Positions 1 through 64,000 of a stretch of 64,000 nucleotides of DNA are shown one piece after another. The number at the start of each line of letters is the position of its first letter. The stretch's first letter is position 1. The stretch lies in the NCBI GenBank assembly GCA_026391455.1, contig JAPLEH010000004.1, positions 1 through 64,000 of the forward strand, in the 5' to 3' direction. Both the position numbers and the translations under genes were made by a program. Source of the stretch: Bacteroidota bacterium. GTDB lineage: Bacteria; Bacteroidota; Bacteroidia; Chitinophagales; Chitinophagaceae. Under the pieces are notes generated by a model. That model was not told the origin of the DNA. It worked only from the letters and a program-made list of their open reading frames with translations, and made no database searches.

Positions 1-203
1 CCGACACCATACAATAAAGTGATCCAGAAACCTTTTCTTTTGGTTTTATCCCGTTTTACATTGTCGATGACCTGGCTGGCATAATGGGGTTGTGCTCCTA
101 ACTGGCAAAGCCGGGTTATCATATCCTGTTCGCTTTTCCCCTCGCGCATCAGCCGCGCAGCTTCAAGATGCAATTGGTCGATGAATAGATTTTCGTCCTG
201 CAT
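1..203 (-). CDS. Small hypothetical membrane protein, partial (3' end outside window)
   Basis: An ATG at 203 opens a frame that stays open to the left edge (67 codons visible). The first 55 residues are hydrophilic and probably helical, starting MQDENLFIDQLHLEAARLM. After a basic stretch (KRDKTKRK), a hydrophobic segment begins (GFWITLLYGV) and runs off the edge, so a membrane segment is likely. I do not recognise a family. The start lies 8 bp past the stop of the alcohol dehydrogenase gene on the same strand, so the two are probably co-transcribed. Confidence 0.6.
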   Translation of the reverse strand, partial: MQDENLFIDQLHLEAARLMREGKSEQDMITRLCQLGAQPHYASQVIDNVKRDKTKRKGFWITLLYGV

Positions 204-211
204 GGGGCGGC

Positions 212-1285
212 TTATAATTTATCGTAGAGCGCCCGCAGTTTTTCGCGTGTCATGATCTGCTCCCAGTCTTTGCCCAGGGCGTTTTCCCAGAGTGGTTTCA
301 TGCCGAGCGATACGTCCATCATTTTATTGAAATCTTCTTCTGTGAGATTTTTACAAATACCGGTTGGAATATCAATCTTGTTTTTTTCCACCATGTATTT
401 GAACTCTTTCACCCCTGCAGGATAGTATTCTTCGAGGTGATTCATTACAATACAGTTGCCGATACCGTGTTTGGTTCCCAGTAAATAACTGAGTCCATAG
501 CTTACCGCATGGGCCACCCCCACCTGTGAATAGGCAATACTCATACCACCGGCATACGAGGCCATCATCAGTTTGTCATCACAATCATCATCCCATTCAG
601 CTTTATTGACAAATACATCCCGGCAAAGCTGCAACGCTTTTTCGCCATAGCTTTTACTGAACTCATTGAGGTAAGTGCCTTCGAGGCTTTCAATGCAATG
701 GATATAGCAATCCATACCGGTATAAAAGCGCTGATTTACCGGCGCGTCTTTGGTGAGCTCTGGGTCGAGTACGATCTGATCAAACGGGGTGAAGTCGGAG
801 TTCATGCCCAGTTTCTTCGTGGGGCCGGTGAGTACCGTGGTACGAGATACTTCTGCACCAGTGCCACTCAGCGTGGGGATGCCCGCTTTGTATACACCGG
901 GAACTTTTACCAGGTCCCAACCCTGGTAATCAGCAGAAGATCCGGGATTATTCATCATCAATGCCACAGCTTTCGCAAGATCCATGGTGGAGCCACCTCC
1001 GATACCAATAACGCCGCTCACCGTGCCGAATTCTTCTTTAAGTTGATGGGCCAGCGTATCCACATAGGTGGTTTTGGGTTCATAAGTTACATCCGCAAAA
1101 ATGATCTTATCGTTGCCACGAACCGGAATACGATCAACCAGTGGTTTGCCGGTAAAATAATGGTCCACTAAAAATATCATGGGGGCATCGGCTTTGCGCT
1201 GCGGGGCCAGTATCTCGTCAAGTTGATTAAAACTGCCACGGCCATAGACTACATAGCCGATCATTTTGAAGTTGCGGAATTTCAT
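212..1285 (-). CDS. Iron-containing alcohol dehydrogenase (KdnB-like)
   Basis: A 357-aa group III (Fe-dependent) NAD(P)-linked dehydrogenase. The dinucleotide-binding GGGS is near residue 96. The metal ligands follow in family spacing: D and H in MDCYIHCIES (4 apart), then two His 14 apart in GVAHAVSYGL and GTKHGIG. The N-terminus FRNFKMIGYVVYGRGSF resembles the subfamily that includes KdnB, the 3-deoxy-D-manno-octulosonate 8-oxidase that forms 8-amino-Kdo with the aminotransferase KdnA. That assignment is from memory, and no kdnA is visible here. The start at 1285 (MKFRNF) is preferred over an upstream in-frame ATG (MEICPQ) because homology-like sequence begins there. The downstream gene follows after 8 bp. 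Confidence 0.85.
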   Translation of the reverse strand: MKFRNFKMIGYVVYGRGSFNQLDEILAPQRKADAPMIFLVDHYFTGKPLVDRIPVRGNDKIIFADVTYEPKTTYVDTLAHQLKEEFGTVSGVIGIGGGSTMDLAKAVALMMNNPGSSADYQGWDLVKVPGVYKAGIPTLSGTGAEVSRTTVLTGPTKKLGMNSDFTPFDQIVLDPELTKDAPVNQRFYTGMDCYIHCIESLEGTYLNEFSKSYGEKALQLCRDVFVNKAEWDDDCDDKLMMASYAGGMSIAYSQVGVAHAVSYGLSYLLGTKHGIGNCIVMNHLEEYYPAGVKEFKYMVEKNKIDIPTGICKNLTEEDFNKMMDVSLGMKPLWENALGKDWEQIMTREKLRALYDKL

Positions 1286-1312
1286 GCGGGGAATTTGGGG
1301 GCAAATTTCCAC

Positions 1313-1816
1313 AATTATGCTGAAGCCACGAAAACAAATTCAGGTTGGCCACAGATGAACACAGATGGACACGGATAAATACAGGTCGCCTGCCTTTCGG
1401 CAGGTAAACCTTCGGCGAGAAGTTCAGCCACAACCTGTCCCGCCTCAGCGGGAGATGAACACAGATGGACACAAATAAATACAGCTTATTAAGCTGTATT
1501 CCTCCTAAACTCCTCTTCTCTGCGTGAGGCATTCGTCTTCGGCGAGAAGTTCAGCCACAGCCTGTCCCGCCTCAGCGGGAAATAGCACTAATGACACGAA
1601 AAATACATGTTTGCCTTCGGCAAAAGTTGGCCACAGATGAACACAAATGGCCACGGATAAATACAGGTTGGCCACGAATGGCACAGCCTGTCCCGCCACA
1701 GCGGGAGATGAACACAAACAACTAAACAACCACGGCGAATTGTATTCAACTTATTCAACCTATGTAACCTATGCAACCTATGCAACTTCTTGAACCTATG
1801 GAACCTCTTGAACCTT
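1313..1816. repeat. Intergenic repeat cluster between the alcohol dehydrogenase and purT
   Basis: About 500 bp without a plausible gene, built of interspersed units. Unit A (ggccacagatgaacacagat and variants, often continuing into ggataaatacag) occurs near 1346, 1453, 1628 and, truncated, 1707. Unit B (cctgtcccgcctcagcggga) occurs near 1434, 1562 and 1688 and can form a TCCCGC/GCGGGA hairpin. Unit C (cttcggcgagaagttcagcc) occurs near 1411 and 1539. At the right end, 1749-1816, is a 9-nt tandem array (consensus cctatgcaa with variants) running up to the purT stop codon. Unit A resembles dispersed intergenic repeats I recall from many environmental bacteria; its function is unknown. Confidence 0.75.
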
Positions 1817-2980
1817 TTATTCAATCCGTATCTGGTCAGCAACGGTCTTTGCTTTTTTCCGAAGTACAGTCGTATCTGCATCGATTTTATCGTAAGCAAG
1901 GGCAACAGCCATGCGGCGATATGGGCGGGTGGTGGGTTTTCCAAAAATGCGGATATCCGTTTGTGGCTCGCGCAATGCTTCTTCCACTCCCCTGATCGTA
2001 AATTGCTCCAATGATCGATTGGCAAGTATTACAGCACTGGCACCGGCCCGTTCCAATTGTATAGCAGGTATCGGTAATCCCAATATGGCCCGTGCATGAA
2101 GTTCAAACTCGGATAGGTTTTGGGTATTAGCAAGGGTAACCATTCCTGTGTCATGCGGGCGCGGACTGAGTTCAGAGAAATAAACCCCTTTATCCGTTAA
2201 AAAGAACTCCACACCCCAAAGCCCTGCACCGGTAAGCGCTGCTGTAACTTTTTCTGCCATCATACAGGCATCCGCATAATCCTGTTCGCTAATGGCTACC
2301 GGCTGCCAGCTCTCCTGATAATCGCCTCTTTCCTGCCGGTGACCGATAGGCGGACAAAATAAAGCCGGCCCGTTTTTCTGTGTCACTGTGAGAAGCGTTA
2401 TCTCGGTATGAAACGCAATGAATTCCTCAATGATCACTTCTTTGATATCTCCGCGGGAATTGTTGATCGCATACTCCCATACCTGCTGGCGACTTTCATT
2501 ATCTTTTAATACGGATTGTCCTTTTCCGGAAGAAGACATCAGGGGCTTTACCACACAAGGCAAGCCAATGGCATCTACGGCGGCGTTGAATTCTTCCACT
2601 GTAGTGGCGTAGAAATACCGGGCAGTTCGTAATCCCAGTTCTTTACTCGCCAAATCACGAATGAGTTTGCGGTTCATGGTATAATTCGCTGCACGCGCAC
2701 TCGGCACCACCTGTATCTGTTTTTTTTCATACTCATAAAAGCGCTCGGTACGTATCGCTTCGATTTCCGGTACTACGAGATCGGGTTGATGTTTTGCCAC
2801 AATACGGTCCAGCTCCTCCCCATTTAGCATGTCAATCACTTCATATCCATCAGCCAGCTGCATAGCGGGAGCGCCGGCATAACTGTCCACCGCAATGACG
2901 GTTTGACCCAATCGTTTTAAGGAGATCACCAGTTCTTTACCCAATTCACCGCTGCCGAGCAGGAGTATTTTCTTTTGCAT
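1817..2980 (-). CDS. purT: Formate-dependent phosphoribosylglycinamide formyltransferase PurT
   Basis: A 387-aa ATP-grasp enzyme that formylates glycinamide ribonucleotide with formate and ATP, the folate-independent route for step three of purine synthesis. The N-terminal nucleotide-binding start is [12 protein letters not shown] (residues 5-16). The ATP-grasp core holds [14 protein letters not shown] (about 151-164) and the ligand-rich WGVEFF...[11 protein letters not shown] segment (about 258-282). The length is normal for the family. No other purine gene is adjacent. The stop codon abuts a 9-nt tandem repeat array. Confidence 0.95.
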
Positions 2981-2997
2981 GAAGTATTAGATATGTG

Positions 2998-3005
2998 CAA
3001 ATGTA
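2998..3005 (-). promoter_or_regulatory. Candidate -7 box for purT
   Basis: The minus strand reads TACATTTG, an exact match to the Bacteroidota -7 consensus TAnnTTTG, 17 nt before the purT ATG. No TTG sits at the usual 19-20 nt upstream, so the assignment is weak. Confidence 0.35.
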
Positions 3006-3030
3006 AAACGCTTACCAATAGCCTGATAAT

Positions 3031-3064
3031 AAAAAAGCAGCGGTGATGAACACCCGCTGCTTTT
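3031..3064. terminator. Intrinsic terminator after the NTF2-like gene
   Basis: A perfect 11-bp stem (AAAAGCAGCGG with CCGCTGCTTTT) closes a 10-nt loop, with A/T tracts on both sides. On the minus strand it follows the stop of the NTF2-like gene by 24 nt and ends in a T tract, and it separates that gene from purT. Confidence 0.75.
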
Positions 3065-3087
3065 ATTGCTTTTGCAAAATTCGTTGC

Positions 3088-3444
3088 TCAGAAGAAAAAT
3101 TGCTCCTTTACCACTTTACCATCCTTTACTTCGTAAACAGCCACTTCTTCCATATTGCTCCTGCCCATTCCTTTGAGAGTTACATCCATGCCCATGGCAC
3201 AGGTAATATGCCGGCCCGCTACGATGAGCTCACTCACCCAGCCACCGTGCATTTCTTCTATCATGGCCTGAAACTGTTTGCCTTTTTCACGTATGGCATC
3301 GAGACCCTTTACGGTTTGAAGACCCTGGGCATGTGCCGGTTCGATACTTTCGCAATCTACAGCATACAGTTCTTCCTGCGCCTGCTGCCATTTGTTCTCT
3401 TTGAACAATTCACTCATTCTGTTCGCAACTTCCTGTGTTGTCAT
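3088..3444 (-). CDS. NTF2-like / SnoaL-family protein
   Basis: A 118-aa single-domain protein of the NTF2-like (SnoaL) alpha+beta cone fold, judged from the N-terminal helices, the central KGLDAIREKGKQF motif (the usual G..AI......F of SnoaL proteins) and the terminal strands (EEVAVYEVKDGKVVKEQFF). Such proteins range from isomerases and cyclases to ligand binders, and the sequence does not single one out. There is no signal peptide, so it is probably cytoplasmic. It appears monocistronic, with a hairpin terminator 24 nt downstream. Confidence 0.75.
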   Translation of the reverse strand: MTTQEVANRMSELFKENKWQQAQEELYAVDCESIEPAHAQGLQTVKGLDAIREKGKQFQAMIEEMHGGWVSELIVAGRHITCAMGMDVTLKGMGRSNMEEVAVYEVKDGKVVKEQFFF

Positions 3445-3544
3445 AAAAAATATTAAAGGTTTAAAAACGAAGGCGAAAAGCTACAATGATTTTATGAATT
3501 ACTAAAATGGAAAAACAGGCGGAAAGCATTCCGACTAATAGTAA

Positions 3545-4351
3545 TTACTTGTTCTTCTTTCTGGAAAAATTTTTTGCCGCTGATCTGAAATTGTATCCTG
3601 CACCAAAGGTCAATATCCGGTCGTCTTTCTTAATTCCGGTCACCACCACATTTTCATGTGTATAGGAAAAGAGTGTTGTAAAATAAACTCCTTTCCATAC
3701 GGGAATGTCGATACCCAGATCTGCCTGTGTTCTGTAGTTGCGCTGGTTGCCGAATGCAGGCTGCCAGTATGCATCGTAATACAAACGTATCCGCTTACCG
3801 GCCAGATAATGCCAGCCTGCAGCATACAGCGTACCTCTCCAGGTATTGATCCGATTGCTTCCATTGTACACTGCATCGGAATAGGATGTACCGCGAAACC
3901 TGTTTTGTTCATATACGACCGAGGCCGACAGTTTTATCACCTGCCATTTTTTTGACAACACCTGCCAGGTAGCACCAGCTCCGTAAAAGATCCGGTTGTT
4001 GATCTTTCTCCGGTAGTTTGCGGCTACATAGAGCATTCCAAAGGGATAGACCTTACGCTCCGGCGAATAATAAATATAATTGCGGCTGAATACATCATTG
4101 TCTGCTTTTACACGGGAAAACTCCTGGTAGAGACTGCTGTTTTGTGATTTGAAAACAAATTTTTCACCTGGCCGGAAAGAAAATTCCGCTCTGCTCCGGA
4201 TCGTGAGCACATTTACATTACCCTGCTGATAATTGCCGGTGATGCTGCTTCTCCATTGAAAGCGTATGCTATCACTTTCATTGAGCTGTGCCGGAATATC
4301 TGCACAGCTCAATGAAAATAACAGGATCGTTAAGAGGAACCTTCGTGTCAT
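3545..4351 (-). CDS. DUF481 family outer-membrane protein
   Basis: A 268-aa protein with a signal peptide (MTRRFLLTILLFSLSCADIPAQ). The mature part alternates polar and aromatic residues as in transmembrane beta strands, as in DUF481 outer-membrane proteins. A Cys at residue 16 is inside the signal peptide, but no clean lipobox is seen. It overlaps the upstream DJ-1/hydrolase gene by one base (TAATG), so translational coupling and a shared transcript are likely. The role is unknown. Confidence 0.7.
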   Translation of the reverse strand: MTRRFLLTILLFSLSCADIPAQLNESDSIRFQWRSSITGNYQQGNVNVLTIRSRAEFSFRPGEKFVFKSQNSSLYQEFSRVKADNDVFSRNYIYYSPERKVYPFGMLYVAANYRRKINNRIFYGAGATWQVLSKKWQVIKLSASVVYEQNRFRGTSYSDAVYNGSNRINTWRGTLYAAGWHYLAGKRIRLYYDAYWQPAFGNQRNYRTQADLGIDIPVWKGVYFTTLFSYTHENVVVTGIKKDDRILTFGAGYNFRSAAKNFSRKKNK

Positions 4352-5862
4352 TATTTAATACCGGTAAGTAGTTGGATGAATTCCGCTGGTTGTACCACAA
4401 ATGGCAAATGCGATGTATTCATTTCGAAAACTTTTTTCACCGTGCCATTGTCTTTGATCATTTGCTGTTGCAATGCATAAGGCACGGCGGCATCTTTGGT
4501 GGTGGAGATATAATACTTGGGAACTGCGGCAAAATTTTTACCCAACACTGCCTTATCATTCAATCCCTTTACAGGTTCCGCTCGGTGGTATTTTACCAAT
4601 ACCTCTTTTATATAATCCGGACAGTCGGCACAGACCACAGCAGGAATGGCCTCTTTTTTAATACTCACGAGCGAGTAATCTTTATTGAATTCAAAAGCCT
4701 CGATGGGTTTGTTATTCAAAAACTTGTTAGTGATACCCGACACCGTTTCACCATTGCGGGGAAGATAGGCGGCCACATATACCAGTTTGTCTATTTTGCC
4801 TGGCATATTCTCTGCTACTTGTGATATTATCTGGCCGGCCATGCTATGCCCCACCAGTATTACTTTACCGGGTTGTTTGCTCACCGCCTCTGAAACGGTT
4901 TTTACATAGTCACTCAGACCTTTGCCTGCACCATCGGTAGCGTCTGAACCGTGTGCGGGCAGGTTAACAACTACTACATTGGCTTTACGTGCCAGTTCAT
5001 TGCGTACAAAACCCCAGGCACTTTCATCGGCCCATGCTCCATGTACGAGTACATAAGTAGGATAGCGCTTGCGGTCTTCATCCAGCGCCTGCACCACCAG
5101 CTCTGCGGCGGCAGCGCCACTGTTTTGCTGCTGACCGGTAATCAGGTTTCCATCACGAACTGCAAAAGCCGAGAAAGGTGCGCCGATCACGAATTTTGAA
5201 TCCGGCATTTTTCGCGCTTCGTCTTCTATGCGGAAAGGCTGAATTTTCATGCCTACATAATTATCCGCGTACTGCTCTTCACTACTGGCAAAGCCGGTCC
5301 ATTTTTTTCCCTGTACCAGAAATTTGCCATTCGGTAATTTGGTTTGAAGGAGTATGCAGGTACCATGACAAATAGCCGCCGTGGGTTTACCTGTCTGATA
5401 AAAACGGGAAAAGAAATCCTGTATCTCTGTATTGTTGTACATCGTATACATGGGCCCCTGCCCTCCGCATACAAAGATGGCTTTGTAATCGGCCGGGTTT
5501 ACCGCAGATAACTTCATTGTGTTTTTGGTAAGTGCCATCTTTGCGGGATCTTTTTTAAATCCCAATGAGATATAATCGAAAGCGGCATACTTGCTCGCAT
5601 CTTCCGGGTCGCTGAACCCGTCAAATTTTAATTCGCCGCCTTCGAGGCTCGCAATATCTACCGTATACCCCGCTTCGCTGAATACCCAGTACGGGTGCGT
5701 GAGTTCTGCATACCAAACACCTATAGGCCAGCCGGTTTGTTTACTTACCGAAGGATTGGAAGCGATCATCAGTATTTTTCCATTATTGCCGGCATTGTGC
5801 TGTGCATTACCGAACGAGTAAAGGGTAATAAGAACGATCGCGATAACTAGTCTTTTCATCAT
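4351..5862 (-). CDS. Secreted DJ-1/PfpI-type protein fused to an alpha/beta hydrolase
   Basis: A 503-aa two-domain protein. Residues 1-20 form a signal peptide (ends SFGNAQ). Residues about 27-260 are a class I glutamine amidotransferase-like DJ-1/PfpI domain of the Hsp31 type, with the nucleophilic Cys in AAICHGTCILL (about 165). Residues about 268-503 are an alpha/beta hydrolase: oxyanion region VLVHGAWADESAW, nucleophile elbow GHSMAG (about 340) and a late His in TSHLPF (about 487). Hsp31-type proteins act as chaperones or glyoxalase III; the hydrolase resembles small esterases. Both active sites look intact. It is co-transcribed with the DUF481 protein and divergent from an HxlR regulator, so induction by a reactive small molecule is a reasonable guess. 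Confidence 0.85.
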   Translation of the reverse strand: MMKRLVIAIVLITLYSFGNAQHNAGNNGKILMIASNPSVSKQTGWPIGVWYAELTHPYWVFSEAGYTVDIASLEGGELKFDGFSDPEDASKYAAFDYISLGFKKDPAKMALTKNTMKLSAVNPADYKAIFVCGGQGPMYTMYNNTEIQDFFSRFYQTGKPTAAICHGTCILLQTKLPNGKFLVQGKKWTGFASSEEQYADNYVGMKIQPFRIEDEARKMPDSKFVIGAPFSAFAVRDGNLITGQQQNSGAAAAELVVQALDEDRKRYPTYVLVHGAWADESAWGFVRNELARKANVVVVNLPAHGSDATDGAGKGLSDYVKTVSEAVSKQPGKVILVGHSMAGQIISQVAENMPGKIDKLVYVAAYLPRNGETVSGITNKFLNNKPIEAFEFNKDYSLVSIKKEAIPAVVCADCPDYIKEVLVKYHRAEPVKGLNDKAVLGKNFAAVPKYYISTTKDAAVPYALQQQMIKDNGTVKKVFEMNTSHLPFVVQPAEFIQLLTGIK

Positions 5863-5930
5863 ATTAATTTTTATTACCCAAAATTGGTTGTGCCAGCGTC
5901 CTAAACCATGTAAAGCACAGAAAGGGTGGT

Positions 5931-5950
5931 TACGAACTTTTTGGTTCGTA
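5931..5950. promoter_or_regulatory. Candidate HxlR operator in the divergent intergenic region
   Basis: A perfect inverted repeat, TACGAAC-N6-GTTCGTA, lies between the hydrolase fusion (start 5862) and the HxlR gene (ATG 5968). Its position 18 nt before the regulator start and its symmetry fit a dimeric winged-helix repressor site. It is inferred, not proven. Confidence 0.5.
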
Positions 5951-5967
5951 GATTGTATTTTTACCGT

Positions 5968-6354
5968 ATGCCAGATGTGATTATCAATAAAAACCGGTTT
6001 TATAACCCGGTGGATTATATACTACGCCAGATCGGAGGAACCTGGAAAGCTCCGGTACTTTGGCGATTAAAAGCTAAAACGTTGCGTTATAGTGAGCTGG
6101 AGAAGGACATTCCGCATATCAGTCAGAAAATGCTCACGAAAACATTAAAAGAGCTGGAATCAGATGGTATTATTTTAAAAAAAACCTATGCCAGCGTACC
6201 TCCCCGGACCGAATATTCCCTAACGGCCAAAGGGAAAAAGATCATTACACTGGTGGCAACCATCCGTACAACCGGTCTCGAACTGATGAAAGACGAAGGC
6301 ATCGATTATGAAGCCCTGATAAAAGAGGAGAAAAAAAATGCAGTTAAGAAATAG
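5968..6354 (+). CDS. HxlR-family transcriptional regulator
   Basis: A 128-aa winged-helix regulator. The signature ILRQIGGTWKAPVLWRL (about 18-34) is followed by the recognition part RYSELEKDIPHISQKMLT and the wing LKKTYASVPPRTEYSLTAKG. The ATG at 5968 is chosen because the preceding in-frame ATG would put the putative operator inside the gene. HxlR proteins usually respond to electrophiles, aldehydes or redox state and control a divergent neighbour, here the DJ-1/hydrolase fusion. The only Cys-free core suggests ligand rather than thiol sensing. The 3' end overlaps the M23 peptidase gene by 17 bp. Confidence 0.88.
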   Translation: MPDVIINKNRFYNPVDYILRQIGGTWKAPVLWRLKAKTLRYSELEKDIPHISQKMLTKTLKELESDGIILKKTYASVPPRTEYSLTAKGKKIITLVATIRTTGLELMKDEGIDYEALIKEEKKNAVKK

Positions 6355-6970
6355 TTTGTGCTGGTCAGTACTGTGCTTCTTCTTACATAGTTGTGCGGTA
6401 AGCAAGAGTCCCCTTCGCACACAGGTAAAGCAATTGCAAAAGGGGATAATAAAGGATGATAGCAGCTACGTATATGCGCTTCCTTATGACGAAGGAAAAA
6501 CCTTTCGGGTTATACAAGGCTACTTTAGTCGCTTCACCCATAAAGAAAGGGCTGCCCTCGACTTCAACATGAAGAAAGGAACCCGCGTTACCGCCGCACG
6601 GGAAGGTGTGGTGGTACGCGTAAAAGAAGACGGATATAAAGGGGGCTTACATAAAAAGTACCGATCACATGGCAATAATATCGTGATCCAGCATCCGGAT
6701 GGGAGCCGTGCGGGCTATTGGCATTTTCAGCACAATGGCGTGGTGGTGAATGTGGGCGATACCATAAAAAAAGGACAGCTCATCGGGTATAGCGGAAAGA
6801 CCGGCTATGCCTTCGTTCCCCATCTTCATTTTCTTGTATGGAAAACAGAGAAGGGCAACTGGCAACAGATCGCCACCCGGTTTCAAACCAGCAAAGGCAT
6901 CCGTTACTTGCGTAGCTGGAAAAGATACAAACGCGAACGTACATCCCTGGCCGTACATAATCAGCAATAG
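6338..6970 (+). CDS. M23-family metallopeptidase lipoprotein
   Basis: A 210-aa protein with a lipoprotein-like start (FFLHSCAVSK, Cys about 19) and a LytM/M23 domain at about residues 55-185. Zinc-site elements are THKERAALDF (His and Asp, the long-spaced variant) and PHLHF (HxH). The cores GTRVTAAREGVVVRV and GDTIKKGQLIGYSGKTG match the family. M23 enzymes cut peptidoglycan cross-bridges or stem peptides, and the acyl anchor puts this one in the envelope. It overlaps the HxlR gene, implying a shared transcript. Confidence 0.85.
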   Translation: MQLRNSLCWSVLCFFLHSCAVSKSPLRTQVKQLQKGIIKDDSSYVYALPYDEGKTFRVIQGYFSRFTHKERAALDFNMKKGTRVTAAREGVVVRVKEDGYKGGLHKKYRSHGNNIVIQHPDGSRAGYWHFQHNGVVVNVGDTIKKGQLIGYSGKTGYAFVPHLHFLVWKTEKGNWQQIATRFQTSKGIRYLRSWKRYKRERTSLAVHNQQ

Positions 6971-6987
6971 GCCAACTATGATTACAT

Positions 6988-7623
6988 TTGAAAAAAATAA
7001 CGTTGGGATTACTTGATCAGTTTTTAGCAGGGTTAAGAAACACATCTCTCATTGAGTATATCGCTGTAGTGGCAGGGATTGCCAGTGTGTGGTTCAGCAG
7101 AAAAGAACATATACTGGTGTATCCGGTTGGGCTCATTAATACCATTGTTTATATCTACCTGAGTTTTAAATACCATCTTCCCGGAGAGGCCAGCGTTAAT
7201 TTTTATTATACCGTAATGAGTATTTATGGTTGGTATATGTGGTTGAAAAAAGATGATACCAAACAAACGGTACTGCACGTAACTTTCAGTGATCAGAAAA
7301 TGTGGATCAACCAGCTCCTTTTCTTTCTTTTCTTTTATGTGAGCATTTACTTTTCATTGGTGAAATTAAAAGAAAATTTTTTTGATGGTGCCATTCCCTG
7401 GGCGGATGCATTTGCTTCTGCAACAGCGTTTACAGGAATGTGGCTTATGACAAGAAAAAAAGTGGAAAGCTGGTATTGGTGGATCGCTACGAATATCGCT
7501 TCCGCTCCACTGTATTTTGTAAAAGGACTGATGGTTACCAGTGTATATTATGTTATTCTCCTGGGAATGGCCATTTGGGGATTGATCGAATGGAAACAAA
7601 AGGCAAAAGCAACAGGTAGTTAA
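6988..7623 (+). CDS. pnuC: Nicotinamide riboside transporter PnuC
   Basis: A 211-aa inner-membrane protein with about seven hydrophobic segments and PnuC-type motifs (YPVGLINTIVYIYLSFK, SIYGWYMW, WWIATNIASAPLYFVKGL). It imports nicotinamide riboside by facilitated diffusion, trapped by intracellular phosphorylation. The only start consistent with the conserved N-terminus is TTG at 6988; a nearby ATG at 6978 is in a frame that stops after 12 codons. A NadR-type riboside kinase lies 1.1 kb downstream and probably completes the pathway. Confidence 0.9.
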   Translation: MKKITLGLLDQFLAGLRNTSLIEYIAVVAGIASVWFSRKEHILVYPVGLINTIVYIYLSFKYHLPGEASVNFYYTVMSIYGWYMWLKKDDTKQTVLHVTFSDQKMWINQLLFFLFFYVSIYFSLVKLKENFFDGAIPWADAFASATAFTGMWLMTRKKVESWYWWIATNIASAPLYFVKGLMVTSVYYVILLGMAIWGLIEWKQKAKATGS

Positions 7624-7643
7624 CCCATTGCTTTTGCATCACT

Positions 7644-8006
7644 TTATTGAGCTGCTTCGGCAGTTGTTTCACCAGCCTTACCGGAGGAAAAGGGTCCATT
7701 GCCACAACGTTGTTTCCACTCATTGCGGAATTGCATTTTTTCTTCCGGGTTCATATTGGCCCATTTGCCTTTCCAGGGGCCGCCCCTTCTGCCTTTGCCA
7801 CCGCCAAACCCGCCTACGAGTATCCGACTTAGCACTAATAAGCCCAGGCCTTGCCAGAGTGTGAGAGCCGAGGCGCCCGCCGCCGGTACTAATACCGCAT
7901 TCCAGAGCAGCATTACGAACCAGCCGAATAGCAAAATACCGCCTGCCGCTGCCAAAATAAATAAAGGGATTAAGAACATTTTTTTTCTGTTGCTCATCTG
8001 TCTCAT
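7644..8006 (-). CDS. Small two-TM protein downstream of the ECF sigma factor
   Basis: About 120 aa (117 if translation starts at MSNRKKM, 7997). Two hydrophobic helices (residues about 11-35 and 40-68) are followed by a Gly/Lys/Arg-rich linker (GGFGGGKGRRGGPWKGK) and a short acidic-basic helix, NPEEKMQFRNEWKQRCG. It starts 12 bp after the sigma-factor stop on the same strand, so the two form an operon. The position is that of an anti-sigma factor, but no known anti-sigma domain is visible. Confidence 0.7.
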   Translation of the reverse strand: MRQMSNRKKMFLIPLFILAAAGGILLFGWFVMLLWNAVLVPAAGASALTLWQGLGLLVLSRILVGGFGGGKGRRGGPWKGKWANMNPEEKMQFRNEWKQRCGNGPFSSGKAGETTAEAAQ

Positions 8007-8018
8007 TGTATGATTGTT

Positions 8019-8573
8019 TTATTCGTTTAAAAATTCGTCGTATAAAAAAGCCAGCCGGTTCCGTAAATGCTGAACGGCATAGCGTTTTCGCGAGATGATC
8101 GTTTTAATATTTTCCTGTTCCTTGTCGGCGATCTCCTGCAGTGTCATATCTTCCAGTTCATTCAGGATGAAAACCGATCGCTGTTTTTCCGGCAATTCCT
8201 GCAGGGCATCGAACAAGGTTTCGTAAAATAATTTTTTAAGTTGTTCTGTTTCGGGGTCTGTTTGATCTGAGGTCATAAAGGCGGGCACCACCCATTCCTC
8301 TTCCCCGTTTTCTGTATCAGGAAAAGCATCTGTTTTCTTTTTCCGGTAGTTGTCCGTTATTTTATTGCGGGCCACTTCGTACAGCCATCCGCTGAGGCTT
8401 TCCACCATACCCGTTTCGGGGCGGTTGCTCAACTGGTACCATACTTCCTGCAAAATGTCTTCCGCATCTTCGGGTGTAGACACTTTGCCCCGGATAAACC
8501 CAAACAACCGTTGTCCGTATTCCGATACTGCCTGTATGATATTTTGCTTTTTCTGCGTCATTACCAGCGACAT
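8019..8573 (-). CDS. ECF-type RNA polymerase sigma factor
   Basis: A 184-aa sigma factor with only region 2 (about 10-80, including DAEDILQEVWYQL and GWLYEVARNKITDNYRKK) and region 4 (about 120-175, ELPEKQRSVFILNELEDMTLQEIADKE), joined by an acidic linker. It would direct transcription of an envelope or stress regulon. The promoter region on the minus strand contains a repeated acgtacaag motif (8600 and 8650 areas), which may be part of its control. It is followed by the small membrane protein gene. Confidence 0.9.
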   Translation of the reverse strand: MSLVMTQKKQNIIQAVSEYGQRLFGFIRGKVSTPEDAEDILQEVWYQLSNRPETGMVESLSGWLYEVARNKITDNYRKKKTDAFPDTENGEEEWVVPAFMTSDQTDPETEQLKKLFYETLFDALQELPEKQRSVFILNELEDMTLQEIADKEQENIKTIISRKRYAVQHLRNRLAFLYDEFLNE

Positions 8574-8688
8574 AGCCCGCCCTTTACAAGGAAGACGTAC
8601 AAGGGTACCATTTTACTTTAAAAAATCAGAAAATTTATTCCTGCCACAAAACGTACAAGTTTTTGCACAAGCGAGTAACTTACAGGTC

Positions 8689-9243
8689 ATGATCAAAAAG
8701 GTCGTCATTATTGGTCCGGAAAGCACCGGTAAAAGTACACTCTGCCAACAACTTGCCGAACATTATGAAACGATGTGGTGTCCGGAGTATGCGCGCGAAT
8801 ACCTGCTGACCAATGGAACGAACTATGATTTTGAAGATTTACTTACTATCGCCAAAGGCCAGTTGGCACAGGAAGATGAGTATTATGCCAAGCTGGAAAT
8901 AAATTCGCTACCCATGCTGGAAGCGGGCGGACACCTTCCTTATTTTATTGATACGGATATGTATGTGATGAAAGTGTGGTGCGAATTTGTATTCAATAAA
9001 TGCCACCGGTTTATACTCGATGAGATCCTTTCCCGGCAATACGACCTGTACCTCCTTTGTAATATAGACCTGCCCTGGGTAAAAGATGAACTGCGCGAAT
9101 ACCCCGACCTGCATACACGGAAAAAACTATACTACATTTATAAGGATCTTCTAATCAACCAGGGAGTGCCATGGGTGGAGATCAGTGGGAATGATGGCGA
9201 GCGATTGCAAAAAGCCATTGCATCCGTTAACAAAATTTTATAA
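8689..9243 (+). CDS. NadR-type nicotinamide riboside kinase (AAA ATPase)
   Basis: A 184-aa P-loop kinase. Walker A is GPESTGKST (9-17). The segment WCPEYAREYLLTNG is typical of the kinase domain of NadR, and FIDTDMYVMKVW matches its Walker-B region. It lacks the N-terminal HTH and adenylyltransferase domains of enterobacterial NadR, as usual in Bacteroidota. It should phosphorylate nicotinamide riboside to NMN, trapping substrate brought in by PnuC (6988-7623). The start at 8689 places Walker A at the N-terminus; longer in-frame starts run through the sigma-factor gene on the other strand. Confidence 0.88.
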   Translation: MIKKVVIIGPESTGKSTLCQQLAEHYETMWCPEYAREYLLTNGTNYDFEDLLTIAKGQLAQEDEYYAKLEINSLPMLEAGGHLPYFIDTDMYVMKVWCEFVFNKCHRFILDEILSRQYDLYLLCNIDLPWVKDELREYPDLHTRKKLYYIYKDLLINQGVPWVEISGNDGERLQKAIASVNKIL

Positions 9244-9295
9244 GCAGTTGTGCAATCCGTGCGGTGGATGAATCATTATATACAAAACCACTGCC

Positions 9296-10792
9296 ATGAA
9301 ATTTACATTCACCAACCTGTTCCTGCTATTAGCTTTTCCTGCCTGTTTTAGCCAGGGAACTGCTAATCAGGGCGAATTTGCCACCAATAGTAACGGCCTT
9401 ATTTATGGCATTTCAGATATGCAGCACCTGCGCTTTATTGTCGATTCGCTCAACCTTCGTTTCAAAACCTGTGATCTTACACGTAACTACACGGCAATGC
9501 CCCAAACCAGGCATTATTATATTTCTTTTTCCAGCAAAACGAATGATCTGAAGGAAATCATCACCGATATTAATAATGGGGCAACTTTTGAAGCGGTACG
9601 GCAAAAATACAAGGAGCTTTCGCAAAGCGTGGATACACAAAGATTGATGATACAAAGCGGGAAAAATGATGATGGAAAACGTATTTTTCTTGCGGGCACA
9701 CCTTCCACCGGATACAGCAGCATATATGGAAGTGAATTGGCGAATGCAAGCAAAGAAGGCTTGCCTTCCGGTTGGGTATTTGACTATGATACGATCAATG
9801 AATACCGGAAATCGTATCACCTCGTATGTTATTTTTTCCCGGAACCCTGGCGCATGCCAACCCTTCCTGCGGATTACAGCAAGCTCATACAATATGTAGA
9901 TTGTATGATTGATACCGCTGCCAGCATATTGCTGACAGATGATAAACCGGAATATCGCTGGATTGATAAATCTAAAGAAAGAAAACTCTTAAAGCATAAG
10001 CGTAAACTGATGGCTTTTTTTGATGAAACTGCCGGAAAGAAAATAAGCAGATCCGATGGTTTCCTTACCGATGATGATTTGAATCTGGTGGGTCCTGATT
10101 TGATCAATAATGAAAAATTCAAAGCGTTGCTCACCAACGCAATAGAGGAATCGCTGGCAAAGAAACTATTCGATAATACCCTGGAACTGATAGCGGAAAA
10201 AGCAGGTATGTATGATAAAGCACTTTCTATGAAAAGGAGCTACCGTGTCGTAGGCATGTGCAGTATGGATAACAGCCCGCGTTTACATGCCAGAGATATT
10301 GCTTTACTTTCTGCAAGGGCCCACCAATGGGATATTTTCTTACGGGCCCATTTAGATATCATGAATGATCGTTTCGAAAGAGCATCGGATGGAAGCTATG
10401 CATGGGGCGAACGACAAACCTATCTGAAAGAACTGGAAGAGTTGAATCTGGATGTAGTGGACCTGATGTTGGGTTTAACATTGAGGGCAGGTAATACCGC
10501 ATCCAACCATTATTATGGAAAGATATCACGAATGGGAAGAGCACTGGCAGAGAGCAGGGAGAAAGCACGTTTTGAAGAAAGGGCCATCACTATAATGAAA
10601 GATAACAGGCTCGATGAATTTAACCGGGGGCTTATGTTTCTGTTATATTATATCTATACCGATTATCTTGATAATAAAGAGGGCAAACTTAAAAGAGATT
10701 TGCTGCGTAATCAGGTGGATCAGTTTCCGTCATTTCTGCAAACATCAATACTTAAGATGAAAGAGTCAGACAAAACAAATAATGAAGAGTAA
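9296..10792 (+). CDS. Secreted protein of unknown function
   Basis: A 498-aa protein with a signal peptide (ends LLAFPACFSQG). The mature protein is mostly helical and charged, with no motif I can assign, no T9SS tail and no membrane helix. Cysteines are few. Residues about 290-480 form a long helical region (for example GMYDKALSMKRSYRVVG, SREKARFEERAITIMK). It stands alone, with a 52-bp gap from the NadR-type kinase and a convergent mtgA downstream. A periplasmic or surface location is the most that can be said. Confidence 0.7.
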   Translation: MKFTFTNLFLLLAFPACFSQGTANQGEFATNSNGLIYGISDMQHLRFIVDSLNLRFKTCDLTRNYTAMPQTRHYYISFSSKTNDLKEIITDINNGATFEAVRQKYKELSQSVDTQRLMIQSGKNDDGKRIFLAGTPSTGYSSIYGSELANASKEGLPSGWVFDYDTINEYRKSYHLVCYFFPEPWRMPTLPADYSKLIQYVDCMIDTAASILLTDDKPEYRWIDKSKERKLLKHKRKLMAFFDETAGKKISRSDGFLTDDDLNLVGPDLINNEKFKALLTNAIEESLAKKLFDNTLELIAEKAGMYDKALSMKRSYRVVGMCSMDNSPRLHARDIALLSARAHQWDIFLRAHLDIMNDRFERASDGSYAWGERQTYLKELEELNLDVVDLMLGLTLRAGNTASNHYYGKISRMGRALAESREKARFEERAITIMKDNRLDEFNRGLMFLLYYIYTDYLDNKEGKLKRDLLRNQVDQFPSFLQTSILKMKESDKTNNEE

Positions 10793-10804
10793 GGAAATAC
10801 GAAT

Positions 10805-11731
10805 TTATCGGATCAATGCCTGTACATCCTCATCCGATTCAATATTATTCATCTGACGAATGATCCAGCCCGATTTATTGGCTACAAAACCAGATAGCGG
10901 CTTTACCGTATATACTTTGGGGTTGGGAAAGCAGGCCGCTATCTGAGCCGCTTCCTGTCTCGTTAGTTGTGCGGCTGGCTTGTTGAAATAGCTTTGTGCG
11001 GCAGCTTCAATTCCAAAGAAACCGTCGCCCATTTCTATGCAATTGAGGTATACATCCAGAATACGTTCTTTACCCCACACTTTTTCGATCATAAATGTGA
11101 AATAGGCCTCCAATCCTTTGCGCACATAACTTTTTCCCTGCCACAGGAATACGTTTTTTGCCACCTGCTGACTGATGGTACTGGCCCCCGCACCAGGCGG
11201 GATTTTTTTCATTTTATTTTTTTTCCGTTTGGGTGGGTTAAGGCTTTTCTTAATAGCGTTCCAGTCGAACCCGTTATGATCCGGAAACGTTTGATCTTCA
11301 CCCGAGATCACCGCCAGCTTCGCATTATACGAAATAGACGAGTAGCTTACATAATCCCTTTTCATACCATGCCCCGATACCCAACTGCTCAATTGGGTGA
11401 TTGTAATTGGCGGGTTGATCCATTTCAGCAGCACCAGGTACAAGAGCATGGCCGCATGGATATAAAGTATAAAACTAAAAATGCGACCCACGATGGCCTT
11501 AATGCGTTCGTTTTTTCTCCACCGAATTAAATAAAGGAATACCAGCAACAAAGCTATCCCTAGTACCAACGCCAGTTTAATACGTATGGAACTGCCGTCA
11601 GGCATGTCAGCAGTAACCCGGAAAAAGAAATAGATCACAAAGGCAATTTGCAGGAGCAGACTTACCAATACGATCCGCTTTATCCAAAGCCGTAGCAATG
11701 TGAAAGAACCGGTGGTGGTTTTTTTTGCCAT
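10805..11731 (-). CDS. mtgA: Monofunctional peptidoglycan transglycosylase
   Basis: A 308-aa GT51 enzyme that polymerises lipid II into glycan strands at the outer face of the inner membrane. It has three N-terminal hydrophobic segments, more than the usual single anchor. Catalytic motifs follow in order: SGEDQTFPDHNGFDW (first catalytic Glu), GASTISQQVAKNVFLW, KGLEAYFTFMIEKVWGKERI (second Glu region) and LNCIEMGDGFFGIEAAAQ. No transpeptidase domain follows. ATG 11731 (MAKKTT) is preferred to the ATG at 11740. Confidence 0.92.
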   Translation of the reverse strand: MAKKTTTGSFTLLRLWIKRIVLVSLLLQIAFVIYFFFRVTADMPDGSSIRIKLALVLGIALLLVFLYLIRWRKNERIKAIVGRIFSFILYIHAAMLLYLVLLKWINPPITITQLSSWVSGHGMKRDYVSYSSISYNAKLAVISGEDQTFPDHNGFDWNAIKKSLNPPKRKKNKMKKIPPGAGASTISQQVAKNVFLWQGKSYVRKGLEAYFTFMIEKVWGKERILDVYLNCIEMGDGFFGIEAAAQSYFNKPAAQLTRQEAAQIAACFPNPKVYTVKPLSGFVANKSGWIIRQMNNIESDEDVQALIR

Positions 11732-11745
11732 GGAGTGCAAAATAC

Positions 11746-12381
11746 TTATTTCAGTTTATCCGAATAAAAAATAAGTCCCCAGCATAATACGGCACCAAAA
11801 CCAATAAGAATGATTCCGTTGATACGATTGATGATATGAATATTATGAGGGGTAAGCCGGTTACGGATTTTTCCAGCAAGGAACACTTTCATCAGGTCGG
11901 CCAGTAATACCATGAGCAAGCAGGTAACATATACTATTATGCGGTAATTGGCCGGGTAGAGAATGAGCGAAGTGGATATGGTAAGCCAGAGAATAATTAC
12001 ACCGGGATTGAGCAGGTTCATAAAAAAACCGGATAACGATATTTTCAACAGGTCTTTTTTACTTTGTTTAAACACCTGCTTCCCTTCTTCATTGACTTTT
12101 ACTTTTTTGAAAAAAAGAAAGAAGATACCCATGGAGATCAGGAAAATACTTCCGGCGATTCCGATTTGCTTTTCATACATACGCAGGCTCCGGAATAACT
12201 CGGTAAAAATATTGGCCACCAGCACCAGGGCAATATCGCTTGCAGAAACACCAATGGCAAAGGCCATTCCGCCTTTATGCCCGTTGTTGAGACTTTGTTT
12301 AATGACAGAAAATAGCGCCGGCCCAACCGATATGCTTAGTAATAAGCCTAATGTAATTCCTTTGAGCAGCGCTTCAAGCAT
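11746..12381 (-). CDS. LysE/RhtB-family exporter
   Basis: A 211-aa inner-membrane protein with six hydrophobic segments and the family N-terminus GLLLSISVGPALFSVIKQSL, plus LNPGVIILWLT in the middle. LysE/RhtB proteins export amino acids or similar small metabolites by proton exchange; the substrate cannot be read. It ends 15 bp before the mtgA start on the same strand, so the two may be co-transcribed. Confidence 0.88.
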   Translation of the reverse strand: MLEALLKGITLGLLLSISVGPALFSVIKQSLNNGHKGGMAFAIGVSASDIALVLVANIFTELFRSLRMYEKQIGIAGSIFLISMGIFFLFFKKVKVNEEGKQVFKQSKKDLLKISLSGFFMNLLNPGVIILWLTISTSLILYPANYRIIVYVTCLLMVLLADLMKVFLAGKIRNRLTPHNIHIINRINGIILIGFGAVLCWGLIFYSDKLK

Positions 12382-12470
12382 GAAAATGAAATATGGGATA
12401 TGTACAACTCGGACAAACGACTAAACCAAAATGCTTTCCGCGAAGCAGGATACCCGGTTTGTCTGAAACT

Positions 12471-14024
12471 TTATTTGTTTTCGTCTTGCGCCCGTATGCT
12501 ACCGGTTTCCAGATAACGCAGCCATTCTTCCAGCATTTTTCCTTTCATTACGCGTGGAAATTTATGCTGACTACCCAACTTTCCTTTTTGTTCGAGAAAC
12601 TGCATGAATTTTTCCTGTGGCAATACTTCCAGAAACACTTCTTTCAATGCACTGTCCCTTTCCGTGGCATAGTCATCATTCAGCAGGCGGAGGTTTTCAT
12701 CGATACGCTGGCGTATGCGCGCCGGATCCACATTGTCGTTGGTAGCAATATACCAGCGATGCGCAAAAAAGTTTTCATACGGAAAGCCTACCACCGTGTA
12801 TTCCGGAATACTAACATTGAATTCGTTACTTACCAATTCAATGGCCTTATTCATATTTTCCACACTGAGGTGTTCGCCGGTAAGACTCAAAAAATGTTTG
12901 GTACGACCAGTGATGACCAGTTCAGATTTTTCAAGGTCCACAAATTTGATCGTGTCACCGATCAGGTATCGCCAGGATCCAGCATTCGTACTCATGAGCA
13001 ATGCATACTCTTTGCCCTCTTCCACTTCGTGTATCATTTTGGCATCGGGCTTTGCTACGATTTTACCATCGGCATCAAAATTCTTATCGTCGAACGGTAC
13101 AAATTCAAAAAAGATATTGTTGTTCAGGATCAGTTGCATCCCTTTGGCATGTTCTCTTGTTTTATAGCCGATAAATCCTTCACTCGACAGATAATTTTCA
13201 ATATACACGATGGGTTTGCCCAATAGTTTTTCAAACCCTTTTTTATAGGGCTCAAAAGCCACACCGCCGTGTACAAAAAAACTGAAGTTGGGCCACACCT
13301 CGTGTATATTTTTTACCTTATAATGCTCAATCACCATTTCCATACACATTTGGCACCAGGCGGGTACCCCTACGATATAGCCGATATCCCATTCGCGGGC
13401 ATGCTCTACAATTTCATGTAATTTTTGATTCCAGTCGGCCAGTGCGGCAATACGTCCGCCGGGTTTATAAAAGGTTTGAAACCAGAAAGGTCTTTTCTTC
13501 GCCAGTATTCCGCTCAAATCGCCGGCATACCAGCCAGCTTTACCTTTTTTGAGATCAGTGGCACCGCCAAGCATCAGGAATCCTTTGGTCATGGCCCTTT
13601 TATTGGCATCTTCATATTTGATGAGGCTGATCAACTGCCGTAAATAATTGATGGTATTGCTGCGCAGCAGATCTTTGGTTACAGGAATATATTTACTGGC
13701 AGATTCGGAAGTACCGGAGCTAAGGGCATAGTATTTGATCTTTCCGGGCCAGGTCACATCGGGTACACCTTCCAGTGTTTTTTTCCACCATTCTTCATAG
13801 ATCTTGTTATAGTCGTGTACCGGCACCAGCTCCTGAAATTTTTTAGCCGGATGTTTACTCAGCAATGCATCATCAAAATGGTACCGCTGGCCAAATTCAG
13901 TGAACCGCGCTTTTTTCAGGAGTTTCTTTAATACCCTCAGTTGTTGTCTTCGTGCATCATTGGGTGGAATGCGCAAAGCGGCAGCAATTGCCCGGGGTAA
14001 TTTTATATCTATGATAGTGGCCAT
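12471..14024 (-). CDS. GH3 auxin-responsive promoter family protein
   Basis: A 517-aa member of the GH3 acyl-adenylate/amidotransferase family. Plant members conjugate amino acids to auxin or jasmonate; the bacterial substrate is unknown. Visible motifs are YYALSSGTSESASKYIPVT (ATP-binding loop, about 95-113), NYLSSEGFIG and LLMSTNAGSWRYLIGDTIKFVD, then VITGRTKHFLSLTGEHLS. The start at 14024 (MATIID) is chosen over an earlier ATG at 14057. The length is normal. Bacteroidota GH3 genes are common but uncharacterised, so acyl-group activation is inferred from the family. Confidence 0.85.
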   Translation of the reverse strand: MATIIDIKLPRAIAAALRIPPNDARRQQLRVLKKLLKKARFTEFGQRYHFDDALLSKHPAKKFQELVPVHDYNKIYEEWWKKTLEGVPDVTWPGKIKYYALSSGTSESASKYIPVTKDLLRSNTINYLRQLISLIKYEDANKRAMTKGFLMLGGATDLKKGKAGWYAGDLSGILAKKRPFWFQTFYKPGGRIAALADWNQKLHEIVEHAREWDIGYIVGVPAWCQMCMEMVIEHYKVKNIHEVWPNFSFFVHGGVAFEPYKKGFEKLLGKPIVYIENYLSSEGFIGYKTREHAKGMQLILNNNIFFEFVPFDDKNFDADGKIVAKPDAKMIHEVEEGKEYALLMSTNAGSWRYLIGDTIKFVDLEKSELVITGRTKHFLSLTGEHLSVENMNKAIELVSNEFNVSIPEYTVVGFPYENFFAHRWYIATNDNVDPARIRQRIDENLRLLNDDYATERDSALKEVFLEVLPQEKFMQFLEQKGKLGSQHKFPRVMKGKMLEEWLRYLETGSIRAQDENK

Positions 14025-14135
14025 TAGGCGCTGGTAGCTGTATTTAAAGTTACACAATGTTCCTGTGCCATAAATGTGAAAATTTTATAATGGCAGGTCT
14101 GCGAATATATGACCTAAAACTTTTTATACCGCTGA

Positions 14136-16076
14136 TCAGCCCTGTTTTCTGTATGATTTCCATAGAAGCTTGAGGTCGGTGGAAGGCTCGTAATCGCGGG
14201 CATACCAGTAATCCATCATTTGAAGGCTTTCTGCAGAAAAGGAATAGGTGGTGGCAACATTTACCCCGTTGTTGCCAATAACCGCAGTCCGCAATTGTGG
14301 AAGATTCTTTTCCGACACTGCATAACCGATCCATGTTTTTTGTGCAGCCAGAACTTTCATACAGTTTTGAAAAAAACGGCCGGGTTTTTTGACAAGAAAT
14401 AACTGAATAGGAAAACTGAGCAGACCAAACAGCGAAAAGCTGATATCAATAAGGCGCTTCAGCCTCTTGTTGTACGGATCAGCCAGTTTATAACCGTTTT
14501 CTTTGGAGACAGACTCTCCGGAAGTATCTTTAGAATCACTGCTAACAATGCTACTGCTGCCGGAAGCGTGTAATTTGGCTACGATACCTTCCGGCAGGGA
14601 GTTGATCACCGTAATAATCTCTTTGTACGAAAGGGTTCCACTGCAAAAAATGATTTCCCGAAACGGTATCACGTTTAGCACTTGCTTCAGGTCCATCCAG
14701 TATCCAATGCCGGTTTCGTCAGCTTTATGCGTGGCAAGCCTGCCAAGCACCCGCTTGTGAAGGCCGGCATCTTTCAGCAATTGCATGGTTTGCGCATATT
14801 CTTCCGGGGAGGCTGCAATCACGGTGTGCAGGTAATCCTCTTTATCATTACCATTGTTCAGCACATAGGTCTTCACCAATATCCAACGGAGGAGACTGAT
14901 CAGTGCAAATGCCAGCAGAGCACCAAATAATACAATGGCCCTGGAAAAGCGATATTGTTCCGGCAACAATGCATAGCCGGCCAGCAATACCAGTGTGGCA
15001 ATGACGGAGGAACGAACCAGTTCAGAGCGTTTATACCAGCGATCGTACAAACCCGCATAATAGGCGGTGATCAGATAAAAGGCGGTGAAGGCCGGAAAAG
15101 CCACCCATAAAAGTCGGTTTTCATATTGGATATCACTCCGTATATACTGACTCCACAATGTTTTCACCACCCAGAAAGATAAAAAGATAAGCCCTGCATC
15201 GATCAGCGGAAGTCCGATGCGCCGGACAAAATTGCCAATGGCCGTAAGGCCCGCCCGAAACCAGATGGCCAGGTGAATGAGCAGGTTGAACAAGCCGGCG
15301 CGGCTGCCGCCATAATGTTTTTTTACAAAAATGCTCATGGCATTGTAAAACATCCGCACATAGTTCATACTCCCTTTGCGGGTACTCTCCCCTTTGAAAT
15401 GAAGGATACTGCTGCCGGCGAAATAATAATTTTTGTACCCGCTTTTTTGTATCCGGTAGCTGAGATCCACATCTTCGCCATACATAAAAAAAGTCTCATC
15501 AAAGCTGCCGGTTTTATCGAGTACTTCTTTCCGGATCATCATAAAAGCACCGGCGAGCACATCCACTTCATTACTTTTATTTTCATCGAGATGCCCCAGG
15601 TGGTAACGGGAGAAAGTGGCAGATCGGGGAAACAATTTCGACAACCCCGATAACTTATACAAGGAAGTCATGGGGGAAGGGAAAGCCCTTTTGGATTCTT
15701 TGAGGAAATAACCGCTTCCGTCGAGCATTTTCACACCTACAGCACCTGCATCCGGGTGCTGCTCAATGAACAGAATACATTGTTGCAGGCAATCTTCCGG
15801 AATGATCGTATCGGGGTTTAAAAAAAGAATATAGCGGCCCCGGGCCTTGCTAAGGCCCTGGTTACAGGCTTTGGCAAAGCCGAGGTTTTCGTTGTTGGCG
15901 ATGAACTGTACATCCGGAAAGCGGGGTTCCAGGTATTCGAGGCTTTTATCAGATGAATCATTATCCACTACAATGATCTCTCCGTCTGTAAGGGCAAGCG
16001 CCTGCCGCACCGAGCAAAGGCATTGCTCCAGGAAGTGCTTTACGTTATAATTCACTATAATGACGGAAACCTGCAT
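14136..16076 (-). CDS. GT2 glycosyltransferase fused to a degenerate polyprenyl-phosphate glycosyl-1-phosphate transferase
   Basis: A 646-aa protein. Residues 1 to about 250 are a GT-A glycosyltransferase of the rhamnosyltransferase type: VSVIIVNYNVKHFLEQCL, IIVVDNDSSD, ENLGFAKACNQG, the metal-binding LFLNPDT and DETFFMYGEDVDLSYRIQ. After a linker come about four membrane helices (about 300-410), a CoA-binding-like soluble part and a short C-terminus, YNKRLKRLIDISFSLFGLLS, resembling the membrane entry of WcaJ-type enzymes. The usual GPRP catalytic signature is replaced by WIGYAV, so the transferase half is probably not catalytic. The frame is open far upstream into the opposite gene; ATG 16076 is the real start. 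Confidence 0.82.
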   Translation of the reverse strand: MQVSVIIVNYNVKHFLEQCLCSVRQALALTDGEIIVVDNDSSDKSLEYLEPRFPDVQFIANNENLGFAKACNQGLSKARGRYILFLNPDTIIPEDCLQQCILFIEQHPDAGAVGVKMLDGSGYFLKESKRAFPSPMTSLYKLSGLSKLFPRSATFSRYHLGHLDENKSNEVDVLAGAFMMIRKEVLDKTGSFDETFFMYGEDVDLSYRIQKSGYKNYYFAGSSILHFKGESTRKGSMNYVRMFYNAMSIFVKKHYGGSRAGLFNLLIHLAIWFRAGLTAIGNFVRRIGLPLIDAGLIFLSFWVVKTLWSQYIRSDIQYENRLLWVAFPAFTAFYLITAYYAGLYDRWYKRSELVRSSVIATLVLLAGYALLPEQYRFSRAIVLFGALLAFALISLLRWILVKTYVLNNGNDKEDYLHTVIAASPEEYAQTMQLLKDAGLHKRVLGRLATHKADETGIGYWMDLKQVLNVIPFREIIFCSGTLSYKEIITVINSLPEGIVAKLHASGSSSIVSSDSKDTSGESVSKENGYKLADPYNKRLKRLIDISFSLFGLLSFPIQLFLVKKPGRFFQNCMKVLAAQKTWIGYAVSEKNLPQLRTAVIGNNGVNVATTYSFSAESLQMMDYWYARDYEPSTDLKLLWKSYRKQG

Positions 16077-16171
16077 ACTTAATTCACCGTCAAATCTAAT
16101 CGGCCTGTGGGTGGTAAGCAAATATTTTACGGTAAAACTGTTTCTGCTCCCGCAATCTGCACCTGTGTTTT

Positions 16172-16179
16172 TATCTTTG
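16172..16179 (+). promoter_or_regulatory. Candidate -7 box just before the inositol-phosphatase gene
   Basis: TATCTTTG matches TAnnTTTG exactly but ends only 3 nt before the ATG at 16183. If it is used, the transcript would start at or just past the start codon. No -33 TTG is at the right spacing. Confidence 0.3.
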
Positions 16180-16182
16180 CAC

Positions 16183-16962
16183 ATGCTCAAACAAACGCTT
16201 ATCGAAGCAGCACATGCAGGTGCAAATGAAATAGTACGTTTTTTCAACACCGATTTCCGGATCAGCAATAAAGAAGGGGTGAATAACCTCGTAACGGAAG
16301 CAGACCACGCCTCAGAAAAAGCCATTTTAGAAGTCATACGGGCTCGTTTTCCCGAACACCAGATATTGGCAGAGGAAACAGGGGCACATATACAGGATTC
16401 CGTATATAAGTGGATCATTGATCCGATTGATGGTACGGTCAATTTTGCACATGGAATACCCCTGAATTGTGTTTCCATTGGGGTGGAACATAATGGCGAA
16501 ATGTTGCTGGCAGCCGTATATAATCCGCATATGAAGGAGTTTTTCTTCGCTGAAAAAAATAAAGGGGCCACGCTCAATGATAAACCTATTCAGGTAAGCA
16601 ACGAAAGCGCTGCTGTGAAAGCCTGCCTGGTAACCGGTTTCCCTTATACGTACATAAACATGCCTAACGGCCCGCTGGAAATATTCGAGCGCTTTATCCG
16701 CAAAGGAGTACCTGTTCGCCGCCTGGGCTCTGCAGCTATTGACCTGTGCTGGGTGGCTGCGGGACGATTTGATGGATTTTATGAGCACAAACTCGAGCCC
16801 TGGGACAGTGCCGCCGGCTACCTCATCGTAGAAGAAGCAGGCGGAAAAGTAACCGACTTTACCGGCGACAAATTCTCTGTATACCAGCACCGCATCCTGG
16901 CCACCAATGGTAAAATACATGATGAAATGCTGGAAGTGATTAATGGGAGAAAAGAACTGTAA
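16183..16962 (+). CDS. Inositol monophosphatase family protein
   Basis: A 259-aa lithium-sensitive phosphatase-fold enzyme. Metal-site motifs are LAEETG (about 63), WIIDPIDGTVNFAHG (about 81-95) and EPWDSAAGYLIVEEAGG (about 206-222). Family members hydrolyse inositol monophosphates, 3'(2')-phosphoadenosine or related sugar phosphates; SuhB-like inositol-1-phosphatase is the nearest type by eye, but the substrate is open. The start at 16183 gives the normal N-terminus. Divergent from the GT2 fusion gene. Confidence 0.9.
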   Translation: MLKQTLIEAAHAGANEIVRFFNTDFRISNKEGVNNLVTEADHASEKAILEVIRARFPEHQILAEETGAHIQDSVYKWIIDPIDGTVNFAHGIPLNCVSIGVEHNGEMLLAAVYNPHMKEFFFAEKNKGATLNDKPIQVSNESAAVKACLVTGFPYTYINMPNGPLEIFERFIRKGVPVRRLGSAAIDLCWVAAGRFDGFYEHKLEPWDSAAGYLIVEEAGGKVTDFTGDKFSVYQHRILATNGKIHDEMLEVINGRKEL

Positions 16963-16969
16963 TTATGTT

Positions 16970-17012
16970 AGATGTGTGATGTACGATGTACGGTGTGTGA
17001 TGTGGGGTTTTA
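16970..17012. repeat. Imperfect tandem repeat (gatgta/gatgtgtg units)
   Basis: A run of degenerate 6-8 nt units (gatgtgtgatgtacgatgta and onward) directly after the phosphatase gene. Low-complexity sequence, no coding role seen. Confidence 0.6.
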
Positions 17013-17028
17013 AACGAAATACTGCTAA

Positions 17029-17057
17029 GTTTTAGGTTTTAAATTTTCGGTTTTAGA
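17029..17057. repeat. Left inverted repeat flanking the four-helix-bundle ORF
   Basis: A 29-nt AT-rich arm beginning gttttaggttttaaattttc. It matches the reverse complement of 17506-17534 at 26 of 29 positions; the three differences are all A/G. It ends 19 nt before the ORF start. Confidence 0.75.
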
Positions 17058-17076
17058 TTGGTGCAAAATCTACCCG

Positions 17077-17487
17077 ATGACTGAAAATGAGTTAAAAACA
17101 AAAACAAAATCTATTGCAATAGCAGTAGGTAAGCTTTGTGAAAAATTGATTTCAAATAAAATCAATAATACATACAGCGGTCAGATACTAAGGAGTTCTG
17201 CATCCATAGGGGCAAACTACAGGGCAGCCTGCAGGGCTAAATCGATGAAAGATTTTATCAATAAGCTTCGGATAGTGGAAGAAGAGGCTGATGAGACCCT
17301 TTATTTTCTTGAGTTGCTGGCCGCGTTCAATGAAGAATATAAAGGAGAATTGAGAACAATCTATCGGCAAACAGAGTCCGTGTTGAAGATCATCGTTGCT
17401 TCCATACGGACAAGTATAAAAAAGTTGGAAAATAATGATCGAAAGATCAACCAAAAAGGTAATCAACGAAGTGATAGTAAAGAATAA
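17077..17487 (+). CDS. Four-helix-bundle protein (23S rRNA intervening-sequence type)
   Basis: A 136-aa helical protein of the S23/IVP family. Family-like segments are QILRSSASIGANYRAACRAK (about 29-48) and FINKLRIVEEEADETLYFLELL (about 53-74). Related proteins are encoded in intervening sequences of 23S rRNA genes and as free-standing ORFs; the fold is also that of the Avd accessory protein of diversity-generating retroelements. No reverse transcriptase or rRNA gene is nearby, so this is a free-standing copy. It sits between an inositol phosphatase and thiL, and 29-nt inverted repeats frame it almost exactly. Biochemical function is unknown; RNA binding is possible given the basic C-terminus. 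Confidence 0.85.
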   Translation: MTENELKTKTKSIAIAVGKLCEKLISNKINNTYSGQILRSSASIGANYRAACRAKSMKDFINKLRIVEEEADETLYFLELLAAFNEEYKGELRTIYRQTESVLKIIVASIRTSIKKLENNDRKINQKGNQRSDSKE

Positions 17488-17505
17488 TGGATTTGCCAGT
17501 AATAA

Positions 17506-17534
17506 CCTAAAATCGAAAATTTAAAATCTAAAAC
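17506..17534. repeat. Right inverted repeat flanking the four-helix-bundle ORF
   Basis: The 29-nt arm begins cctaaaatcgaaaatttaaa, is complementary to 17029-17057 (26 of 29), and ends 2 nt before the thiL ATG, so it supplies the whole thiL leader. Confidence 0.75.
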
Positions 17535-17536
17535 AA

Positions 17537-18568
17537 ATGAGTGGTTCCCGCACCGAAATCAGTTCCCTTGGCGAATTTGGTCTTATCGACCACCTGACAC
17601 AAAATATCGAGCTGCAGAATGCATCCTCGGTGCTGGGTGTGGGTGATGATGCAGCCGTGATAGATCATTTCGGCAAACAAACCGTTATCAGTACTGACCT
17701 GCTGATAGAGGGTGTGCATTTCGACCTGATGTATACGCCGCTTAAACATTTGGGTTATAAAAGTGTGGTGGTGAACCTGAGCGATATCTATGCCATGAAT
17801 GCTACTCCCACTCAGATTACACTAAGCATTGGCATCAGCAACCGGTTCAGCCTCGAGGCGCTGGATGAATTTTATGAAGGCGTGTATGCGGCTTGCGAAA
17901 AATATGGCGTTGATCTGGTGGGTGGCGATACTACCTCCTCACAAAAAGGGTTTATCATTTCCATAACGGCCATCGGCGAAGTGGCGCCAGATAAATTTGT
18001 AAAAAGAAGCACTGCACAAAAAGGAGACCTGATCTGCGTAAGCGGTTACCTGGGCAGCGCGTATGTGGGATTGCTATTTCTCGAAAGGGAGAAAAAGATC
18101 TTTATGGAAAGCCCGGGTGTGCAGCCCGACCTCGAAGGGGAATCGTATGTGATTGGCCGCCTGCTGAAGCCGGAAGCACGAAAAGATATCGTGGAGTTCC
18201 TGGCCCAGAGTGAGATCACCCCTACGGCCATGATGGATGTAAGCGATGGACTCAGTTCAGAAGTGTTGCATATCTGCAAACAAAGCGGACTCGGCTGTGT
18301 GTTGTATGAAGAAAAGATACCCGTTGCCGAACAGATGCGCCAGGCCGCCTATAAATTTGAGATCGACCCTACGGCCTGCGCACTCAGTGGAGGAGAGGAT
18401 TATGAACTGGTATTTACCATACCCCAGGATCAGCACGAAAAACTGGTGCTCAATGAAGAGATCAGCGTGATCGGCTATATGACCGAATCGGAGCAGGGAG
18501 CGAATATCATTACTAAGGGAGGAAGTAAATATCCCATTACGGCACAGGGCTGGAATCACCTGAAATAA
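17537..18568 (+). CDS. thiL: Thiamine-monophosphate kinase ThiL
   Basis: A 343-aa PurM-like ATP-dependent kinase that converts thiamine monophosphate to the diphosphate cofactor. Family motifs: VLGVGDDAAVID (about 33-44), the metal-site STDLLIEGVHFD (about 52-63), NLSDIYAMNATPTQ, VDLVGGDTTSS, MMDVSDGLSSEV and ALSGGEDYELVFT. No other thiamine gene is adjacent. The inverted-repeat element ends 2 nt before the start codon. Confidence 0.95.
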   Translation: MSGSRTEISSLGEFGLIDHLTQNIELQNASSVLGVGDDAAVIDHFGKQTVISTDLLIEGVHFDLMYTPLKHLGYKSVVVNLSDIYAMNATPTQITLSIGISNRFSLEALDEFYEGVYAACEKYGVDLVGGDTTSSQKGFIISITAIGEVAPDKFVKRSTAQKGDLICVSGYLGSAYVGLLFLEREKKIFMESPGVQPDLEGESYVIGRLLKPEARKDIVEFLAQSEITPTAMMDVSDGLSSEVLHICKQSGLGCVLYEEKIPVAEQMRQAAYKFEIDPTACALSGGEDYELVFTIPQDQHEKLVLNEEISVIGYMTESEQGANIITKGGSKYPITAQGWNHLK

Positions 18569-18708
18569 ATGAACGGTAAAATAAAAACCGGGTTGTATGC
18601 CCGCCCGGTCAACGGGTTAATTCATTTTCATGTAATTTTATACAGAAAGGATGCCGCAGTATTATTTGCGGTGAATGATCCGGTATCCGTTGTAAGAGGG
18701 TTTGTACA

Positions 18709-20253
18709 TTGATAAGAGCTGTTGTATATATTATTGCCATGATCGTTGTTGCCGGCTGTAGTGCGGGCAAATCAGCTTTTTCTCCCGCAAAAAAATATTC
18801 CTCCCGGCAATTGCAGGATGATTATGGAGTATATGAAACATTACTTCGCGAGCACCACCCCAGCCTGTATTGGTACACGACAAAAGACAGCCTCGACCGG
18901 TATATGCAATGGGGGCGCGACCAGTTAAAAGATTCCATGACTGAGCCGCAATTTCGAAAAGTACTCAGCTATGTAACGGCGAAAATAGATTGTGGCCATA
19001 CCTCGGTACGCCCATCCCGCGCCTGGAATAAATACCTGGACACCGCCAGACTGAATAAACTATTTCCCCTGAGTGTAAAAGTTTGGGAAGAGGCCATGGT
19101 GGTGACCGCAAACCTCAACCGACGTGATTCGGTATTAAAAAGAGGAACGGAGATCCTGTCCATCAACGGGCGTTCTGTTGCCACCCTTACCGATACGTTG
19201 TTCAACTATATCTCTACAGACGGCTACAACCGCACCCACAAATACCAATCACTCAGCAACCGGGGATTCTTCGGTTCGCTTTATACAACGGTATTCGGTC
19301 TTTCTGATAAATACACCATCGAATACAAAGACAGTACTGGTCAGAAGCGGATAGTAACAGTGCCGGTATATGATCCCCGCGCAGATACCGTGGGCCGCAG
19401 GGTTAACAGAACGATCCGGCAGGTACAACCACCACCGCCCCGGCCTTCCAAACGGGAAATAAGAAGGCAACAGATAGCTGCCGTACGTTTATTACGGCTG
19501 GATACGGTAAATCATTCGGCCATGATGGACCTCACCAGTTTTGGAAAGGGCTATGGGCTGCGTAAATTTTTTCGAAATTCTTTCCGCGCGTTGAATGAGC
19601 TGGGTATCACCCACCTCATTATTGATGTGAGAAGCAACGGGGGCGGCAGCGTTACCAATTCGACTATACTTAGCCGTTATATTGCTTCGCAGCGGTTCAA
19701 AATCGCCGATTCATTATTTGCCATCACCAAAAACGGCTCTTACAACCGGTATATTGAGAATCATTTCTGGAATAAACTCTTCCTGCTGTTCTTTACCCGC
19801 AAGCGCAGCGACGGAAACTATCATTTCGGGTATTTTGAACGGCATTATTTCAAACCGAAAAAGAAGGATCATTATAACGGGAAGGTATATATTGTTACCG
19901 GCGGCAATTCCTTTTCCGCCACCACCTTATTTACTTCGGCTGTAATGAAACAGGACAATGTGACCGTGGTGGGTGAAGAAACCGGCGGCGGTGCCTATGG
20001 AAATACTGCCTGGCTGATACCGGATGCAACACTTCCCGAAACGGGCGTACGATTCCGATTACCACTTTTCCGGCTGGTGATTGATAAGAATAATCCGAAG
20101 AACGGAAGAGGCATTCAACCCGAAGTCCCGTCATTGCCAACAGTAGATGCCATTCGCCGCAATGCTGATTTTAAGATGGAGAAGGTGATGAAGCTGATTG
20201 AAGAAGACAAGAAGAGAAGCGGCGAGCAAAAAGCTGCAAGCGGTCAGCTTTGA
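18709..20253 (+). CDS. S41-family peptidase lipoprotein
   Basis: A 514-aa protein of the C-terminal processing peptidase family. The start is TTG at 18709, which gives a full lipoprotein signal (IAMIVVAGCSAGKS, lipobox Cys about 17). A helical domain is followed by a PDZ-like part (about 115-170) and the peptidase core: LIIDVRSNGGGSVTNST and the nucleophile region VTGGNSFSATTLFTSA (Ser about 405), then VVGEETGGGAYG. The insert with PPPPRPSKREIRRQQ at about 240-255 looks like a linker. It probably acts on envelope proteins; no partner gene is adjacent. Confidence 0.87.
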   Translation: MIRAVVYIIAMIVVAGCSAGKSAFSPAKKYSSRQLQDDYGVYETLLREHHPSLYWYTTKDSLDRYMQWGRDQLKDSMTEPQFRKVLSYVTAKIDCGHTSVRPSRAWNKYLDTARLNKLFPLSVKVWEEAMVVTANLNRRDSVLKRGTEILSINGRSVATLTDTLFNYISTDGYNRTHKYQSLSNRGFFGSLYTTVFGLSDKYTIEYKDSTGQKRIVTVPVYDPRADTVGRRVNRTIRQVQPPPPRPSKREIRRQQIAAVRLLRLDTVNHSAMMDLTSFGKGYGLRKFFRNSFRALNELGITHLIIDVRSNGGGSVTNSTILSRYIASQRFKIADSLFAITKNGSYNRYIENHFWNKLFLLFFTRKRSDGNYHFGYFERHYFKPKKKDHYNGKVYIVTGGNSFSATTLFTSAVMKQDNVTVVGEETGGGAYGNTAWLIPDATLPETGVRFRLPLFRLVIDKNNPKNGRGIQPEVPSLPTVDAIRRNADFKMEKVMKLIEEDKKRSGEQKAASGQL

Positions 20254-20317
20254 GCTTGAACTGCTGAAGAAAGATGTATGAAGTATGAGATAGGAAGTAA
20301 GAAACAAGGATGGGCCG

Positions 20318-20461
20318 ACGAAGTGTATTCCTCCCAAAACTCCCCATCTCTGCGTGATTTTCTTAGTGAGACGCTATTCGTTATTCCAAAGAATCATTTT
20401 ACAATTACGCTTATCCTTTTTGCTTCTCTTTGCAAAACTTTGCTGCTTTGCTTGCAAAGAG
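20318..20461. repeat. Intergenic repeat sequence with a 10-bp hairpin
   Basis: The left part (tgtattcctcccaaaactcc, then ctctgcgtga) repeats sequence found near 1494-1530. The right part is a run of ctttgc units, ending in a perfect 10-bp inverted repeat, CTCTTTGCAA at 20426 and TTGCAAAGAG at 20452, with a 16-nt loop. No gene is seen in 20254-20482. Confidence 0.6.
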
Positions 20462-20482
20462 TCCGTGAGGAGGAGCCGCCAA

Positions 20483-21298
20483 TTACAAGTCTCCCTCAGT
20501 AATCTGAAAATCATCCGCATCTTTTAAGAAAGGAAGTTTTGTTCTTACTGCATCGAGATGTGTTTTATCCAGTGTAATGGTAAAAATATCTTCGTCTGTA
20601 TTTTTTGTATACAAAACTTCGCCCATCGGATCCACGACCATGCTGTCGCCGCTGTGAAAAATAGCATTGCCATCGTTGCCCACCCGGTTTACCCCAATCA
20701 CATAACATTGATTTTCGATGGCCCGGGCCTGCAATAAAGTTTTCCAGGCATGGCTTCTGCGTTCAGGCCAGTTGGCCACATAGATCAATACATCATACTC
20801 TGGTTCATTGCCGGACTGCTGCCGGGCCCATACCGGGAAACGCAGATCGTAACAGACCTGCAGATTGATCTTCCAGCCTTTTACTGATGCGATCAATCGT
20901 TTATTGCCTGCTGTATAATGGGCATCTTCGCCGGCGAAGGCAAAGCGGTGGCGTTTATCATAGATGCCAGATTGACCATTGGGCAGCATCCAGATGAGGC
21001 GGTTGTAATAATTGTTGCCTGTTTCAGCATTATTATTATCCTGTATGATCAGGCTGCCGGTAAGAATGATCCGTTTTCCTGCGGCGATTCGTTTCATCCA
21101 TTGTACCGAAGGACCGTCCATGGTTTCGGCCAGTGAGCCGGGATTCATACTGAAGCCGGTACTGAACATTTCCGGCAATATCACTACTTCTGTTTTTTCT
21201 TTTAAACTGTTTATTTTTTGTTCCAGCATCGACAGATTGGCCGCTTTGTTTTCCCAATGGAGGCTGGTTTGAATGAGAGTAAAAGTGAGTGATGACAT
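20483..21298 (-). CDS. Carbon-nitrogen hydrolase (omega-amidase/YafV type)
   Basis: A 271-aa nitrilase-superfamily amidase. The catalytic triad is visible: Glu in VILPEMFSTGF (about 43), Lys in YDKRHRFAF (about 114) and Cys in LQVCYDLRFPVW (about 149). The nearest type by eye is the omega-amidase YafV, which deaminates 2-oxoglutaramate and 2-oxosuccinamate and so repairs transamination by-products. The length is normal. It is monocistronic, convergent with the S41 gene and followed at its 5' side by the PorP/SprF terminator. Confidence 0.88.
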   Translation of the reverse strand: MSSLTFTLIQTSLHWENKAANLSMLEQKINSLKEKTEVVILPEMFSTGFSMNPGSLAETMDGPSVQWMKRIAAGKRIILTGSLIIQDNNNAETGNNYYNRLIWMLPNGQSGIYDKRHRFAFAGEDAHYTAGNKRLIASVKGWKINLQVCYDLRFPVWARQQSGNEPEYDVLIYVANWPERRSHAWKTLLQARAIENQCYVIGVNRVGNDGNAIFHSGDSMVVDPMGEVLYTKNTDEDIFTITLDKTHLDAVRTKLPFLKDADDFQITEGDL

Positions 21299-21360
21299 GA
21301 TTACCGCTATTTCTGGTAAAATTAATTCTATTCAATAAAACCAGACCGTATAATATATAA

Positions 21361-21388
21361 AAAGAGCGGTCCCCAAAAGAGGACCGCT
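21361..21388 (-). terminator. Intrinsic terminator after the PorP/SprF gene
   Basis: An 8-bp perfect stem (AGCGGTCC with GGACCGCT, 8-nt loop) lies 26 nt past the stop of the minus-strand gene and is followed on that strand by CTTTTTATA. Confidence 0.75.
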
Positions 21389-21413
21389 TCACCATTAATC
21401 ATTGCATTGAACC

Positions 21414-22304
21414 TTACTTCGAAAAATTATAACGGAGCAGCATTTCATGTGCATTACCACCCGCATCAAATACGCTGAGCGGTGTTTGGTAAATATCAAA
21501 TGCATATCCGATCGTGAATTTCTTTTTTACATGAATACCGGCAGAGAGCATAAAGCTTTGTTTAGCCCTTAAGGAAAGTCCCCAGAAGAACAACTCATTG
21601 TGCTCTACCCGTACGCCTCCCTGAAACTCTGTGGGCGCATTGGGCAGGTATATGGCCAGGAAATTAGGCGTAATGGTAGTTGTTCCATCCACATTCCATT
21701 TGTAGGAACCATGAAAGAAATAATGCCGGTATAACCGGGCCTGTTCACTGGTATTGAAATTGCCGGTATAAAAATTCAATTTGGATTGTACCAATTGAGA
21801 TACAGATGCACCCAATTGTAATCGTTTACCGGTATAGGAAATACCAAACCCTGCGTCGAATACAAACCTGTTCTCACTGGTGCCGATCGCCGGGTCTGCA
21901 CCCAATGTGGCAGAAAGTTTTGCCCGGTCCAGTGAATATTGCTGGCCTCTTGCTTCGATGCCCAATGAAAATTTGGCACCGTTGGCCATTGGAATATGCT
22001 TGGCAAAGGAAAGCTGCACTCCGGTACGGCTCGTGGGACCAGTTTTATCATTGTATATATACCCACCCAGGCCGATCTTCAGAGAGGGAAGCTCAAAGGA
22101 GCCAAAGGCCGTAGTAGTGCGGGGAGCACCGCTGATCCCGTTCCACTGTGCACGGTAGCTAACCCCGGCTATATTCTGTACGCCGGCCGTAGAAGGATTA
22201 TGAAACACACCCTGCAGATCATACATGGAGGATGTTTGCAATTGCTGACCGCATACAGTGCCTGCAGTAGCGGCAGCAATCAGAAGGACTATATATTTTC
22301 GCAT
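21414..22304 (-). CDS. T9SS PorP/SprF family membrane protein
   Basis: A 296-aa outer-membrane protein. Signal peptide: MRKYIVLLIAAATAGTVCGQ. The mature start, MYDLQGVFHNPSTAGVQNIAGVSYRAQW, is the typical PorP/SprF opening (NPA-type segment then Y..QW). The remainder is amphipathic beta strands, ending LLRYNFSK. PorP/SprF proteins attach specific type-B T9SS cargo to the cell surface and are usually encoded with that cargo, as here: the 1049-aa protein upstream on the same strand ends 20 bp before this gene. Confidence 0.92.
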   Translation of the reverse strand: MRKYIVLLIAAATAGTVCGQQLQTSSMYDLQGVFHNPSTAGVQNIAGVSYRAQWNGISGAPRTTTAFGSFELPSLKIGLGGYIYNDKTGPTSRTGVQLSFAKHIPMANGAKFSLGIEARGQQYSLDRAKLSATLGADPAIGTSENRFVFDAGFGISYTGKRLQLGASVSQLVQSKLNFYTGNFNTSEQARLYRHYFFHGSYKWNVDGTTTITPNFLAIYLPNAPTEFQGGVRVEHNELFFWGLSLRAKQSFMLSAGIHVKKKFTIGYAFDIYQTPLSVFDAGGNAHEMLLRYNFSK

Positions 22305-22324
22305 GTTAGTAGTTGTTTGAATGA

Positions 22325-25300
22325 TTAACGTAAAATGGTAACATCTCCTTTTAATATGATCGCTGTGCCATTCAGCAGAATGTATTTGATCACATAGTAA
22401 TAGGTACCGTCAGATACCGGTTTGCCATTGTAGGTGCCATCCCAGTTGTTCGTATAGTTGTCATTTTTATACACCAGGCCACCGTAGCGGTTGTATACCG
22501 ATGCATAAACCTGTTTAGTACAGGCCCCACCATTATTGGTCACGATCCAGCGGTCGTTCATTCCATCACCATTGGGTGTAAATGCATCCATTACTTTCAG
22601 GCAGTAAGGAATAACGGTCACCACTGCATTATCTGTGCTTATGCAACCGTTGGGAGAAACCACCGACATTACATAATTGGTCGTGTTGGCGGGTTTGGCA
22701 ATCGGAGTATAGGTATTAGCTCCGGTTAAGCTGGTATTGGGCGTCCACGCAATGGATATGGGATTGGGAACAGAGCTGCTGCCTTCGAGCATTACATCAT
22801 AACCTTCCACGATCACTTTGTCGGGACCCGCACTTACTACCGGACTTGGTTTTACATCTACCGTTACGGTTTTGGTAATGATACCGCAAGCAGCATCCCG
22901 GATAGTAATTGTTTTCACACCCGGCGTTAAGCCATTGAATGTGCCCGAGCTTTGGAAGGGACCGCCATTGATACTGTAGGTATAAGGTGCTATACCACCA
23001 GTGGCAGAAATCGCTACTACTCCCTGCGCTACGTTATCGCAGGTAGCGGTTAAATTTTCGGTAGATGAAACATTAAGATCGCTTAGTTTTCCATATTCAA
23101 GAATATTATTACTGAATGCGGTAACCGTAAATAAGCGTCGGTTAACAAAGGCTGTTCCTGCGGGTACTACACGGGGTGCAAAGCTCATGCTAACATGGTT
23201 GGAATTACTGGCCGGATAATCGAGGCGCCAGGAAGCACCACCATTATTAGTTACCAGGAAACCGCCTGCGCAGCCGATGTATCCGTTGTTGAGATCATGA
23301 AATACTACCGAGTTAAAGTTACCAACCGGAAATATGGATAAGATATTACCGGTAATATCTTGCCAGGTATTACCACCATCCGTTGTTCTGTATACCACTT
23401 TGCGGGGGAAACCATTACCTACCAGAAAAACAGTATTCACATCCAGTGCATACATATCATTGTAGGTGATCTGGGGTGTTACGCCCGGCGTTGGTAATGG
23501 CAGTTTATTCCAGGTTACACCACCATCGGTTGTTTTCCAGATCGTATCTCTTGAACCAGACACATAACCAACCTGTCTGCTTGGGAATTCAATATGTCTG
23601 AGATTTTGAAAGTTTGCACTGGTATGAAAACCATTAAACGTAGTCCAGGTAGTACCACCGTTTACTGATCTGAATACTTTAGGTGATCTGTTTGCGGCAA
23701 GCACACTGAAGCCGCTGTATCCCACCGCCCATACGCTGTCGTTGCCAACGGTGGCGATGTCCCATACCTGTTCATTGCCATTGGCAAATACAGGGTCAAG
23801 CGTGGGGGTGGTTGCATTGATATTGTCGGATTTATAAACGCTGCCTGTGCTGGTTCCAAAATAAGCTTTTGCCGGGTTATTGGGTACATAGGTGGCAGAG
23901 TTGATCTGTATGTTCAGCGCATTAAAATCCGTACGAATGATTTCGCTCCAGTTCTTTCCGCCGTCAGAGGTTCTGGCGATAAATCCACCGCCGGCAGCCA
24001 TGGCATTGTTACAATCTGCAACATCCATTTTATTATAAGAACCCACTGCATCCATTTTATAGGTGCTGCTCCATACACCACCGGGAATAGAATCAGAAAT
24101 AACACCGGCTTGTCCTGCTACTACGAATTTTCCCGAAGGGAGCATATCGATGGACTGTGCGCCGAATAAACTGTAGTTTCTGCCGGTTGGTAAAAAGCGT
24201 TCTTCCACCCAGGTGGTTCCATTATCTGTAGAGGTCATTAGCCTGTTTGTAGGCCCAAATGTGGGAGAAAGTACTGGCAACAGCAATTTACCACCCGGTG
24301 CTTTTACAATACCGGAAGGATTAAGAAAAGTAAAAATGGGATTAGTGGCCGGTATCGTGGGATACCCTGTGGGTGGGTTCGTGAGGTTTACTATCTGATA
24401 GCGGCCTCTTTCTTTTAATCCGGTGGCCACATTGAGTGTGCTGTCATTTACTCCGGTATAAACCCGAATGGCCGTATTATTGGTATTGGAAATGAGCAGA
24501 ATGGCCGAATCACTGATAATATGCATGGCCCTGTATGATTGAGTTGCTGCTGTCACAGATCGGTACAAACCAGTAGAACCACTGCAGGGTATCGGGCCGG
24601 TTAACGGACTTCCCGGATAACCAAGCTTTTCTTTAGTAGTGGAAAAATCAGAAAGCGATCCGTTTGAAAATTTCCAAACCATCGACGCATGCTGAGCACC
24701 CAACGAAGATGTTTGCCCACCTGTAGGAAGACAAGTAGTGGCGTTTACAGCAGGTATCTGAATAGTGGGGCCTCCACTGGAGTGTTGGGAACTTCCGCTT
24801 ACATACCCTGTATTTTCATTGATAAACATAATGCGGTTGATCTCCTTGCCCTTACCGGTAACGGTATGAAGCTGGGGAGGTACATTCGGATTATTGATAT
24901 AGCCAATCCTGGTAATGGGCCCGGAGGGAGACACCAGCGAATCCCAGGAAGCACCACCGTTCAACGTGAAATATACTTTGGGGATGGAGTCGAGTGTATT
25001 CCACTCACCACCGATATACCCTTTATTGTCATTCACAAACCAAACAGTATTGATATTTCTGGCATTATTGAACAGGGGCGTGCGGATAAAGGACCAGGTG
25101 GCACCACCATCCGTTGTTTTGGCCATACAACCTCCGGTACCTACTGCATATGCAATAGTAGGAGATACAAAATGAACATCCTGAAAACTGGTACCCACCT
25201 GCAATCCGGCCGCATTGATATAGGTAAATGCGCCATAATTCCAGAGAACCCCACCATCGGTAGAATAGGCAACTCCTGAATTGGACCCTACCATAATGCC

Positions 25301-25474
25301 ATTATTATCGTTGGCAAAATCCAGATCTGTAACCGTAAATCCAAATTGTTTTGGATTACTGAAACGCCAATTGGTGGTATTGTAAAAGCCCTGTCCTGAC
25401 GACAGAAGGCAGGAAAAGGAAAGCACCAGCATCAACAGATAATGACGTGGTTTCCCGAAGCAGCTCTTGTTCAT
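22325..25474 (-). CDS. Large T9SS type-B cargo protein with YCF48/BNR-like repeats
   Basis: A 1049-aa secreted protein. After the signal peptide (ends SCLLSSGQG) come repeated propeller-type motifs of the form TTDGGATWS, TLNGGASW, STDNGTTW, TSDGGKNWS, SVNGGTTW, TTDGGVTW, TTDGGNTW and TNNGGASW across about residues 45-790, which mark YCF48/sortilin-like beta-propeller blades. An SprB-like repeat region follows (about 810-880, ISATGGIAPYTYSINGG). The C-terminus, AFTPNGDGMNDRW through KGDVTILR, is the gliding-motility-associated domain used for type-B sorting. With the adjacent PorP/SprF protein it should be exported and tethered at the surface. The blades probably bind or display, with no enzymatic motif. 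Confidence 0.9.
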   Translation of the reverse strand: MNKSCFGKPRHYLLMLVLSFSCLLSSGQGFYNTTNWRFSNPKQFGFTVTDLDFANDNNGIMVGSNSGVAYSTDGGVLWNYGAFTYINAAGLQVGTSFQDVHFVSPTIAYAVGTGGCMAKTTDGGATWSFIRTPLFNNARNINTVWFVNDNKGYIGGEWNTLDSIPKVYFTLNGGASWDSLVSPSGPITRIGYINNPNVPPQLHTVTGKGKEINRIMFINENTGYVSGSSQHSSGGPTIQIPAVNATTCLPTGGQTSSLGAQHASMVWKFSNGSLSDFSTTKEKLGYPGSPLTGPIPCSGSTGLYRSVTAATQSYRAMHIISDSAILLISNTNNTAIRVYTGVNDSTLNVATGLKERGRYQIVNLTNPPTGYPTIPATNPIFTFLNPSGIVKAPGGKLLLPVLSPTFGPTNRLMTSTDNGTTWVEERFLPTGRNYSLFGAQSIDMLPSGKFVVAGQAGVISDSIPGGVWSSTYKMDAVGSYNKMDVADCNNAMAAGGGFIARTSDGGKNWSEIIRTDFNALNIQINSATYVPNNPAKAYFGTSTGSVYKSDNINATTPTLDPVFANGNEQVWDIATVGNDSVWAVGYSGFSVLAANRSPKVFRSVNGGTTWTTFNGFHTSANFQNLRHIEFPSRQVGYVSGSRDTIWKTTDGGVTWNKLPLPTPGVTPQITYNDMYALDVNTVFLVGNGFPRKVVYRTTDGGNTWQDITGNILSIFPVGNFNSVVFHDLNNGYIGCAGGFLVTNNGGASWRLDYPASNSNHVSMSFAPRVVPAGTAFVNRRLFTVTAFSNNILEYGKLSDLNVSSTENLTATCDNVAQGVVAISATGGIAPYTYSINGGPFQSSGTFNGLTPGVKTITIRDAACGIITKTVTVDVKPSPVVSAGPDKVIVEGYDVMLEGSSSVPNPISIAWTPNTSLTGANTYTPIAKPANTTNYVMSVVSPNGCISTDNAVVTVIPYCLKVMDAFTPNGDGMNDRWIVTNNGGACTKQVYASVYNRYGGLVYKNDNYTNNWDGTYNGKPVSDGTYYYVIKYILLNGTAIILKGDVTILR

Positions 25475-25538
25475 AACTAAAATCTTTTTTGTTTTGGTAA
25501 ATGCAGATAAGCAATGTTAGCCTATCATTGTATCGGTG

Positions 25539-25560
25539 CTTGTAGAATTAACTCTACAAG
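25539..25560. promoter_or_regulatory. Perfect inverted repeat between two divergent T9SS genes
   Basis: CTTGTAGA-N6-TCTACAAG lies in the 128-bp gap between the 1049-aa and 1026-aa cargo genes, 43 nt before the latter's ATG. It may be an operator or RNA hairpin; no protein can be named. Confidence 0.4.
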
Positions 25561-25602
25561 TATTTGATCATAAAGAATGGAATATTGAAGTTTGCAATAA
25601 GC

Positions 25603-28600
25603 ATGTGGATCCGACTACTCATACTAATAGTTGTTAGTACAATATCTTCTGGCCTAAATGCCCAGGACATCTCCAACCGCGGAAAAGAATTCTGGTTGGG
25701 ATATGGCTATTGTTGGAATTTTACGTCTGAGCCTCCGCTGAATACACAGGAAATGGTATTATATCTCAGTGCCGACGCCCCGGCAAGGGTTACCGTTTCT
25801 ATCAGTAATACAGGCTGGAGCCAAACCGTAAATATTCCTGCTAACACCGTGGACGCCAGTATCCTGATTCCAAAAACAGGAACGGATGATGCCCGTATTT
25901 TCAATGAAGGACTGCAAAACAAAGCGATACATATTGTAAGTGATACACCCATTGTGGTATATGCGCATATGTACAATGGAATGATCTCCGCTGCCACGAT
26001 GCTCATACCTGTAGAAAGTTATGGATTTAAGTATTATTCTCTCAACTATTCGCAGGCGCAATCCGGATCCAGCCCGCCCCACCCTCCCATCAATACCACT
26101 CAGAACGGGCCCGACTGGTATTCCTGGTTTTATGTAGTAGCGGCAGAAGATAATACGCGAATCGAAATCATACCGGCAGATACAACACGCAATGGATGGT
26201 TACCAACTCAAGCCTATACCGTCAATTTGAACAAAGGCCAGATATATAGTGTAATGGGCAAACTGGGTGCCGGCAGCCGCGATTGGGAAGCCAGTAAGGA
26301 TATGACAGGTAGTAAAATACTTTCGGTGCCGGGAGCAGATGGCAATTGTCATCCGGTAGCTTTATTTTCCGGAAGCAGCGGCATCCGGCTTTGTAAAAAC
26401 GATGGCGGTGAAAATATGCAACAGCAGGTTTTTCCCACACAGGCTTGGGGCACCCGCTATCTTACCTATCATACACTTAATAATACCAATACAGATATCA
26501 ATGATCCGTTCAAAAATTTTTACCGCATTGCGGTAACGGATCCCACCACTGTAGTAAAAAGAAACGGTACGCCGCTCACCGGACTGATCAAAAATTTTTA
26601 CTACGAGATCATCGACAGTACGGGAGGAGATTTTATAGAAGCCGACAAGCCCATTCTTATGGCTCAGTACACACCTGGTGGAAACAGGTGTTACCTGACG
26701 AGCCAATTTGCTTATGGGGATCCTGAAATGTTTTACCTGAGCCCGGTGGAACAGGGAAGAAAAGACGTTTTGTTTTATGCCACCCGCAAACAAAATATTG
26801 ATTATAATTATCTGAACGTAATTGTGCCAACTGCCGGCCTGGCCTCTTTACGCCTCGACGGAAATCTCTTTGATCCCCTGAATATACGAACACACCCGGC
26901 CAACCCGGCCTATTCTGTAGCAATTGCCAGAATACTCGGAGCCGCCGCACAACACCATATTACCTGTGATTCCATATTTACGGGTACCATGTATGGTCTG
27001 GGTTATTTTGAAAGCTATGGCTATAATATCGGGACTTATGTAAATAACCTGAACGGCTATATACAAATCAAAAACACACTGAACACAACAGGGAATACAG
27101 ACAGTTTTACCTGCCCCAAAACACCGGTACGGCTATATGCCAAAATCGGTTTCCCGGCTACGAATATACATTGGAAACTGAGCCAGGTACCTGGCATATC
27201 CCCCAATACTGATTCCATTATTGCTAATCCTGTACCCATTGGTACTGAAAGTATAAATGGCCGGACTTATTACGTCTATACGCTCCAACAGGATTTTACT
27301 TTTGCAGGTGCGGGTACTTATACCATTCCGGTATCTTACTCAGCTACGGTTATTGAAAATTGCAGCCAGACAGAGCATTTATTTTTGAAGGTAATAGTAA
27401 AACCCGGACCCGTTTCCGATTTCTCCTTTGCCAACCTTTGTTTCAGGGATACGGTTCGCTTTACCGGAACACCCACACCCGGTATATTTAATTTAGTGAA
27501 TTATCGTTGGGATTTTCTGCATGACCTGAGTTTTCAAAATGGCATAACGGCAAAGAAATTATATCCCTCTACCGGCAACTTCGATGTGCGTTTCCGTATC
27601 TATGCGGATAATGGCTGTGTGGGCGATACCACCAAAACGATCAACATCACCAGTGGTACGGTACCCAATCTTTCATTCACGGTGAGTGGTAAACAATGTA
27701 AAGACAGTGTGCTTACGTTTACTTCTTCCATACCACCCAATATATCCAATCCTTCCACCTGGTATTGGGATTTTGGCGATGGTAATACAACAACTTCTGC
27801 CACTTCGCATACCATTACACATAGTTATTCGCCGGCAACCACCAATATTACGGTCAAGCACCTGGTGAAATTCACAACAGGTTGCAGTCCGGATACTGCG
27901 CGGTTAGTAATACCGATTATCCACGCAAACCCATCCGTTGTATTTGCTACTGTTGGCGATACTTTATGTGTGGGCAAGCCATTATTGTTTACATCTGCTT
28001 CTACCGGCATCAGCACCTGGAACTGGAATTTCGGAAACGGATCCGGCAATCAAATACCGCCATTCAATTATACATATACCAGTGCCGGTACATTCACTAT
28101 CAGGGTTACCGGTACCGATGCCAACGGATGCGGATCGGCCCCTGCAACAGGAAGTATCACCATCAATGCAGCACCTCCCATCAATGCAGGCCCGGATAAA
28201 TTTTTCAGCCTCGGAGCTTCCACGACCATTGATGCTACGATCGCCAGCCCGGCTAATTACAACTATGTGTGGACGCCTGCATTGTACCTGAGTGCTACGA
28301 ATATATTGAACCCCGTAGCCAATCCCGATGTGTCCACCACCTATACCATTGAAGCGACAGATAAAACCAATTTCTGTAAAGCAAGGGATGTGGTGGTGAT
28401 CACCCCCATATCCAAATTATATATACCTACCGGGTTTACGCCCAACGGAGATGGTAAAAACGATAAATGGGAAATACCCGGCCTGGCACTCTATCCGGAT
28501 GCACATGTTACCATTTATAACCGGGGCGGTCAGAAAATATATGACCGGGTCAATTATTTCAACAAGCCCTGGGATGGTACCTTTATGGGAGTGTTACAAC

Positions 28601-28683
28601 CATCAGCCGTGTATGTGTATATGATCGAACTGAATGACGATAAAAAACAATTACTGAAAGGAACAGTTCTTATCATACGATAA
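25603..28683 (+). CDS. T9SS type-B protein with IgGFc-binding-like and PKD domains
   Basis: A 1026-aa secreted protein. ATG 25603 gives a clean signal peptide (MWIRLLILIVVSTISSGLNAQ); an earlier in-frame TTG at 25564 would add 13 residues. Residues about 22-500 resemble the IgGFc-binding N-terminal domain (RGKEFWLGYGY, then PIVVYAHM, KPILMAQY), known from metazoan mucin-like proteins and bacterial surface proteins. PKD-like domains follow, with the W-x-F-G-D/N signatures WYWDFGDGNT and WNWNFGNGSG. The end is a gliding-motility-type type-B domain (TGFTPNGDGKNDKW to KGTVLIIR). A response regulator starts 40 bp downstream. Probable role: surface adhesin. Confidence 0.88.
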   Translation: MWIRLLILIVVSTISSGLNAQDISNRGKEFWLGYGYCWNFTSEPPLNTQEMVLYLSADAPARVTVSISNTGWSQTVNIPANTVDASILIPKTGTDDARIFNEGLQNKAIHIVSDTPIVVYAHMYNGMISAATMLIPVESYGFKYYSLNYSQAQSGSSPPHPPINTTQNGPDWYSWFYVVAAEDNTRIEIIPADTTRNGWLPTQAYTVNLNKGQIYSVMGKLGAGSRDWEASKDMTGSKILSVPGADGNCHPVALFSGSSGIRLCKNDGGENMQQQVFPTQAWGTRYLTYHTLNNTNTDINDPFKNFYRIAVTDPTTVVKRNGTPLTGLIKNFYYEIIDSTGGDFIEADKPILMAQYTPGGNRCYLTSQFAYGDPEMFYLSPVEQGRKDVLFYATRKQNIDYNYLNVIVPTAGLASLRLDGNLFDPLNIRTHPANPAYSVAIARILGAAAQHHITCDSIFTGTMYGLGYFESYGYNIGTYVNNLNGYIQIKNTLNTTGNTDSFTCPKTPVRLYAKIGFPATNIHWKLSQVPGISPNTDSIIANPVPIGTESINGRTYYVYTLQQDFTFAGAGTYTIPVSYSATVIENCSQTEHLFLKVIVKPGPVSDFSFANLCFRDTVRFTGTPTPGIFNLVNYRWDFLHDLSFQNGITAKKLYPSTGNFDVRFRIYADNGCVGDTTKTINITSGTVPNLSFTVSGKQCKDSVLTFTSSIPPNISNPSTWYWDFGDGNTTTSATSHTITHSYSPATTNITVKHLVKFTTGCSPDTARLVIPIIHANPSVVFATVGDTLCVGKPLLFTSASTGISTWNWNFGNGSGNQIPPFNYTYTSAGTFTIRVTGTDANGCGSAPATGSITINAAPPINAGPDKFFSLGASTTIDATIASPANYNYVWTPALYLSATNILNPVANPDVSTTYTIEATDKTNFCKARDVVVITPISKLYIPTGFTPNGDGKNDKWEIPGLALYPDAHVTIYNRGGQKIYDRVNYFNKPWDGTFMGVLQPSAVYVYMIELNDDKKQLLKGTVLIIR

Positions 28684-28723
28684 GGAGCTGTTTTTTCAAT
28701 ACATGATTTCAATAAACGCTTGC

Positions 28724-29335
28724 ATGCAACCCAGTATATTAATAGCAGATGATCATAGCATGATACGGAAAGGCCTTAAGCTTTTCATGCAATTAAACCT
28801 GGGCTATGAAGATATCCGGGAAGTGGGCTCGTGCAACGAACTGATGAAAGAACTGGTAAAGAAAAAATACACCCATCTCATTCTCGACATCATACTTTCC
28901 GATGGTAATACGCTCGAAGTGATACCCAACATCCGCCGCGTATATCCGGAACTGAACATACTGGTATTTTCCATGCAGCCGGCCGAAATTTATGGAGAAG
29001 CTGTAAAACAATATGGCATCCGTTACTACCTGTCAAAATCAGTGGGAGAAGAAGAGATCAATACTGCCATCGAGCGGTTCCTTCAAAACGAAGCCCCGGT
29101 ACGCAAATCCCCCTTACTGCAAAATCAGGATAATCCTTTTTCCGCACTGGCCCCCCGGGAACTGGAGATTCTCCATTATGTATTAAAAGGGGTGGGTACC
29201 AAAGAAATAGGTGAAACACTAAACCTGAAAATGAATACGGTCTCTACCCTCAAAAACAGAATCTACGAAAAAACAAATGCCGGCAATATCAAAGAACTGA
29301 TGGAACTGGCCACCCTCTATAATGTAAATTATTAA
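28724..29335 (+). CDS. NarL/LuxR-type response regulator
   Basis: A 203-aa regulator. Receiver domain, about residues 1-120: acidic pair in LIADDHSMIRKG, phospho-acceptor Asp in THLILDIILSDG (about 55) and conserved Lys in YYLSKSVGEEE. C-terminal LuxR helix-turn-helix, about 140-200: LAPRELEILHYVLKGVGTKEIG and MNTVSTLKNRIYEKTNAG. ATG 28724 (MQPSILI) is preferred to an in-frame ATG seven codons earlier. It is followed 40 bp later by the sensor kinase, with which it presumably forms a phosphorelay. Confidence 0.9.
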   Translation: MQPSILIADDHSMIRKGLKLFMQLNLGYEDIREVGSCNELMKELVKKKYTHLILDIILSDGNTLEVIPNIRRVYPELNILVFSMQPAEIYGEAVKQYGIRYYLSKSVGEEEINTAIERFLQNEAPVRKSPLLQNQDNPFSALAPRELEILHYVLKGVGTKEIGETLNLKMNTVSTLKNRIYEKTNAGNIKELMELATLYNVNY

Positions 29336-29375
29336 TTGGATTGCTGTAACTTGTCGGAGTTAACCTGATTTAGTA

Positions 29376-32300
29376 TTGCGAAACTTCCTTACCAGTTTAT
29401 TGCTGCTCTTTGCAGCCTGTGTGCATGCACAGGAAACGCCCGGTTTTCATATTCAACAATATGGCACGGAAGATGGCCTTCCTTCCAATGGGATCAAAGG
29501 GTTACAATGGGATAAATCAACCGGTTTCCTATGGATCGCAACTGAAGCCGGAATGGTGCGGTATAACGGCATGTCGTTCAAAACCTATACCAGTGAAGAC
29601 AACCCGAAAATTACCAACGAGCGGGTGCTATTCCTGGTACGCAACAATGCAGGGAAAATTTTTACGGCCGATAATAGCGGGAATATATTTTCGATTGCCA
29701 AGAACAATATTTTGTTTTTTGCCCATGAAACGATCTTCGGTAACTCAGGCAGCAATGCATTTACCCTGAATATTTCCGAGCAATTGTATAGCGCAAACCA
29801 TCAGATTAAAAACGGCCCTTTTGCACTACAATTTGATCAGGTATTGCCGCTCAATGATACGGCCTGTTATATTTTACATATCGGAAAGCTCTACTATTTT
29901 TCCTATTCATTGGAAACACCCCGCTATATTCCGGTGTCCCTTTCAAGAGCCATGTCGGCTTTTAAATGTGGCAATGAAATTTTTATAACTGACCAAACCG
30001 GACATAGCTGGCAACTCGACCAGCGTACTGAGCTGCTTTCACCCGTATCGCTTGAATTCCCCTCCGGCACCGCAGCCTTTGATATTCAAAAGAGTTCATT
30101 TGTATGGGAAAACGGAATGGCCTACCCTATCTTTTTTACCGGGGGAAAAGCATGGAAACTGATCTATGAAGCAAAAAGTTTAAAGGCCACGCTCGTAAGC
30201 AACCGTGTGCCGCAGGATGTACTCGTGCGATACGCACAATATGATGAATCATCCAATACGCTGTTTATTGGCACCGATTCAAAAGGGATCATCATCATCA
30301 AACAGAATATGGTGGAGCCCATGCGTAAAAGCAGAACAGCTGCCAATGAGCGCACGTCCTACTACTCACAGGTGGAGCTTCCCGATGGAAATATAATGAC
30401 CAACGAAGGGCATATACTGGGAAGGAACAATACTGAATTATCAAATCCTGCCTTCAAGGGCCAGATCAGCAATAGTGCATTGATGACTGGCGATTCTGTA
30501 TTCTGGTACATACAATCAAATAAAAAATATGGCGTATCCTGTTTACATCGTTATAATTTTAAAACCGGACAGCTTATCGTGTATAATAAAATCCGGCAAA
30601 ATTCCACCCAGCTTGTGATGGCGGTATCCGCCGGAAAATTATACCTGGCCAATGAGTATGGCATTTTTCGCCTGGAAGGTGACTCCTTAAAGAACCTGTA
30701 TCAGTACCCTGAATTCAATAAGCTGCACACCCATTTTGATATGAAGGAGATCAGCCCCGGTGTGCTGGCAATTGCCAAGTGTAATGCATTGGTTAGTTAC
30801 GATATCAAAGCGAATAAGGCCACGGTGTTGTACAGCCCGGGCAACTATTGTGTCCGTTCTATATGGACATATAAGGATTATGTTTTTTTCGGAACCTATG
30901 GAGATGGCCTCTATATCAGCAGGAATGGAAAGGTAAAACCACTGCCACTCGACAAAAACAAATACCTGCTTTTTACGCATTGCTTTATTGAAGACGAGAA
31001 TGGGTTTTGCTGGATCAGCACGAATCGCGGACTGTTTAAAGTAAGCATAGATGAAATGATCCATGCTTATGAAAAAAATGCCACACAGGTATATTACCAT
31101 TATTTCGGACGGCGTGACGGCATGGACATGACTGAAATGAACGGCGGATGCATGCCCTGTGGTTTAAAACTGCGCAATAAGATCATCTCGTTTCCCACTA
31201 TGGAAGGTCTGTTATGGGTAAACCCACAAACTGCAATACCTGTATTGCCTTCCGGCGAAATATTTGTGGACGAAGTGCTGGTCGACAATAAACGAATGGA
31301 CCCTTCTTTACTGGAGAAAAATGCGCTATCCCCCAAAGTACACGATATACAGATTAAACTGGGTTTTTCAGCATGGTGCAATAAAGAAAATATTTATATT
31401 GATTACCGGCTGAGTAATGATCCCGAATGGAAATCGTTGCAGGTCGATAATGGTTCTGTGATACAATTGGCCAACCTGCAAAGTGGAAACTACACCTTGC
31501 AGATCCGCAAACTGAATGGGTTTGGGACCAATAATTATTCCTACAAAGAAGTACACTTCAGTATACCCATACCATGGCATCAGCGCTGGTGGTTTTTTAT
31601 AGTTATTGGCCTGAGCCTTCTGGGATTCATTGCACTTTATCTTCAGTTTCGTACCCGCCAGTATAAGATACGGCAGCGTAAACTGGAGCAGCAGGTAGCA
31701 GAGAAAACAAAGGAACTGCAGCAGCAGAATGAAGTATTGGAAAAAAACAATACCATTAAAACGCGCCTGATCTCAATCATCAGTCACGATATTGTGACTC
31801 CGCTGAAATTTCTGACCGTGGCCGGTAAAAACCTCATCGAGAAAAGAAAGATCATGAATGAAGAATTGCAGCAGGAAACGATCCAGGAAATGGCGAATAC
31901 CTCACAGGAGCTTCAGTTATTATCTACCAATATCCTTAACTGGATAAAGTACCAGAATGAAAACCGCCGATTACAGAAAGAGACATTCTCTGTACATGAA
32001 CTGGTAAACCAGGTATTCGGAGTACTAAACTCGCTGTCGCGCCAAAAGAAGATACAACTGGCGAACAACACGGATACAGCACTGACCATTTATCAATACC
32101 AGGAGCCGTTGAAAATCCTGATCTATAACCTGGTGTCCAATGCCATCAACTTTTCAGAACAAGGAAATATTAAAGTCAACAATGATATGGAGGGAGATCA
32201 ATTGGTCATTCGAGTAAAGGATGAGGGCGTGGGCATGACACCAGAGCAAATACAAAATATCATGGCTGATCAGTTCATTATTTCTTCGGCCAATATAGAT

Positions 32301-32438
32301 AACAGAAAAGGCAACGGACTCGGTTACCTCATCATTAAAGACTTGTTGAAAATGATGGGAGCCAGTCTTCGTATCAACAGTGAAAAAGGCAAAGGCACTA
32401 CGGTATCGGTACTCATTCCCACCGCTAATACTAAGTAA
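29376..32438 (+). CDS. Two-component sensor histidine kinase with periplasmic propeller
   Basis: A 1020-aa hybrid-type sensor without a receiver. The start is TTG at 29376, which gives a signal peptide (ends CVHAQ). Residues about 20-640 carry two-component propeller repeats (EDGLPSNGIKGLQWDKSTGFLWIAT, FCWISTNRGLFKV); about 640-725 form a Y_Y_Y-like domain. A membrane helix (WWFFIVIGLSLLGFIALYL) lies near 738-757, then a coiled coil, a HisKA-type dimerisation domain with the phospho-His in SHDIVTPLKFL (about 802) and a HATPase with NLVSNAINFSEQG, DEGVGM and GNGLGYLII. Such sensors in Bacteroidota respond to saccharides or breakdown products. The signal here is unknown. Confidence 0.9.
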   Translation: MRNFLTSLLLLFAACVHAQETPGFHIQQYGTEDGLPSNGIKGLQWDKSTGFLWIATEAGMVRYNGMSFKTYTSEDNPKITNERVLFLVRNNAGKIFTADNSGNIFSIAKNNILFFAHETIFGNSGSNAFTLNISEQLYSANHQIKNGPFALQFDQVLPLNDTACYILHIGKLYYFSYSLETPRYIPVSLSRAMSAFKCGNEIFITDQTGHSWQLDQRTELLSPVSLEFPSGTAAFDIQKSSFVWENGMAYPIFFTGGKAWKLIYEAKSLKATLVSNRVPQDVLVRYAQYDESSNTLFIGTDSKGIIIIKQNMVEPMRKSRTAANERTSYYSQVELPDGNIMTNEGHILGRNNTELSNPAFKGQISNSALMTGDSVFWYIQSNKKYGVSCLHRYNFKTGQLIVYNKIRQNSTQLVMAVSAGKLYLANEYGIFRLEGDSLKNLYQYPEFNKLHTHFDMKEISPGVLAIAKCNALVSYDIKANKATVLYSPGNYCVRSIWTYKDYVFFGTYGDGLYISRNGKVKPLPLDKNKYLLFTHCFIEDENGFCWISTNRGLFKVSIDEMIHAYEKNATQVYYHYFGRRDGMDMTEMNGGCMPCGLKLRNKIISFPTMEGLLWVNPQTAIPVLPSGEIFVDEVLVDNKRMDPSLLEKNALSPKVHDIQIKLGFSAWCNKENIYIDYRLSNDPEWKSLQVDNGSVIQLANLQSGNYTLQIRKLNGFGTNNYSYKEVHFSIPIPWHQRWWFFIVIGLSLLGFIALYLQFRTRQYKIRQRKLEQQVAEKTKELQQQNEVLEKNNTIKTRLISIISHDIVTPLKFLTVAGKNLIEKRKIMNEELQQETIQEMANTSQELQLLSTNILNWIKYQNENRRLQKETFSVHELVNQVFGVLNSLSRQKKIQLANNTDTALTIYQYQEPLKILIYNLVSNAINFSEQGNIKVNNDMEGDQLVIRVKDEGVGMTPEQIQNIMADQFIISSANIDNRKGNGLGYLIIKDLLKMMGASLRINSEKGKGTTVSVLIPTANTK

Positions 32439-32542
32439 AAGCGCGATAACGGCATTCTTACAGATGCTTTCCCCTATTAATTCGTACCTTTTTCTTTTCA
32501 GGCACTGAATTTGTGCTGGATATATTTTCCAAAACATATACT

Positions 32543-34249
32543 ATGAGAAAAATCAGACAATACGTACTGAACAAGTGGCTGTACAGTATGCTATACCTTC
32601 TTTCCACAGGTATTTCCGCAACTGCTCAACCCGTATTGGGTTTTTCCGGTTTTATTACTACCGGGCTCAGCTCACCCGTTGATATCACTAATGCCGGAGA
32701 TGGCACCAACCGGCTGTTCATTGTACAACAAACAGGCCAAATCAGGATATACTCCGGCGGCAGTTTATTACCGACCCCTTTTTTGAATATCAGCACAATT
32801 ATCAGCACCGGTGGTGAAAGAGGGTTGCTCAGTCTGGCCTTTCATCCTGATTATGAAAACAATCGCTATTTCTTTGTTTATTATACCAATCTCTCCGGTG
32901 CTATTACTATTGCACGTTACCAGACACAGGCAGGCAATCCCAATCAGGCAGATGCCGCGAGTGGAGTAGTATTGTTGACCATACCCAAACCTTTTTCCAA
33001 TCATAATGGAGGTGATCTCAACTTCGGACCGGAAGGATATCTATATTTCGGCACGGGTGATGGAGGCAGCGGAGGCGATCCAAACAATTATTCACAAAAC
33101 GGATTATCGCTGCTTGGAAAAATGATTCGTATGGATGTAAGTAATTTTTCAACACCACCCTATTACTTTATTCCTGCCGATAATCCCTATACCAGCGACC
33201 CATTGGTAGATGATCATATATGGGCCTTGGGTCTCCGCAATCCCTGGCGATGGAGTTTTGATCGTACCACCGGCGATATGTGGATAGCAGATGTAGGACA
33301 GGGTTCGTGGGAGGAAGTGAATTTCAGAAGCGCCGGTACTACCGGTGGTGTCAATTATGGATGGCGTTGCTATGAAGGCAATGTTGCCTATAATACAGCT
33401 GGCTGTCTTCCTCAATCATCTTATATCTCTCCCATATTTGTGTATCCGCATGTATTTGCTACCGGAGGATTTTCCATCACGGGTGGTTTTGTATACCGCG
33501 GTGCGGAGTACCCATCTCTGCAGGGTTATTATATCTGTGCAGATTATGTATCCGGAAATGTGTGGCTCATTAATCCCAACGGCAGTGGCGGGTGGGTTAC
33601 CCGAAGACAGGCCGGACTCCCGGGAAATATTGCCGCATTCGGTGAAGCAGAAGACGGCACTTTATATGCAGTATCACTTTCAGGCAGTGTATATAAAGTA
33701 GATGTAACGGCTATCTTACCGCATACATTACTATCCTTCTCGGGTAAAAGTCAGTCCGGTTATAATGAATTACAGTGGAACGTAACCAGTACCGAACAAA
33801 CCCGCCGATACCTGGTCGAATACAGTATGAATGGAACAACCTGGCAATATGCCGGAGAGTTGCCTGCAGGTAATCAACCCAACGGGCAGTTGTATACATT
33901 CCGGCACACAATTAATAACATTGGAAAAATTTATTATCGTCTGCAGATCGAATCATTAACCGGCGATCTAAGTTATTCACCCATTATCAGTATCAGTGGG
34001 AATAAAGAACGATCAGTGATAAAGATTTTCCCAACGGTGATTACAGACCGGCAATTGAGAATCAATACAGATGAGCCACTTACACAACTGAAAATAACGG
34101 ACAGTCAGGGTCGTATGGTATTTACCAGCTCTTTGGGCGGACAACAGGGATATTTTGTTACAACGATACCCGCTTTAGGAAAAGGCATGTATTGGGTACA
34201 ATTGGTAACAGCCTCCCGCGTAGAGACACAAAAAATACTCGTACAATGA
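32543..34249 (+). CDS. PQQ-dependent sugar dehydrogenase-like protein with T9SS type-A tail
   Basis: A 568-aa secreted protein. ATG 32543 gives a signal peptide ending ISATAQ. Residues about 28-400 match the soluble glucose/sorbosone dehydrogenase propeller: LSSPVDITNAGDGTNRLFIVQQ, GGERGLLSLAFHPDYENN, HNGGDLNFGPEGYLYFGTGDGG, LGLRNPWRWSFD and WIADVGQGSWEEVNF. The C-terminal 80 residues (IFPTVITDRQLRI to VETQKILVQ) are a type-A T9SS sorting domain. It would oxidise sugars at the surface if PQQ is available; no pqq biosynthesis gene is in the window. Downstream of the two-component pair. Confidence 0.88.
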   Translation: MRKIRQYVLNKWLYSMLYLLSTGISATAQPVLGFSGFITTGLSSPVDITNAGDGTNRLFIVQQTGQIRIYSGGSLLPTPFLNISTIISTGGERGLLSLAFHPDYENNRYFFVYYTNLSGAITIARYQTQAGNPNQADAASGVVLLTIPKPFSNHNGGDLNFGPEGYLYFGTGDGGSGGDPNNYSQNGLSLLGKMIRMDVSNFSTPPYYFIPADNPYTSDPLVDDHIWALGLRNPWRWSFDRTTGDMWIADVGQGSWEEVNFRSAGTTGGVNYGWRCYEGNVAYNTAGCLPQSSYISPIFVYPHVFATGGFSITGGFVYRGAEYPSLQGYYICADYVSGNVWLINPNGSGGWVTRRQAGLPGNIAAFGEAEDGTLYAVSLSGSVYKVDVTAILPHTLLSFSGKSQSGYNELQWNVTSTEQTRRYLVEYSMNGTTWQYAGELPAGNQPNGQLYTFRHTINNIGKIYYRLQIESLTGDLSYSPIISISGNKERSVIKIFPTVITDRQLRINTDEPLTQLKITDSQGRMVFTSSLGGQQGYFVTTIPALGKGMYWVQLVTASRVETQKILVQ

Positions 34250-34328
34250 TAACGGAAGCGTAAACGATACGGCAGTCTTAATTATGTTGCGTCTGGCGAA
34301 AGAGTATGTTTTCCGCAAGGCGGAGAAA

Positions 34329-34802
34329 TCATTTGCTTTTGAGGTCTTTTATCGCTTCCATTACCAGCCCCTGCTCAAACCCGTGCCGTATAAGAAAATC
34401 GGCTGTTTTTTTCTGCCTTACCAAATATTGCTCACCCTTCAAGGAAGCATATTTTTTTTCGGCCAGTTCAAAAAGTGTTTTACGGTAATCGTCTTCGTCA
34501 ATTTGCTTCAGCGCTTTTTTAATACAATAATCACTGACTTGTTTTTGTCTTAGTTCATATTTTATTTTTACCCGACCCCATTGTTTTACCCGGTATTTTC
34601 CTCCGGCAAAAGCAATGGCAAACCGTTCTTCATTCAAGTAGTTTTCTTCGATCAGCGCCGCAATAATCCCATCATGTTCTTTGGTCCATACGCCCAGGTT
34701 GAATAGCTTTTCCTTTACTTCAGCATGACTTCTTTCCTGGTATGCACAATAATGTTTTAACTTCTGCAAAGCCTGTTCGTTTGTCAACGTTTTTTTGTAC
34801 AT
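34329..34802 (-). CDS. recX: Recombination regulator RecX
   Basis: A 157-aa all-helical protein that modulates RecA filaments. Typical three-helix repeats are visible: LQKLKHYCAYQERSHAEVKEKL, IIAALIEENYLNEERFAIAFAGG, KIKYELRQKQVSDYCIKKALKQI and RQKKTADFLIRHGFEQGLVMEAI. The start is ATG 34802 (MYKKTLTNEQ); the open frame extends 51 codons further upstream, but that part is unlike RecX. An exact TATTTTTG (-7-like) lies 4 nt before the start. Convergent with the PQQ-type dehydrogenase gene. Confidence 0.9.
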   Translation of the reverse strand: MYKKTLTNEQALQKLKHYCAYQERSHAEVKEKLFNLGVWTKEHDGIIAALIEENYLNEERFAIAFAGGKYRVKQWGRVKIKYELRQKQVSDYCIKKALKQIDEDDYRKTLFELAEKKYASLKGEQYLVRQKKTADFLIRHGFEQGLVMEAIKDLKSK

Positions 34803-34903
34803 GATGCAAAAATAACAAAGATGCCGTTGTGAACGGGACCATAGAAACAGCATGCAGGTCATATAAGATGAATGCAAACAAAGGTCTGTTTTTGAAACAG
34901 CAC

Positions 34904-34930
34904 AAAAAAACTCCCCGCACATGCGGGGAG
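34904..34930 (-). terminator. Intrinsic terminator after the 287-aa T9SS-locus gene
   Basis: A 9-bp perfect stem (CTCCCCGCA with TGCGGGGAG, 2-nt apparent loop) lies 31 nt past the minus-strand stop at 34962, followed on that strand by seven T (34904-34910). It closes the four-gene surface cluster. Confidence 0.85.
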
Positions 34931-34961
34931 CTGCTCCGGGAAGGTTTATGGTCAATGGAAA

Positions 34962-35825
34962 TTACTTTTCTTCTTTTTTCCCCACTCTGAAAATGGCCGG
35001 TTCGCTTACGCCATCGCCGTTTACATTTCCATCACTGATGGGCTTGCCCTGCTGATCCAATGCCTGTATGGTCCAGATGAACTGTTTGCTGGTTTTAACG
35101 GAATCAACACCGGCAGAAAGATCCATCATACCCAATTGTGGTTGCCAGATAAATTGCGTTGTACCGGTGATCGCTTTATCCAGCAGTGGTTGATTGCTGC
35201 GGAGTGCCTGCACCGGTTGCTGATTCGCCAATACTTCAAAAACCAATATGCGGTAGGTTACGGGAAAAACGGGCCTTGGGGTTACGGGAGTCCAGCGGAA
35301 AGTGATATAGGTTTGTGCCAGTTTTGTATCCAGCACCATATCATTAGCCGGCATAACGGGTATGGATAGTTGAAAAGCTGCCAGGTTGAACGTGCGGCAT
35401 CGCTCCTCGCTTACCGGTAAATAATCAATAGGTGTCACCAATTGTACACAAAGCTGGTAATTATCGGAAGGCAGTTTACCGGTTTTATCAAGCGACACTT
35501 TATACTTACCGCTGAATACCATAATATCTGCCGGTATTACATCCGCAGCATAAAACAACTGGTTGCCTCCGGTAAGGTTGATCACACGTGCATTTGCAAG
35601 ATTGGTGGTGCCGACCACTGTACCATCCAGCGTTTTAAAACTGGCTTTGATCACCACGCGGCGGCCAAGCCCTGCAGGGCTGGAAACAAGGTAGGTCATA
35701 TCCTTCGTGCCCCAGTTGAAAATGGACCCCGGAGCTTGTGGCGATACCACAATATTGGTGTTGAACTGTGACCGTACATCCAGCATCGCCAGCAAAAAGA
35801 TCGTTGTATAAAGTATTTTTTTCAT
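34962..35825 (-). CDS. Secreted protein, small paralogue of the 779-aa repeat protein
   Basis: A 287-aa protein with a signal peptide (ends MLDVRSQ). The N-terminal part (NYQLCVQLV...PVSEERCRTFNL) and a following FN3-like segment (YITFRWTPVTPRPVFPVTYRILVFEV, then ALRSNQPLLDKAI) line up with the architecture of the 779-aa protein encoded 8 kb upstream on the same strand (GTYSICVQ, VSREVC, FRWTPLVPKPKEPVTYRLKV, AMRSNTPI). It therefore looks like a single-repeat version of it. It may belong to the TANFOR-like group of Bacteroidota surface proteins, which I cannot confirm. It is the last gene before a strong terminator. Confidence 0.75.
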   Translation of the reverse strand: MKKILYTTIFLLAMLDVRSQFNTNIVVSPQAPGSIFNWGTKDMTYLVSSPAGLGRRVVIKASFKTLDGTVVGTTNLANARVINLTGGNQLFYAADVIPADIMVFSGKYKVSLDKTGKLPSDNYQLCVQLVTPIDYLPVSEERCRTFNLAAFQLSIPVMPANDMVLDTKLAQTYITFRWTPVTPRPVFPVTYRILVFEVLANQQPVQALRSNQPLLDKAITGTTQFIWQPQLGMMDLSAGVDSVKTSKQFIWTIQALDQQGKPISDGNVNGDGVSEPAIFRVGKKEEK

Positions 35826-35870
35826 CGCAATAATTTATTTCACTGATAAATAAAACAATTGTTTTGTCAT

Positions 35871-37613
35871 TTATTCAAACCGGTAATTGAACCCGGTCCG
35901 GATTATACTTTCCAGGTAGCGTGCATTGTTGGGAGTAATCTCGTCGCCATATTTAAACTGGTTGCTGCTGATAAACGTGCTCCAGGTCAGTTTTTTGGTA
36001 ACTTTCCAGTCGCTATTGAAGGACGCGATCAGGTTATTATTGTTTTTATAGCTGTTCGTTTTTGAATAGTTGTACTGCAACTGCCCGCGCAGGTTCAGTT
36101 TCTTTTTTAAAGCTGGCATACTCAATCCGCTGCTCACCGTAATCAGGGTGAGCTTGAACAAGGGCAACGTATTGCGGAAATACATCACGGTAAAATCAGG
36201 AGAGAGGTCTTTGGTCAGAAAAGTGGGTACATAGGTCAGCAGGCCGGTATGCGTATTGTTGGAGGTGATATTACCGGTAAGTACATCCCGCTCATCGTAT
36301 TTGCTGTAGTTGTAATTGAGGCTCATCAGGTGGATCACTTTATCATTGCCCCATGTATAAGATGGGTTGAGTCCAAAATCATTACTTACATTTTTAATGC
36401 CATAGGGATTGATACCACCCGGTGTTTGAAATCCAAAGTTGTTGAAACTTACATTCAGGCTGAAGTGATCGTCAAACTGAGTGAACCAGTTCAGATTGGC
36501 AATAAATTGTTCCGCTTTCAATGTGTTGCTGGTCACATTGTTTACCCGTTTTCCCAGGCTGGCCACCACATTCATTTTATGCGTACCCGATTTGCTTTTC
36601 CATGCATTGAACCGCGTGTTTAAAGTATAATCGAAGCGGTCGGGAAGCATAAAGGGATAACCCGGCGTTTGAAAGCCGGCACCAATGTATTTTAACTTCA
36701 ACCCGATATCAAAGTTCTTTCCCTTTTTACCAATACCGGCATCTCCTGCATAATCTTTAATCGTGGATGTGTTTCCTTTGATAAAGGGCTTGAACGAAGA
36801 TTTGGAGGAATCCAATGGAAGGGTCATGTCTTTGGTGTAAAGCGATTGCGCCCCTTCCACTTTTACATACCAGCCTTTTTGAAAAAATGTTTTGGCTACC
36901 AGGCTCATGGTAAAACCTTCCTGTGGTTTTACAGAGGGTGGCGGTGGAGAGGCGGAGGCACTGTCATCTTTGGCTTTTACAAAGTTTACGGCAAACTCAT
37001 ATTTATCTTCTTTCATTTTCCCCAATGAAAACATCCAGTTGGTACGTTTATAAGCACCGGTAGTGGCAGGCGGTCCAGTAAAGAAATTAATGCCCTGCTG
37101 TGAAAGCCCGGTAAAGAATTTAATGAAATATCCTTTCGGACGAAGATCAACTCCTGCGCCAAATACACCAATATCACCGGTGCTCAGTTCAGAATAATTC
37201 AGGTATTGCGTGCCCAATAGCAATTCAGCCCATTTGTATTTGGGATTCAGTCCAAAACTGTTCATCGGATTGGTGATGAACTGACCCAGGTTTTGTTTTC
37301 CAATACCGGTATAGGGCCCCGCAAAATTGGTGGGCGTAGTGGCAAAATTAAAATTTACCGGCAGTGAAAAATTTTTGCCAAACTGCATGGTGGGTGTAAA
37401 ATTGAAGCGCAACTGATTCCAGGGTTTACGTGGAGTAAATCCTGTCCAGCCGGTTGGCTTCCGGCTCAGGCCATAATGTTCATAGCTTACGCCGATGGTA
37501 CCGCTGATCTTAAACGGTGGTTGCTTCTTCGTGCTGTCCTGTGCGGAAGCAGTGAACTGCAGCAGTACCAGCAATAATAGCAAATGGTGTTTCTTGTTCA
37601 TGCCTTGGTTCAT
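35871..37613 (-). CDS. Outer-membrane beta-barrel-like protein of the surface locus
   Basis: A 580-aa protein with a signal peptide (ends LLVLLQFTASAQ). The rest is dominated by alternating amphipathic strands with aromatic girdles and ends in a barrel-like NYRFE. The ATG at 37613 overlaps the stop of the 2097-aa gene by 4 bp (ATGA), implying translational coupling and equal or linked output. A start at MNKKHH (37601) is possible. Candidate role: export or surface anchoring of the giant protein, by analogy with SprF and SprB, but it does not look like PorP/SprF by motif. Confidence 0.75.
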   Translation of the reverse strand: MNQGMNKKHHLLLLLVLLQFTASAQDSTKKQPPFKISGTIGVSYEHYGLSRKPTGWTGFTPRKPWNQLRFNFTPTMQFGKNFSLPVNFNFATTPTNFAGPYTGIGKQNLGQFITNPMNSFGLNPKYKWAELLLGTQYLNYSELSTGDIGVFGAGVDLRPKGYFIKFFTGLSQQGINFFTGPPATTGAYKRTNWMFSLGKMKEDKYEFAVNFVKAKDDSASASPPPPSVKPQEGFTMSLVAKTFFQKGWYVKVEGAQSLYTKDMTLPLDSSKSSFKPFIKGNTSTIKDYAGDAGIGKKGKNFDIGLKLKYIGAGFQTPGYPFMLPDRFDYTLNTRFNAWKSKSGTHKMNVVASLGKRVNNVTSNTLKAEQFIANLNWFTQFDDHFSLNVSFNNFGFQTPGGINPYGIKNVSNDFGLNPSYTWGNDKVIHLMSLNYNYSKYDERDVLTGNITSNNTHTGLLTYVPTFLTKDLSPDFTVMYFRNTLPLFKLTLITVSSGLSMPALKKKLNLRGQLQYNYSKTNSYKNNNNLIASFNSDWKVTKKLTWSTFISSNQFKYGDEITPNNARYLESIIRTGFNYRFE

Positions 37614-40600
37614 TTAGTCGTTACAACATAAAATTTACATTCACATTTCTTGCCATCACATAAGCCAACAATCGTGTATTCAAAGGTGCCGGTCAATCCA
37701 AGTGTATAGGTATAATTAAAATTAGGGCCGGTTAATACTTGTGTGGTATTATCCGGTTTTTTAATGGTTACAGTAGGCCCGCTGCTTTTACAATCTTTTC
37801 CATTGCCGTCTTTGCAGGTAAAATTCGGCTGCAGGCTCACGGGAATATTGCCGGAGAATAAATCAATCGTTTCGCCGCAGGCCAGCGTTTTACTGCCGCC
37901 TTCCCATTTCAGCAAAGGTTTAATGGAGCAATTGCAGGCCTTATCATCATGGGGCCCTCCGCCGGGTTTGATGATCACCGTATAGCATACAATTACTTCA
38001 CATTCCTTACAATCCTTATCGCGGAAGGTGAACTTCACACAGATCTTTGCAGTCAGTTCGCAGCAATCAATAATAGATGCCGGTGGCAGCAGGAATGATA
38101 GGTTGATGGAGGATGGTAAAGCAAATGGAGATGTACTGTTCCATACCACTTCCCTGGGGTTTTGATAAATACCTGTGCCGGAAGGGTTGAAAGCGGGCAC
38201 CGTGCTGTTATACATGGTTATCTTCGGAGGTATTGCACCCGCATTGCCCGGCTGGTACATGCTGCCCCAGGCATAAGGATAGGTTTTGCAGCTCAGGCAT
38301 TCATTTTTAAAATTACTGCTCAGTACATAGTCCACCACTTCGGCCCTTATTTCGGTAAAGAGGTTTCCGGGAGGGCCGGATATATTGAACGTTGAATTGG
38401 CGATCGTGGCCGGTGGCGAAGAAAGTGTGGTTAAGGTGGTAACAGGATTGCTCACCGTAATATTATACGGGCAGCAGGTAGTGTCTTTGGGGCAATCCAC
38501 TTTAAAGAACACTTTGCAGCTGTCGCATTTCGTAGTGCCGCAATAGCCATATAATGTTAGTGTATACGTACCTGTTTGCGTAAGGCTGAAATTAAACGGC
38601 ATCGTATTACCAGTGGTTGTTCCGGCAGGGCCTGTAAATACATACTGCACATTACCGGGGCAATTAGTACCCACGCAGGTATAGCCGGCATTTACACTAT
38701 ACGATGTTTTACATTTTACTTCATAGGTCTTATCGCAGTTCAGTTTCACTGGGTTGATCACATTGTTATTACCAATCACTGCTTTTGCATCCGTTGGTGG
38801 TGGTGCGTTTTGCAATTGCGTAAGTGTAATCGGGTTCCACTTGCTGCCTTTACAGTCGCAGGGCTTGTCTTTACATTCTACTTTCAAAAACAGTTTACAG
38901 GTAAGACAAAGTTTACCGCCGCAATAACCATTGATCACCACCGTATAGTTGCCATCGGGCAGGCTGCTGATGGTGAGCGGGGCGGGTCCGCTTTGCACCA
39001 GCACATTCAGTGCATTGTATACAAATACAGAATCTGCACCGGCACAGTTGGTGGGGCAGGCTATCTGGCTGCTGATCACCAGGGGTTGTTTACATTTATC
39101 GCCGGTAATGAGAATGGTGGTCTCCTTCGCGCAATCAATCTTCACCGGTTTATTATTGCCTGTGGCATTAAAGTAATACGAAGGCGGGTCTTTCCAGTAG
39201 CTGCCCTTGCAGCAGTCGGTTTCACAATTAATGATCAGGTCAATGGTGCAGCTGTCGCAGATCTTGCCACCGCACCAGCCATAGAGCGTTAATACATATA
39301 CACTGCTGGTATTGGGCGTGGTAAACGTAAGCGGCGCATTGCCGGTGATTGGTGCGCCCACTCCCGGTTGCAATGAATAAGTAACTTTTCCATTACAGGC
39401 GGTGTCCTTACAGATATAGGATGCATTGATGGTGTAGGTGGTATTGCAATTAAGCGTTTGTGGTTTGTTACAGGTTAAGGTTATAGGGTTGCCAACATTA
39501 GCTTTTACATTAGTCTTCGCCGCGGGTTTTTGTCCTTCGGTCAATTGTATCTCACCCCAATGGCTTTCTTTACAATCGCAGCTGTCGCAGGGCAATACAA
39601 TTATGGAATACTTATCACTGGTATCCTTGCAGCCGGTGGAGGGATCAGTTACCACTATATTATAGGTACCATTTACGGCCGGGGAATAAGAAGGGTTGTT
39701 GCCATTCGTGCCCACGGCATTGCCATTAAAGTACCACTGAATATTATAGTTGGTGGCAAAAGCACCCACTAATGGCAGCGGCGCATAGATGGTAAAGTTG
39801 CCCAGTGAGTCGCGGCAGGTACACGGTATCTTATCACAGAAATGCGGGAACAAATCTGTCGGTGGCCGCCTGTTGATCTTTATATTCTTACTGTTGCTGC
39901 AACCGGTTACCGGGTTGGTATAAGTAGCTGTATATACTCCGGCCGTGGTAACGGTAATGCTGGTACCGGCCGATCCGGTGTTCCAGGTAATATTGCCGGT
40001 ATAGTTGGTAACTGTTAAAGTAATCGGTGTGCCTTCGCATAATGTGGGACTGGCACTGATAACAGGTGGTCCAGGCAGCGGATTCACCACTACCTGTAAT
40101 GAACAGGTGTCTTTGCAACCATATTCATTGGTCAGTATCAGGTTGTATACAGTGGTGGTGGTAACGGTGGCGTAGTAGGCCTGCCCGCTTCCCAGCAATG
40201 TACCATAGTTTCCATTGGCATACCAGTCAGACGTATAATTGTTCAGGTGATTGGGACTGCTGAGTGTAATATAATGCGGGCCCGGTCCGCAAAGTTTAGC
40301 GGAGGGTGAAACAGCAATGATCGCTTTGGGTTTGCTCACCGCTTTTACTTCTACTTTATTGCTGGTACAAGTGCATCCATTGGCACCCGTAACCATTACC
40401 TGGTAAAAACCGGGCACAGCGGTGGAATAAGTCATTGCATTATTCACACCCGGTGCGGGTGTAAAGTTGCCCGGTGATGATTCTACATACCATTGATAGG
40501 CGGTACCCGTTACCGTAGCAGTTAATACCGCCGGCACGCCGGGGCATATAAATGCTGGAAGAATAGTACAGGGCCCTATACCCGGTTTTACATTCAGCGT

Positions 40601-43600
40601 GGTATTGGCAGTGCAGGTATTGCCCAGATCATCCGTAATAGAAAGAGAAACGGGCATCGATGGGTTCGGTGTATTGTAAATATGTGATGTCGGTGTGCTG
40701 TACGCTGTAAAGCCATCCCCAAAGGCCCAGGTGGATGTAATGATATTGAAAGAGGGTGCGCCCACTATATTAAACGCAGTGGAGATACCCGTACACACCG
40801 GCGAAGGCGTGGCACTGATAGCCAGCGGTGCCCAGTTTACTGTTTGTGTGGCAATGGAGGAACAGGTGATGCCCAATGAAGGATCAGTATAATTGATGGT
40901 GAGTGTAATCGTATACGTATTGGGTACGAGAGAAGTATAGCAATGAGCCGGAGGAACATTCGAGGAGGTGGTAACTACCGGACTGCCATCCCCAAAATTC
41001 CATAAATATGTAGCAGTGGCCGATCCGCTGGTGGCCAATACTTTGGAAAGGTTGGTAATATTCAAACAACCATTGCAACCCAGTTTGTAAATAAACGCGG
41101 CCAGCACCGGTATCCTTACAGATGTTATATCACAATTACCGGTACAGTTGGTGGGGTTAGGCGTGGGCGGGCCTACGCAAAACGTTACACAATAATCACC
41201 CGGCTCGGTACTGGGTGGGTATGTATAAGTATACGGCACACCCGATGCACCGGGCGCCGTAGCACCGTTTCCAAAATTCCAGGTTATGGGTGCACCCGAT
41301 GGATTAGGCGTGGTACCGGTAAACGTAAACGTATTGCATCCCGTACGCACCACATTGGTGATCTTCGGCAGGTTTACATCCGGGCAGCAAACTTTATTCA
41401 CCGTAAAATTCAAATACCGCTGACAACCACCATAAGTGGCGATCACATAAAAATTACCATGCGTGGTGGTGGTGTACGTAGCAGCTGTCGCCAGCGGTAT
41501 AGGCGTACCGGAGGGATACACACCATTGTACCATTGATAGGTAATGGTGCCACTGGTAGGTTTGATCACCTGCACACCGATGGTTTGATTGGTGGCTGTA
41601 CCATTGCACACACCCAGTCCGCATTGAACAGGTACAATGATAAAAGGATTTTCAAGAATATACGTTTTAGTAAATGTGCAGCCACCCTTTGTGGCAGTAA
41701 CAGAATACGTAAACGGATACGAGGAAGGTTCGCTCGTTATAGTTATAGAAGGAGTGGTTTGTCCCGTACTCCACAGGTAAGTTGATCCTGGAGGTGCGCC
41801 CGTTACAGTTAGTGTAATACCACCAGGCTGGCACACATCTGTACCCGTTTTGGTAATGGTAAACGTAAACTTGGGATATACCAATATACCGGGTAACGGT
41901 GGTGGATTGCCACAGCCCGTAGTAGCACTGATGGAAGCAGACCAGGGACCTGCGCCCGATGTGCTGCCATGCCATAATACAGTAACGGGGTTGCTGCCGT
42001 GTGGCGATAATATTGTGCCCTGGCTCGAAGGACTAATGGTCCAGTTCACCGGCTCACCGGGAGGCACACCACTTAAGGTATACGTGCCGGTACCATCCAC
42101 ACATACATTCATTGTACCGGTAATGGTACCGATGGTGGCCTGTGCAATATTCTTTATTACCACGGCAGAGGAACAGGCGGGATTACCATTTGAAACAAGG
42201 TATACAGATATCGTTCCGTTCAGTGCCGACCAGTTAATAGATGCACCATCACCGTTTACATTGGTAAAATTGCCCGGTTGAAATAAACCTGCACCGCCCG
42301 TTACACTCCATTCATAATGAAAGCCCGAAGGTGCCGGTGTGCTCATACTGTAAGAATAGGTGGAACCGGTGCAGGCTGTTGCCGGTCCGTTGATCACTCC
42401 CGGTGGTGGCACACCAATCACTTTGATCTTTATCTGTTGTGTATTGGCAATACCACTGTTGCAGTACAAAGAACCTGTTTCATAAACATTCACTGTATAG
42501 TTACCGGCTATGGTAAAGATGGGAGAATAGGTATTACCCGGTCCGCCGCTGGGCGGTATTACACCGGTGTTGGGAGTTACCGTCCAGTTATATGAACCCG
42601 GCGCAGGATTGGCAAACAAATTAGCGGGTGTACCGATGCACAATGTTTTATCATTAAAGGCCTGCCATTTACCGCTGGGGTTAATGGTGAGTGAGCCCGT
42701 GCTGCTGCAGCAGATATGTTTGTTATTCAAATTCACAGTAAGCACATAGGTATTGTTGGCAGGCACATTGGCCCAGTTTATCCATACCGTATTATTATCA
42801 GGATAAGTGCTGAGTACATTTGTGTAGTTCGTGTTGGTAGTGGTGTTCATCAGCGTCCAGGTATAAAAAGTACCGGGCAGCGTGGGCATTGTATACGAAG
42901 TAGTAGATGTATTGCACGGATTGATACTTCCCACAATGATGGGATTGGTGGGAATAATGGGTACCGGTACCGACACAGTACATGCACCACAGGTAGCCTG
43001 CAACTGTCCCTGCGGATTACCATTGCCCCATTGCACCGTTACGCTATCACCAGCCTGGCTCTGTACCGTTCCGCCCGTTACCACCCAGGTGGGATTGGGA
43101 CAGCCGGTGGCATGATAAGTGGAAATAGTTCCTGCACATACCGTGCTTACACATTCAATGGTAAACGTACCGGGTTTGATGGTAACGGTTTTGGTAATGG
43201 TATCAGCACAGCAGGTTTTTACCAGCGGTGTGTCCGGTGCGCCATTTTGCCCCGGCAGGTTTACAATAGAAAAACTGTAGGCCACTAAGGTTACGGTATA
43301 GGTACCGGCACTGGTATATACATGCGTGGGGTTGGTGGCCGAACTGTAGTTATTACTACCGGAAGGGGGATCTCCAAAGTTCCAGGAATAAGCCACGCCA
43401 CCGCCACTGTAGGTAGTGGTATTGGTAAAGGAAATAGTACTGGGTGCGCAAACATTATTGGGGGTAAAGGTGAAATTGGCCACCGGTTTATCCCGTACGG
43501 CTACCGAAAGGCAACTGGTAAACACATTGCCGGAGGGATCAGTAACAGTAAGGGTAAGGGTATAGTTACCGGTTTGTGGCCAGGCAATATTGACAGTAGA

Positions 43601-43903
43601 GGAAGTGGCATTAGGATTAATGGTAACAGCAGCGGGGCCCGTGGCGGTCCAGCTATAGGTCCAGCCGGGCAGTACAATGGAAGATGTGTAGGTATACAGG
43701 TTGTTTACACAAACAGCAATGGGTTTACAACCTTTGCCACCACTGCTGCCACCAGCAGGGTTAGCTTCATCCGGCCGCAAACAATCCGGCGACGTGTATA
43801 AGATATCTACCTGGTTGCAGGACTGTGCCTGCAGTTTACCTGCCATAACCGACAACACTGTCAGCAGCAACACCGTTGTAAATAAATTAATGACTTTTTG
43901 CAT
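37610..43903 (-). CDS. Giant surface protein: PKD/Ig-like array with Cys-rich C-terminal modules
   Basis: A 2097-aa protein with a signal peptide (ends GKLQAQS). About residues 60-1440 are tandem PKD/Ig-like domains, each with the W-x-F-G-x signature or a variant (YSWNFGDPPSG, ITWNFGNGATA, YLWNFGDGSPV, STWAFGDGFTA) and paired cysteines. About residues 1440-2097 are Cys-rich: four copies of a module with a CDCKxSxW-type opening and a GYCGGKxCxxC-type close (nt 39570-39225, 39220-38875, 38868-38493 and 37945-37613), interrupted by one module shared with the 779-aa protein. No type-A or type-B T9SS tail is seen; it ends CECKFYVVTTK. Probably a disulphide-stabilised surface fibre or adhesin. Confidence 0.85.
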   Translation of the reverse strand: MQKVINLFTTVLLLTVLSVMAGKLQAQSCNQVDILYTSPDCLRPDEANPAGGSSGGKGCKPIAVCVNNLYTYTSSIVLPGWTYSWTATGPAAVTINPNATSSTVNIAWPQTGNYTLTLTVTDPSGNVFTSCLSVAVRDKPVANFTFTPNNVCAPSTISFTNTTTYSGGGVAYSWNFGDPPSGSNNYSSATNPTHVYTSAGTYTVTLVAYSFSIVNLPGQNGAPDTPLVKTCCADTITKTVTIKPGTFTIECVSTVCAGTISTYHATGCPNPTWVVTGGTVQSQAGDSVTVQWGNGNPQGQLQATCGACTVSVPVPIIPTNPIIVGSINPCNTSTTSYTMPTLPGTFYTWTLMNTTTNTNYTNVLSTYPDNNTVWINWANVPANNTYVLTVNLNNKHICCSSTGSLTINPSGKWQAFNDKTLCIGTPANLFANPAPGSYNWTVTPNTGVIPPSGGPGNTYSPIFTIAGNYTVNVYETGSLYCNSGIANTQQIKIKVIGVPPPGVINGPATACTGSTYSYSMSTPAPSGFHYEWSVTGGAGLFQPGNFTNVNGDGASINWSALNGTISVYLVSNGNPACSSAVVIKNIAQATIGTITGTMNVCVDGTGTYTLSGVPPGEPVNWTISPSSQGTILSPHGSNPVTVLWHGSTSGAGPWSASISATTGCGNPPPLPGILVYPKFTFTITKTGTDVCQPGGITLTVTGAPPGSTYLWSTGQTTPSITITSEPSSYPFTYSVTATKGGCTFTKTYILENPFIIVPVQCGLGVCNGTATNQTIGVQVIKPTSGTITYQWYNGVYPSGTPIPLATAATYTTTTHGNFYVIATYGGCQRYLNFTVNKVCCPDVNLPKITNVVRTGCNTFTFTGTTPNPSGAPITWNFGNGATAPGASGVPYTYTYPPSTEPGDYCVTFCVGPPTPNPTNCTGNCDITSVRIPVLAAFIYKLGCNGCLNITNLSKVLATSGSATATYLWNFGDGSPVVTTSSNVPPAHCYTSLVPNTYTITLTINYTDPSLGITCSSIATQTVNWAPLAISATPSPVCTGISTAFNIVGAPSFNIITSTWAFGDGFTAYSTPTSHIYNTPNPSMPVSLSITDDLGNTCTANTTLNVKPGIGPCTILPAFICPGVPAVLTATVTGTAYQWYVESSPGNFTPAPGVNNAMTYSTAVPGFYQVMVTGANGCTCTSNKVEVKAVSKPKAIIAVSPSAKLCGPGPHYITLSSPNHLNNYTSDWYANGNYGTLLGSGQAYYATVTTTTVYNLILTNEYGCKDTCSLQVVVNPLPGPPVISASPTLCEGTPITLTVTNYTGNITWNTGSAGTSITVTTAGVYTATYTNPVTGCSNSKNIKINRRPPTDLFPHFCDKIPCTCRDSLGNFTIYAPLPLVGAFATNYNIQWYFNGNAVGTNGNNPSYSPAVNGTYNIVVTDPSTGCKDTSDKYSIIVLPCDSCDCKESHWGEIQLTEGQKPAAKTNVKANVGNPITLTCNKPQTLNCNTTYTINASYICKDTACNGKVTYSLQPGVGAPITGNAPLTFTTPNTSSVYVLTLYGWCGGKICDSCTIDLIINCETDCCKGSYWKDPPSYYFNATGNNKPVKIDCAKETTILITGDKCKQPLVISSQIACPTNCAGADSVFVYNALNVLVQSGPAPLTISSLPDGNYTVVINGYCGGKLCLTCKLFLKVECKDKPCDCKGSKWNPITLTQLQNAPPPTDAKAVIGNNNVINPVKLNCDKTYEVKCKTSYSVNAGYTCVGTNCPGNVQYVFTGPAGTTTGNTMPFNFSLTQTGTYTLTLYGYCGTTKCDSCKVFFKVDCPKDTTCCPYNITVSNPVTTLTTLSSPPATIANSTFNISGPPGNLFTEIRAEVVDYVLSSNFKNECLSCKTYPYAWGSMYQPGNAGAIPPKITMYNSTVPAFNPSGTGIYQNPREVVWNSTSPFALPSSINLSFLLPPASIIDCCELTAKICVKFTFRDKDCKECEVIVCYTVIIKPGGGPHDDKACNCSIKPLLKWEGGSKTLACGETIDLFSGNIPVSLQPNFTCKDGNGKDCKSSGPTVTIKKPDNTTQVLTGPNFNYTYTLGLTGTFEYTIVGLCDGKKCECKFYVVTTK

Positions 43904-43940
43904 GTAGTTAGTTTTATATCATCTTCATGAATAATATTCT

Positions 43941-44056
43941 TTCCCCATTCAACCAATCCCCAATTCCTAATTAACCATTCAACCAATTAACCATTCCCCT
44001 AAGATCCCAATCAACCGGTTAACTAATCTCCAAATCAGTCAATTTCCAAATCATCA
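43941..44056. repeat. Degenerate tandem repeat between the two large surface genes
   Basis: The gap of 155 bp between the 2097-aa and 779-aa genes is filled with imperfect attaaccattcaaccaatta-type units. No hairpin terminator and no gene are seen. Confidence 0.6.
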
Positions 44057-44058
44057 CA

Positions 44059-46398
44059 TTACTTACACTCACACTTCTTATTATACGTATAGCACTTCAC
44101 CACGCTGCACACCGTACAATCCATAAACGTTACCACGTACCGTATACACCATTTCACTGTAGCTGCGCAGCATTTTACTGTTGGTGGCATACTGATCACG
44201 AAGTTGAGCGCCTGGTTGGTTACCATCTGTCCATTCGGTGTCCAGTTCACTGTATGCGGATAAGGAATGGTGGGCGATACAAGGCCGGATGATGCATTAA
44301 TAAAATTGCCATAGGTCCGGCTGTCTTTATTGCAGATCATACAATCATCGCTGTCGGGCTTGTATTCAAAGTATACCAGTTCGGCTTTAATGTTCTTTAC
44401 CGGTTTGGGGGATACGCTGATGGTATTATTTTGTATAATGCTGCCCGCGGTATCCAGCGTTATCTCACCCTTGGGGTTCACGTCTATCTTTACACTGTCG
44501 CATACATCGCATTTGCAGGGCACTACGGGTATACAGGTATCGCGACTGGCTTTCCAGAAACTGTTGGCCGCATCGGTTATCTCTGCACCAATACAGATAT
44601 TCGATAAGTTGGGCGCTGCATTAATAGTGCCGGTAATGGTCAGTTGATTGCCCGTGGCAATGGCTGTACCAATGGGCGGGGCAAAAGCGCCTAGTGTGGC
44701 ACCGGCCGGCACACTGCTGGTAATGGCCAGGTTGGTAAGGTTGGCCGTACCGGCATTTACATTGCTGATGGTATAGGAAAAACTATACACACCGGGGGTG
44801 GACGTACACAGTACTTTAATAGAATCCAGCTGTATAATATAGGTAGGTGCAATGCTGAAGGCCGTGGGGTTGCTGCTGCCAATTACCTTGGGTGCGGCAC
44901 CTGCCTGGCGCACGGTGGCTTCCACATTCCAGATAAAATCGCAGAGGTATGGCGGGCGGCACGGACCTGTTATCACACCATTCACCACAGCTTCGGTTAT
45001 ATTATCTACATCTTTGGTTACTATGGGCTGATTACTCCGCATGGCCTGTGAAGCATTTTGTCCCTGCATCAGTTGCCATACTTTCAGGCGATAGGTTACG
45101 GGCTCCTGTGGTTTGGGCACAATGGGTGTCCACCGGAAGGTGATCGGGTTCTTACCTTGTTCGGGTGTCAGTTCTTTTTTGTCTTCAGGATAAAGATTAT
45201 CCGGGCCTTTGCTTTTTGCAGTGGCTATGGTAAATGTTGTTGGGTCGCTCGATGGGCCCACGGTACCATCACGCGTTACCACCTGTACGTTCCAGATAAA
45301 ATCGCAGAGATATGGCGGCCTGCACGGACCGGTATAGATACCGCTGATGTTTGCTTCGGTTATATTATCTACATCTTTGGTAACGATCGGTTGATTACTG
45401 CGCATAGCCGTGGTACCATTTTGTCCCTGCATCAGTTGCCATACTTTCAGGCGGTAGGTAACGGGTGCCGATGGTTTGGGTACCAGCGGTGTCCAACGGA
45501 AGTTGATATTGCCTGCATTATCCGGTGGCAATTGTTTATTGTTATCGGGAAAAATGTTTATAGGTGGCGTTACTGTTGCTGCATCTTCCGCACTAAAGGT
45601 CCATGCTTCGCTGAAGCCATTGTTGCGGCCGAGGGGTTTGCCTTCGCGGTTGGTGGCCTGTACGTTCCAGATAAAATCGCAGAGATAGGGCGGGCGGCAG
45701 GGGCCGGTCACCAGGTTGGTAACGGTAAGCTGGGTTATCTCTTTTACTTCTTTATCGGCAATGGGTGTATTGCTGCGCATGGCGGCCGTACCGTTTTGGC
45801 CCTGCATCAATTGCCATACTTTCAGGCGATAGGTTACGGGTTCTTTGGGTTTGGGCACGAGGGGCGTCCAGCGAAATTGCAGCGGTTTCATCAGATCGCT
45901 CAGCGGAAATCTCTTACCATTGTCGGGGGTAATCAGTGTGGGAGGAGCATAATCCACTACGGTCTCTTCCACGCGGAAATCTTTACAGACCTCCCGGCTT
46001 ACGGCCACTTTGTCGATATTGAAGAATTGTACACAGATCGAATAGGTGCCGGCCTTCAGTTCGTGGCAGTTGCCGAGCAACCCTACCAGATCGGCAGTAG
46101 TGAATACACGCACATCAAAGGGGTCGATCCGTTTGGCAGTGGACATATTGTTGCCGCATACAATGGCACCATTACTGCGCACTTGCAGTACCATCATGGG
46201 TTCACGAACCTGCGCACCGGGGACTTTCTGTGCCGTGAGTACCAATGCGCCCGGGGTAGACAACCAATTGTCTACAGCTCCCGGAAGCACCGATTTCACG
46301 TTAAAGTTTACAATATTGATCTGGTTGATTTGACCGGCCTGTCCGTACAACAGGGAGCTGATCCATAATACCGGCAGCAGGAGTGCTAATTTCCGCAT
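44059..46398 (-). CDS. Secreted repeat protein with FN3-like triplets and a Cys-rich C-terminus
   Basis: A 779-aa protein. ATG 46398 gives a signal peptide (MRKLALLLPVLWISSLLYGQ); an earlier ATG at 46446 exists. An N-terminal domain (about 20-140) is followed by three FN3-like repeats of about 120 residues, each with FRWTPLVPKPxxPVTYRLKV, then QLMQGQN, AMRSN and GPCRPPYLCDFIWN. The tandem copies are also similar as DNA (near 45070, 45425 and 45805). A DUF11-like segment precedes a Cys-rich end (SDDCMICNKDSRTYGNF, MPPTVKCCAATVKWCIRY, CTVCSVVKCYTYNKKCECK) that resembles a module in the 2097-aa protein encoded next. First gene of the cluster. Confidence 0.82.
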   Translation of the reverse strand: MRKLALLLPVLWISSLLYGQAGQINQINIVNFNVKSVLPGAVDNWLSTPGALVLTAQKVPGAQVREPMMVLQVRSNGAIVCGNNMSTAKRIDPFDVRVFTTADLVGLLGNCHELKAGTYSICVQFFNIDKVAVSREVCKDFRVEETVVDYAPPTLITPDNGKRFPLSDLMKPLQFRWTPLVPKPKEPVTYRLKVWQLMQGQNGTAAMRSNTPIADKEVKEITQLTVTNLVTGPCRPPYLCDFIWNVQATNREGKPLGRNNGFSEAWTFSAEDAATVTPPINIFPDNNKQLPPDNAGNINFRWTPLVPKPSAPVTYRLKVWQLMQGQNGTTAMRSNQPIVTKDVDNITEANISGIYTGPCRPPYLCDFIWNVQVVTRDGTVGPSSDPTTFTIATAKSKGPDNLYPEDKKELTPEQGKNPITFRWTPIVPKPQEPVTYRLKVWQLMQGQNASQAMRSNQPIVTKDVDNITEAVVNGVITGPCRPPYLCDFIWNVEATVRQAGAAPKVIGSSNPTAFSIAPTYIIQLDSIKVLCTSTPGVYSFSYTISNVNAGTANLTNLAITSSVPAGATLGAFAPPIGTAIATGNQLTITGTINAAPNLSNICIGAEITDAANSFWKASRDTCIPVVPCKCDVCDSVKIDVNPKGEITLDTAGSIIQNNTISVSPKPVKNIKAELVYFEYKPDSDDCMICNKDSRTYGNFINASSGLVSPTIPYPHTVNWTPNGQMVTNQALNFVISMPPTVKCCAATVKWCIRYVVTFMDCTVCSVVKCYTYNKKCECK

Positions 46399-46715
46399 AG
46401 TGAAATGTTTTGGATGGCAATGGTTTGTACACAGGCCCTCTTTCACTATATCATACGAATTGCCAATGTAAATATGGGAAGGGTTTTTGACGGGCCGGGG
46501 TAAGATTGTATAAGCGCAGGGGTGGGCTGTATAGGTGCGGGAGTTAGGATGCTTTAACCGGAAAGGGGCATCTTACTGTTTACGAAGGATATCAAATGCC
46601 ATACCCTGGTATTGAATATGTTTTTTGATTCAACAAATACAGGGCATAAAATTTTTGTGTAAATTGGAATCACTTTATTTTATTGTAAAAAAATAGATCA
46701 ACCAAAAAATGCTAT

Positions 46716-47132
46716 ATGGCCAAAGCTGCCCCCAAAACCACAGAAACCATTAAAAGTGTAGCTGCTTTTGTAAAAACAGTGGATAAAACCCGTCAAAACG
46801 ATTGCCAGGCAATTATTGAACTCATGCAAAAACAAACCGGCTTTGAACCCAAAATGTGGGGACCATCCATTATTGGCTTTGGCAGTTATCATTATGTATA
46901 CGACAGCGGCCACGAAGGTGATGCACCACTTGTAGGATTTTCTCCCCGTAAAGCAGAGTTCGCTCTTTATATTGCCAACTTCGAAGGTAAGGAAGCGCTC
47001 CTGGAAAAATTTGGTAAACATAAGACAGCCAAAGCCTGTGTATACATCAAAAAAATGGAGGATATAAATCCTGCCATCTTAAAAAAACTGGTAGCAGGTT
47101 CAGTAAAGCATTATAAATCCAAATACAAATAA
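46716..47132 (+). CDS. DUF1801 domain-containing protein
   Basis: A 138-aa cytoplasmic protein of the YdhG/DUF1801 group, recognised by KMWGPSIIGFGSYHYVYDSG (about 47-66), LVGFSPRKAEFALYI (about 72-86) and KACVYIKKMEDI (about 107-118). Its function is unknown; the fold class is SufE/YdhG-like. It has its own leader downstream of the divergent 779-aa gene, with about 317 bp between them that contain no other gene I can support. Confidence 0.82.
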   Translation: MAKAAPKTTETIKSVAAFVKTVDKTRQNDCQAIIELMQKQTGFEPKMWGPSIIGFGSYHYVYDSGHEGDAPLVGFSPRKAEFALYIANFEGKEALLEKFGKHKTAKACVYIKKMEDINPAILKKLVAGSVKHYKSKYK

Positions 47133-47196
47133 AGCAGGCCGATCAATTTTCCAGCGAATAATTCCATCCCCGCTGACATAGGGTTGTCAGTATACG

Positions 47197-47228
47197 CGTT
47201 TAGATTGCACGCATTAATCATCTAAACG
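47197..47228. promoter_or_regulatory. Inverted repeat just before the 172-aa gene
   Basis: CGTTTAGAT (47197-47205) and ATCTAAACG (47220-47228) are perfect 9-bp arms around a 14-nt spacer, ending 7 nt before the ATG. It may be an operator or an mRNA hairpin at the start site. Confidence 0.4.
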
Positions 47229-47235
47229 ATACTGT

Positions 47236-47754
47236 ATGACCAATCTTTTGTTCGACAATTCCGGTAATTTGATCATTTCCGCTTCTCCCACTTCTTCTGC
47301 CCATGATTTTGATTTTTACCAGGGTCAATGGTCCATTGATAACCGAAAATTGAAAGAAAGACTAAACGGGTGTACCGATTGGGAAGAATTTCCGGCCACC
47401 GGCGAAATGCACCTGATACTGAATGGTACAGGTAATATGGATAACTTTAAAACTACCATCAATGATCAGCCTTTTGAAGGTATGACACTCCGGCTCTTCA
47501 ATCCATCCACCCGGCTTTGGAGTATTTACTGGGCAGACAGCAACACCGGTGTGCTGGATCCTCCGGTAGTGGGATCGTTTGATAATAATATCGGCACTTT
47601 CTATACAAAAGATACTTATAAAGGGATTCCCATCATCATGCAATTTGTGTGGGATAAAACCGACCCGCATAACCCTGTTTGGAGCCAGGCATTTTCAACC
47701 GATAATGGCAATACCTGGGAGTGGAACTGGTATATGTATATGCACCGGATATGA
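47236..47754 (+). CDS. DUF1579-like hypothetical protein
   Basis: A 172-aa protein without a signal peptide. It looks like an all-beta lipocalin-like domain: DFDFYQGQWSIDNRKL near the N-terminus, TLRLFNPSTRLWSIYWAD in the middle and WSQAFSTDNGNTWEWNWYM at the end. This pattern (FDF..G.W, then W.....W) is that of DUF1579-type proteins. No catalytic residues are evident. A 9-bp inverted repeat precedes the gene, so it may be individually regulated. Confidence 0.65.
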   Translation: MTNLLFDNSGNLIISASPTSSAHDFDFYQGQWSIDNRKLKERLNGCTDWEEFPATGEMHLILNGTGNMDNFKTTINDQPFEGMTLRLFNPSTRLWSIYWADSNTGVLDPPVVGSFDNNIGTFYTKDTYKGIPIIMQFVWDKTDPHNPVWSQAFSTDNGNTWEWNWYMYMHRI

Positions 47755-48030
47755 GTCGGGCAAAGTGCAATAATAATTTTTCACAAAAAAAGACAACTAA
47801 AAAGCGGCGCCGGAATGGAACAGCTTTTTCATCGTACAAGTTTAAATTTATTAATTAATTTCAGGGAAATACTTCTGCATCGATCCAGTGGTTGGTGGCA
47901 TTTAATTAAAGTTTTGTGAACGGAAAAGATTTCATAAGTAAGTTCTCAGAATCGTAATTATTATCTCCTGAGTATTACACGGCATGTCATTGTTTGCAGA
48001 TGAGTAGATTCAGATTTTTCTTGCAGAAAT

Positions 48031-48063
48031 AAAAAAAAACGCCCTTAAAATGGACGTTTCTTT
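48031..48063 (-). terminator. Probable terminator after the 197-aa secreted protein gene
   Basis: An imperfect stem (AAACGCCC with GGACGTTT, one mismatch) lies 60 nt past the minus-strand stop at 48121 and is followed on that strand by nine T. The gap 47755-48120 holds no gene I can support. Confidence 0.45.
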
Positions 48064-48120
48064 AGTATTATCACCTGTGAATTAGTTGAATGCATGCGGT
48101 ATCTGCTGCTGATTGAATGA

Positions 48121-48714
48121 TTAGCCTTCCTTAATTGCACCTCTTTCATCGTCTTCCCGCTCTCTGTCATACACCAGCACTTTTACTTTCCAATCCATCG
48201 GCGCATAATATTGCATCACCACTTCCACTTTTATTTTATTTAATGCCTCCTGACCGGGTTCAATGGAAAACAACACAGATGTGAATTTCATGCTCTCTTC
48301 CGGAGCTTCATATGTTCCTTTGAGGTGAAATACTTTTCCTGTTCCAAGGTTTACACCCAGGTGGTTGAGCTGGTTGTACAATGCCCTGAATTTCTGTTTT
48401 GCTTTTTCAAAACTTTCAGTGGTCAACATTACCGCCTCCCAACTGCATACTTCTTTTTTCGCAGAATAGCGGGTAATAAATGCTTCTTCTGCACCATTCA
48501 CTTTGAAATTACATTCATAGTCGGTCGACTGCTCATGCTGGCTTTTTATTTCCCCCATGAGGTTGATAAACCGGTTGGGATAATCTTCGATAACTTTTTT
48601 TACATCGGCAGACACACCGTTGATAGCGGGTAATTTTAACTGAGCTGCAGCAACACTGGTGATAAAGGCTGATATCGTAATCAGCACAAGTGATTTTACG
48701 GATTTTTTCATCAA
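48121..48714 (-). CDS. Secreted protein of unknown function
   Basis: A 197-aa protein with a signal peptide (ends FITSVAAAQ). The mature part has two cysteines (YECNFK and EVCSWEAV) that could form a disulphide, a helix with FEKAKQKFRALYNQLNHLG, and C-terminal strands (KVEVVMQYYAPMDWKVKVLVYD). I do not recognise a family. It is monocistronic and divergent from the small ORF at 48817. Confidence 0.65.
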   Translation of the reverse strand: MMKKSVKSLVLITISAFITSVAAAQLKLPAINGVSADVKKVIEDYPNRFINLMGEIKSQHEQSTDYECNFKVNGAEEAFITRYSAKKEVCSWEAVMLTTESFEKAKQKFRALYNQLNHLGVNLGTGKVFHLKGTYEAPEESMKFTSVLFSIEPGQEALNKIKVEVVMQYYAPMDWKVKVLVYDREREDDERGAIKEG

Positions 48715-48816
48715 TTTGGATTTAACGGGTTGATAACAAGACCCAATATTATAAATTTTTAACTTTATTACATACTTTTAAATACATTCTTTTCGTTACC
48801 CTTTAAATATTATACT

Positions 48817-48975
48817 ATGAAAAACAGAAGGCTCACCCATCATTACGAGGAAGCGAAGATTTATCGCCATTATTACAAGCCATCTCTCAATTTTTTCCGC
48901 TTGTTAAAATCCGTATTATCTGTTTTTATATCCGGAAGCGCCGCGGCAGCTACCAGCTACCACCGGAAAAAATAA
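48817..48975 (+). CDS. Small ORF, 52 aa, hypothetical
   Basis: An ATG-started 52-residue frame (begins MKNRRLTHHYEEAKIYRHYY, ends TSYHRKK). It has basic ends and a central hydrophobic stretch, SVLSVFISGSAAAA, that could be a short membrane segment. It lies in the 419-bp gap between divergent and convergent neighbours and is followed, 110 nt downstream, by a strong bidirectional terminator. There is no homology I recognise, so coding is plausible but unproven. Confidence 0.4.
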   Translation: MKNRRLTHHYEEAKIYRHYYKPSLNFFRLLKSVLSVFISGSAAAATSYHRKK

Positions 48976-49085
48976 TGACTGTTTGAGATACGGTCAATAA
49001 GAACCATTGCAGCCAAACTCCTATGGGTTTCTGCCATTTCTATGTCTGTACAAATACTGTTGATTACTAAACCCTCACTATACAA

Positions 49086-49119
49086 AAATGTCCCGCCAAT
49101 TGGCGGGACATTTCTTTTT
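49086..49119. terminator. Bidirectional terminator
   Basis: A perfect 28-bp palindrome (49086-49113; core TCCCGCCAATTGGCGGGA) flanked by A and T tracts. It lies 21 nt past the stop of the minus-strand receptor gene and downstream of the small plus-strand ORF, so it can stop transcription in both directions. Confidence 0.85.
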
Positions 49120-49133
49120 ATAATTATAACCGG

Positions 49134-52064
49134 TTAATACATTCTCATGTTGCGCATATTTCTTTCCATGAACCGGGGCATTCCGGGCATACCCTGCTGT
49201 GCGTTCTTACCACCCATCCTGTTTAGGTTGAACAAAAAGCTAACCATAAAGTAGCGACGGAGAACGGTACTGTTTACATCTTCAAAGTAATTGTCCCCGG
49301 TATTTCGGGTTATACTCTGATTCTGATTCAGGATATCATTTACAGAAAATTTAAGCTCCCCGTTCTTTTTCTTAAACAATTGCTTGCTTACACTGGCATT
49401 CCACAACGGTATACTCTGGTTGAATCCAGCCGAACGACCGGAGTTAACATAGTAATCAATATCTGTGGAGATCATGAAGTCTTTAGGTAAGCGGTAACCT
49501 AAATCTGCCGAATAGGTTTGTGACAGGTAATCTTCATTCAGTGAGGTGTTGACAGAATATTTGATCGTATTGTACGAAACACTTCCGGAGAATGAAATAT
49601 CCCATTTTTCTTTCAGGCTGAAATTGGCACCGGCAGTTTGTGTAAGGGTAAGCGTTTTGCCGACATTCTTTTGTTTATACAATTCGCTTACATCATGATT
49701 GTACAATGCGATCGTACTGAAATTGAGGCTTGAACCCTTCAGCTTTGGATTTTTAAACGGCATGCCTACGGTAAAAAATGCCGTGGTGGTATACGCTCCA
49801 TTCATATTCACCGGTTTGGTAAGCTGAATAGCTTTGCGGATGGTATCAATACTATTTACGATTTTATTGCGGGTGGTACTGAAACTGATATTGGCCGCTA
49901 GGAATTTGAAGGTAAGAATATTGAATTTGTTATACGTAAAATTGAAATTGTGTGAGAACTCCTGGCTTAGCGCAGGATTACCAGTCTTTACCATTAATGG
50001 GTTGCTTACATCCGGCACATCCTGTAATTGGGTAATGGTGGGCTGGTTGGTTCTACCCCGGTAGTTAATCCGCACACCTTTGGTTCTGCTGGGAGTCCAG
50101 TTAAAACTTGCCTGCGGGAAGAAATTTGTAAAGCTCTGCTGAGTTACTGAATCCTTGCCCGTAAGCGCCCGGTAGCTTTTGCTGGTGAGTGTGGCGCGTT
50201 GCACACCGATACCCAATTGAAAATTATATTTCTTTTCCTGTACCCGGAAATTACTTCCGAAGCGGTTTGCCACAAATGTATTTTCAAAACTATTCGTCAG
50301 TGGGGCATTTACCAGGTCATATTGTTTGGTAGTGGAGTTATAATCAAAAGTTCGTTTGTCAGACGTGTTGGCGTTATTTGTATAAGCATAGTTAAACTCC
50401 ATCACTTTGTTTTTGCCAACCGGCTCCGTATAAGAGAAGCTCAGCACATTATTATGCGTGCTGGTTTTTTGTTTATTCTGCTGGTCCTGACTTCTGGAAT
50501 CAGCAAGGCTGCCGTTGGGTTTGTAAAAAATCAATGGAGCAAAACTGTATCCTTCACTTTCGCTTTCACCATAGGTATTCGACCAGCCGAGTGTGATCGT
50601 TCTTCCCGGACGGCTGAATTTTCTCCTGTAGAGGAGGTTATTTCCCAGATTAAGGCCATCCCGTTCGTTCGTATATCTGTTCTTACTGGTAAGGGCCAGG
50701 TATTGCTCTACCGGTGTTTTAGAAATGGTAAAGGAAGAGTCGTCGCTGAGATTCTCTGAATGCTGAATAGTAAGGCTAGGTGTATATAAGATTGAACTCA
50801 TTGAATCAATCTGCCATTCAAAGCGCACATTAAACCGGTGGTTCTGATTGATATTATTGGAGATGCTGTTTTTCGTCATCAATGCTACTGAGTCATCGGG
50901 GAAGAAGGTCTGCCGATAGGTATTCTGCTCCAGCGCATTATTGGTATTGGATAAGAAATAGCTTCCGCTCAATTTTATTTTCGTTCCGAATTCATTATTA
51001 AAATTCAATCCTGCAGAAAGTGATTTGGTAATACCGGTAGCACCACCGCCTATGCCAAACATACCGGCTCCACCACCTCTTGTATTTGCCATCTGCATTC
51101 CGCCAAATCCACCGCCGCCGCCACCAAACCCACCACCGCCGCCAGAGTTGCCGCCACCCCCCCCACCACCCATGGCGCTAAATCCGCCCATGGAACTGAT
51201 GATATCGGAAAAGGAAAAACCTTGTTTATTGATATTATTGGCATTGAATAATACAGACAGGCGTTGATTGCCGTTGAATTTATTCATACTCAGATTGCCT
51301 TCATAGCGGCCATCTGTACCACCGGCAGCCAATGCTCTTCCGAAGATACCCTTGTTCTTATCTTTTTTCAGTTTGATATTGATGGCCTTTTGTTTACTGC
51401 CATCATCTATTTTGGTAAACTTGGCCTGCTCACTCATATCATCAAACACCTGTACACTTTCCACCATATCCGCCGTGAGGTTTTTAGTGGCCAGCTTGGG
51501 ATCATTGCCAAAAAATTCTTTTCCATCTACATAGACCTTCTGTACCGTTTCACCCTGCGCGGTTACATTACCACTTTTATCTACCTGCATACCGGGTATT
51601 TTTTTCAGCAGGTCTTCTACCGTGGCATTGGGCTTGGTTTTAAACGCATCGGCCCTGAACTGAACCGTATCTTCTTTTATAATAACCGGCGCATCATTGG
51701 TGATGACCACGCCCTGAAGTGTTTTAAACTCTTTGGCAACATAAAGGTTACCCAGGTCTATCGCTTTGGAAGAAGCGGAAATGGTGAATGATTTTTTGAT
51801 CGGATCAAATCCTTTATATGTAATGTGCAGGTTATACGCGCCTTCTGCCAGACCTTTCACCTCGAATAAGCCTTGCTTATTGGATAAAGTGAAAGTGGCC
51901 AGGGAAGAATCTGCGGCATTTAATACGGAGACCGTGGCGTCGGCAATGGGTTGTTTGGAAGCCGTATCCACCAGCTTCCCTTTGATACTGCCATCTGGTT
52001 TTTGTGCATGGATGGCGCTAAAGAATGAAAGGATAAATACAGATAAGGTAAAAATCTTCTTCAT
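49134..52064 (-). CDS. TonB-receptor-like outer-membrane protein (CarboxypepD-plug-barrel)
   Basis: A 976-aa protein. Signal peptide ends SAIHAQ. Residues about 25-105 are a carboxypeptidase regulatory-like domain ([20 protein letters not shown]), 125-225 a plug ([34 protein letters not shown]), and the rest a barrel with TonB-receptor-like strands. Unusual is a Gly-rich segment (about 293-350, [18 protein letters not shown]) in an early extracellular loop, and the Met/Arg-rich C-terminus [16 protein letters not shown]. This type (outer membrane beta-barrel family 3) often lacks a SusD partner, as here. The substrate is unknown. Confidence 0.88.
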
Positions 52065-52230
52065 AATCAGTTCAATAAGTGTACGAAGATAGACGTAAGA
52101 GGGCCCTTAAACCTTCGTCTGGAGGCTAATTTTGGCCAAAATTCCGCTGAAATGGCCAAATCGGCCGATGAACGGCAAATGAGTATCGATTTTTTTGCAG
52201 TAAAATTGAAATGCAGGATATGCTTTTCTT

Positions 52231-55200
52231 TTAACTGAACAGGTACTCCACATCTTCTCTTGTAAGCGCTTTCACAAACGATGCATCATCCGAAATAATG
52301 TCTTTGGCCAGTGCCCTTTTCTTTTCCTGCAATTGAAGAATCTTATCTTCTATCGTGTCTTTACAGATCATCCGGTAGGCAAAGATATTTTTCGTTTGTC
52401 CGATACGATGCGTACGGTCAATGGCCTGTTGCTCCACGGCGGGGTTCCACCAGGGATCCACGATGTACACATAGTCAGCCGCAGTAAGGTTCAACCCCAC
52501 ACCACCGGCTTTCAATGATATAAGGAACACTCTTACTTCTTCATCATTCTGAAAACTTTGTATGGCTTTTTCCCGGTCCGGTGCCGAGGTACTTCCATCA
52601 AAATATTCATACTTCACACCCAGTTCAATCAATTTTGCTTTGATAAGGGCTAGCATTCCGAGAAACTGTGAAAAGATCAAAGCCTTGTGATTACCGATAT
52701 TTTCTGTGATCTCGCGGGCCAGCTCATCCAGTTTGATCGAATGGTTTTCAAATTTATCCTGCTCATTTAGTATCGCAGGTGAATCACAGATCTGGCGCAG
52801 CTTCATCAATCCCTGTAAGATCGTGAGTTGCGATTTTTGAATGCCCTGTGTTTCAATGGTACCCAATATCTGATTACGAAACTCATTGCGGTACGCATCA
52901 TAAATATTCCGCTGCTCCTCTTCCATTTCACAAAATAGAATCATCTCCTGTTTCTCCGGAAGGTCTTTTGCCACCTGCTCTTTGGTACGGCGAAGGATAA
53001 AGGGATATAATATTTTCTTCAGGTGATCTTTGCGGTCCTGCTCACCAAATTTATCAATGGGAATGGCAAACTCCTGGCGGAAGAATTCCATCGTACCCAA
53101 CATACCCGGGTTGAGAAAATTCATCTGGGCAAATATGTCAAACGTATTATTTTGCAGGGGCGTACCACTCATACAAAGTCGGTTTTTAGACCGTAACAAA
53201 CTGGCAGCCCTCGTTACTTTACTCGCCGGATTCTTTATCGCCTGACTTTCATCGAGAATCACATAATCAAACTCCACACTCACCAGCAATTTAATATCAC
53301 TGCGCAACGTACCATATGTAGTGATCGTTACATCATGATCTTCCAACTCTTCTTTTAGTCGCGTTCGCGTACCACCATGATGTATCCTATAGGTTAGCGA
53401 AGGTGTGAATTTTTTAATCTCATTCTCCCAGTTATAAATCAGTGTGGTGGGACAAACCACCAGCCCCTTCAGTTTCCCTTCTGTAGTTTTATAATGTTCC
53501 AGAAACGAAAGCGCCTGTACGGTTTTACCCAATCCCATATCATCGGCCAGAATGCCACCCCATTTAATATCTTTCAGGTAATTGAGCCACTGATAACCGG
53601 CCACCTGGTAAGGCCGCAATATTTGTTTCAGGTGATGCGAAGGGTCTATTTCCCTGATCTGGTTGAACTGACGGAGGTTTTCATATTTGGCTTCCAGTTG
53701 CACCACCAGTTCTTCTTCATCCCGGGTTTCATACAGTTCATCCACCACACTCAGGTGAAAGCGCGATAATTTCAAAGAATCGGTTTTACCCTCGCCCACC
53801 CGGAATAATAACGAATATTTTTTCAGCCATTCTTCCGGAAGAATACCAAGCGTTCCATCGTTGAGCTGTACAAACTGCTGCTTATTCGCCAGTGCACGTT
53901 TTACTTCAGCCACCGTAACCTGCTGGTCGCCGAATAAGATATCCACTTTAGCATCGAACCAATCGGTATTGCTGCTGATGAAAATCTTGGTTTGCGGTTT
54001 GGCCGTATTGAAACGGAAATTCTTCAGGGCTTCGAAACCGAAAACCGGCGTCTTCATGTCCTTCATAGCATCCACAAAGAGGAAGAACCAGTTATTTTTC
54101 AGTACATCGGAACCTTTCAGTGCCAGGGTGCCGCTGTCTTCATTGAAAGCAAAACTCGAATGCAGGTTTTGTAATTTCTGGATGAATTCGTTTTCTTTCT
54201 CCCGGTTGCGGTGTACCACCAGTACTTTATCGCCCTGTGGCACCACCACTTCGTCGCGGTCTCTCGTTTTTGTTTCATATCCCTTGTAAGAGAAGGTAGG
54301 TTGAAACACGAGGTATTCTCCTTTTTCCAGCAAAAACAATTTTACTTCCGGGTTGCCGTCCTTTATTTCCTGCACGAGCGACTTATCAAAATCCACTTTA
54401 TGCTCTTTGGCCAATGGCATAATGAATTCATGAAGGGATTTGACCCATTGATCTTCGGGAATGGTCATTTTTCCGGAAGGAAGGAACTTTTCCACCAGAT
54501 GAATCACATCATTGTTCTTCCAAAGATGCGCCTGGTTATTGTATAAAAAGAAAAGCGGAGTGGTGGCTTCATTATCCCCCATATCAAACTCAAGTGGTCC
54601 CGCTTTTACGCGGCATTGAATGGTATAGGACCCATCGCGATCCCCATTTTTCTTAATGATAAAATGCGGCTTTGCTTCTTCCACCTGCAGTTGCAAGGGT
54701 TCCAGGTTATCTGTTTTAAATGCTTTTAATTCGGGGAGCAGGTACACAAAGGGACCCGATGCGGATTCAATAAAGATCTTACGGAGTTTGGGCAGCATAT
54801 ACTCTGCCATTAGTTCTTTGGTCTCATCGGGCAGATCGTCTTCTTCCTGATGAATGATATTTTCCCATATACCGGAGAAAGGCGAATTGCGACTGATATA
54901 TTTATTGATCTCCCCATCCTGCAATTTGCGCAGCAGGGTCAGCATTTCTTTATCTGATTCAGGAAAGCCATCTGTATTTACATACCGGCTGATATCGAGT
55001 TTTTCCACTTTGCCGGTGAAAGAATCTGTGGTATCGTTTACTTCACCGGTCACCACATCCACGGTAAATTGCGGGTATCCTTTTTTATTAAAATTAAAAA
55101 CGATTCCCAGCTTTTTGGAAATAACGGGAGCGGTTTCTTCAGCCACAACCGGTTGTACCGTTTCTTTTTCTTTCATGGGCAGCAATACAGGCCGGCTTTG

Positions 55201-56004
55201 TGCAGGCACCTGTGCCACACGTTTTATGCTGGTGTCCAGAACCCGCAAGAAAGGTTTTCCTTCTTTATAAGCAAATTCAAATTTTCCCTTCAGGTCATCA
55301 CTCAGCGAATAGCCGTACGCTTCCAGCAATTTGTTTTTTTCTTTATCCCAGTTCCGGATCGAATCGAAATAAGCGGCACCATGTGTGTTCAGCAATTGTA
55401 AAAAAACGATCACTTTGGGTAAACACAGCGGGTGTTCTTCATCTTCAAAATCGCAACTGGTATCGAAATTCCGTTCTTCATTTTTACGGATCAATACTTT
55501 ATAGGTCTGCCCATTGATGGTTACTGCGGCTTTTACGGTTTCGTTCTCGGCCATTTCTATCGCCGCTTTATGGGTGCGGAGAAAACTTTCAGCTTCAGTA
55601 AACACTTCGGGCGATGACAGCAGCCGGAGTGTTTTCAGTTCGATGGCTTTCATTTTTGCCACGGTATGGCGCTGATCATACTTTACATTCTCCGCCTGCA
55701 GGTGGCCACGGTCGATCATTTCCTGCAACTGAAAAAGCGCAGCGGCTTCATGGCGGCAAATATCACCCAGGTTGTACGGGCAGGCACAGCGCAATGAAGT
55801 GGATTTCGGGTCTTTGAATTTCTGAATATAAACCTTGTAGTACGTGGAATAGCTGTCGTCCTTTACCCGGAATACGGCTGATCCAAAAAGGTCATCGTAT
55901 TCTACGAGTTCAACAAAACCAATTGCGTGAATTTTTTTGCCACGTCGGATCACTTCATCCGTTCCATGGGTGTACACGTATTTTACAAGGTGCGGCAGGG
56001 CCAT
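52231..56004 (-). CDS. SWIM zinc-finger SNF2-family helicase
   Basis: A 1257-aa DNA translocase-like ATPase. A SWIM zinc finger is at the N-terminus (CACPYNLGDICRHEAA, about 74-89), a bacterial SNF2-associated middle region follows, and the SNF2 ATPase fills the last 450 residues: ILADDMGLGKTVQ (Walker A), VILDESQAIKN (DEAH-like), MSGTPLQNNTFD, LISLKAGGVGLNL and AIDRTHRIGQTKN. Such proteins remodel nucleoprotein complexes; the partner is unknown. ATG 56004 (MALPHL) is preferred to an ATG 99 bases upstream. No defence genes are adjacent, so a house-keeping role in DNA metabolism is more likely than phage defence. Confidence 0.92.
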   Translation of the reverse strand: MALPHLVKYVYTHGTDEVIRRGKKIHAIGFVELVEYDDLFGSAVFRVKDDSYSTYYKVYIQKFKDPKSTSLRCACPYNLGDICRHEAAALFQLQEMIDRGHLQAENVKYDQRHTVAKMKAIELKTLRLLSSPEVFTEAESFLRTHKAAIEMAENETVKAAVTINGQTYKVLIRKNEERNFDTSCDFEDEEHPLCLPKVIVFLQLLNTHGAAYFDSIRNWDKEKNKLLEAYGYSLSDDLKGKFEFAYKEGKPFLRVLDTSIKRVAQVPAQSRPVLLPMKEKETVQPVVAEETAPVISKKLGIVFNFNKKGYPQFTVDVVTGEVNDTTDSFTGKVEKLDISRYVNTDGFPESDKEMLTLLRKLQDGEINKYISRNSPFSGIWENIIHQEEDDLPDETKELMAEYMLPKLRKIFIESASGPFVYLLPELKAFKTDNLEPLQLQVEEAKPHFIIKKNGDRDGSYTIQCRVKAGPLEFDMGDNEATTPLFFLYNNQAHLWKNNDVIHLVEKFLPSGKMTIPEDQWVKSLHEFIMPLAKEHKVDFDKSLVQEIKDGNPEVKLFLLEKGEYLVFQPTFSYKGYETKTRDRDEVVVPQGDKVLVVHRNREKENEFIQKLQNLHSSFAFNEDSGTLALKGSDVLKNNWFFLFVDAMKDMKTPVFGFEALKNFRFNTAKPQTKIFISSNTDWFDAKVDILFGDQQVTVAEVKRALANKQQFVQLNDGTLGILPEEWLKKYSLLFRVGEGKTDSLKLSRFHLSVVDELYETRDEEELVVQLEAKYENLRQFNQIREIDPSHHLKQILRPYQVAGYQWLNYLKDIKWGGILADDMGLGKTVQALSFLEHYKTTEGKLKGLVVCPTTLIYNWENEIKKFTPSLTYRIHHGGTRTRLKEELEDHDVTITTYGTLRSDIKLLVSVEFDYVILDESQAIKNPASKVTRAASLLRSKNRLCMSGTPLQNNTFDIFAQMNFLNPGMLGTMEFFRQEFAIPIDKFGEQDRKDHLKKILYPFILRRTKEQVAKDLPEKQEMILFCEMEEEQRNIYDAYRNEFRNQILGTIETQGIQKSQLTILQGLMKLRQICDSPAILNEQDKFENHSIKLDELAREITENIGNHKALIFSQFLGMLALIKAKLIELGVKYEYFDGSTSAPDREKAIQSFQNDEEVRVFLISLKAGGVGLNLTAADYVYIVDPWWNPAVEQQAIDRTHRIGQTKNIFAYRMICKDTIEDKILQLQEKKRALAKDIISDDASFVKALTREDVEYLFS

Positions 56005-56262
56005 AATGATAATGCGTTTGAAGTTGGCCTCGTAATTCAACAGACAGACTATCCATTCTGCTGAAACCTGCCCGGCGCCAACTGACCAAAGGGCAACCGG
56101 CAAAAATAAAAGAATGTGTACCTCATTTCCTTGTAAAATGGGATAAATAAAAAATAAATTTTATTCGGTTCGAGTGCGCTAAAAATGGAGTATCTTAGCA
56201 GGTTGTTTTCTCCCCTGATTCCCTATATATCCGGAATCAATTTTCAATAGGCCCTCTTCATA

Positions 56263-56278
56263 TTTTTTATTCATTAGC
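56263..56278. repeat. Left copy of a 16-nt direct repeat flanking the Y1 transposase
   Basis: ttttttattcattagc. It covers the last codons and stop of the transposase gene and is repeated exactly at 56797-56812. Confidence 0.7.
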
Positions 56279-56704
56279 CTGTTCCTTGAATTCGTATTTA
56301 TTTATCAGGGACTCATATTCCTCCTGAAATGTTTTTCGATTATGGTGATCTTCCTGGGTTTTAATATACTCTCTTACTTTGGGTATCTGTGAATGACTAA
56401 CTGAAACAGCAAAATACTCTTCCTGCCATTGAAATTTCTCAGCACATAAATTTTGTTTGTTGATCCAGTACGAGCTTTCTCCCATTATTAGTTGGAGCAC
56501 TTTACTGATTGTTTGATCAGCAGAGAGGGAAATCAGGCAATGAATATGATCCGAGTATCCGTTTACACAATCGAGATATATTCCTTTTTTTCTGGCATTT
56601 TCCCGAATATGTTCAAACACAATCTGTCGGATTTCTTTTGTTAAAAACGGGTACCTTTTTTTTGTGGACCACACCAGGTGGAGCCAGCTTCTGATATAGG
56701 GCAT
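56267..56704 (-). mobile_element. tnpA: IS200/IS605-type Y1 transposase (possible REP-associated RAYT)
   Basis: A 145-aa HUH single-strand transposase. The metal-binding HUH motif is GYSDHIHCLISL (about 51-62); the catalytic Tyr lies in KVREYIKTQEDHHNRKTF (about 112-129). No tnpB is next to it. IS200-type proteins also include RAYTs, which mobilise short palindromes; the array of palindromic repeats starting 160 bp away supports that reading. No left or right IS ends could be defined, but a 16-nt direct repeat occurs at 56263 and 56797. Confidence 0.82.
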
Positions 56705-56796
56705 AGGGTAGGTTTTGAATACAGATGCAAATGTAAATTTTGAAGAGGGTGATTTGCTGAATTCTTTACTCGTTTTTCGTTTAAAAACAGAATGTT

Positions 56797-56812
56797 TTTT
56801 TTATTCATTAGC
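56797..56812. repeat. Right copy of the 16-nt direct repeat
   Basis: An exact copy of 56263-56278. On the minus strand it would again read out the ...NE-stop end of the transposase, so it may be the relic of a second transposase 3' end. Confidence 0.6.
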
Positions 56813-56831
56813 ATTCGATCCCTTGTTGTTT

Positions 56832-57952
56832 GGCTAAAGCCACTACAAATAAAATTCATGTATCCCCGGGGTTAAAACCCCGGGCATTTGATCGGATCAG
56901 GCCATGATTTTGGCTAAAGCCAATTCAAATACATTCTTTATTCCCAGGGTTGAAACCCCGGGCAGTGGATTTGTTTTTTCAAGAGGGATTTATATTGTGG
57001 AAATGTAATGCGATTGCTGCTCCAATTGCTGGAGTCATTTGTCCCGATCAACAGGCTCAATTGCTTCGATCTTTGGATCGGGGCTGGCTACAATTTTGGC
57101 TAAAGCCAATTACAAATACAATCTTTATTCCCGGGGTTGAAACCCCGGGCAATAGATCGGACCAGGCCATAATTTTGGCTAAAGCCAATTCAAATACATT
57201 CTTTATTCCCGGGGTTGAAACCCCGGGCAGTGGATTATTTTTTAAATGGGATGTTGTGCGCCCCGATCTAATGAAAGCAGGCTGAAGCCCAAAACTCTAA
57301 TTCATATTTTCCCGGGGTTGAAACCCCGGGCAGTGGATTTGTTTTTTCAAGAGGGATTTATATTGCGGAGATGTAAAGCGATTGTTGATCCAATTGCAGG
57401 AGTCAATTGCCTTAATCAATTGCTTCGGTTTTCTGGCTCATTTGCTCATATCAATTGCCTCGATCATCAGACTCAATTGCCCCGATCTTTAGATCGGGGA
57501 AATAGCAAATCAAAAAATTGGCTTTAGCCACGCACCAGCTTTCCATCGGAGTACAAAGGCAATACATTCGCCACATCATTGGTGAGACAAAATTTAATAT
57601 CCTCGATCAACCCAAAGCGCTCCACCAGGTATTCCCGGGGTTGAAACCCCGGGCAATAGATCGGGCTGAAGCCCAAACAATCGAATTCATTTTTTCCCGA
57701 GGTTGAAACCCCGGGCAAAAGATTTGTTTTTTCAACAGGGATTTATATTGCGTAGATGTAAAGCGATTGTTGCTCCAATAGCTGGAGTCAATTGCCCTGA
57801 TCAATTGCTTCGGTTTTCTGGCTCAATTGCCCCGATCATCGGACTCAATTGCTTCGATCATCTGGCTCAATTGCTCCGATCAATTGCCTCGATCATCAGA
57901 CTCAATTGCCCCGATCTTTAGATCGGGGAAATAGCAAATTAAAGAATTGGCT
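56832..57952. repeat. REP-like palindromic repeat cluster with segmental duplication
   Basis: Seven palindromes of type CCCGGGGTTGAAACCCCGGG, at 56865, 56943 (variant), 57130, 57208, 57311, 57634 and 57696 (variant). Most are preceded by a TTGGCTAAAGCCAA-type palindrome (56831, 56911, 57095, 57174). A larger segment (gatttgttttttcaa... ending in a GATC-rich, caattgc-containing part) occurs three times, starting at 56968, 57336 and 57721. The third has two extra 22-nt units (ctcaattgc..gatcat). No gene is seen in 56705-57952 other than the comB fragment. Confidence 0.9.
57524..57630 (-). pseudogene. Duplicated 3' fragment of comB
   Basis: Matches the last 107 bp of comB (57953-58059), with four mismatches by eye, and encodes the last 35 residues (LVERFGLIEDIKFCLTNDV onward) including the stop. 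It has no upstream part; its 5' side is joined directly to a GGGG/CCCC palindrome at 57634. It is carried on the duplicated repeat segment. Confidence 0.88.
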
Positions 57953-58678
57953 TTAGCCACGCACCAGCTTCCCATCGGTGTACAAGGGCAATACATTCGC
58001 CACATCATTGGTGAGGCAAAATTTAATATCCTCGATCAACCCAAAGCGCTCCACCAGGCGATGGTAATGTGTAAGCTTCGGGGCATATTCGATCATTTTG
58101 TTTTTGTATTTCGCATACATGGTGTCGGCCATGAGAGAACTATCGCAATGAATCGTAAACTGTTTGCTGATTCGGCTGATGACCGCACCTGCAAACAAAG
58201 TGTCTTCCAGGTTGAAACGATCTTTCCATCCGGCGCAACCCAGTACCACATTCTTTCCGGAAGCGATCAGGAAATCACACACGGCAGACAGATTGGGAAA
58301 GGATCCCGAGATAATGGTATCGGCATTTTTGTCCAGTGCCATTTGCAACAGGCGTGTACCATTGGTAGTGGTAAGCACCAGCGTTTTATTTTCAATAAAG
58401 TCGCGGGTATATTCCAGGGGGGAATTGCCATGCTGCAAGCCTTCAGCGATCATACCATCGCGTTCGCCGGCGGCAATACCATCAATGTTGCGGCTGATCT
58501 CAATCGCTTTGGGAACAGAATCCACCGGTATCACGCATTTTGCACCGTTGTAAAGAGCAGATGCAATGGTAGAGGTGGCACGAAAAACATCAATAATTAC
58601 CACCACACTGTTACTCAGGTCGTACAGATGCAGCAATGCGGGTGACAGGGAGGTATGAAGAGTGGGTTTTTTTTGCAT
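57953..58678 (-). CDS. comB: 2-phosphosulfolactate phosphatase family protein
   Basis: A 241-aa Mg-dependent phosphatase of the ComB family. Motifs: VVVIIDVFRATSTIASAL (about 25-42), GERDG (about 71), NSPLEYT, LTTTNGTRLL and LGCAGWKDRFNLEDTLFAGA (about 146-165). In methanogens ComB releases sulfolactate in coenzyme M synthesis; in Bacteroidota its substrate and pathway are unproven and no sulfolactate genes are nearby. A -7-like TATTTTTG is 10 nt before the ATG. The 3' end adjoins the repeat cluster and is duplicated at 57524. Confidence 0.88.
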   Translation of the reverse strand: MQKKPTLHTSLSPALLHLYDLSNSVVVIIDVFRATSTIASALYNGAKCVIPVDSVPKAIEISRNIDGIAAGERDGMIAEGLQHGNSPLEYTRDFIENKTLVLTTTNGTRLLQMALDKNADTIISGSFPNLSAVCDFLIASGKNVVLGCAGWKDRFNLEDTLFAGAVISRISKQFTIHCDSSLMADTMYAKYKNKMIEYAPKLTHYHRLVERFGLIEDIKFCLTNDVANVLPLYTDGKLVRG

Positions 58679-58724
58679 AGTTGAAATGCAAAAATAATGG
58701 AATGGCCCAATAATGGTTGTTAGC

Positions 58725-59201
58725 TTATTTTTCCAGCCACTTTTTCCATTTGCCGGATTCAGCGTATTCCTTTATGACTTTATTGCGTTGTTCAAGTAGC
58801 CGCTTCATGTATTTGGTAAGATAAACACTGTTGAACCAGCGCCCGGCGAAACCATAAGGAGACTCGAAGTAAAAGAGATCAATGAGGATTGTGCCGTTAT
58901 CGCAGGGTTTGAAGTGATGTTCGTGTTTCATTTGTTTGAAATCACCTTCTGCCTGCTCATCCACAAACATCTCAGGACTTTTCATGTCGGTGATCTTTAC
59001 CCGCATCACCCGGGTCTTAAAAAGATGACGGGCTTTCCAGGTTACGGTCTCATCTTTTTCAATCAGGCCGAACCGGGTACCAGCCACGGCTTCTTCTCCA
59101 AAAGCAGACATGGATTCTTTATGCAACCCGATATGACGGCTTAGGTCGAATACGACCTGTACAGGCGCAGCAATAAAAGTAGTTAAATGAATAGTCGGCA
59201 T
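58725..59201 (-). CDS. SRPBCC-family protein
   Basis: A 158-aa START/Bet v1-like domain: IHLTTFIAAPVQVVFDLSRHIGLHKESM at the N-terminus, a central strand region (VTWKARHLFKTRVMRVKITD) and a C-terminal amphipathic helix with KYMKRLLEQRNKVIKEYAES. The fold binds hydrophobic ligands; no substrate can be read. It lies between gcvT and comB on the same strand, with a 47-bp gap to comB, so it may be transcribed with comB. Confidence 0.82.
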   Translation of the reverse strand: MPTIHLTTFIAAPVQVVFDLSRHIGLHKESMSAFGEEAVAGTRFGLIEKDETVTWKARHLFKTRVMRVKITDMKSPEMFVDEQAEGDFKQMKHEHHFKPCDNGTILIDLFYFESPYGFAGRWFNSVYLTKYMKRLLEQRNKVIKEYAESGKWKKWLEK

Positions 59202-59292
59202 AGGTGTGTTGCTGAAATATTCGTTTGTCCGGTTTAATGATGTAATGATGCGTTACCGGTGCATCAGGGGCAAAAACCTGACCACATTCTTA

Positions 59293-60384
59293 TCAGGAAA
59301 AAGGAATTTTTGAAACCTTAGCCTGTAATAGTTTTTCCCGCACTTTAATATATATATCTGTATCGATGCCAGCAAAAGAAGAACGCACATATCCCATACC
59401 GATGGCTTTTCCCAGGCTGGGTGATTGCGTCCCGGAGGTAACATGACCGATGGTAGCACCTTCAAAATCCTTTATTTCATAACCATGCCGGGGAATCCCT
59501 TTTTCAATCATTTCAAAGCCTACTAATTTTTTTTCAACGCCTTCGGCTTTTTGGCGGGCAAACAGTTCTTTCGAAGTAAAATCTTTGGTGAATTTGGTGA
59601 TCCATCCGAGGCCGGCTTCCATGGGGGAAGTGGTATCATCAATGTCGTTGCCATATAAACAATATCCCATTTCCAGGCGAAGGGTATCGCGTGCGCCCAA
59701 ACCAATGGGCTTCAAACCTTGGGGCCCGCCAGCGGCAAAAATGGCATCCCAAATGATGTTTGCAGCATCCTGCTGATCTTCAAAATAGATCTCTACGCCA
59801 CCCGCGCCGGTATAGCCGGTGGCACTTACCAGTACATTATCTACGCCGGCAAATTTGCCTTTGGTAAAAGTGTAATATTTCAAATTGAGTATATCCATAT
59901 CTGTCAACGACTGTAATATTTTGGTGGCATTAGGCCCTTGAATAGCCAGCAGGCAGGTTCTGTCCGAAATATTATGCATTTCTGCATGATGGATATTATG
60001 CTGCCGGATCCACTCCCAGTCTTTTTCGATATTGGAGGCATTTACAACCAGCATGTATACATTGTTTTCTTCGATACAATACACAAGCAGGTCATCTACG
60101 ATACCACCTTCCTGGTTGGGCAGGCAACTGTACTGGGCCTGGCCTTTTTTTAATTTAGCGGCATCATTGCTGGTAACCCGTTGTATGAGTTCCAGGGCAT
60201 GTTCACCTTTCAAAATGAATTCACCCATATGGCTTACATCAAATACCCCGGCGTTTTTCCGAACAGAAGCATGTTCATCATTGATGCCGGTGTAGGATAT
60301 CGGCATATTATAGCCAGCAAAGGGAGCCATTTTAGCACCGAGTGCAATATGTTTGGCTGTAAAAGGGGTATTCTTAATGATCAT
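59293..60384 (-). CDS. gcvT: Glycine cleavage system aminomethyltransferase (T protein)
   Basis: A 363-aa T protein that moves the methylene group from aminomethyl-lipoyl H protein to tetrahydrofolate. Motifs: [30 protein letters not shown] at the start, [16 protein letters not shown], the folate site [16 protein letters not shown] (about 188-203), [18 protein letters not shown] and [20 protein letters not shown]. The length is normal. The other glycine cleavage genes are not adjacent. An exact TACCTTTG -7 candidate lies at 60410-60417, upstream of the start. Confidence 0.95.
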
Positions 60385-60409
60385 ACGGCAGATTTGTATT
60401 TAAGGTCAG

Positions 60410-60417
60410 CAAAGGTA
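60410..60417 (-). promoter_or_regulatory. Candidate -7 box for gcvT
   Basis: The minus strand reads TACCTTTG (exact TAnnTTTG), 26 nt before the gcvT ATG. No TTG at -33 spacing is seen. Confidence 0.35.
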
Positions 60418-60473
60418 AGCGATGCAGTTTGATTTACAGAGCGCATCCATAAATCAGCAGGGCTCTAAAATAC

Positions 60474-60499
60474 GACAGGGATCCGAAAGAATCCCTGTC
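60474..60499 (-). terminator. Hairpin between the PspC gene and gcvT
   Basis: A 9-bp perfect stem (GACAGGGAT with ATCCCTGTC, 8-nt loop) lies 65 nt past the stop of the minus-strand PspC gene. Only a modest T run follows, so the strength is uncertain. Confidence 0.55.
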
Positions 60500-60563
60500 T
60501 TCTGCGCTTGGCAGATTCCAACTTCAACCCTGTTCATACCCCTTTTATTAGGGGTGCATAAGA

Positions 60564-62831
60564 TTAAAACCATTCGGCCATAGATGCCACCGGAGAGGGG
60601 CCGCTGGTGGTGATACCGTCTCCTTGTTGTTGATGGTTGATAAAGCCGTTGGGTTTGGAAGGACTTGTTTTAATCTTTTCTTCCAGTTCTTTCAGTTCTT
60701 TTTTCTTTTGTTCGATCACTTTTTGCAGGGCGATACTGTCTGCGGCAGCAGGGCTTACTGTATTGGGATTTGCCGGAGTGGTGTTTCCATTGTACCGGTA
60801 ATCGTTATTAACAGGTGCAGGGCGACCCTCGCCGGCGGGTACACCATTGATGTCTTTCAATATTCCATCTTCGCCCATTATATAGTCTACGTTAGTAGCA
60901 TACCCAAATGTATTATCATCAATATTAACTTCTGTGGATCTTCCGGACTTCCATCTTTTTTTGGTGCCAATATTAATATTGAAGGCATGCAATTTTTCTA
61001 CGGTCTCATCGAAGCGGATCTTTTTTCCAACAGGAACCTGAATAATAACCTCAATCTGCTGACCGCGATATTTACTTTCTTTGTCGATTGCCAGACTGCT
61101 GCTCAGGTCGAGTATGCTATCGCGAAAGCTGGCAGCATATTGAATTTTTTGCGCCCGTATTTCAGCTTCAGCAACGGAGCGGCCATGACTGTATCTTTTA
61201 ATTTTTACATGATAATTTCCATCCAGACTTTTCTCTACTTGCTTGATTTCAATATTAGCTATCTTCATCGTGTCCTGTGTAATATCAAAACCCTCACCAT
61301 CTATATCGATCCAGTTAAATGCACCGGAGTACTCAAGTTCAGGCTCACTTACCTGCACGATCATTTTGCCATTTAACGGTTGGGTAATAGGTAGCTCTGT
61401 CTCCGGTTTTGAACCATTATCCATGCGAAAATCTTTTATGATACTGGCAACAAACAGGATAATACAAACCCAGCCAATAGCCCACAGGCCCCCAAAGATC
61501 CAGCCCAGGTAATTGTTTTGTGATTTTACACGCATGATACGGCGAAGCAACCAAACGATAAACCCAATTACAGGTATGCCAAAGAATAAGATAAGCGTAC
61601 CCCATCCGTATATATTTTCCCATACCCCATCAATCACAAAGTTTTTCAATGGCCACACACTCACCCCACCAATAAGAATACCGAGTAGACCGACAAATAA
61701 GGCAAAGGCAATGGTACCGGCAATAAACAGGAAGAAGGCTTTAAAAATAACGCCAATTACATGACCGAAGCCACGACTAGTAGTGCGGGCGGTATCCCTT
61801 ACTTCAGAAGAAAATGCTTTGCCACGGGTATTGGCAAACTCCCGGGCTTTGTCGCTGATGTTCTGTGCGGATTCTTTCACCTCCTGCGACCAACCTTTCA
61901 TGCGCTCCTTCATATTGTCCACACCTTCCCGTACATTTTGACGGATACGGTTCACATCCACTTTTTCACCCCGCATTTCCATCTTTTGGTAGTCACTGTT
62001 CGCTTCGGGCAATACGATCCATAAAACCACATAAGCCAGAATGAATGTACCGGTAAGTGAACCTGCTACAATATTGGGAACAAACGAACCTTCTTGAAAG
62101 AAAGGCCAGCTCAGCGCGCTGAAAATAATATTGAGTATCAGCGGAGCTGCAAAGATGAGGCGGATCGTATTAGAGCTTTTGCCAAAATAGGCAGCCAAAC
62201 CACCAGCCACACCACTGATCATTTTATCATCGGGGTTACGGTATAGTCTTTTACCGGTAAACCCGTCGAGATCTTTGGGTGGCAACACAATCCAAAGAAT
62301 AATATATGCCAGGAAACCAAGACCAAATCCGCCAAAACTGATAATGGCAAAAAGAATCCGTATGATAGCCGGATCAATTCCAAGGTAATTAGCAATACCC
62401 GAACACACCCCCCCGATCAGTTTATCACCAGTATCCCGATAGAGCCGGGTTCTCTCTCTCTTATGTGAAGTATTGCTGCTTGCAGACGATGTGTTTTTTT
62501 CCGAACCAGCATAGGAGGAGGAGGCAGAAGCTGCGGAGGCGGGCGAAGGGCCGGCATTCTCTTTTTCTTCCGCTTCAAAATCTTCTACTCTTCCCATGGA
62601 GGTAATGATTTCTTCAATATCATTATCACCAATGGATTCGGCACCCTTACGTACTTTTTCATGCAGCAATTCTGCTATACGGCTTTCGATATCATTTATG
62701 ATCTCATCACGGCCTTCTTCGTTAATAAAATAACGGCGGAGGCTTTCAATGTAGGCCTGCAGTTTTTCATATGCAGAGTCTTCAATCGGTATTACTCTTC
62801 CGCTGAGATTTATGTTGATGATCTTTTTCAT
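60564..62831 (-). CDS. PspC-domain membrane protein
   Basis: A 755-aa inner-membrane protein. A conserved N-terminal helical domain (MKKIININLSGRVIPIEDSA, about 1-95) is followed by a Ser/Ala linker, two PspC domains (RLYRDTGDKLIGGVCSGIAN, about 128-190, and RLYRNPDDKMISGVAGGLAA, about 196-280), an amphipathic helical stretch, three more membrane helices (about 350-470) and a periplasmic or cytoplasmic LiaF-like C-terminal domain. It ends with a Gln/Lys coiled coil. PspC proteins sense membrane stress and partner with PspA. It is encoded 34 bp downstream of the PadR regulator on the same strand, so the pair is an operon. Confidence 0.9.
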   Translation of the reverse strand: MKKIININLSGRVIPIEDSAYEKLQAYIESLRRYFINEEGRDEIINDIESRIAELLHEKVRKGAESIGDNDIEEIITSMGRVEDFEAEEKENAGPSPASAASASSSYAGSEKNTSSASSNTSHKRERTRLYRDTGDKLIGGVCSGIANYLGIDPAIIRILFAIISFGGFGLGFLAYIILWIVLPPKDLDGFTGKRLYRNPDDKMISGVAGGLAAYFGKSSNTIRLIFAAPLILNIIFSALSWPFFQEGSFVPNIVAGSLTGTFILAYVVLWIVLPEANSDYQKMEMRGEKVDVNRIRQNVREGVDNMKERMKGWSQEVKESAQNISDKAREFANTRGKAFSSEVRDTARTTSRGFGHVIGVIFKAFFLFIAGTIAFALFVGLLGILIGGVSVWPLKNFVIDGVWENIYGWGTLILFFGIPVIGFIVWLLRRIMRVKSQNNYLGWIFGGLWAIGWVCIILFVASIIKDFRMDNGSKPETELPITQPLNGKMIVQVSEPELEYSGAFNWIDIDGEGFDITQDTMKIANIEIKQVEKSLDGNYHVKIKRYSHGRSVAEAEIRAQKIQYAASFRDSILDLSSSLAIDKESKYRGQQIEVIIQVPVGKKIRFDETVEKLHAFNINIGTKKRWKSGRSTEVNIDDNTFGYATNVDYIMGEDGILKDINGVPAGEGRPAPVNNDYRYNGNTTPANPNTVSPAAADSIALQKVIEQKKKELKELEEKIKTSPSKPNGFINHQQQGDGITTSGPSPVASMAEWF

Positions 62832-62865
62832 ACAAAGGAATTTTTTGGTTGAAGTATGGTTGTAG

Positions 62866-63219
62866 TTACTGGTTGGTCAGAGGTTCATCTTGTTTTTTCC
62901 GGGTAAGGCTGTTTACGCCATTCGATAGTTCATTCCAGGTTTGTTCGAGCTCTCCATAAAAATTTTCTCCTTTTTCGGTTAGAAGAAAATATTTGCGGGG
63001 CGGACCGGAATTGCTTTCCACCCAACGGTAGGTTAGCATTTCTGCATTTTTTAGCCGGGTGAGCAGGGGGTATAGTGTGCCTTCAAAAATCTGAAGGTTT
63101 ACGGATCGCATCTCTTCCACAATATCACTGGGGTAAGCTTCCCCCCGGCGGATGATGGAAAGAATACAAAACTCCAGTATCCCCTTGCGCATCTGACTCT
63201 GTGTGTTTTCAATATTCAT
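62866..63219 (-). CDS. PadR-family transcriptional regulator
   Basis: A 117-aa winged-helix repressor. The family core is RKGILEFCILSIIRRGEAYPSDIVEEM (about 11-37), then FEGTLYPLLTRLKNAEMLTYRW (about 45-66) and the wing SGPPRKYFLLTEKGENF. It is the first gene of the operon with the PspC protein. A palindrome over the promoter (63262-63286) is the likely autoregulatory site. The inducer cannot be read, but membrane stress fits the partner gene. Confidence 0.92.
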   Translation of the reverse strand: MNIENTQSQMRKGILEFCILSIIRRGEAYPSDIVEEMRSVNLQIFEGTLYPLLTRLKNAEMLTYRWVESNSGPPRKYFLLTEKGENFYGELEQTWNELSNGVNSLTRKKQDEPLTNQ

Positions 63220-63243
63220 GGGATTCTATTTTCAGTTACAATA

Positions 63244-63274
63244 CAAAGATAGGGCGATGTTTGGTACTATGCAA
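63244..63274 (-). promoter_or_regulatory. Promoter of the PadR-PspC operon
   Basis: On the minus strand, TTG (63272-63274) is followed by 20 nt and TATCTTTG (63251-63244), matching the Bacteroidota consensus TTG-N19/20-TAnnTTTG exactly, 24 nt before the PadR ATG. Confidence 0.65.
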
Positions 63275-63286
63275 AACAAAGTACCA
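63262..63286. promoter_or_regulatory. Candidate PadR operator
   Basis: TGGTACT (63262-63268) and AGTACCA (63280-63286) form a perfect 7-bp inverted repeat with an 11-nt spacer, with partial symmetry continuing inward. It covers the -33 region of the operon promoter. Confidence 0.6.
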
Positions 63287-63378
63287 TGTTTTTTTAATGA
63301 TCGGAGCAACCACTTGACCATTTTTTGATTTAAATAACTAATTATCATTTACTTATAACGGATTTATTAAAAATAATG

Positions 63379-63430
63379 AAAAGCGGCTCTTTTGACCAGT
63401 GGTAAATAAAAAGGATAAAAGACCGCTTTT
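63379..63430 (+). promoter_or_regulatory. Hairpin upstream of the DUF3089 gene
   Basis: AAAAGCGG (63379-63386) pairs with CCGCTTTT (63423-63430), with further pairing inside (TCTTTT with AAAAGA, one bulge), and is followed by TT. On the plus strand this would be a terminator-like structure 26 nt before the lipoprotein start, perhaps an attenuator or the end of an upstream transcript. Confidence 0.4.
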
Positions 63431-63455
63431 TTGTGGTTTTGGGTTACTTTGGTGT

Positions 63456-64000
63456 ATGCGTCTTTTCTACTTCTTTTTGTTGTCTGCGTTAGCAATTAAC
63501 CTTTTTTCCTGCAGTAATAAACATATAGCCAATCAGTCCCGTTACCAGTTTCATAGTAAGGATGGAAAGCCCGATTATGCTGATCTGAATTATTGGGCTG
63601 CACACCCTTCGATTTGGGATCCCTCCGATAGTGTGCCCCGGCCGCTGCAAAATGAATGGAGGGATACTTCGGTAGATGTTTTTTTTCTTCATCCAACCAT
63701 TTACATCGGTAATAAGCTTTTCGACGGACCCAATGCTGCCATTGATAATGCAAAACTGAATCGCAAAACAGATTATTCCACTATACTGTACCAGGCAAGT
63801 GTATTCAATCAGCAATGCCGGGTATTTGCACCCCGGTACCGGCAGGCGCATATCAGCACATTCTTTCTGACCAATAAAGAGAAGGCAGATGAAATTTTTG
63901 CGCTGGCATATGAAGACCTGAAGAATGCTTTTGAGTATTATTTAAAACATTGGAATAACGGCAGACCCATCATCATCGCATCCCACAGCCAGGGAAGCTT
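63456..64000 (+). CDS. DUF3089 lipoprotein, partial (3' end outside window)
   Basis: An ATG at 63456 opens a frame running off the right edge (181 codons visible). The start is a lipoprotein signal (ending NLFSCSNK, Cys about 19). The following sequence (DLNYWAAHPSIWDPSDS, VDVFFLHPTIYI, QCRVFAPRYRQAH) matches the DUF3089 alpha/beta-hydrolase group, and the nucleophile elbow IIIASHSQGS is just visible at the edge. Probably a surface or periplasmic esterase-like enzyme of unknown substrate. Confidence 0.82.
   Translation, partial: MRLFYFFLLSALAINLFSCSNKHIANQSRYQFHSKDGKPDYADLNYWAAHPSIWDPSDSVPRPLQNEWRDTSVDVFFLHPTIYIGNKLFDGPNAAIDNAKLNRKTDYSTILYQASVFNQQCRVFAPRYRQAHISTFFLTNKEKADEIFALAYEDLKNAFEYYLKHWNNGRPIIIASHSQGS

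What the first reader, a model, noticed from the sequence alone, without database searches (positions are those of the whole stretch)
34962..46398. Four-gene surface locus: giant Cys-rich PKD protein, coupled barrel, and two paralogous repeat proteins
Four consecutive minus-strand genes make up one block with a strong terminator only at its end. The 2097-aa and barrel genes overlap by 4 bp (ATGA). The first and last genes (779 aa and 287 aa) have the same N-terminal and FN3-like architecture, and the first two share a Cys-rich module. No PorP/SprF is present and neither large protein has a recognisable T9SS tail, although all four have signal peptides. Inference: a surface structure with its own outer-membrane anchor, distinct from the SprF-SprB type pair at 21-25 kb.
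Basis: partly seen in the sequence, partly recalled or inferred. Interest (0 to 1): 0.75.

Follow-up and report, generated by a model that had tools for sequence, protein, structure and literature searches.

The report
Barrel-linked surface protein gene cluster
Four neighbouring bacterial genes encode an outer-membrane barrel and large partner proteins that probably dock on it through a shared front domain; related pairs occur widely in the Bacteroidota, so the barrel may be the missing export or anchoring partner of a little-understood class of large surface proteins and toxins.

Summary
The four-gene block is real: A779 (head, FN3-like repeats, Cys module), B2097 (PKD, Cys-rich), a 580-aa barrel and D287 (a free head). 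The complete order recurs in 24 of 54 named loci; in 52 of 54 the next gene after the barrel carries the head. The head (signal peptide plus about 270 aa) is distantly homologous to the TANFOR domain of Bacteroidota polymorphic toxins: 22 of 47 heads match TIGR02542 at E<=1, all below its cut-off; the window's two do not. In 394 genomes of the phylum, 82 of 96 strong barrels have a listed head within 15 kb, all on the same strand, against 1.85 expected. Head and barrel are one ORF in eight genomes. The barrel matches no Pfam or NCBIfam family, is unlike PorP/SprF and resembles wide barrels (MtrB Z 20.1). Trees show passenger bodies swapped under a constant barrel and head. Best reading: a two-component outer-membrane module in which the head docks large passengers on a dedicated barrel. 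Docking, surface location and export are inferred. The one TANFOR study found in print does not mention a barrel.

The parts
44059..46398 (-). Gene A, 779 aa: signal peptide, TANFOR-like head, FN3-like repeats, C-terminal Cys module (passenger with head)
45550..46398 (-). Head of A (residues 1-283)
   Evidence: row of head alignment A2; head HMM match
44830..45585 (-). Two further copies of the head's FN3-like half in A (about residues 272-398 and 380-523)
   Evidence: head HMM repeats, BLAST with D287
44065..44478 (-). C-terminal Cys module of A (about residues 641-778)
   Evidence: module HMM
37610..43903 (-). Gene B, 2097 aa, 102 Cys: PKD/Ig-like repeats, Cys-rich tail; no T9SS tail found
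37961..38446 (-). Copy in B (about residues 1820-1981) of the Cys module shared with A
   Evidence: BLAST E 2e-7
35871..37613 (-). Gene C, 580 aa: outer-membrane beta-barrel, predicted about 24-26 strands (the start may also be the ATG at 37601)
   Evidence: AlphaFold2 pLDDT 82.7, fold matches, family profile
34962..35825 (-). Gene D, 287 aa: free head (signal peptide, TANFOR-like domain, FN3-like domain)
34909..34932 (-). Terminator-like hairpin with T-run after gene D

Best explanation
The block is the Cys-rich form of a phylum-wide two-component outer-membrane module: a wide dedicated barrel plus proteins that carry an N-terminal TANFOR-like/FN3-like head. After Sec export, the free head D287 forms the barrel's own subunit (in eight genomes a head is the N-terminal part of the barrel polypeptide), and the head of A779 docks the passenger on the barrel, which holds it at, and possibly leads it across, the outer membrane. 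B2097, which shares a Cys module with A779, is the third subunit, probably joined to A through that module. Shown: gene order, homologies, fusions, passenger swaps. Predicted: the barrel fold. Inferred: physical docking, surface display, role as anchor or conduit, A-B contact.
For: Complete A-B-barrel-D order in 24 of 54 named loci; the next same-strand ORF after the barrel carries a head in 52 of 54. 82 of 96 strong barrels in 74 genomes have a listed head within 15 kb, all 82 on the same strand, 54 with a gap under 300 bp; of 37 weaker barrel matches 27 do, all on the same strand; all 74 genomes have a head. Chance expectation for the 96: 1.85. Head and barrel fused in one ORF in 8 of 394 genomes (six seen, two more found and confirmed). 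Barrel tree: 43 of the 46 rows labelled free-D, plus one unclear row, form one clade (100*), in which giant-type passenger pairs sit in place of the Cys-rich pair with at least 3 changes forced by well-supported branches. Head tree on loci I selected: 28 of 33 free heads form one clade (99*; the other five are from distant branches), and 28 passenger heads form another (100*) that holds both Cys-type and giant-type passengers, so bodies change under one head. A shared Cys module in both A and B, also in the distant fused branch (L111, L114). Barrel fold closest to MtrB (Z 20.1, 465 aligned, 4.8 A) and FimD (Z 16.4, 359 aligned, 5.0 A). TIGR02542 hits: 15 in 12 of 74 barrel genomes, 15 of 15 inside heads; none in 71 genomes without a listed barrel.
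Against: No experiment; no complex was modelled and no coordinates were visible, so docking is inferred from linkage and fusion. In the predicted natural fusion a linker of 48 residues (275-322, pLDDT under 50) separates head and barrel, so the head need not sit in the lumen. 14 of 96 strong and 10 of 37 weaker barrels have no listed head within 15 kb, and 30 of 150 listed heads have no listed barrel within 15 kb (the lists were capped). The window's heads do not themselves match TIGR02542, and no hit passes its cut-off. All 74 strong-barrel genomes also carry the T9SS gene sprA, so T9SS involvement is not excluded. By position in the fused chains the head could be periplasmic.
Confidence: 0.6

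Rival explanations
1. The passengers are exported by the T9SS through an unrecognised signal (for example the shared Cys module near the C-terminus), and the barrel only anchors them at the surface, in the way PorP/SprF proteins serve type B substrates.
For: All 74 strong-barrel genomes have SprA_N, against 305 of 394 overall. The Cys module ends within 40 aa of the C-terminus in 32 of 35 head-bearing and 21 of 41 headless proteins. Proteins with SprB or FG-GAP repeats and a Por_Secre_tail (below its cut-off in L043) lie directly upstream of the barrel in L041, L042, L043, L084. The TANFOR paper also proposes the T9SS (PMC7073777, parts read).
Against: No Pfam T9SS tail in the window's A, B or D nor in five B relatives. 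About half of the headless proteins continue past the module. The T9SS correlation follows clades: 14 of the 20 listed T9SS-less genomes are of one family, f18 (69 more were not listed). In giant-type passengers the conserved part seen is the N-terminal head.
Confidence: 0.25
2. A and B are periplasmic scaffolds hung on the barrel, not surface proteins.
For: In natural fusions the head precedes the barrel in the same chain, a position that in known barrels is usually periplasmic (general knowledge).
Against: PKD, FN3-like and Cys-rich repeats, an M43 peptidase in the B place of L027 and a beta-lactamase-family domain in a B relative (L150) look extracellular, though none proves it; passengers of about 1000 to over 4000 aa would be unusual in the periplasm; related TANFOR proteins carry toxins (PMC7073777).
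Confidence: 0.1
3. The barrel is an uptake or electron-conduit porin (MtrB-like) and the other three genes are accessory binding proteins.
For: MtrB is the best fold match for the window's barrel and for the barrel part of a fused relative (Z 17.0, 452 aligned, 5.0 A).
Against: No CXXCH haem motif in any of the four proteins; passengers exchange while the barrel stays. A shared fold shows no function.
Confidence: 0.05

Closest known systems
TANFOR-containing polymorphic toxins of Bacteroidetes (TIGR02542; Jana, Salomon and Bosis 2020, PMC7073777)
   Same: N-terminal domain of about 147 residues, often with FN3, Sec signal, neighbourhoods with FN3, PKD, SprB and T9SS-tail proteins, T9SS-positive genomes (the paper); 22 of 47 heads match TIGR02542 at E<=1.
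   Different: The window's heads do not match directly; A and B end in Cys modules, with no toxin or immunity gene seen; a free head and a dedicated barrel are present. The words 'barrel' and 'porin' do not occur in the paper's main text.
PorP/SprF with type B CTD substrates (PMC9143113, PMC12618676; abstract and outline of each seen)
   Same: A surface protein gene paired with an outer-membrane barrel gene that anchors or shuttles it.
   Different: Barrel unrelated in sequence (hhalign probability 0.4%) and about twice as long; the shared part is the passenger's N-terminus; no CTD found.
Two-partner secretion (TpsA/TpsB; recalled, from no call)
   Same: Large exoprotein with a conserved N-terminal domain of about 250-300 aa encoded beside its barrel.
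   Different: No Omp85 or POTRA match in Pfam; predicted barrel is about 24-26 strands, not 16.
MtrB of the Mtr complex (6r2q) and the FimD usher
   Same: Closest barrel folds: Z 20.1 over 465 residues at 4.8 A; Z 16.4 over 359 at 5.0 A.
   Different: 10-11% identity; no haem motifs; no chaperone or pilin family matched in the four genes.

Membership tests
TANFOR polymorphic toxins | TIGR02542 domain in the window's proteins | tested here: not met
   No TIGR02542 match for D287 or A779 at E<=1 (D287 again), and none in the own genome at E<=0.001.
TANFOR polymorphic toxins | Head family as a whole homologous to TANFOR | tested here: met
   22 of 47 heads match at E<=1, best 2.5e-13; 15 of 15 genomic TIGR02542 hits lie inside heads. 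All genomic hits are below the curated cut-off of 67 bits.
TANFOR polymorphic toxins | C-terminal toxin domain with immunity gene | tested here: not met
   No toxin family in A, B or D; A ends in the Cys module; recX follows the terminator. In 20 passenger C-termini of relatives no Pfam match at E<=0.01.
T9SS substrate with PorP/SprF | Type A or B C-terminal domain | tested here: not met
   No Por_Secre_tail or CHU_C in A, B or D; positive control CHU_C in 22325-25474.
T9SS substrate with PorP/SprF | Cognate PorP/SprF barrel | tested here: not met
   No PF11751 match; hhalign 0.4% with the window's own PorP/SprF protein.
T9SS substrate with PorP/SprF | T9SS-dependent export | not testable with these tools
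   Needs a mutant; sprA is present in the genome.
Two-partner secretion | Omp85 barrel with POTRA domains | tested here: not met
   No such Pfam match at E<=1.
Two-partner secretion | N-terminal partner domain conserved beside the barrel gene | tested here: met
   A head is carried by the next gene after the barrel in 52 of 54 loci; the head is not the TPS domain.
MtrCAB porin-cytochrome conduit | Multihaem cytochrome partners | tested here: not met
   No CXXCH in the four proteins.

The most novel reading that the evidence does not exclude
The barrel is the dedicated outer-membrane translocator of TANFOR-type proteins: an undescribed two-partner-like export system of the Bacteroidota phylum, in which an N-terminal TANFOR/FN3 head opens or threads a wide barrel, delivering giant adhesins, Cys-rich assemblies or toxins.
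Probability: 0.3. Interest if true: 0.9.

Novelty: new variant of a known kind. Interest (0 to 1): 0.72.

Why it matters
How TANFOR-class proteins, which include antibacterial toxins, leave the cell was left open by the 2020 paper, which proposed the T9SS. A conserved, sometimes fused, outer-membrane barrel gives a concrete candidate partner that can be deleted and pulled down. It could also explain what large Bacteroidota proteins without a T9SS tail hang on, and it points to a barrel family and a Cys module that matched no Pfam or NCBIfam model here.

Tried and rejected
Direct domain annotation of the four genes gave only PKD/Ig-like hits in B; other matches, such as TetR_C_21 in A, were taken as spurious. 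PorP/SprF kinship of the barrel was rejected. A haem conduit is disfavoured for lack of CXXCH. I looked for toxin domains in 20 passenger C-termini and found no Pfam match; by eye L041 and L042 end in toxin-like stretches followed by a small gene, which is not evidence. In the own genome a giant of a close relative matched only by its head, and the 712-aa FN3 protein matched nothing (the second had no positive control). The listed fold matches do not exclude others, and in the fused model only the barrel part (322-859) was tested.

Limits. The genome search scored at most 3 (barrel) or 6 (head) candidates per genome and its place lists were cut, so counts are partial. That all 74 strong-barrel genomes are sprA-positive was checked by eye's table. 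The 71 genomes were chosen by me: all are of the window's own class and sprA-positive, with no barrel match; three such genomes that had a head match (G154, G211, G288) were not among them, which favours my reading. The 54 named loci are not independent: L145, L153, L157 are the same loci as L026, L028 and L027 in other order (L026, L027, L028), and L147/L149, L134/L155, L164/L165 are near-copies; the L027/L153 proteins are counted twice. 'Next gene' means the next same-strand ORF of 100 aa or more; L174's head is cut by the contig end. Trees are quick searches without bootstrap; the head tree used loci that I selected. Both warn of long branches. The strand number is my count from the DSSP line. 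The structure alignments are shallow (21 and 25 rows).

Papers. TANFOR paper: parts 1-3 of 6 read, and a word search. PMC11796102: passages only; it lists TANFOR among trafficking domains and does not use the word barrel. PMC9143113 and PMC12618676: abstract and outline. PMC3482391: passages. Others only as search listings. That no barrel partner is in print rests, in open-access papers only; preprints and most subscription papers were not covered.
Full report
What is in the window. Four minus-strand genes, A779 (44059-46398), B2097 (37610-43903), the 580-aa barrel (35871-37613) and D287 (34962-35825), lie head to tail and end in a strong hairpin terminator at 34932-34909; recX follows. The B/barrel overlap is ATGA. 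A and D share one architecture (E 5e-22), and A and B share a Cys module (E 2e-7). Above Pfam's cut-offs only PKD models match B; the one Pfam match over its cut-off in A (TetR_C_21) I take as spurious; NCBIfam has nothing over a cut-off. No T9SS tail and no PorP/SprF is present, while the same scan finds both at 21-25 kb.

The barrel. AlphaFold2 with 20 relatives gives a confident barrel (pLDDT 82.7) of about 24-26 strands. The nearest solved folds are wide barrels: MtrB (Z 20.1, 465 residues, 4.8 A) and the FimD usher pore (Z 16.4, 359 residues, 5.0 A). It matches no Pfam or NCBIfam family over a cut-off and is not PorP-like. In the window's family it is patchy (19 of 117 genomes); a profile finds matches in 156 of 394 genomes of the phylum at E<=1e-5, weak ones included.

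The head. Neighbourhoods of barrel loci showed that a gene beside the barrel nearly always starts with the region of about 285 aa that makes up D287 and the front of A779; of the loci with a recognised barrel ORF only L078, L082 and L102 showed no head. A profile of 47 such heads (A2) hits 127 of the same 394 genomes. Of 96 strong barrels, 82 have a listed head within 15 kb, all on the same strand, 54 with gaps under 300 bp; of 37 weaker ones 27 do; 14 and 10 have none listed. Chance would give 1.85 of the 96. In 8 of 394 genomes head and barrel are one polypeptide (863-1016 aa: L111-L116, L206, L207). This is the strongest sign that the two work in physical contact. In the prediction of one natural fusion (L115, pLDDT 81.2, pTM 0.79) both domains are folded, joined by a disordered linker; I could not see coordinates, so where the head sits is unknown.

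What the head is. 22 of 47 heads match TIGR02542, the TANFOR domain, at E<=1, best 2.5e-13; the window's own two do not match. In genomes, 15 TIGR02542 hits occur in 12 of 74 barrel-positive genomes, 15 of 15 inside heads and none over the curated cut-off, and no hit occurs in 71 genomes without a listed barrel that I chose from the window's class. TANFOR proteins were described in 2020 as large Bacteroidetes proteins, often with FN3, many with C-terminal toxins, lying near PKD, SprB and T9SS-tail genes; the T9SS was proposed as their way out (PMC7073777). The words barrel and porin do not occur in that paper's main text. Three papers in the library hold the word TANFOR: that one, one that lists it among trafficking domains (PMC11796102), and one on smartphone sales. 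The barrel would have escaped the 2020 domain-based neighbourhood survey if no domain model covered it (inference).

The four-gene form. A scan of named genomes gave 54 loci: Chitinophagaceae and Ferruginibacter MAGs (up to 85% identity), Flavobacterium erciyesense and muglaense, Limnovirga, Lacihabitans, Mucilaginibacter, Nonlabens and others. The next gene after the barrel carries a head in 52 of 54; 24 show the complete order A-B-barrel-D, while others are cut by contig ends, interrupted by a short ORF, or of another type. Four loci (L143, L145, L157, L171) have a giant with the conserved body plus a 700-aa FN3 protein in the place of A and B, with D still behind the barrel; in L157 the giant is cut by the contig end, so its head is not seen.

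Passenger exchange. In the barrel tree 43 of the 46 rows labelled free-D, with one unclear row, form one clade; the four giant-type loci lie in three places in it, and at least three changes are forced by well-supported branches. In the head tree 28 of 33 free heads form one clade, the other five being from distant branches, and 28 passenger heads form another, which contains Cys-type and giant-type passengers together. So the barrel, D and the passenger's head stay while the body is replaced. Bodies include a conserved region of about 1100 aa (18 proteins) and Cys-rich proteins; one B relative carries a beta-lactamase-family domain (L150), and an M43 peptidase sits in the B place in L027.

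The Cys module. A module of about 150 aa occurs in 76 proteins, one copy each except two copies in two proteins of L114. It ends within 40 aa of the C-terminus in 32 of 35 head-bearing (A) and 21 of 41 headless (B) proteins, and it is also found in the distant fused branch (L111, L114). In the window's B another 116 residues follow. This fits a pairing or sorting domain common to A and B; which of the two is not known.

How it most likely works. All four proteins enter the periplasm by Sec (signal peptides by inspection). D sits with the barrel as its own subunit; A docks by its head; B joins A, perhaps through the shared module. The barrel then holds, and may pass, the assembly at the surface. 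Linkage, fusion and exchange are shown; docking, display and export are inferred. The T9SS rival stays open: all 74 strong-barrel genomes carry sprA (305 of 394 overall), though the listed T9SS-less genomes are concentrated in few clades, and adhesin-like proteins with a T9SS tail (below cut-off in one) sit directly upstream of the barrel in four loci.

Verdict. I do not file the window locus as a TANFOR toxin, since a direct TIGR02542 match and a toxin were tested and not met; it may well work like one as far as docking goes.

Noticed in passing
L100 (own genome G000:C14:5000-24900), 6685-18189: A second, distant set in the same genome: 797-aa barrel-like protein (profile E 4e-11), 370-aa head protein and a 2645-aa protein with a PA14 domain, in a row.
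   Followed up: partly
L150:2785-8877: The B relative in Flavobacterium erciyesense carries a beta-lactamase-family (PF00144) domain at its C-terminus (E 8.5e-49), a different payload on the same scaffold.
   Followed up: partly
L041, L042, L043, L084: Proteins with SprB or FG-GAP repeats and a T9SS type A tail (below cut-off in L043) directly upstream of the barrel.
   Followed up: partly
G128:C7:116412-117242, G242:C91:36412-37245, G147:C39:354355-355194: Heads in open frames of about 6400 codons, the longest in that list.
   Followed up: no
L103, L104, L105: A distant branch with barrels of about 800 aa and a separate head protein upstream with one gene between; a gene of about 740 aa follows the barrel in L103 and L105.
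   Followed up: no
L084, L082: Barrel proteins of 816 and 766 aa with an extension of about 250 and 160 aa beyond the barrel match, helical by eye.
   Followed up: no
21414-25474: An ordinary PorP/SprF gene beside a CHU_C-tailed BNR/sortilin-like repeat protein, the usual T9SS type B pair, in the same window.
   Followed up: no
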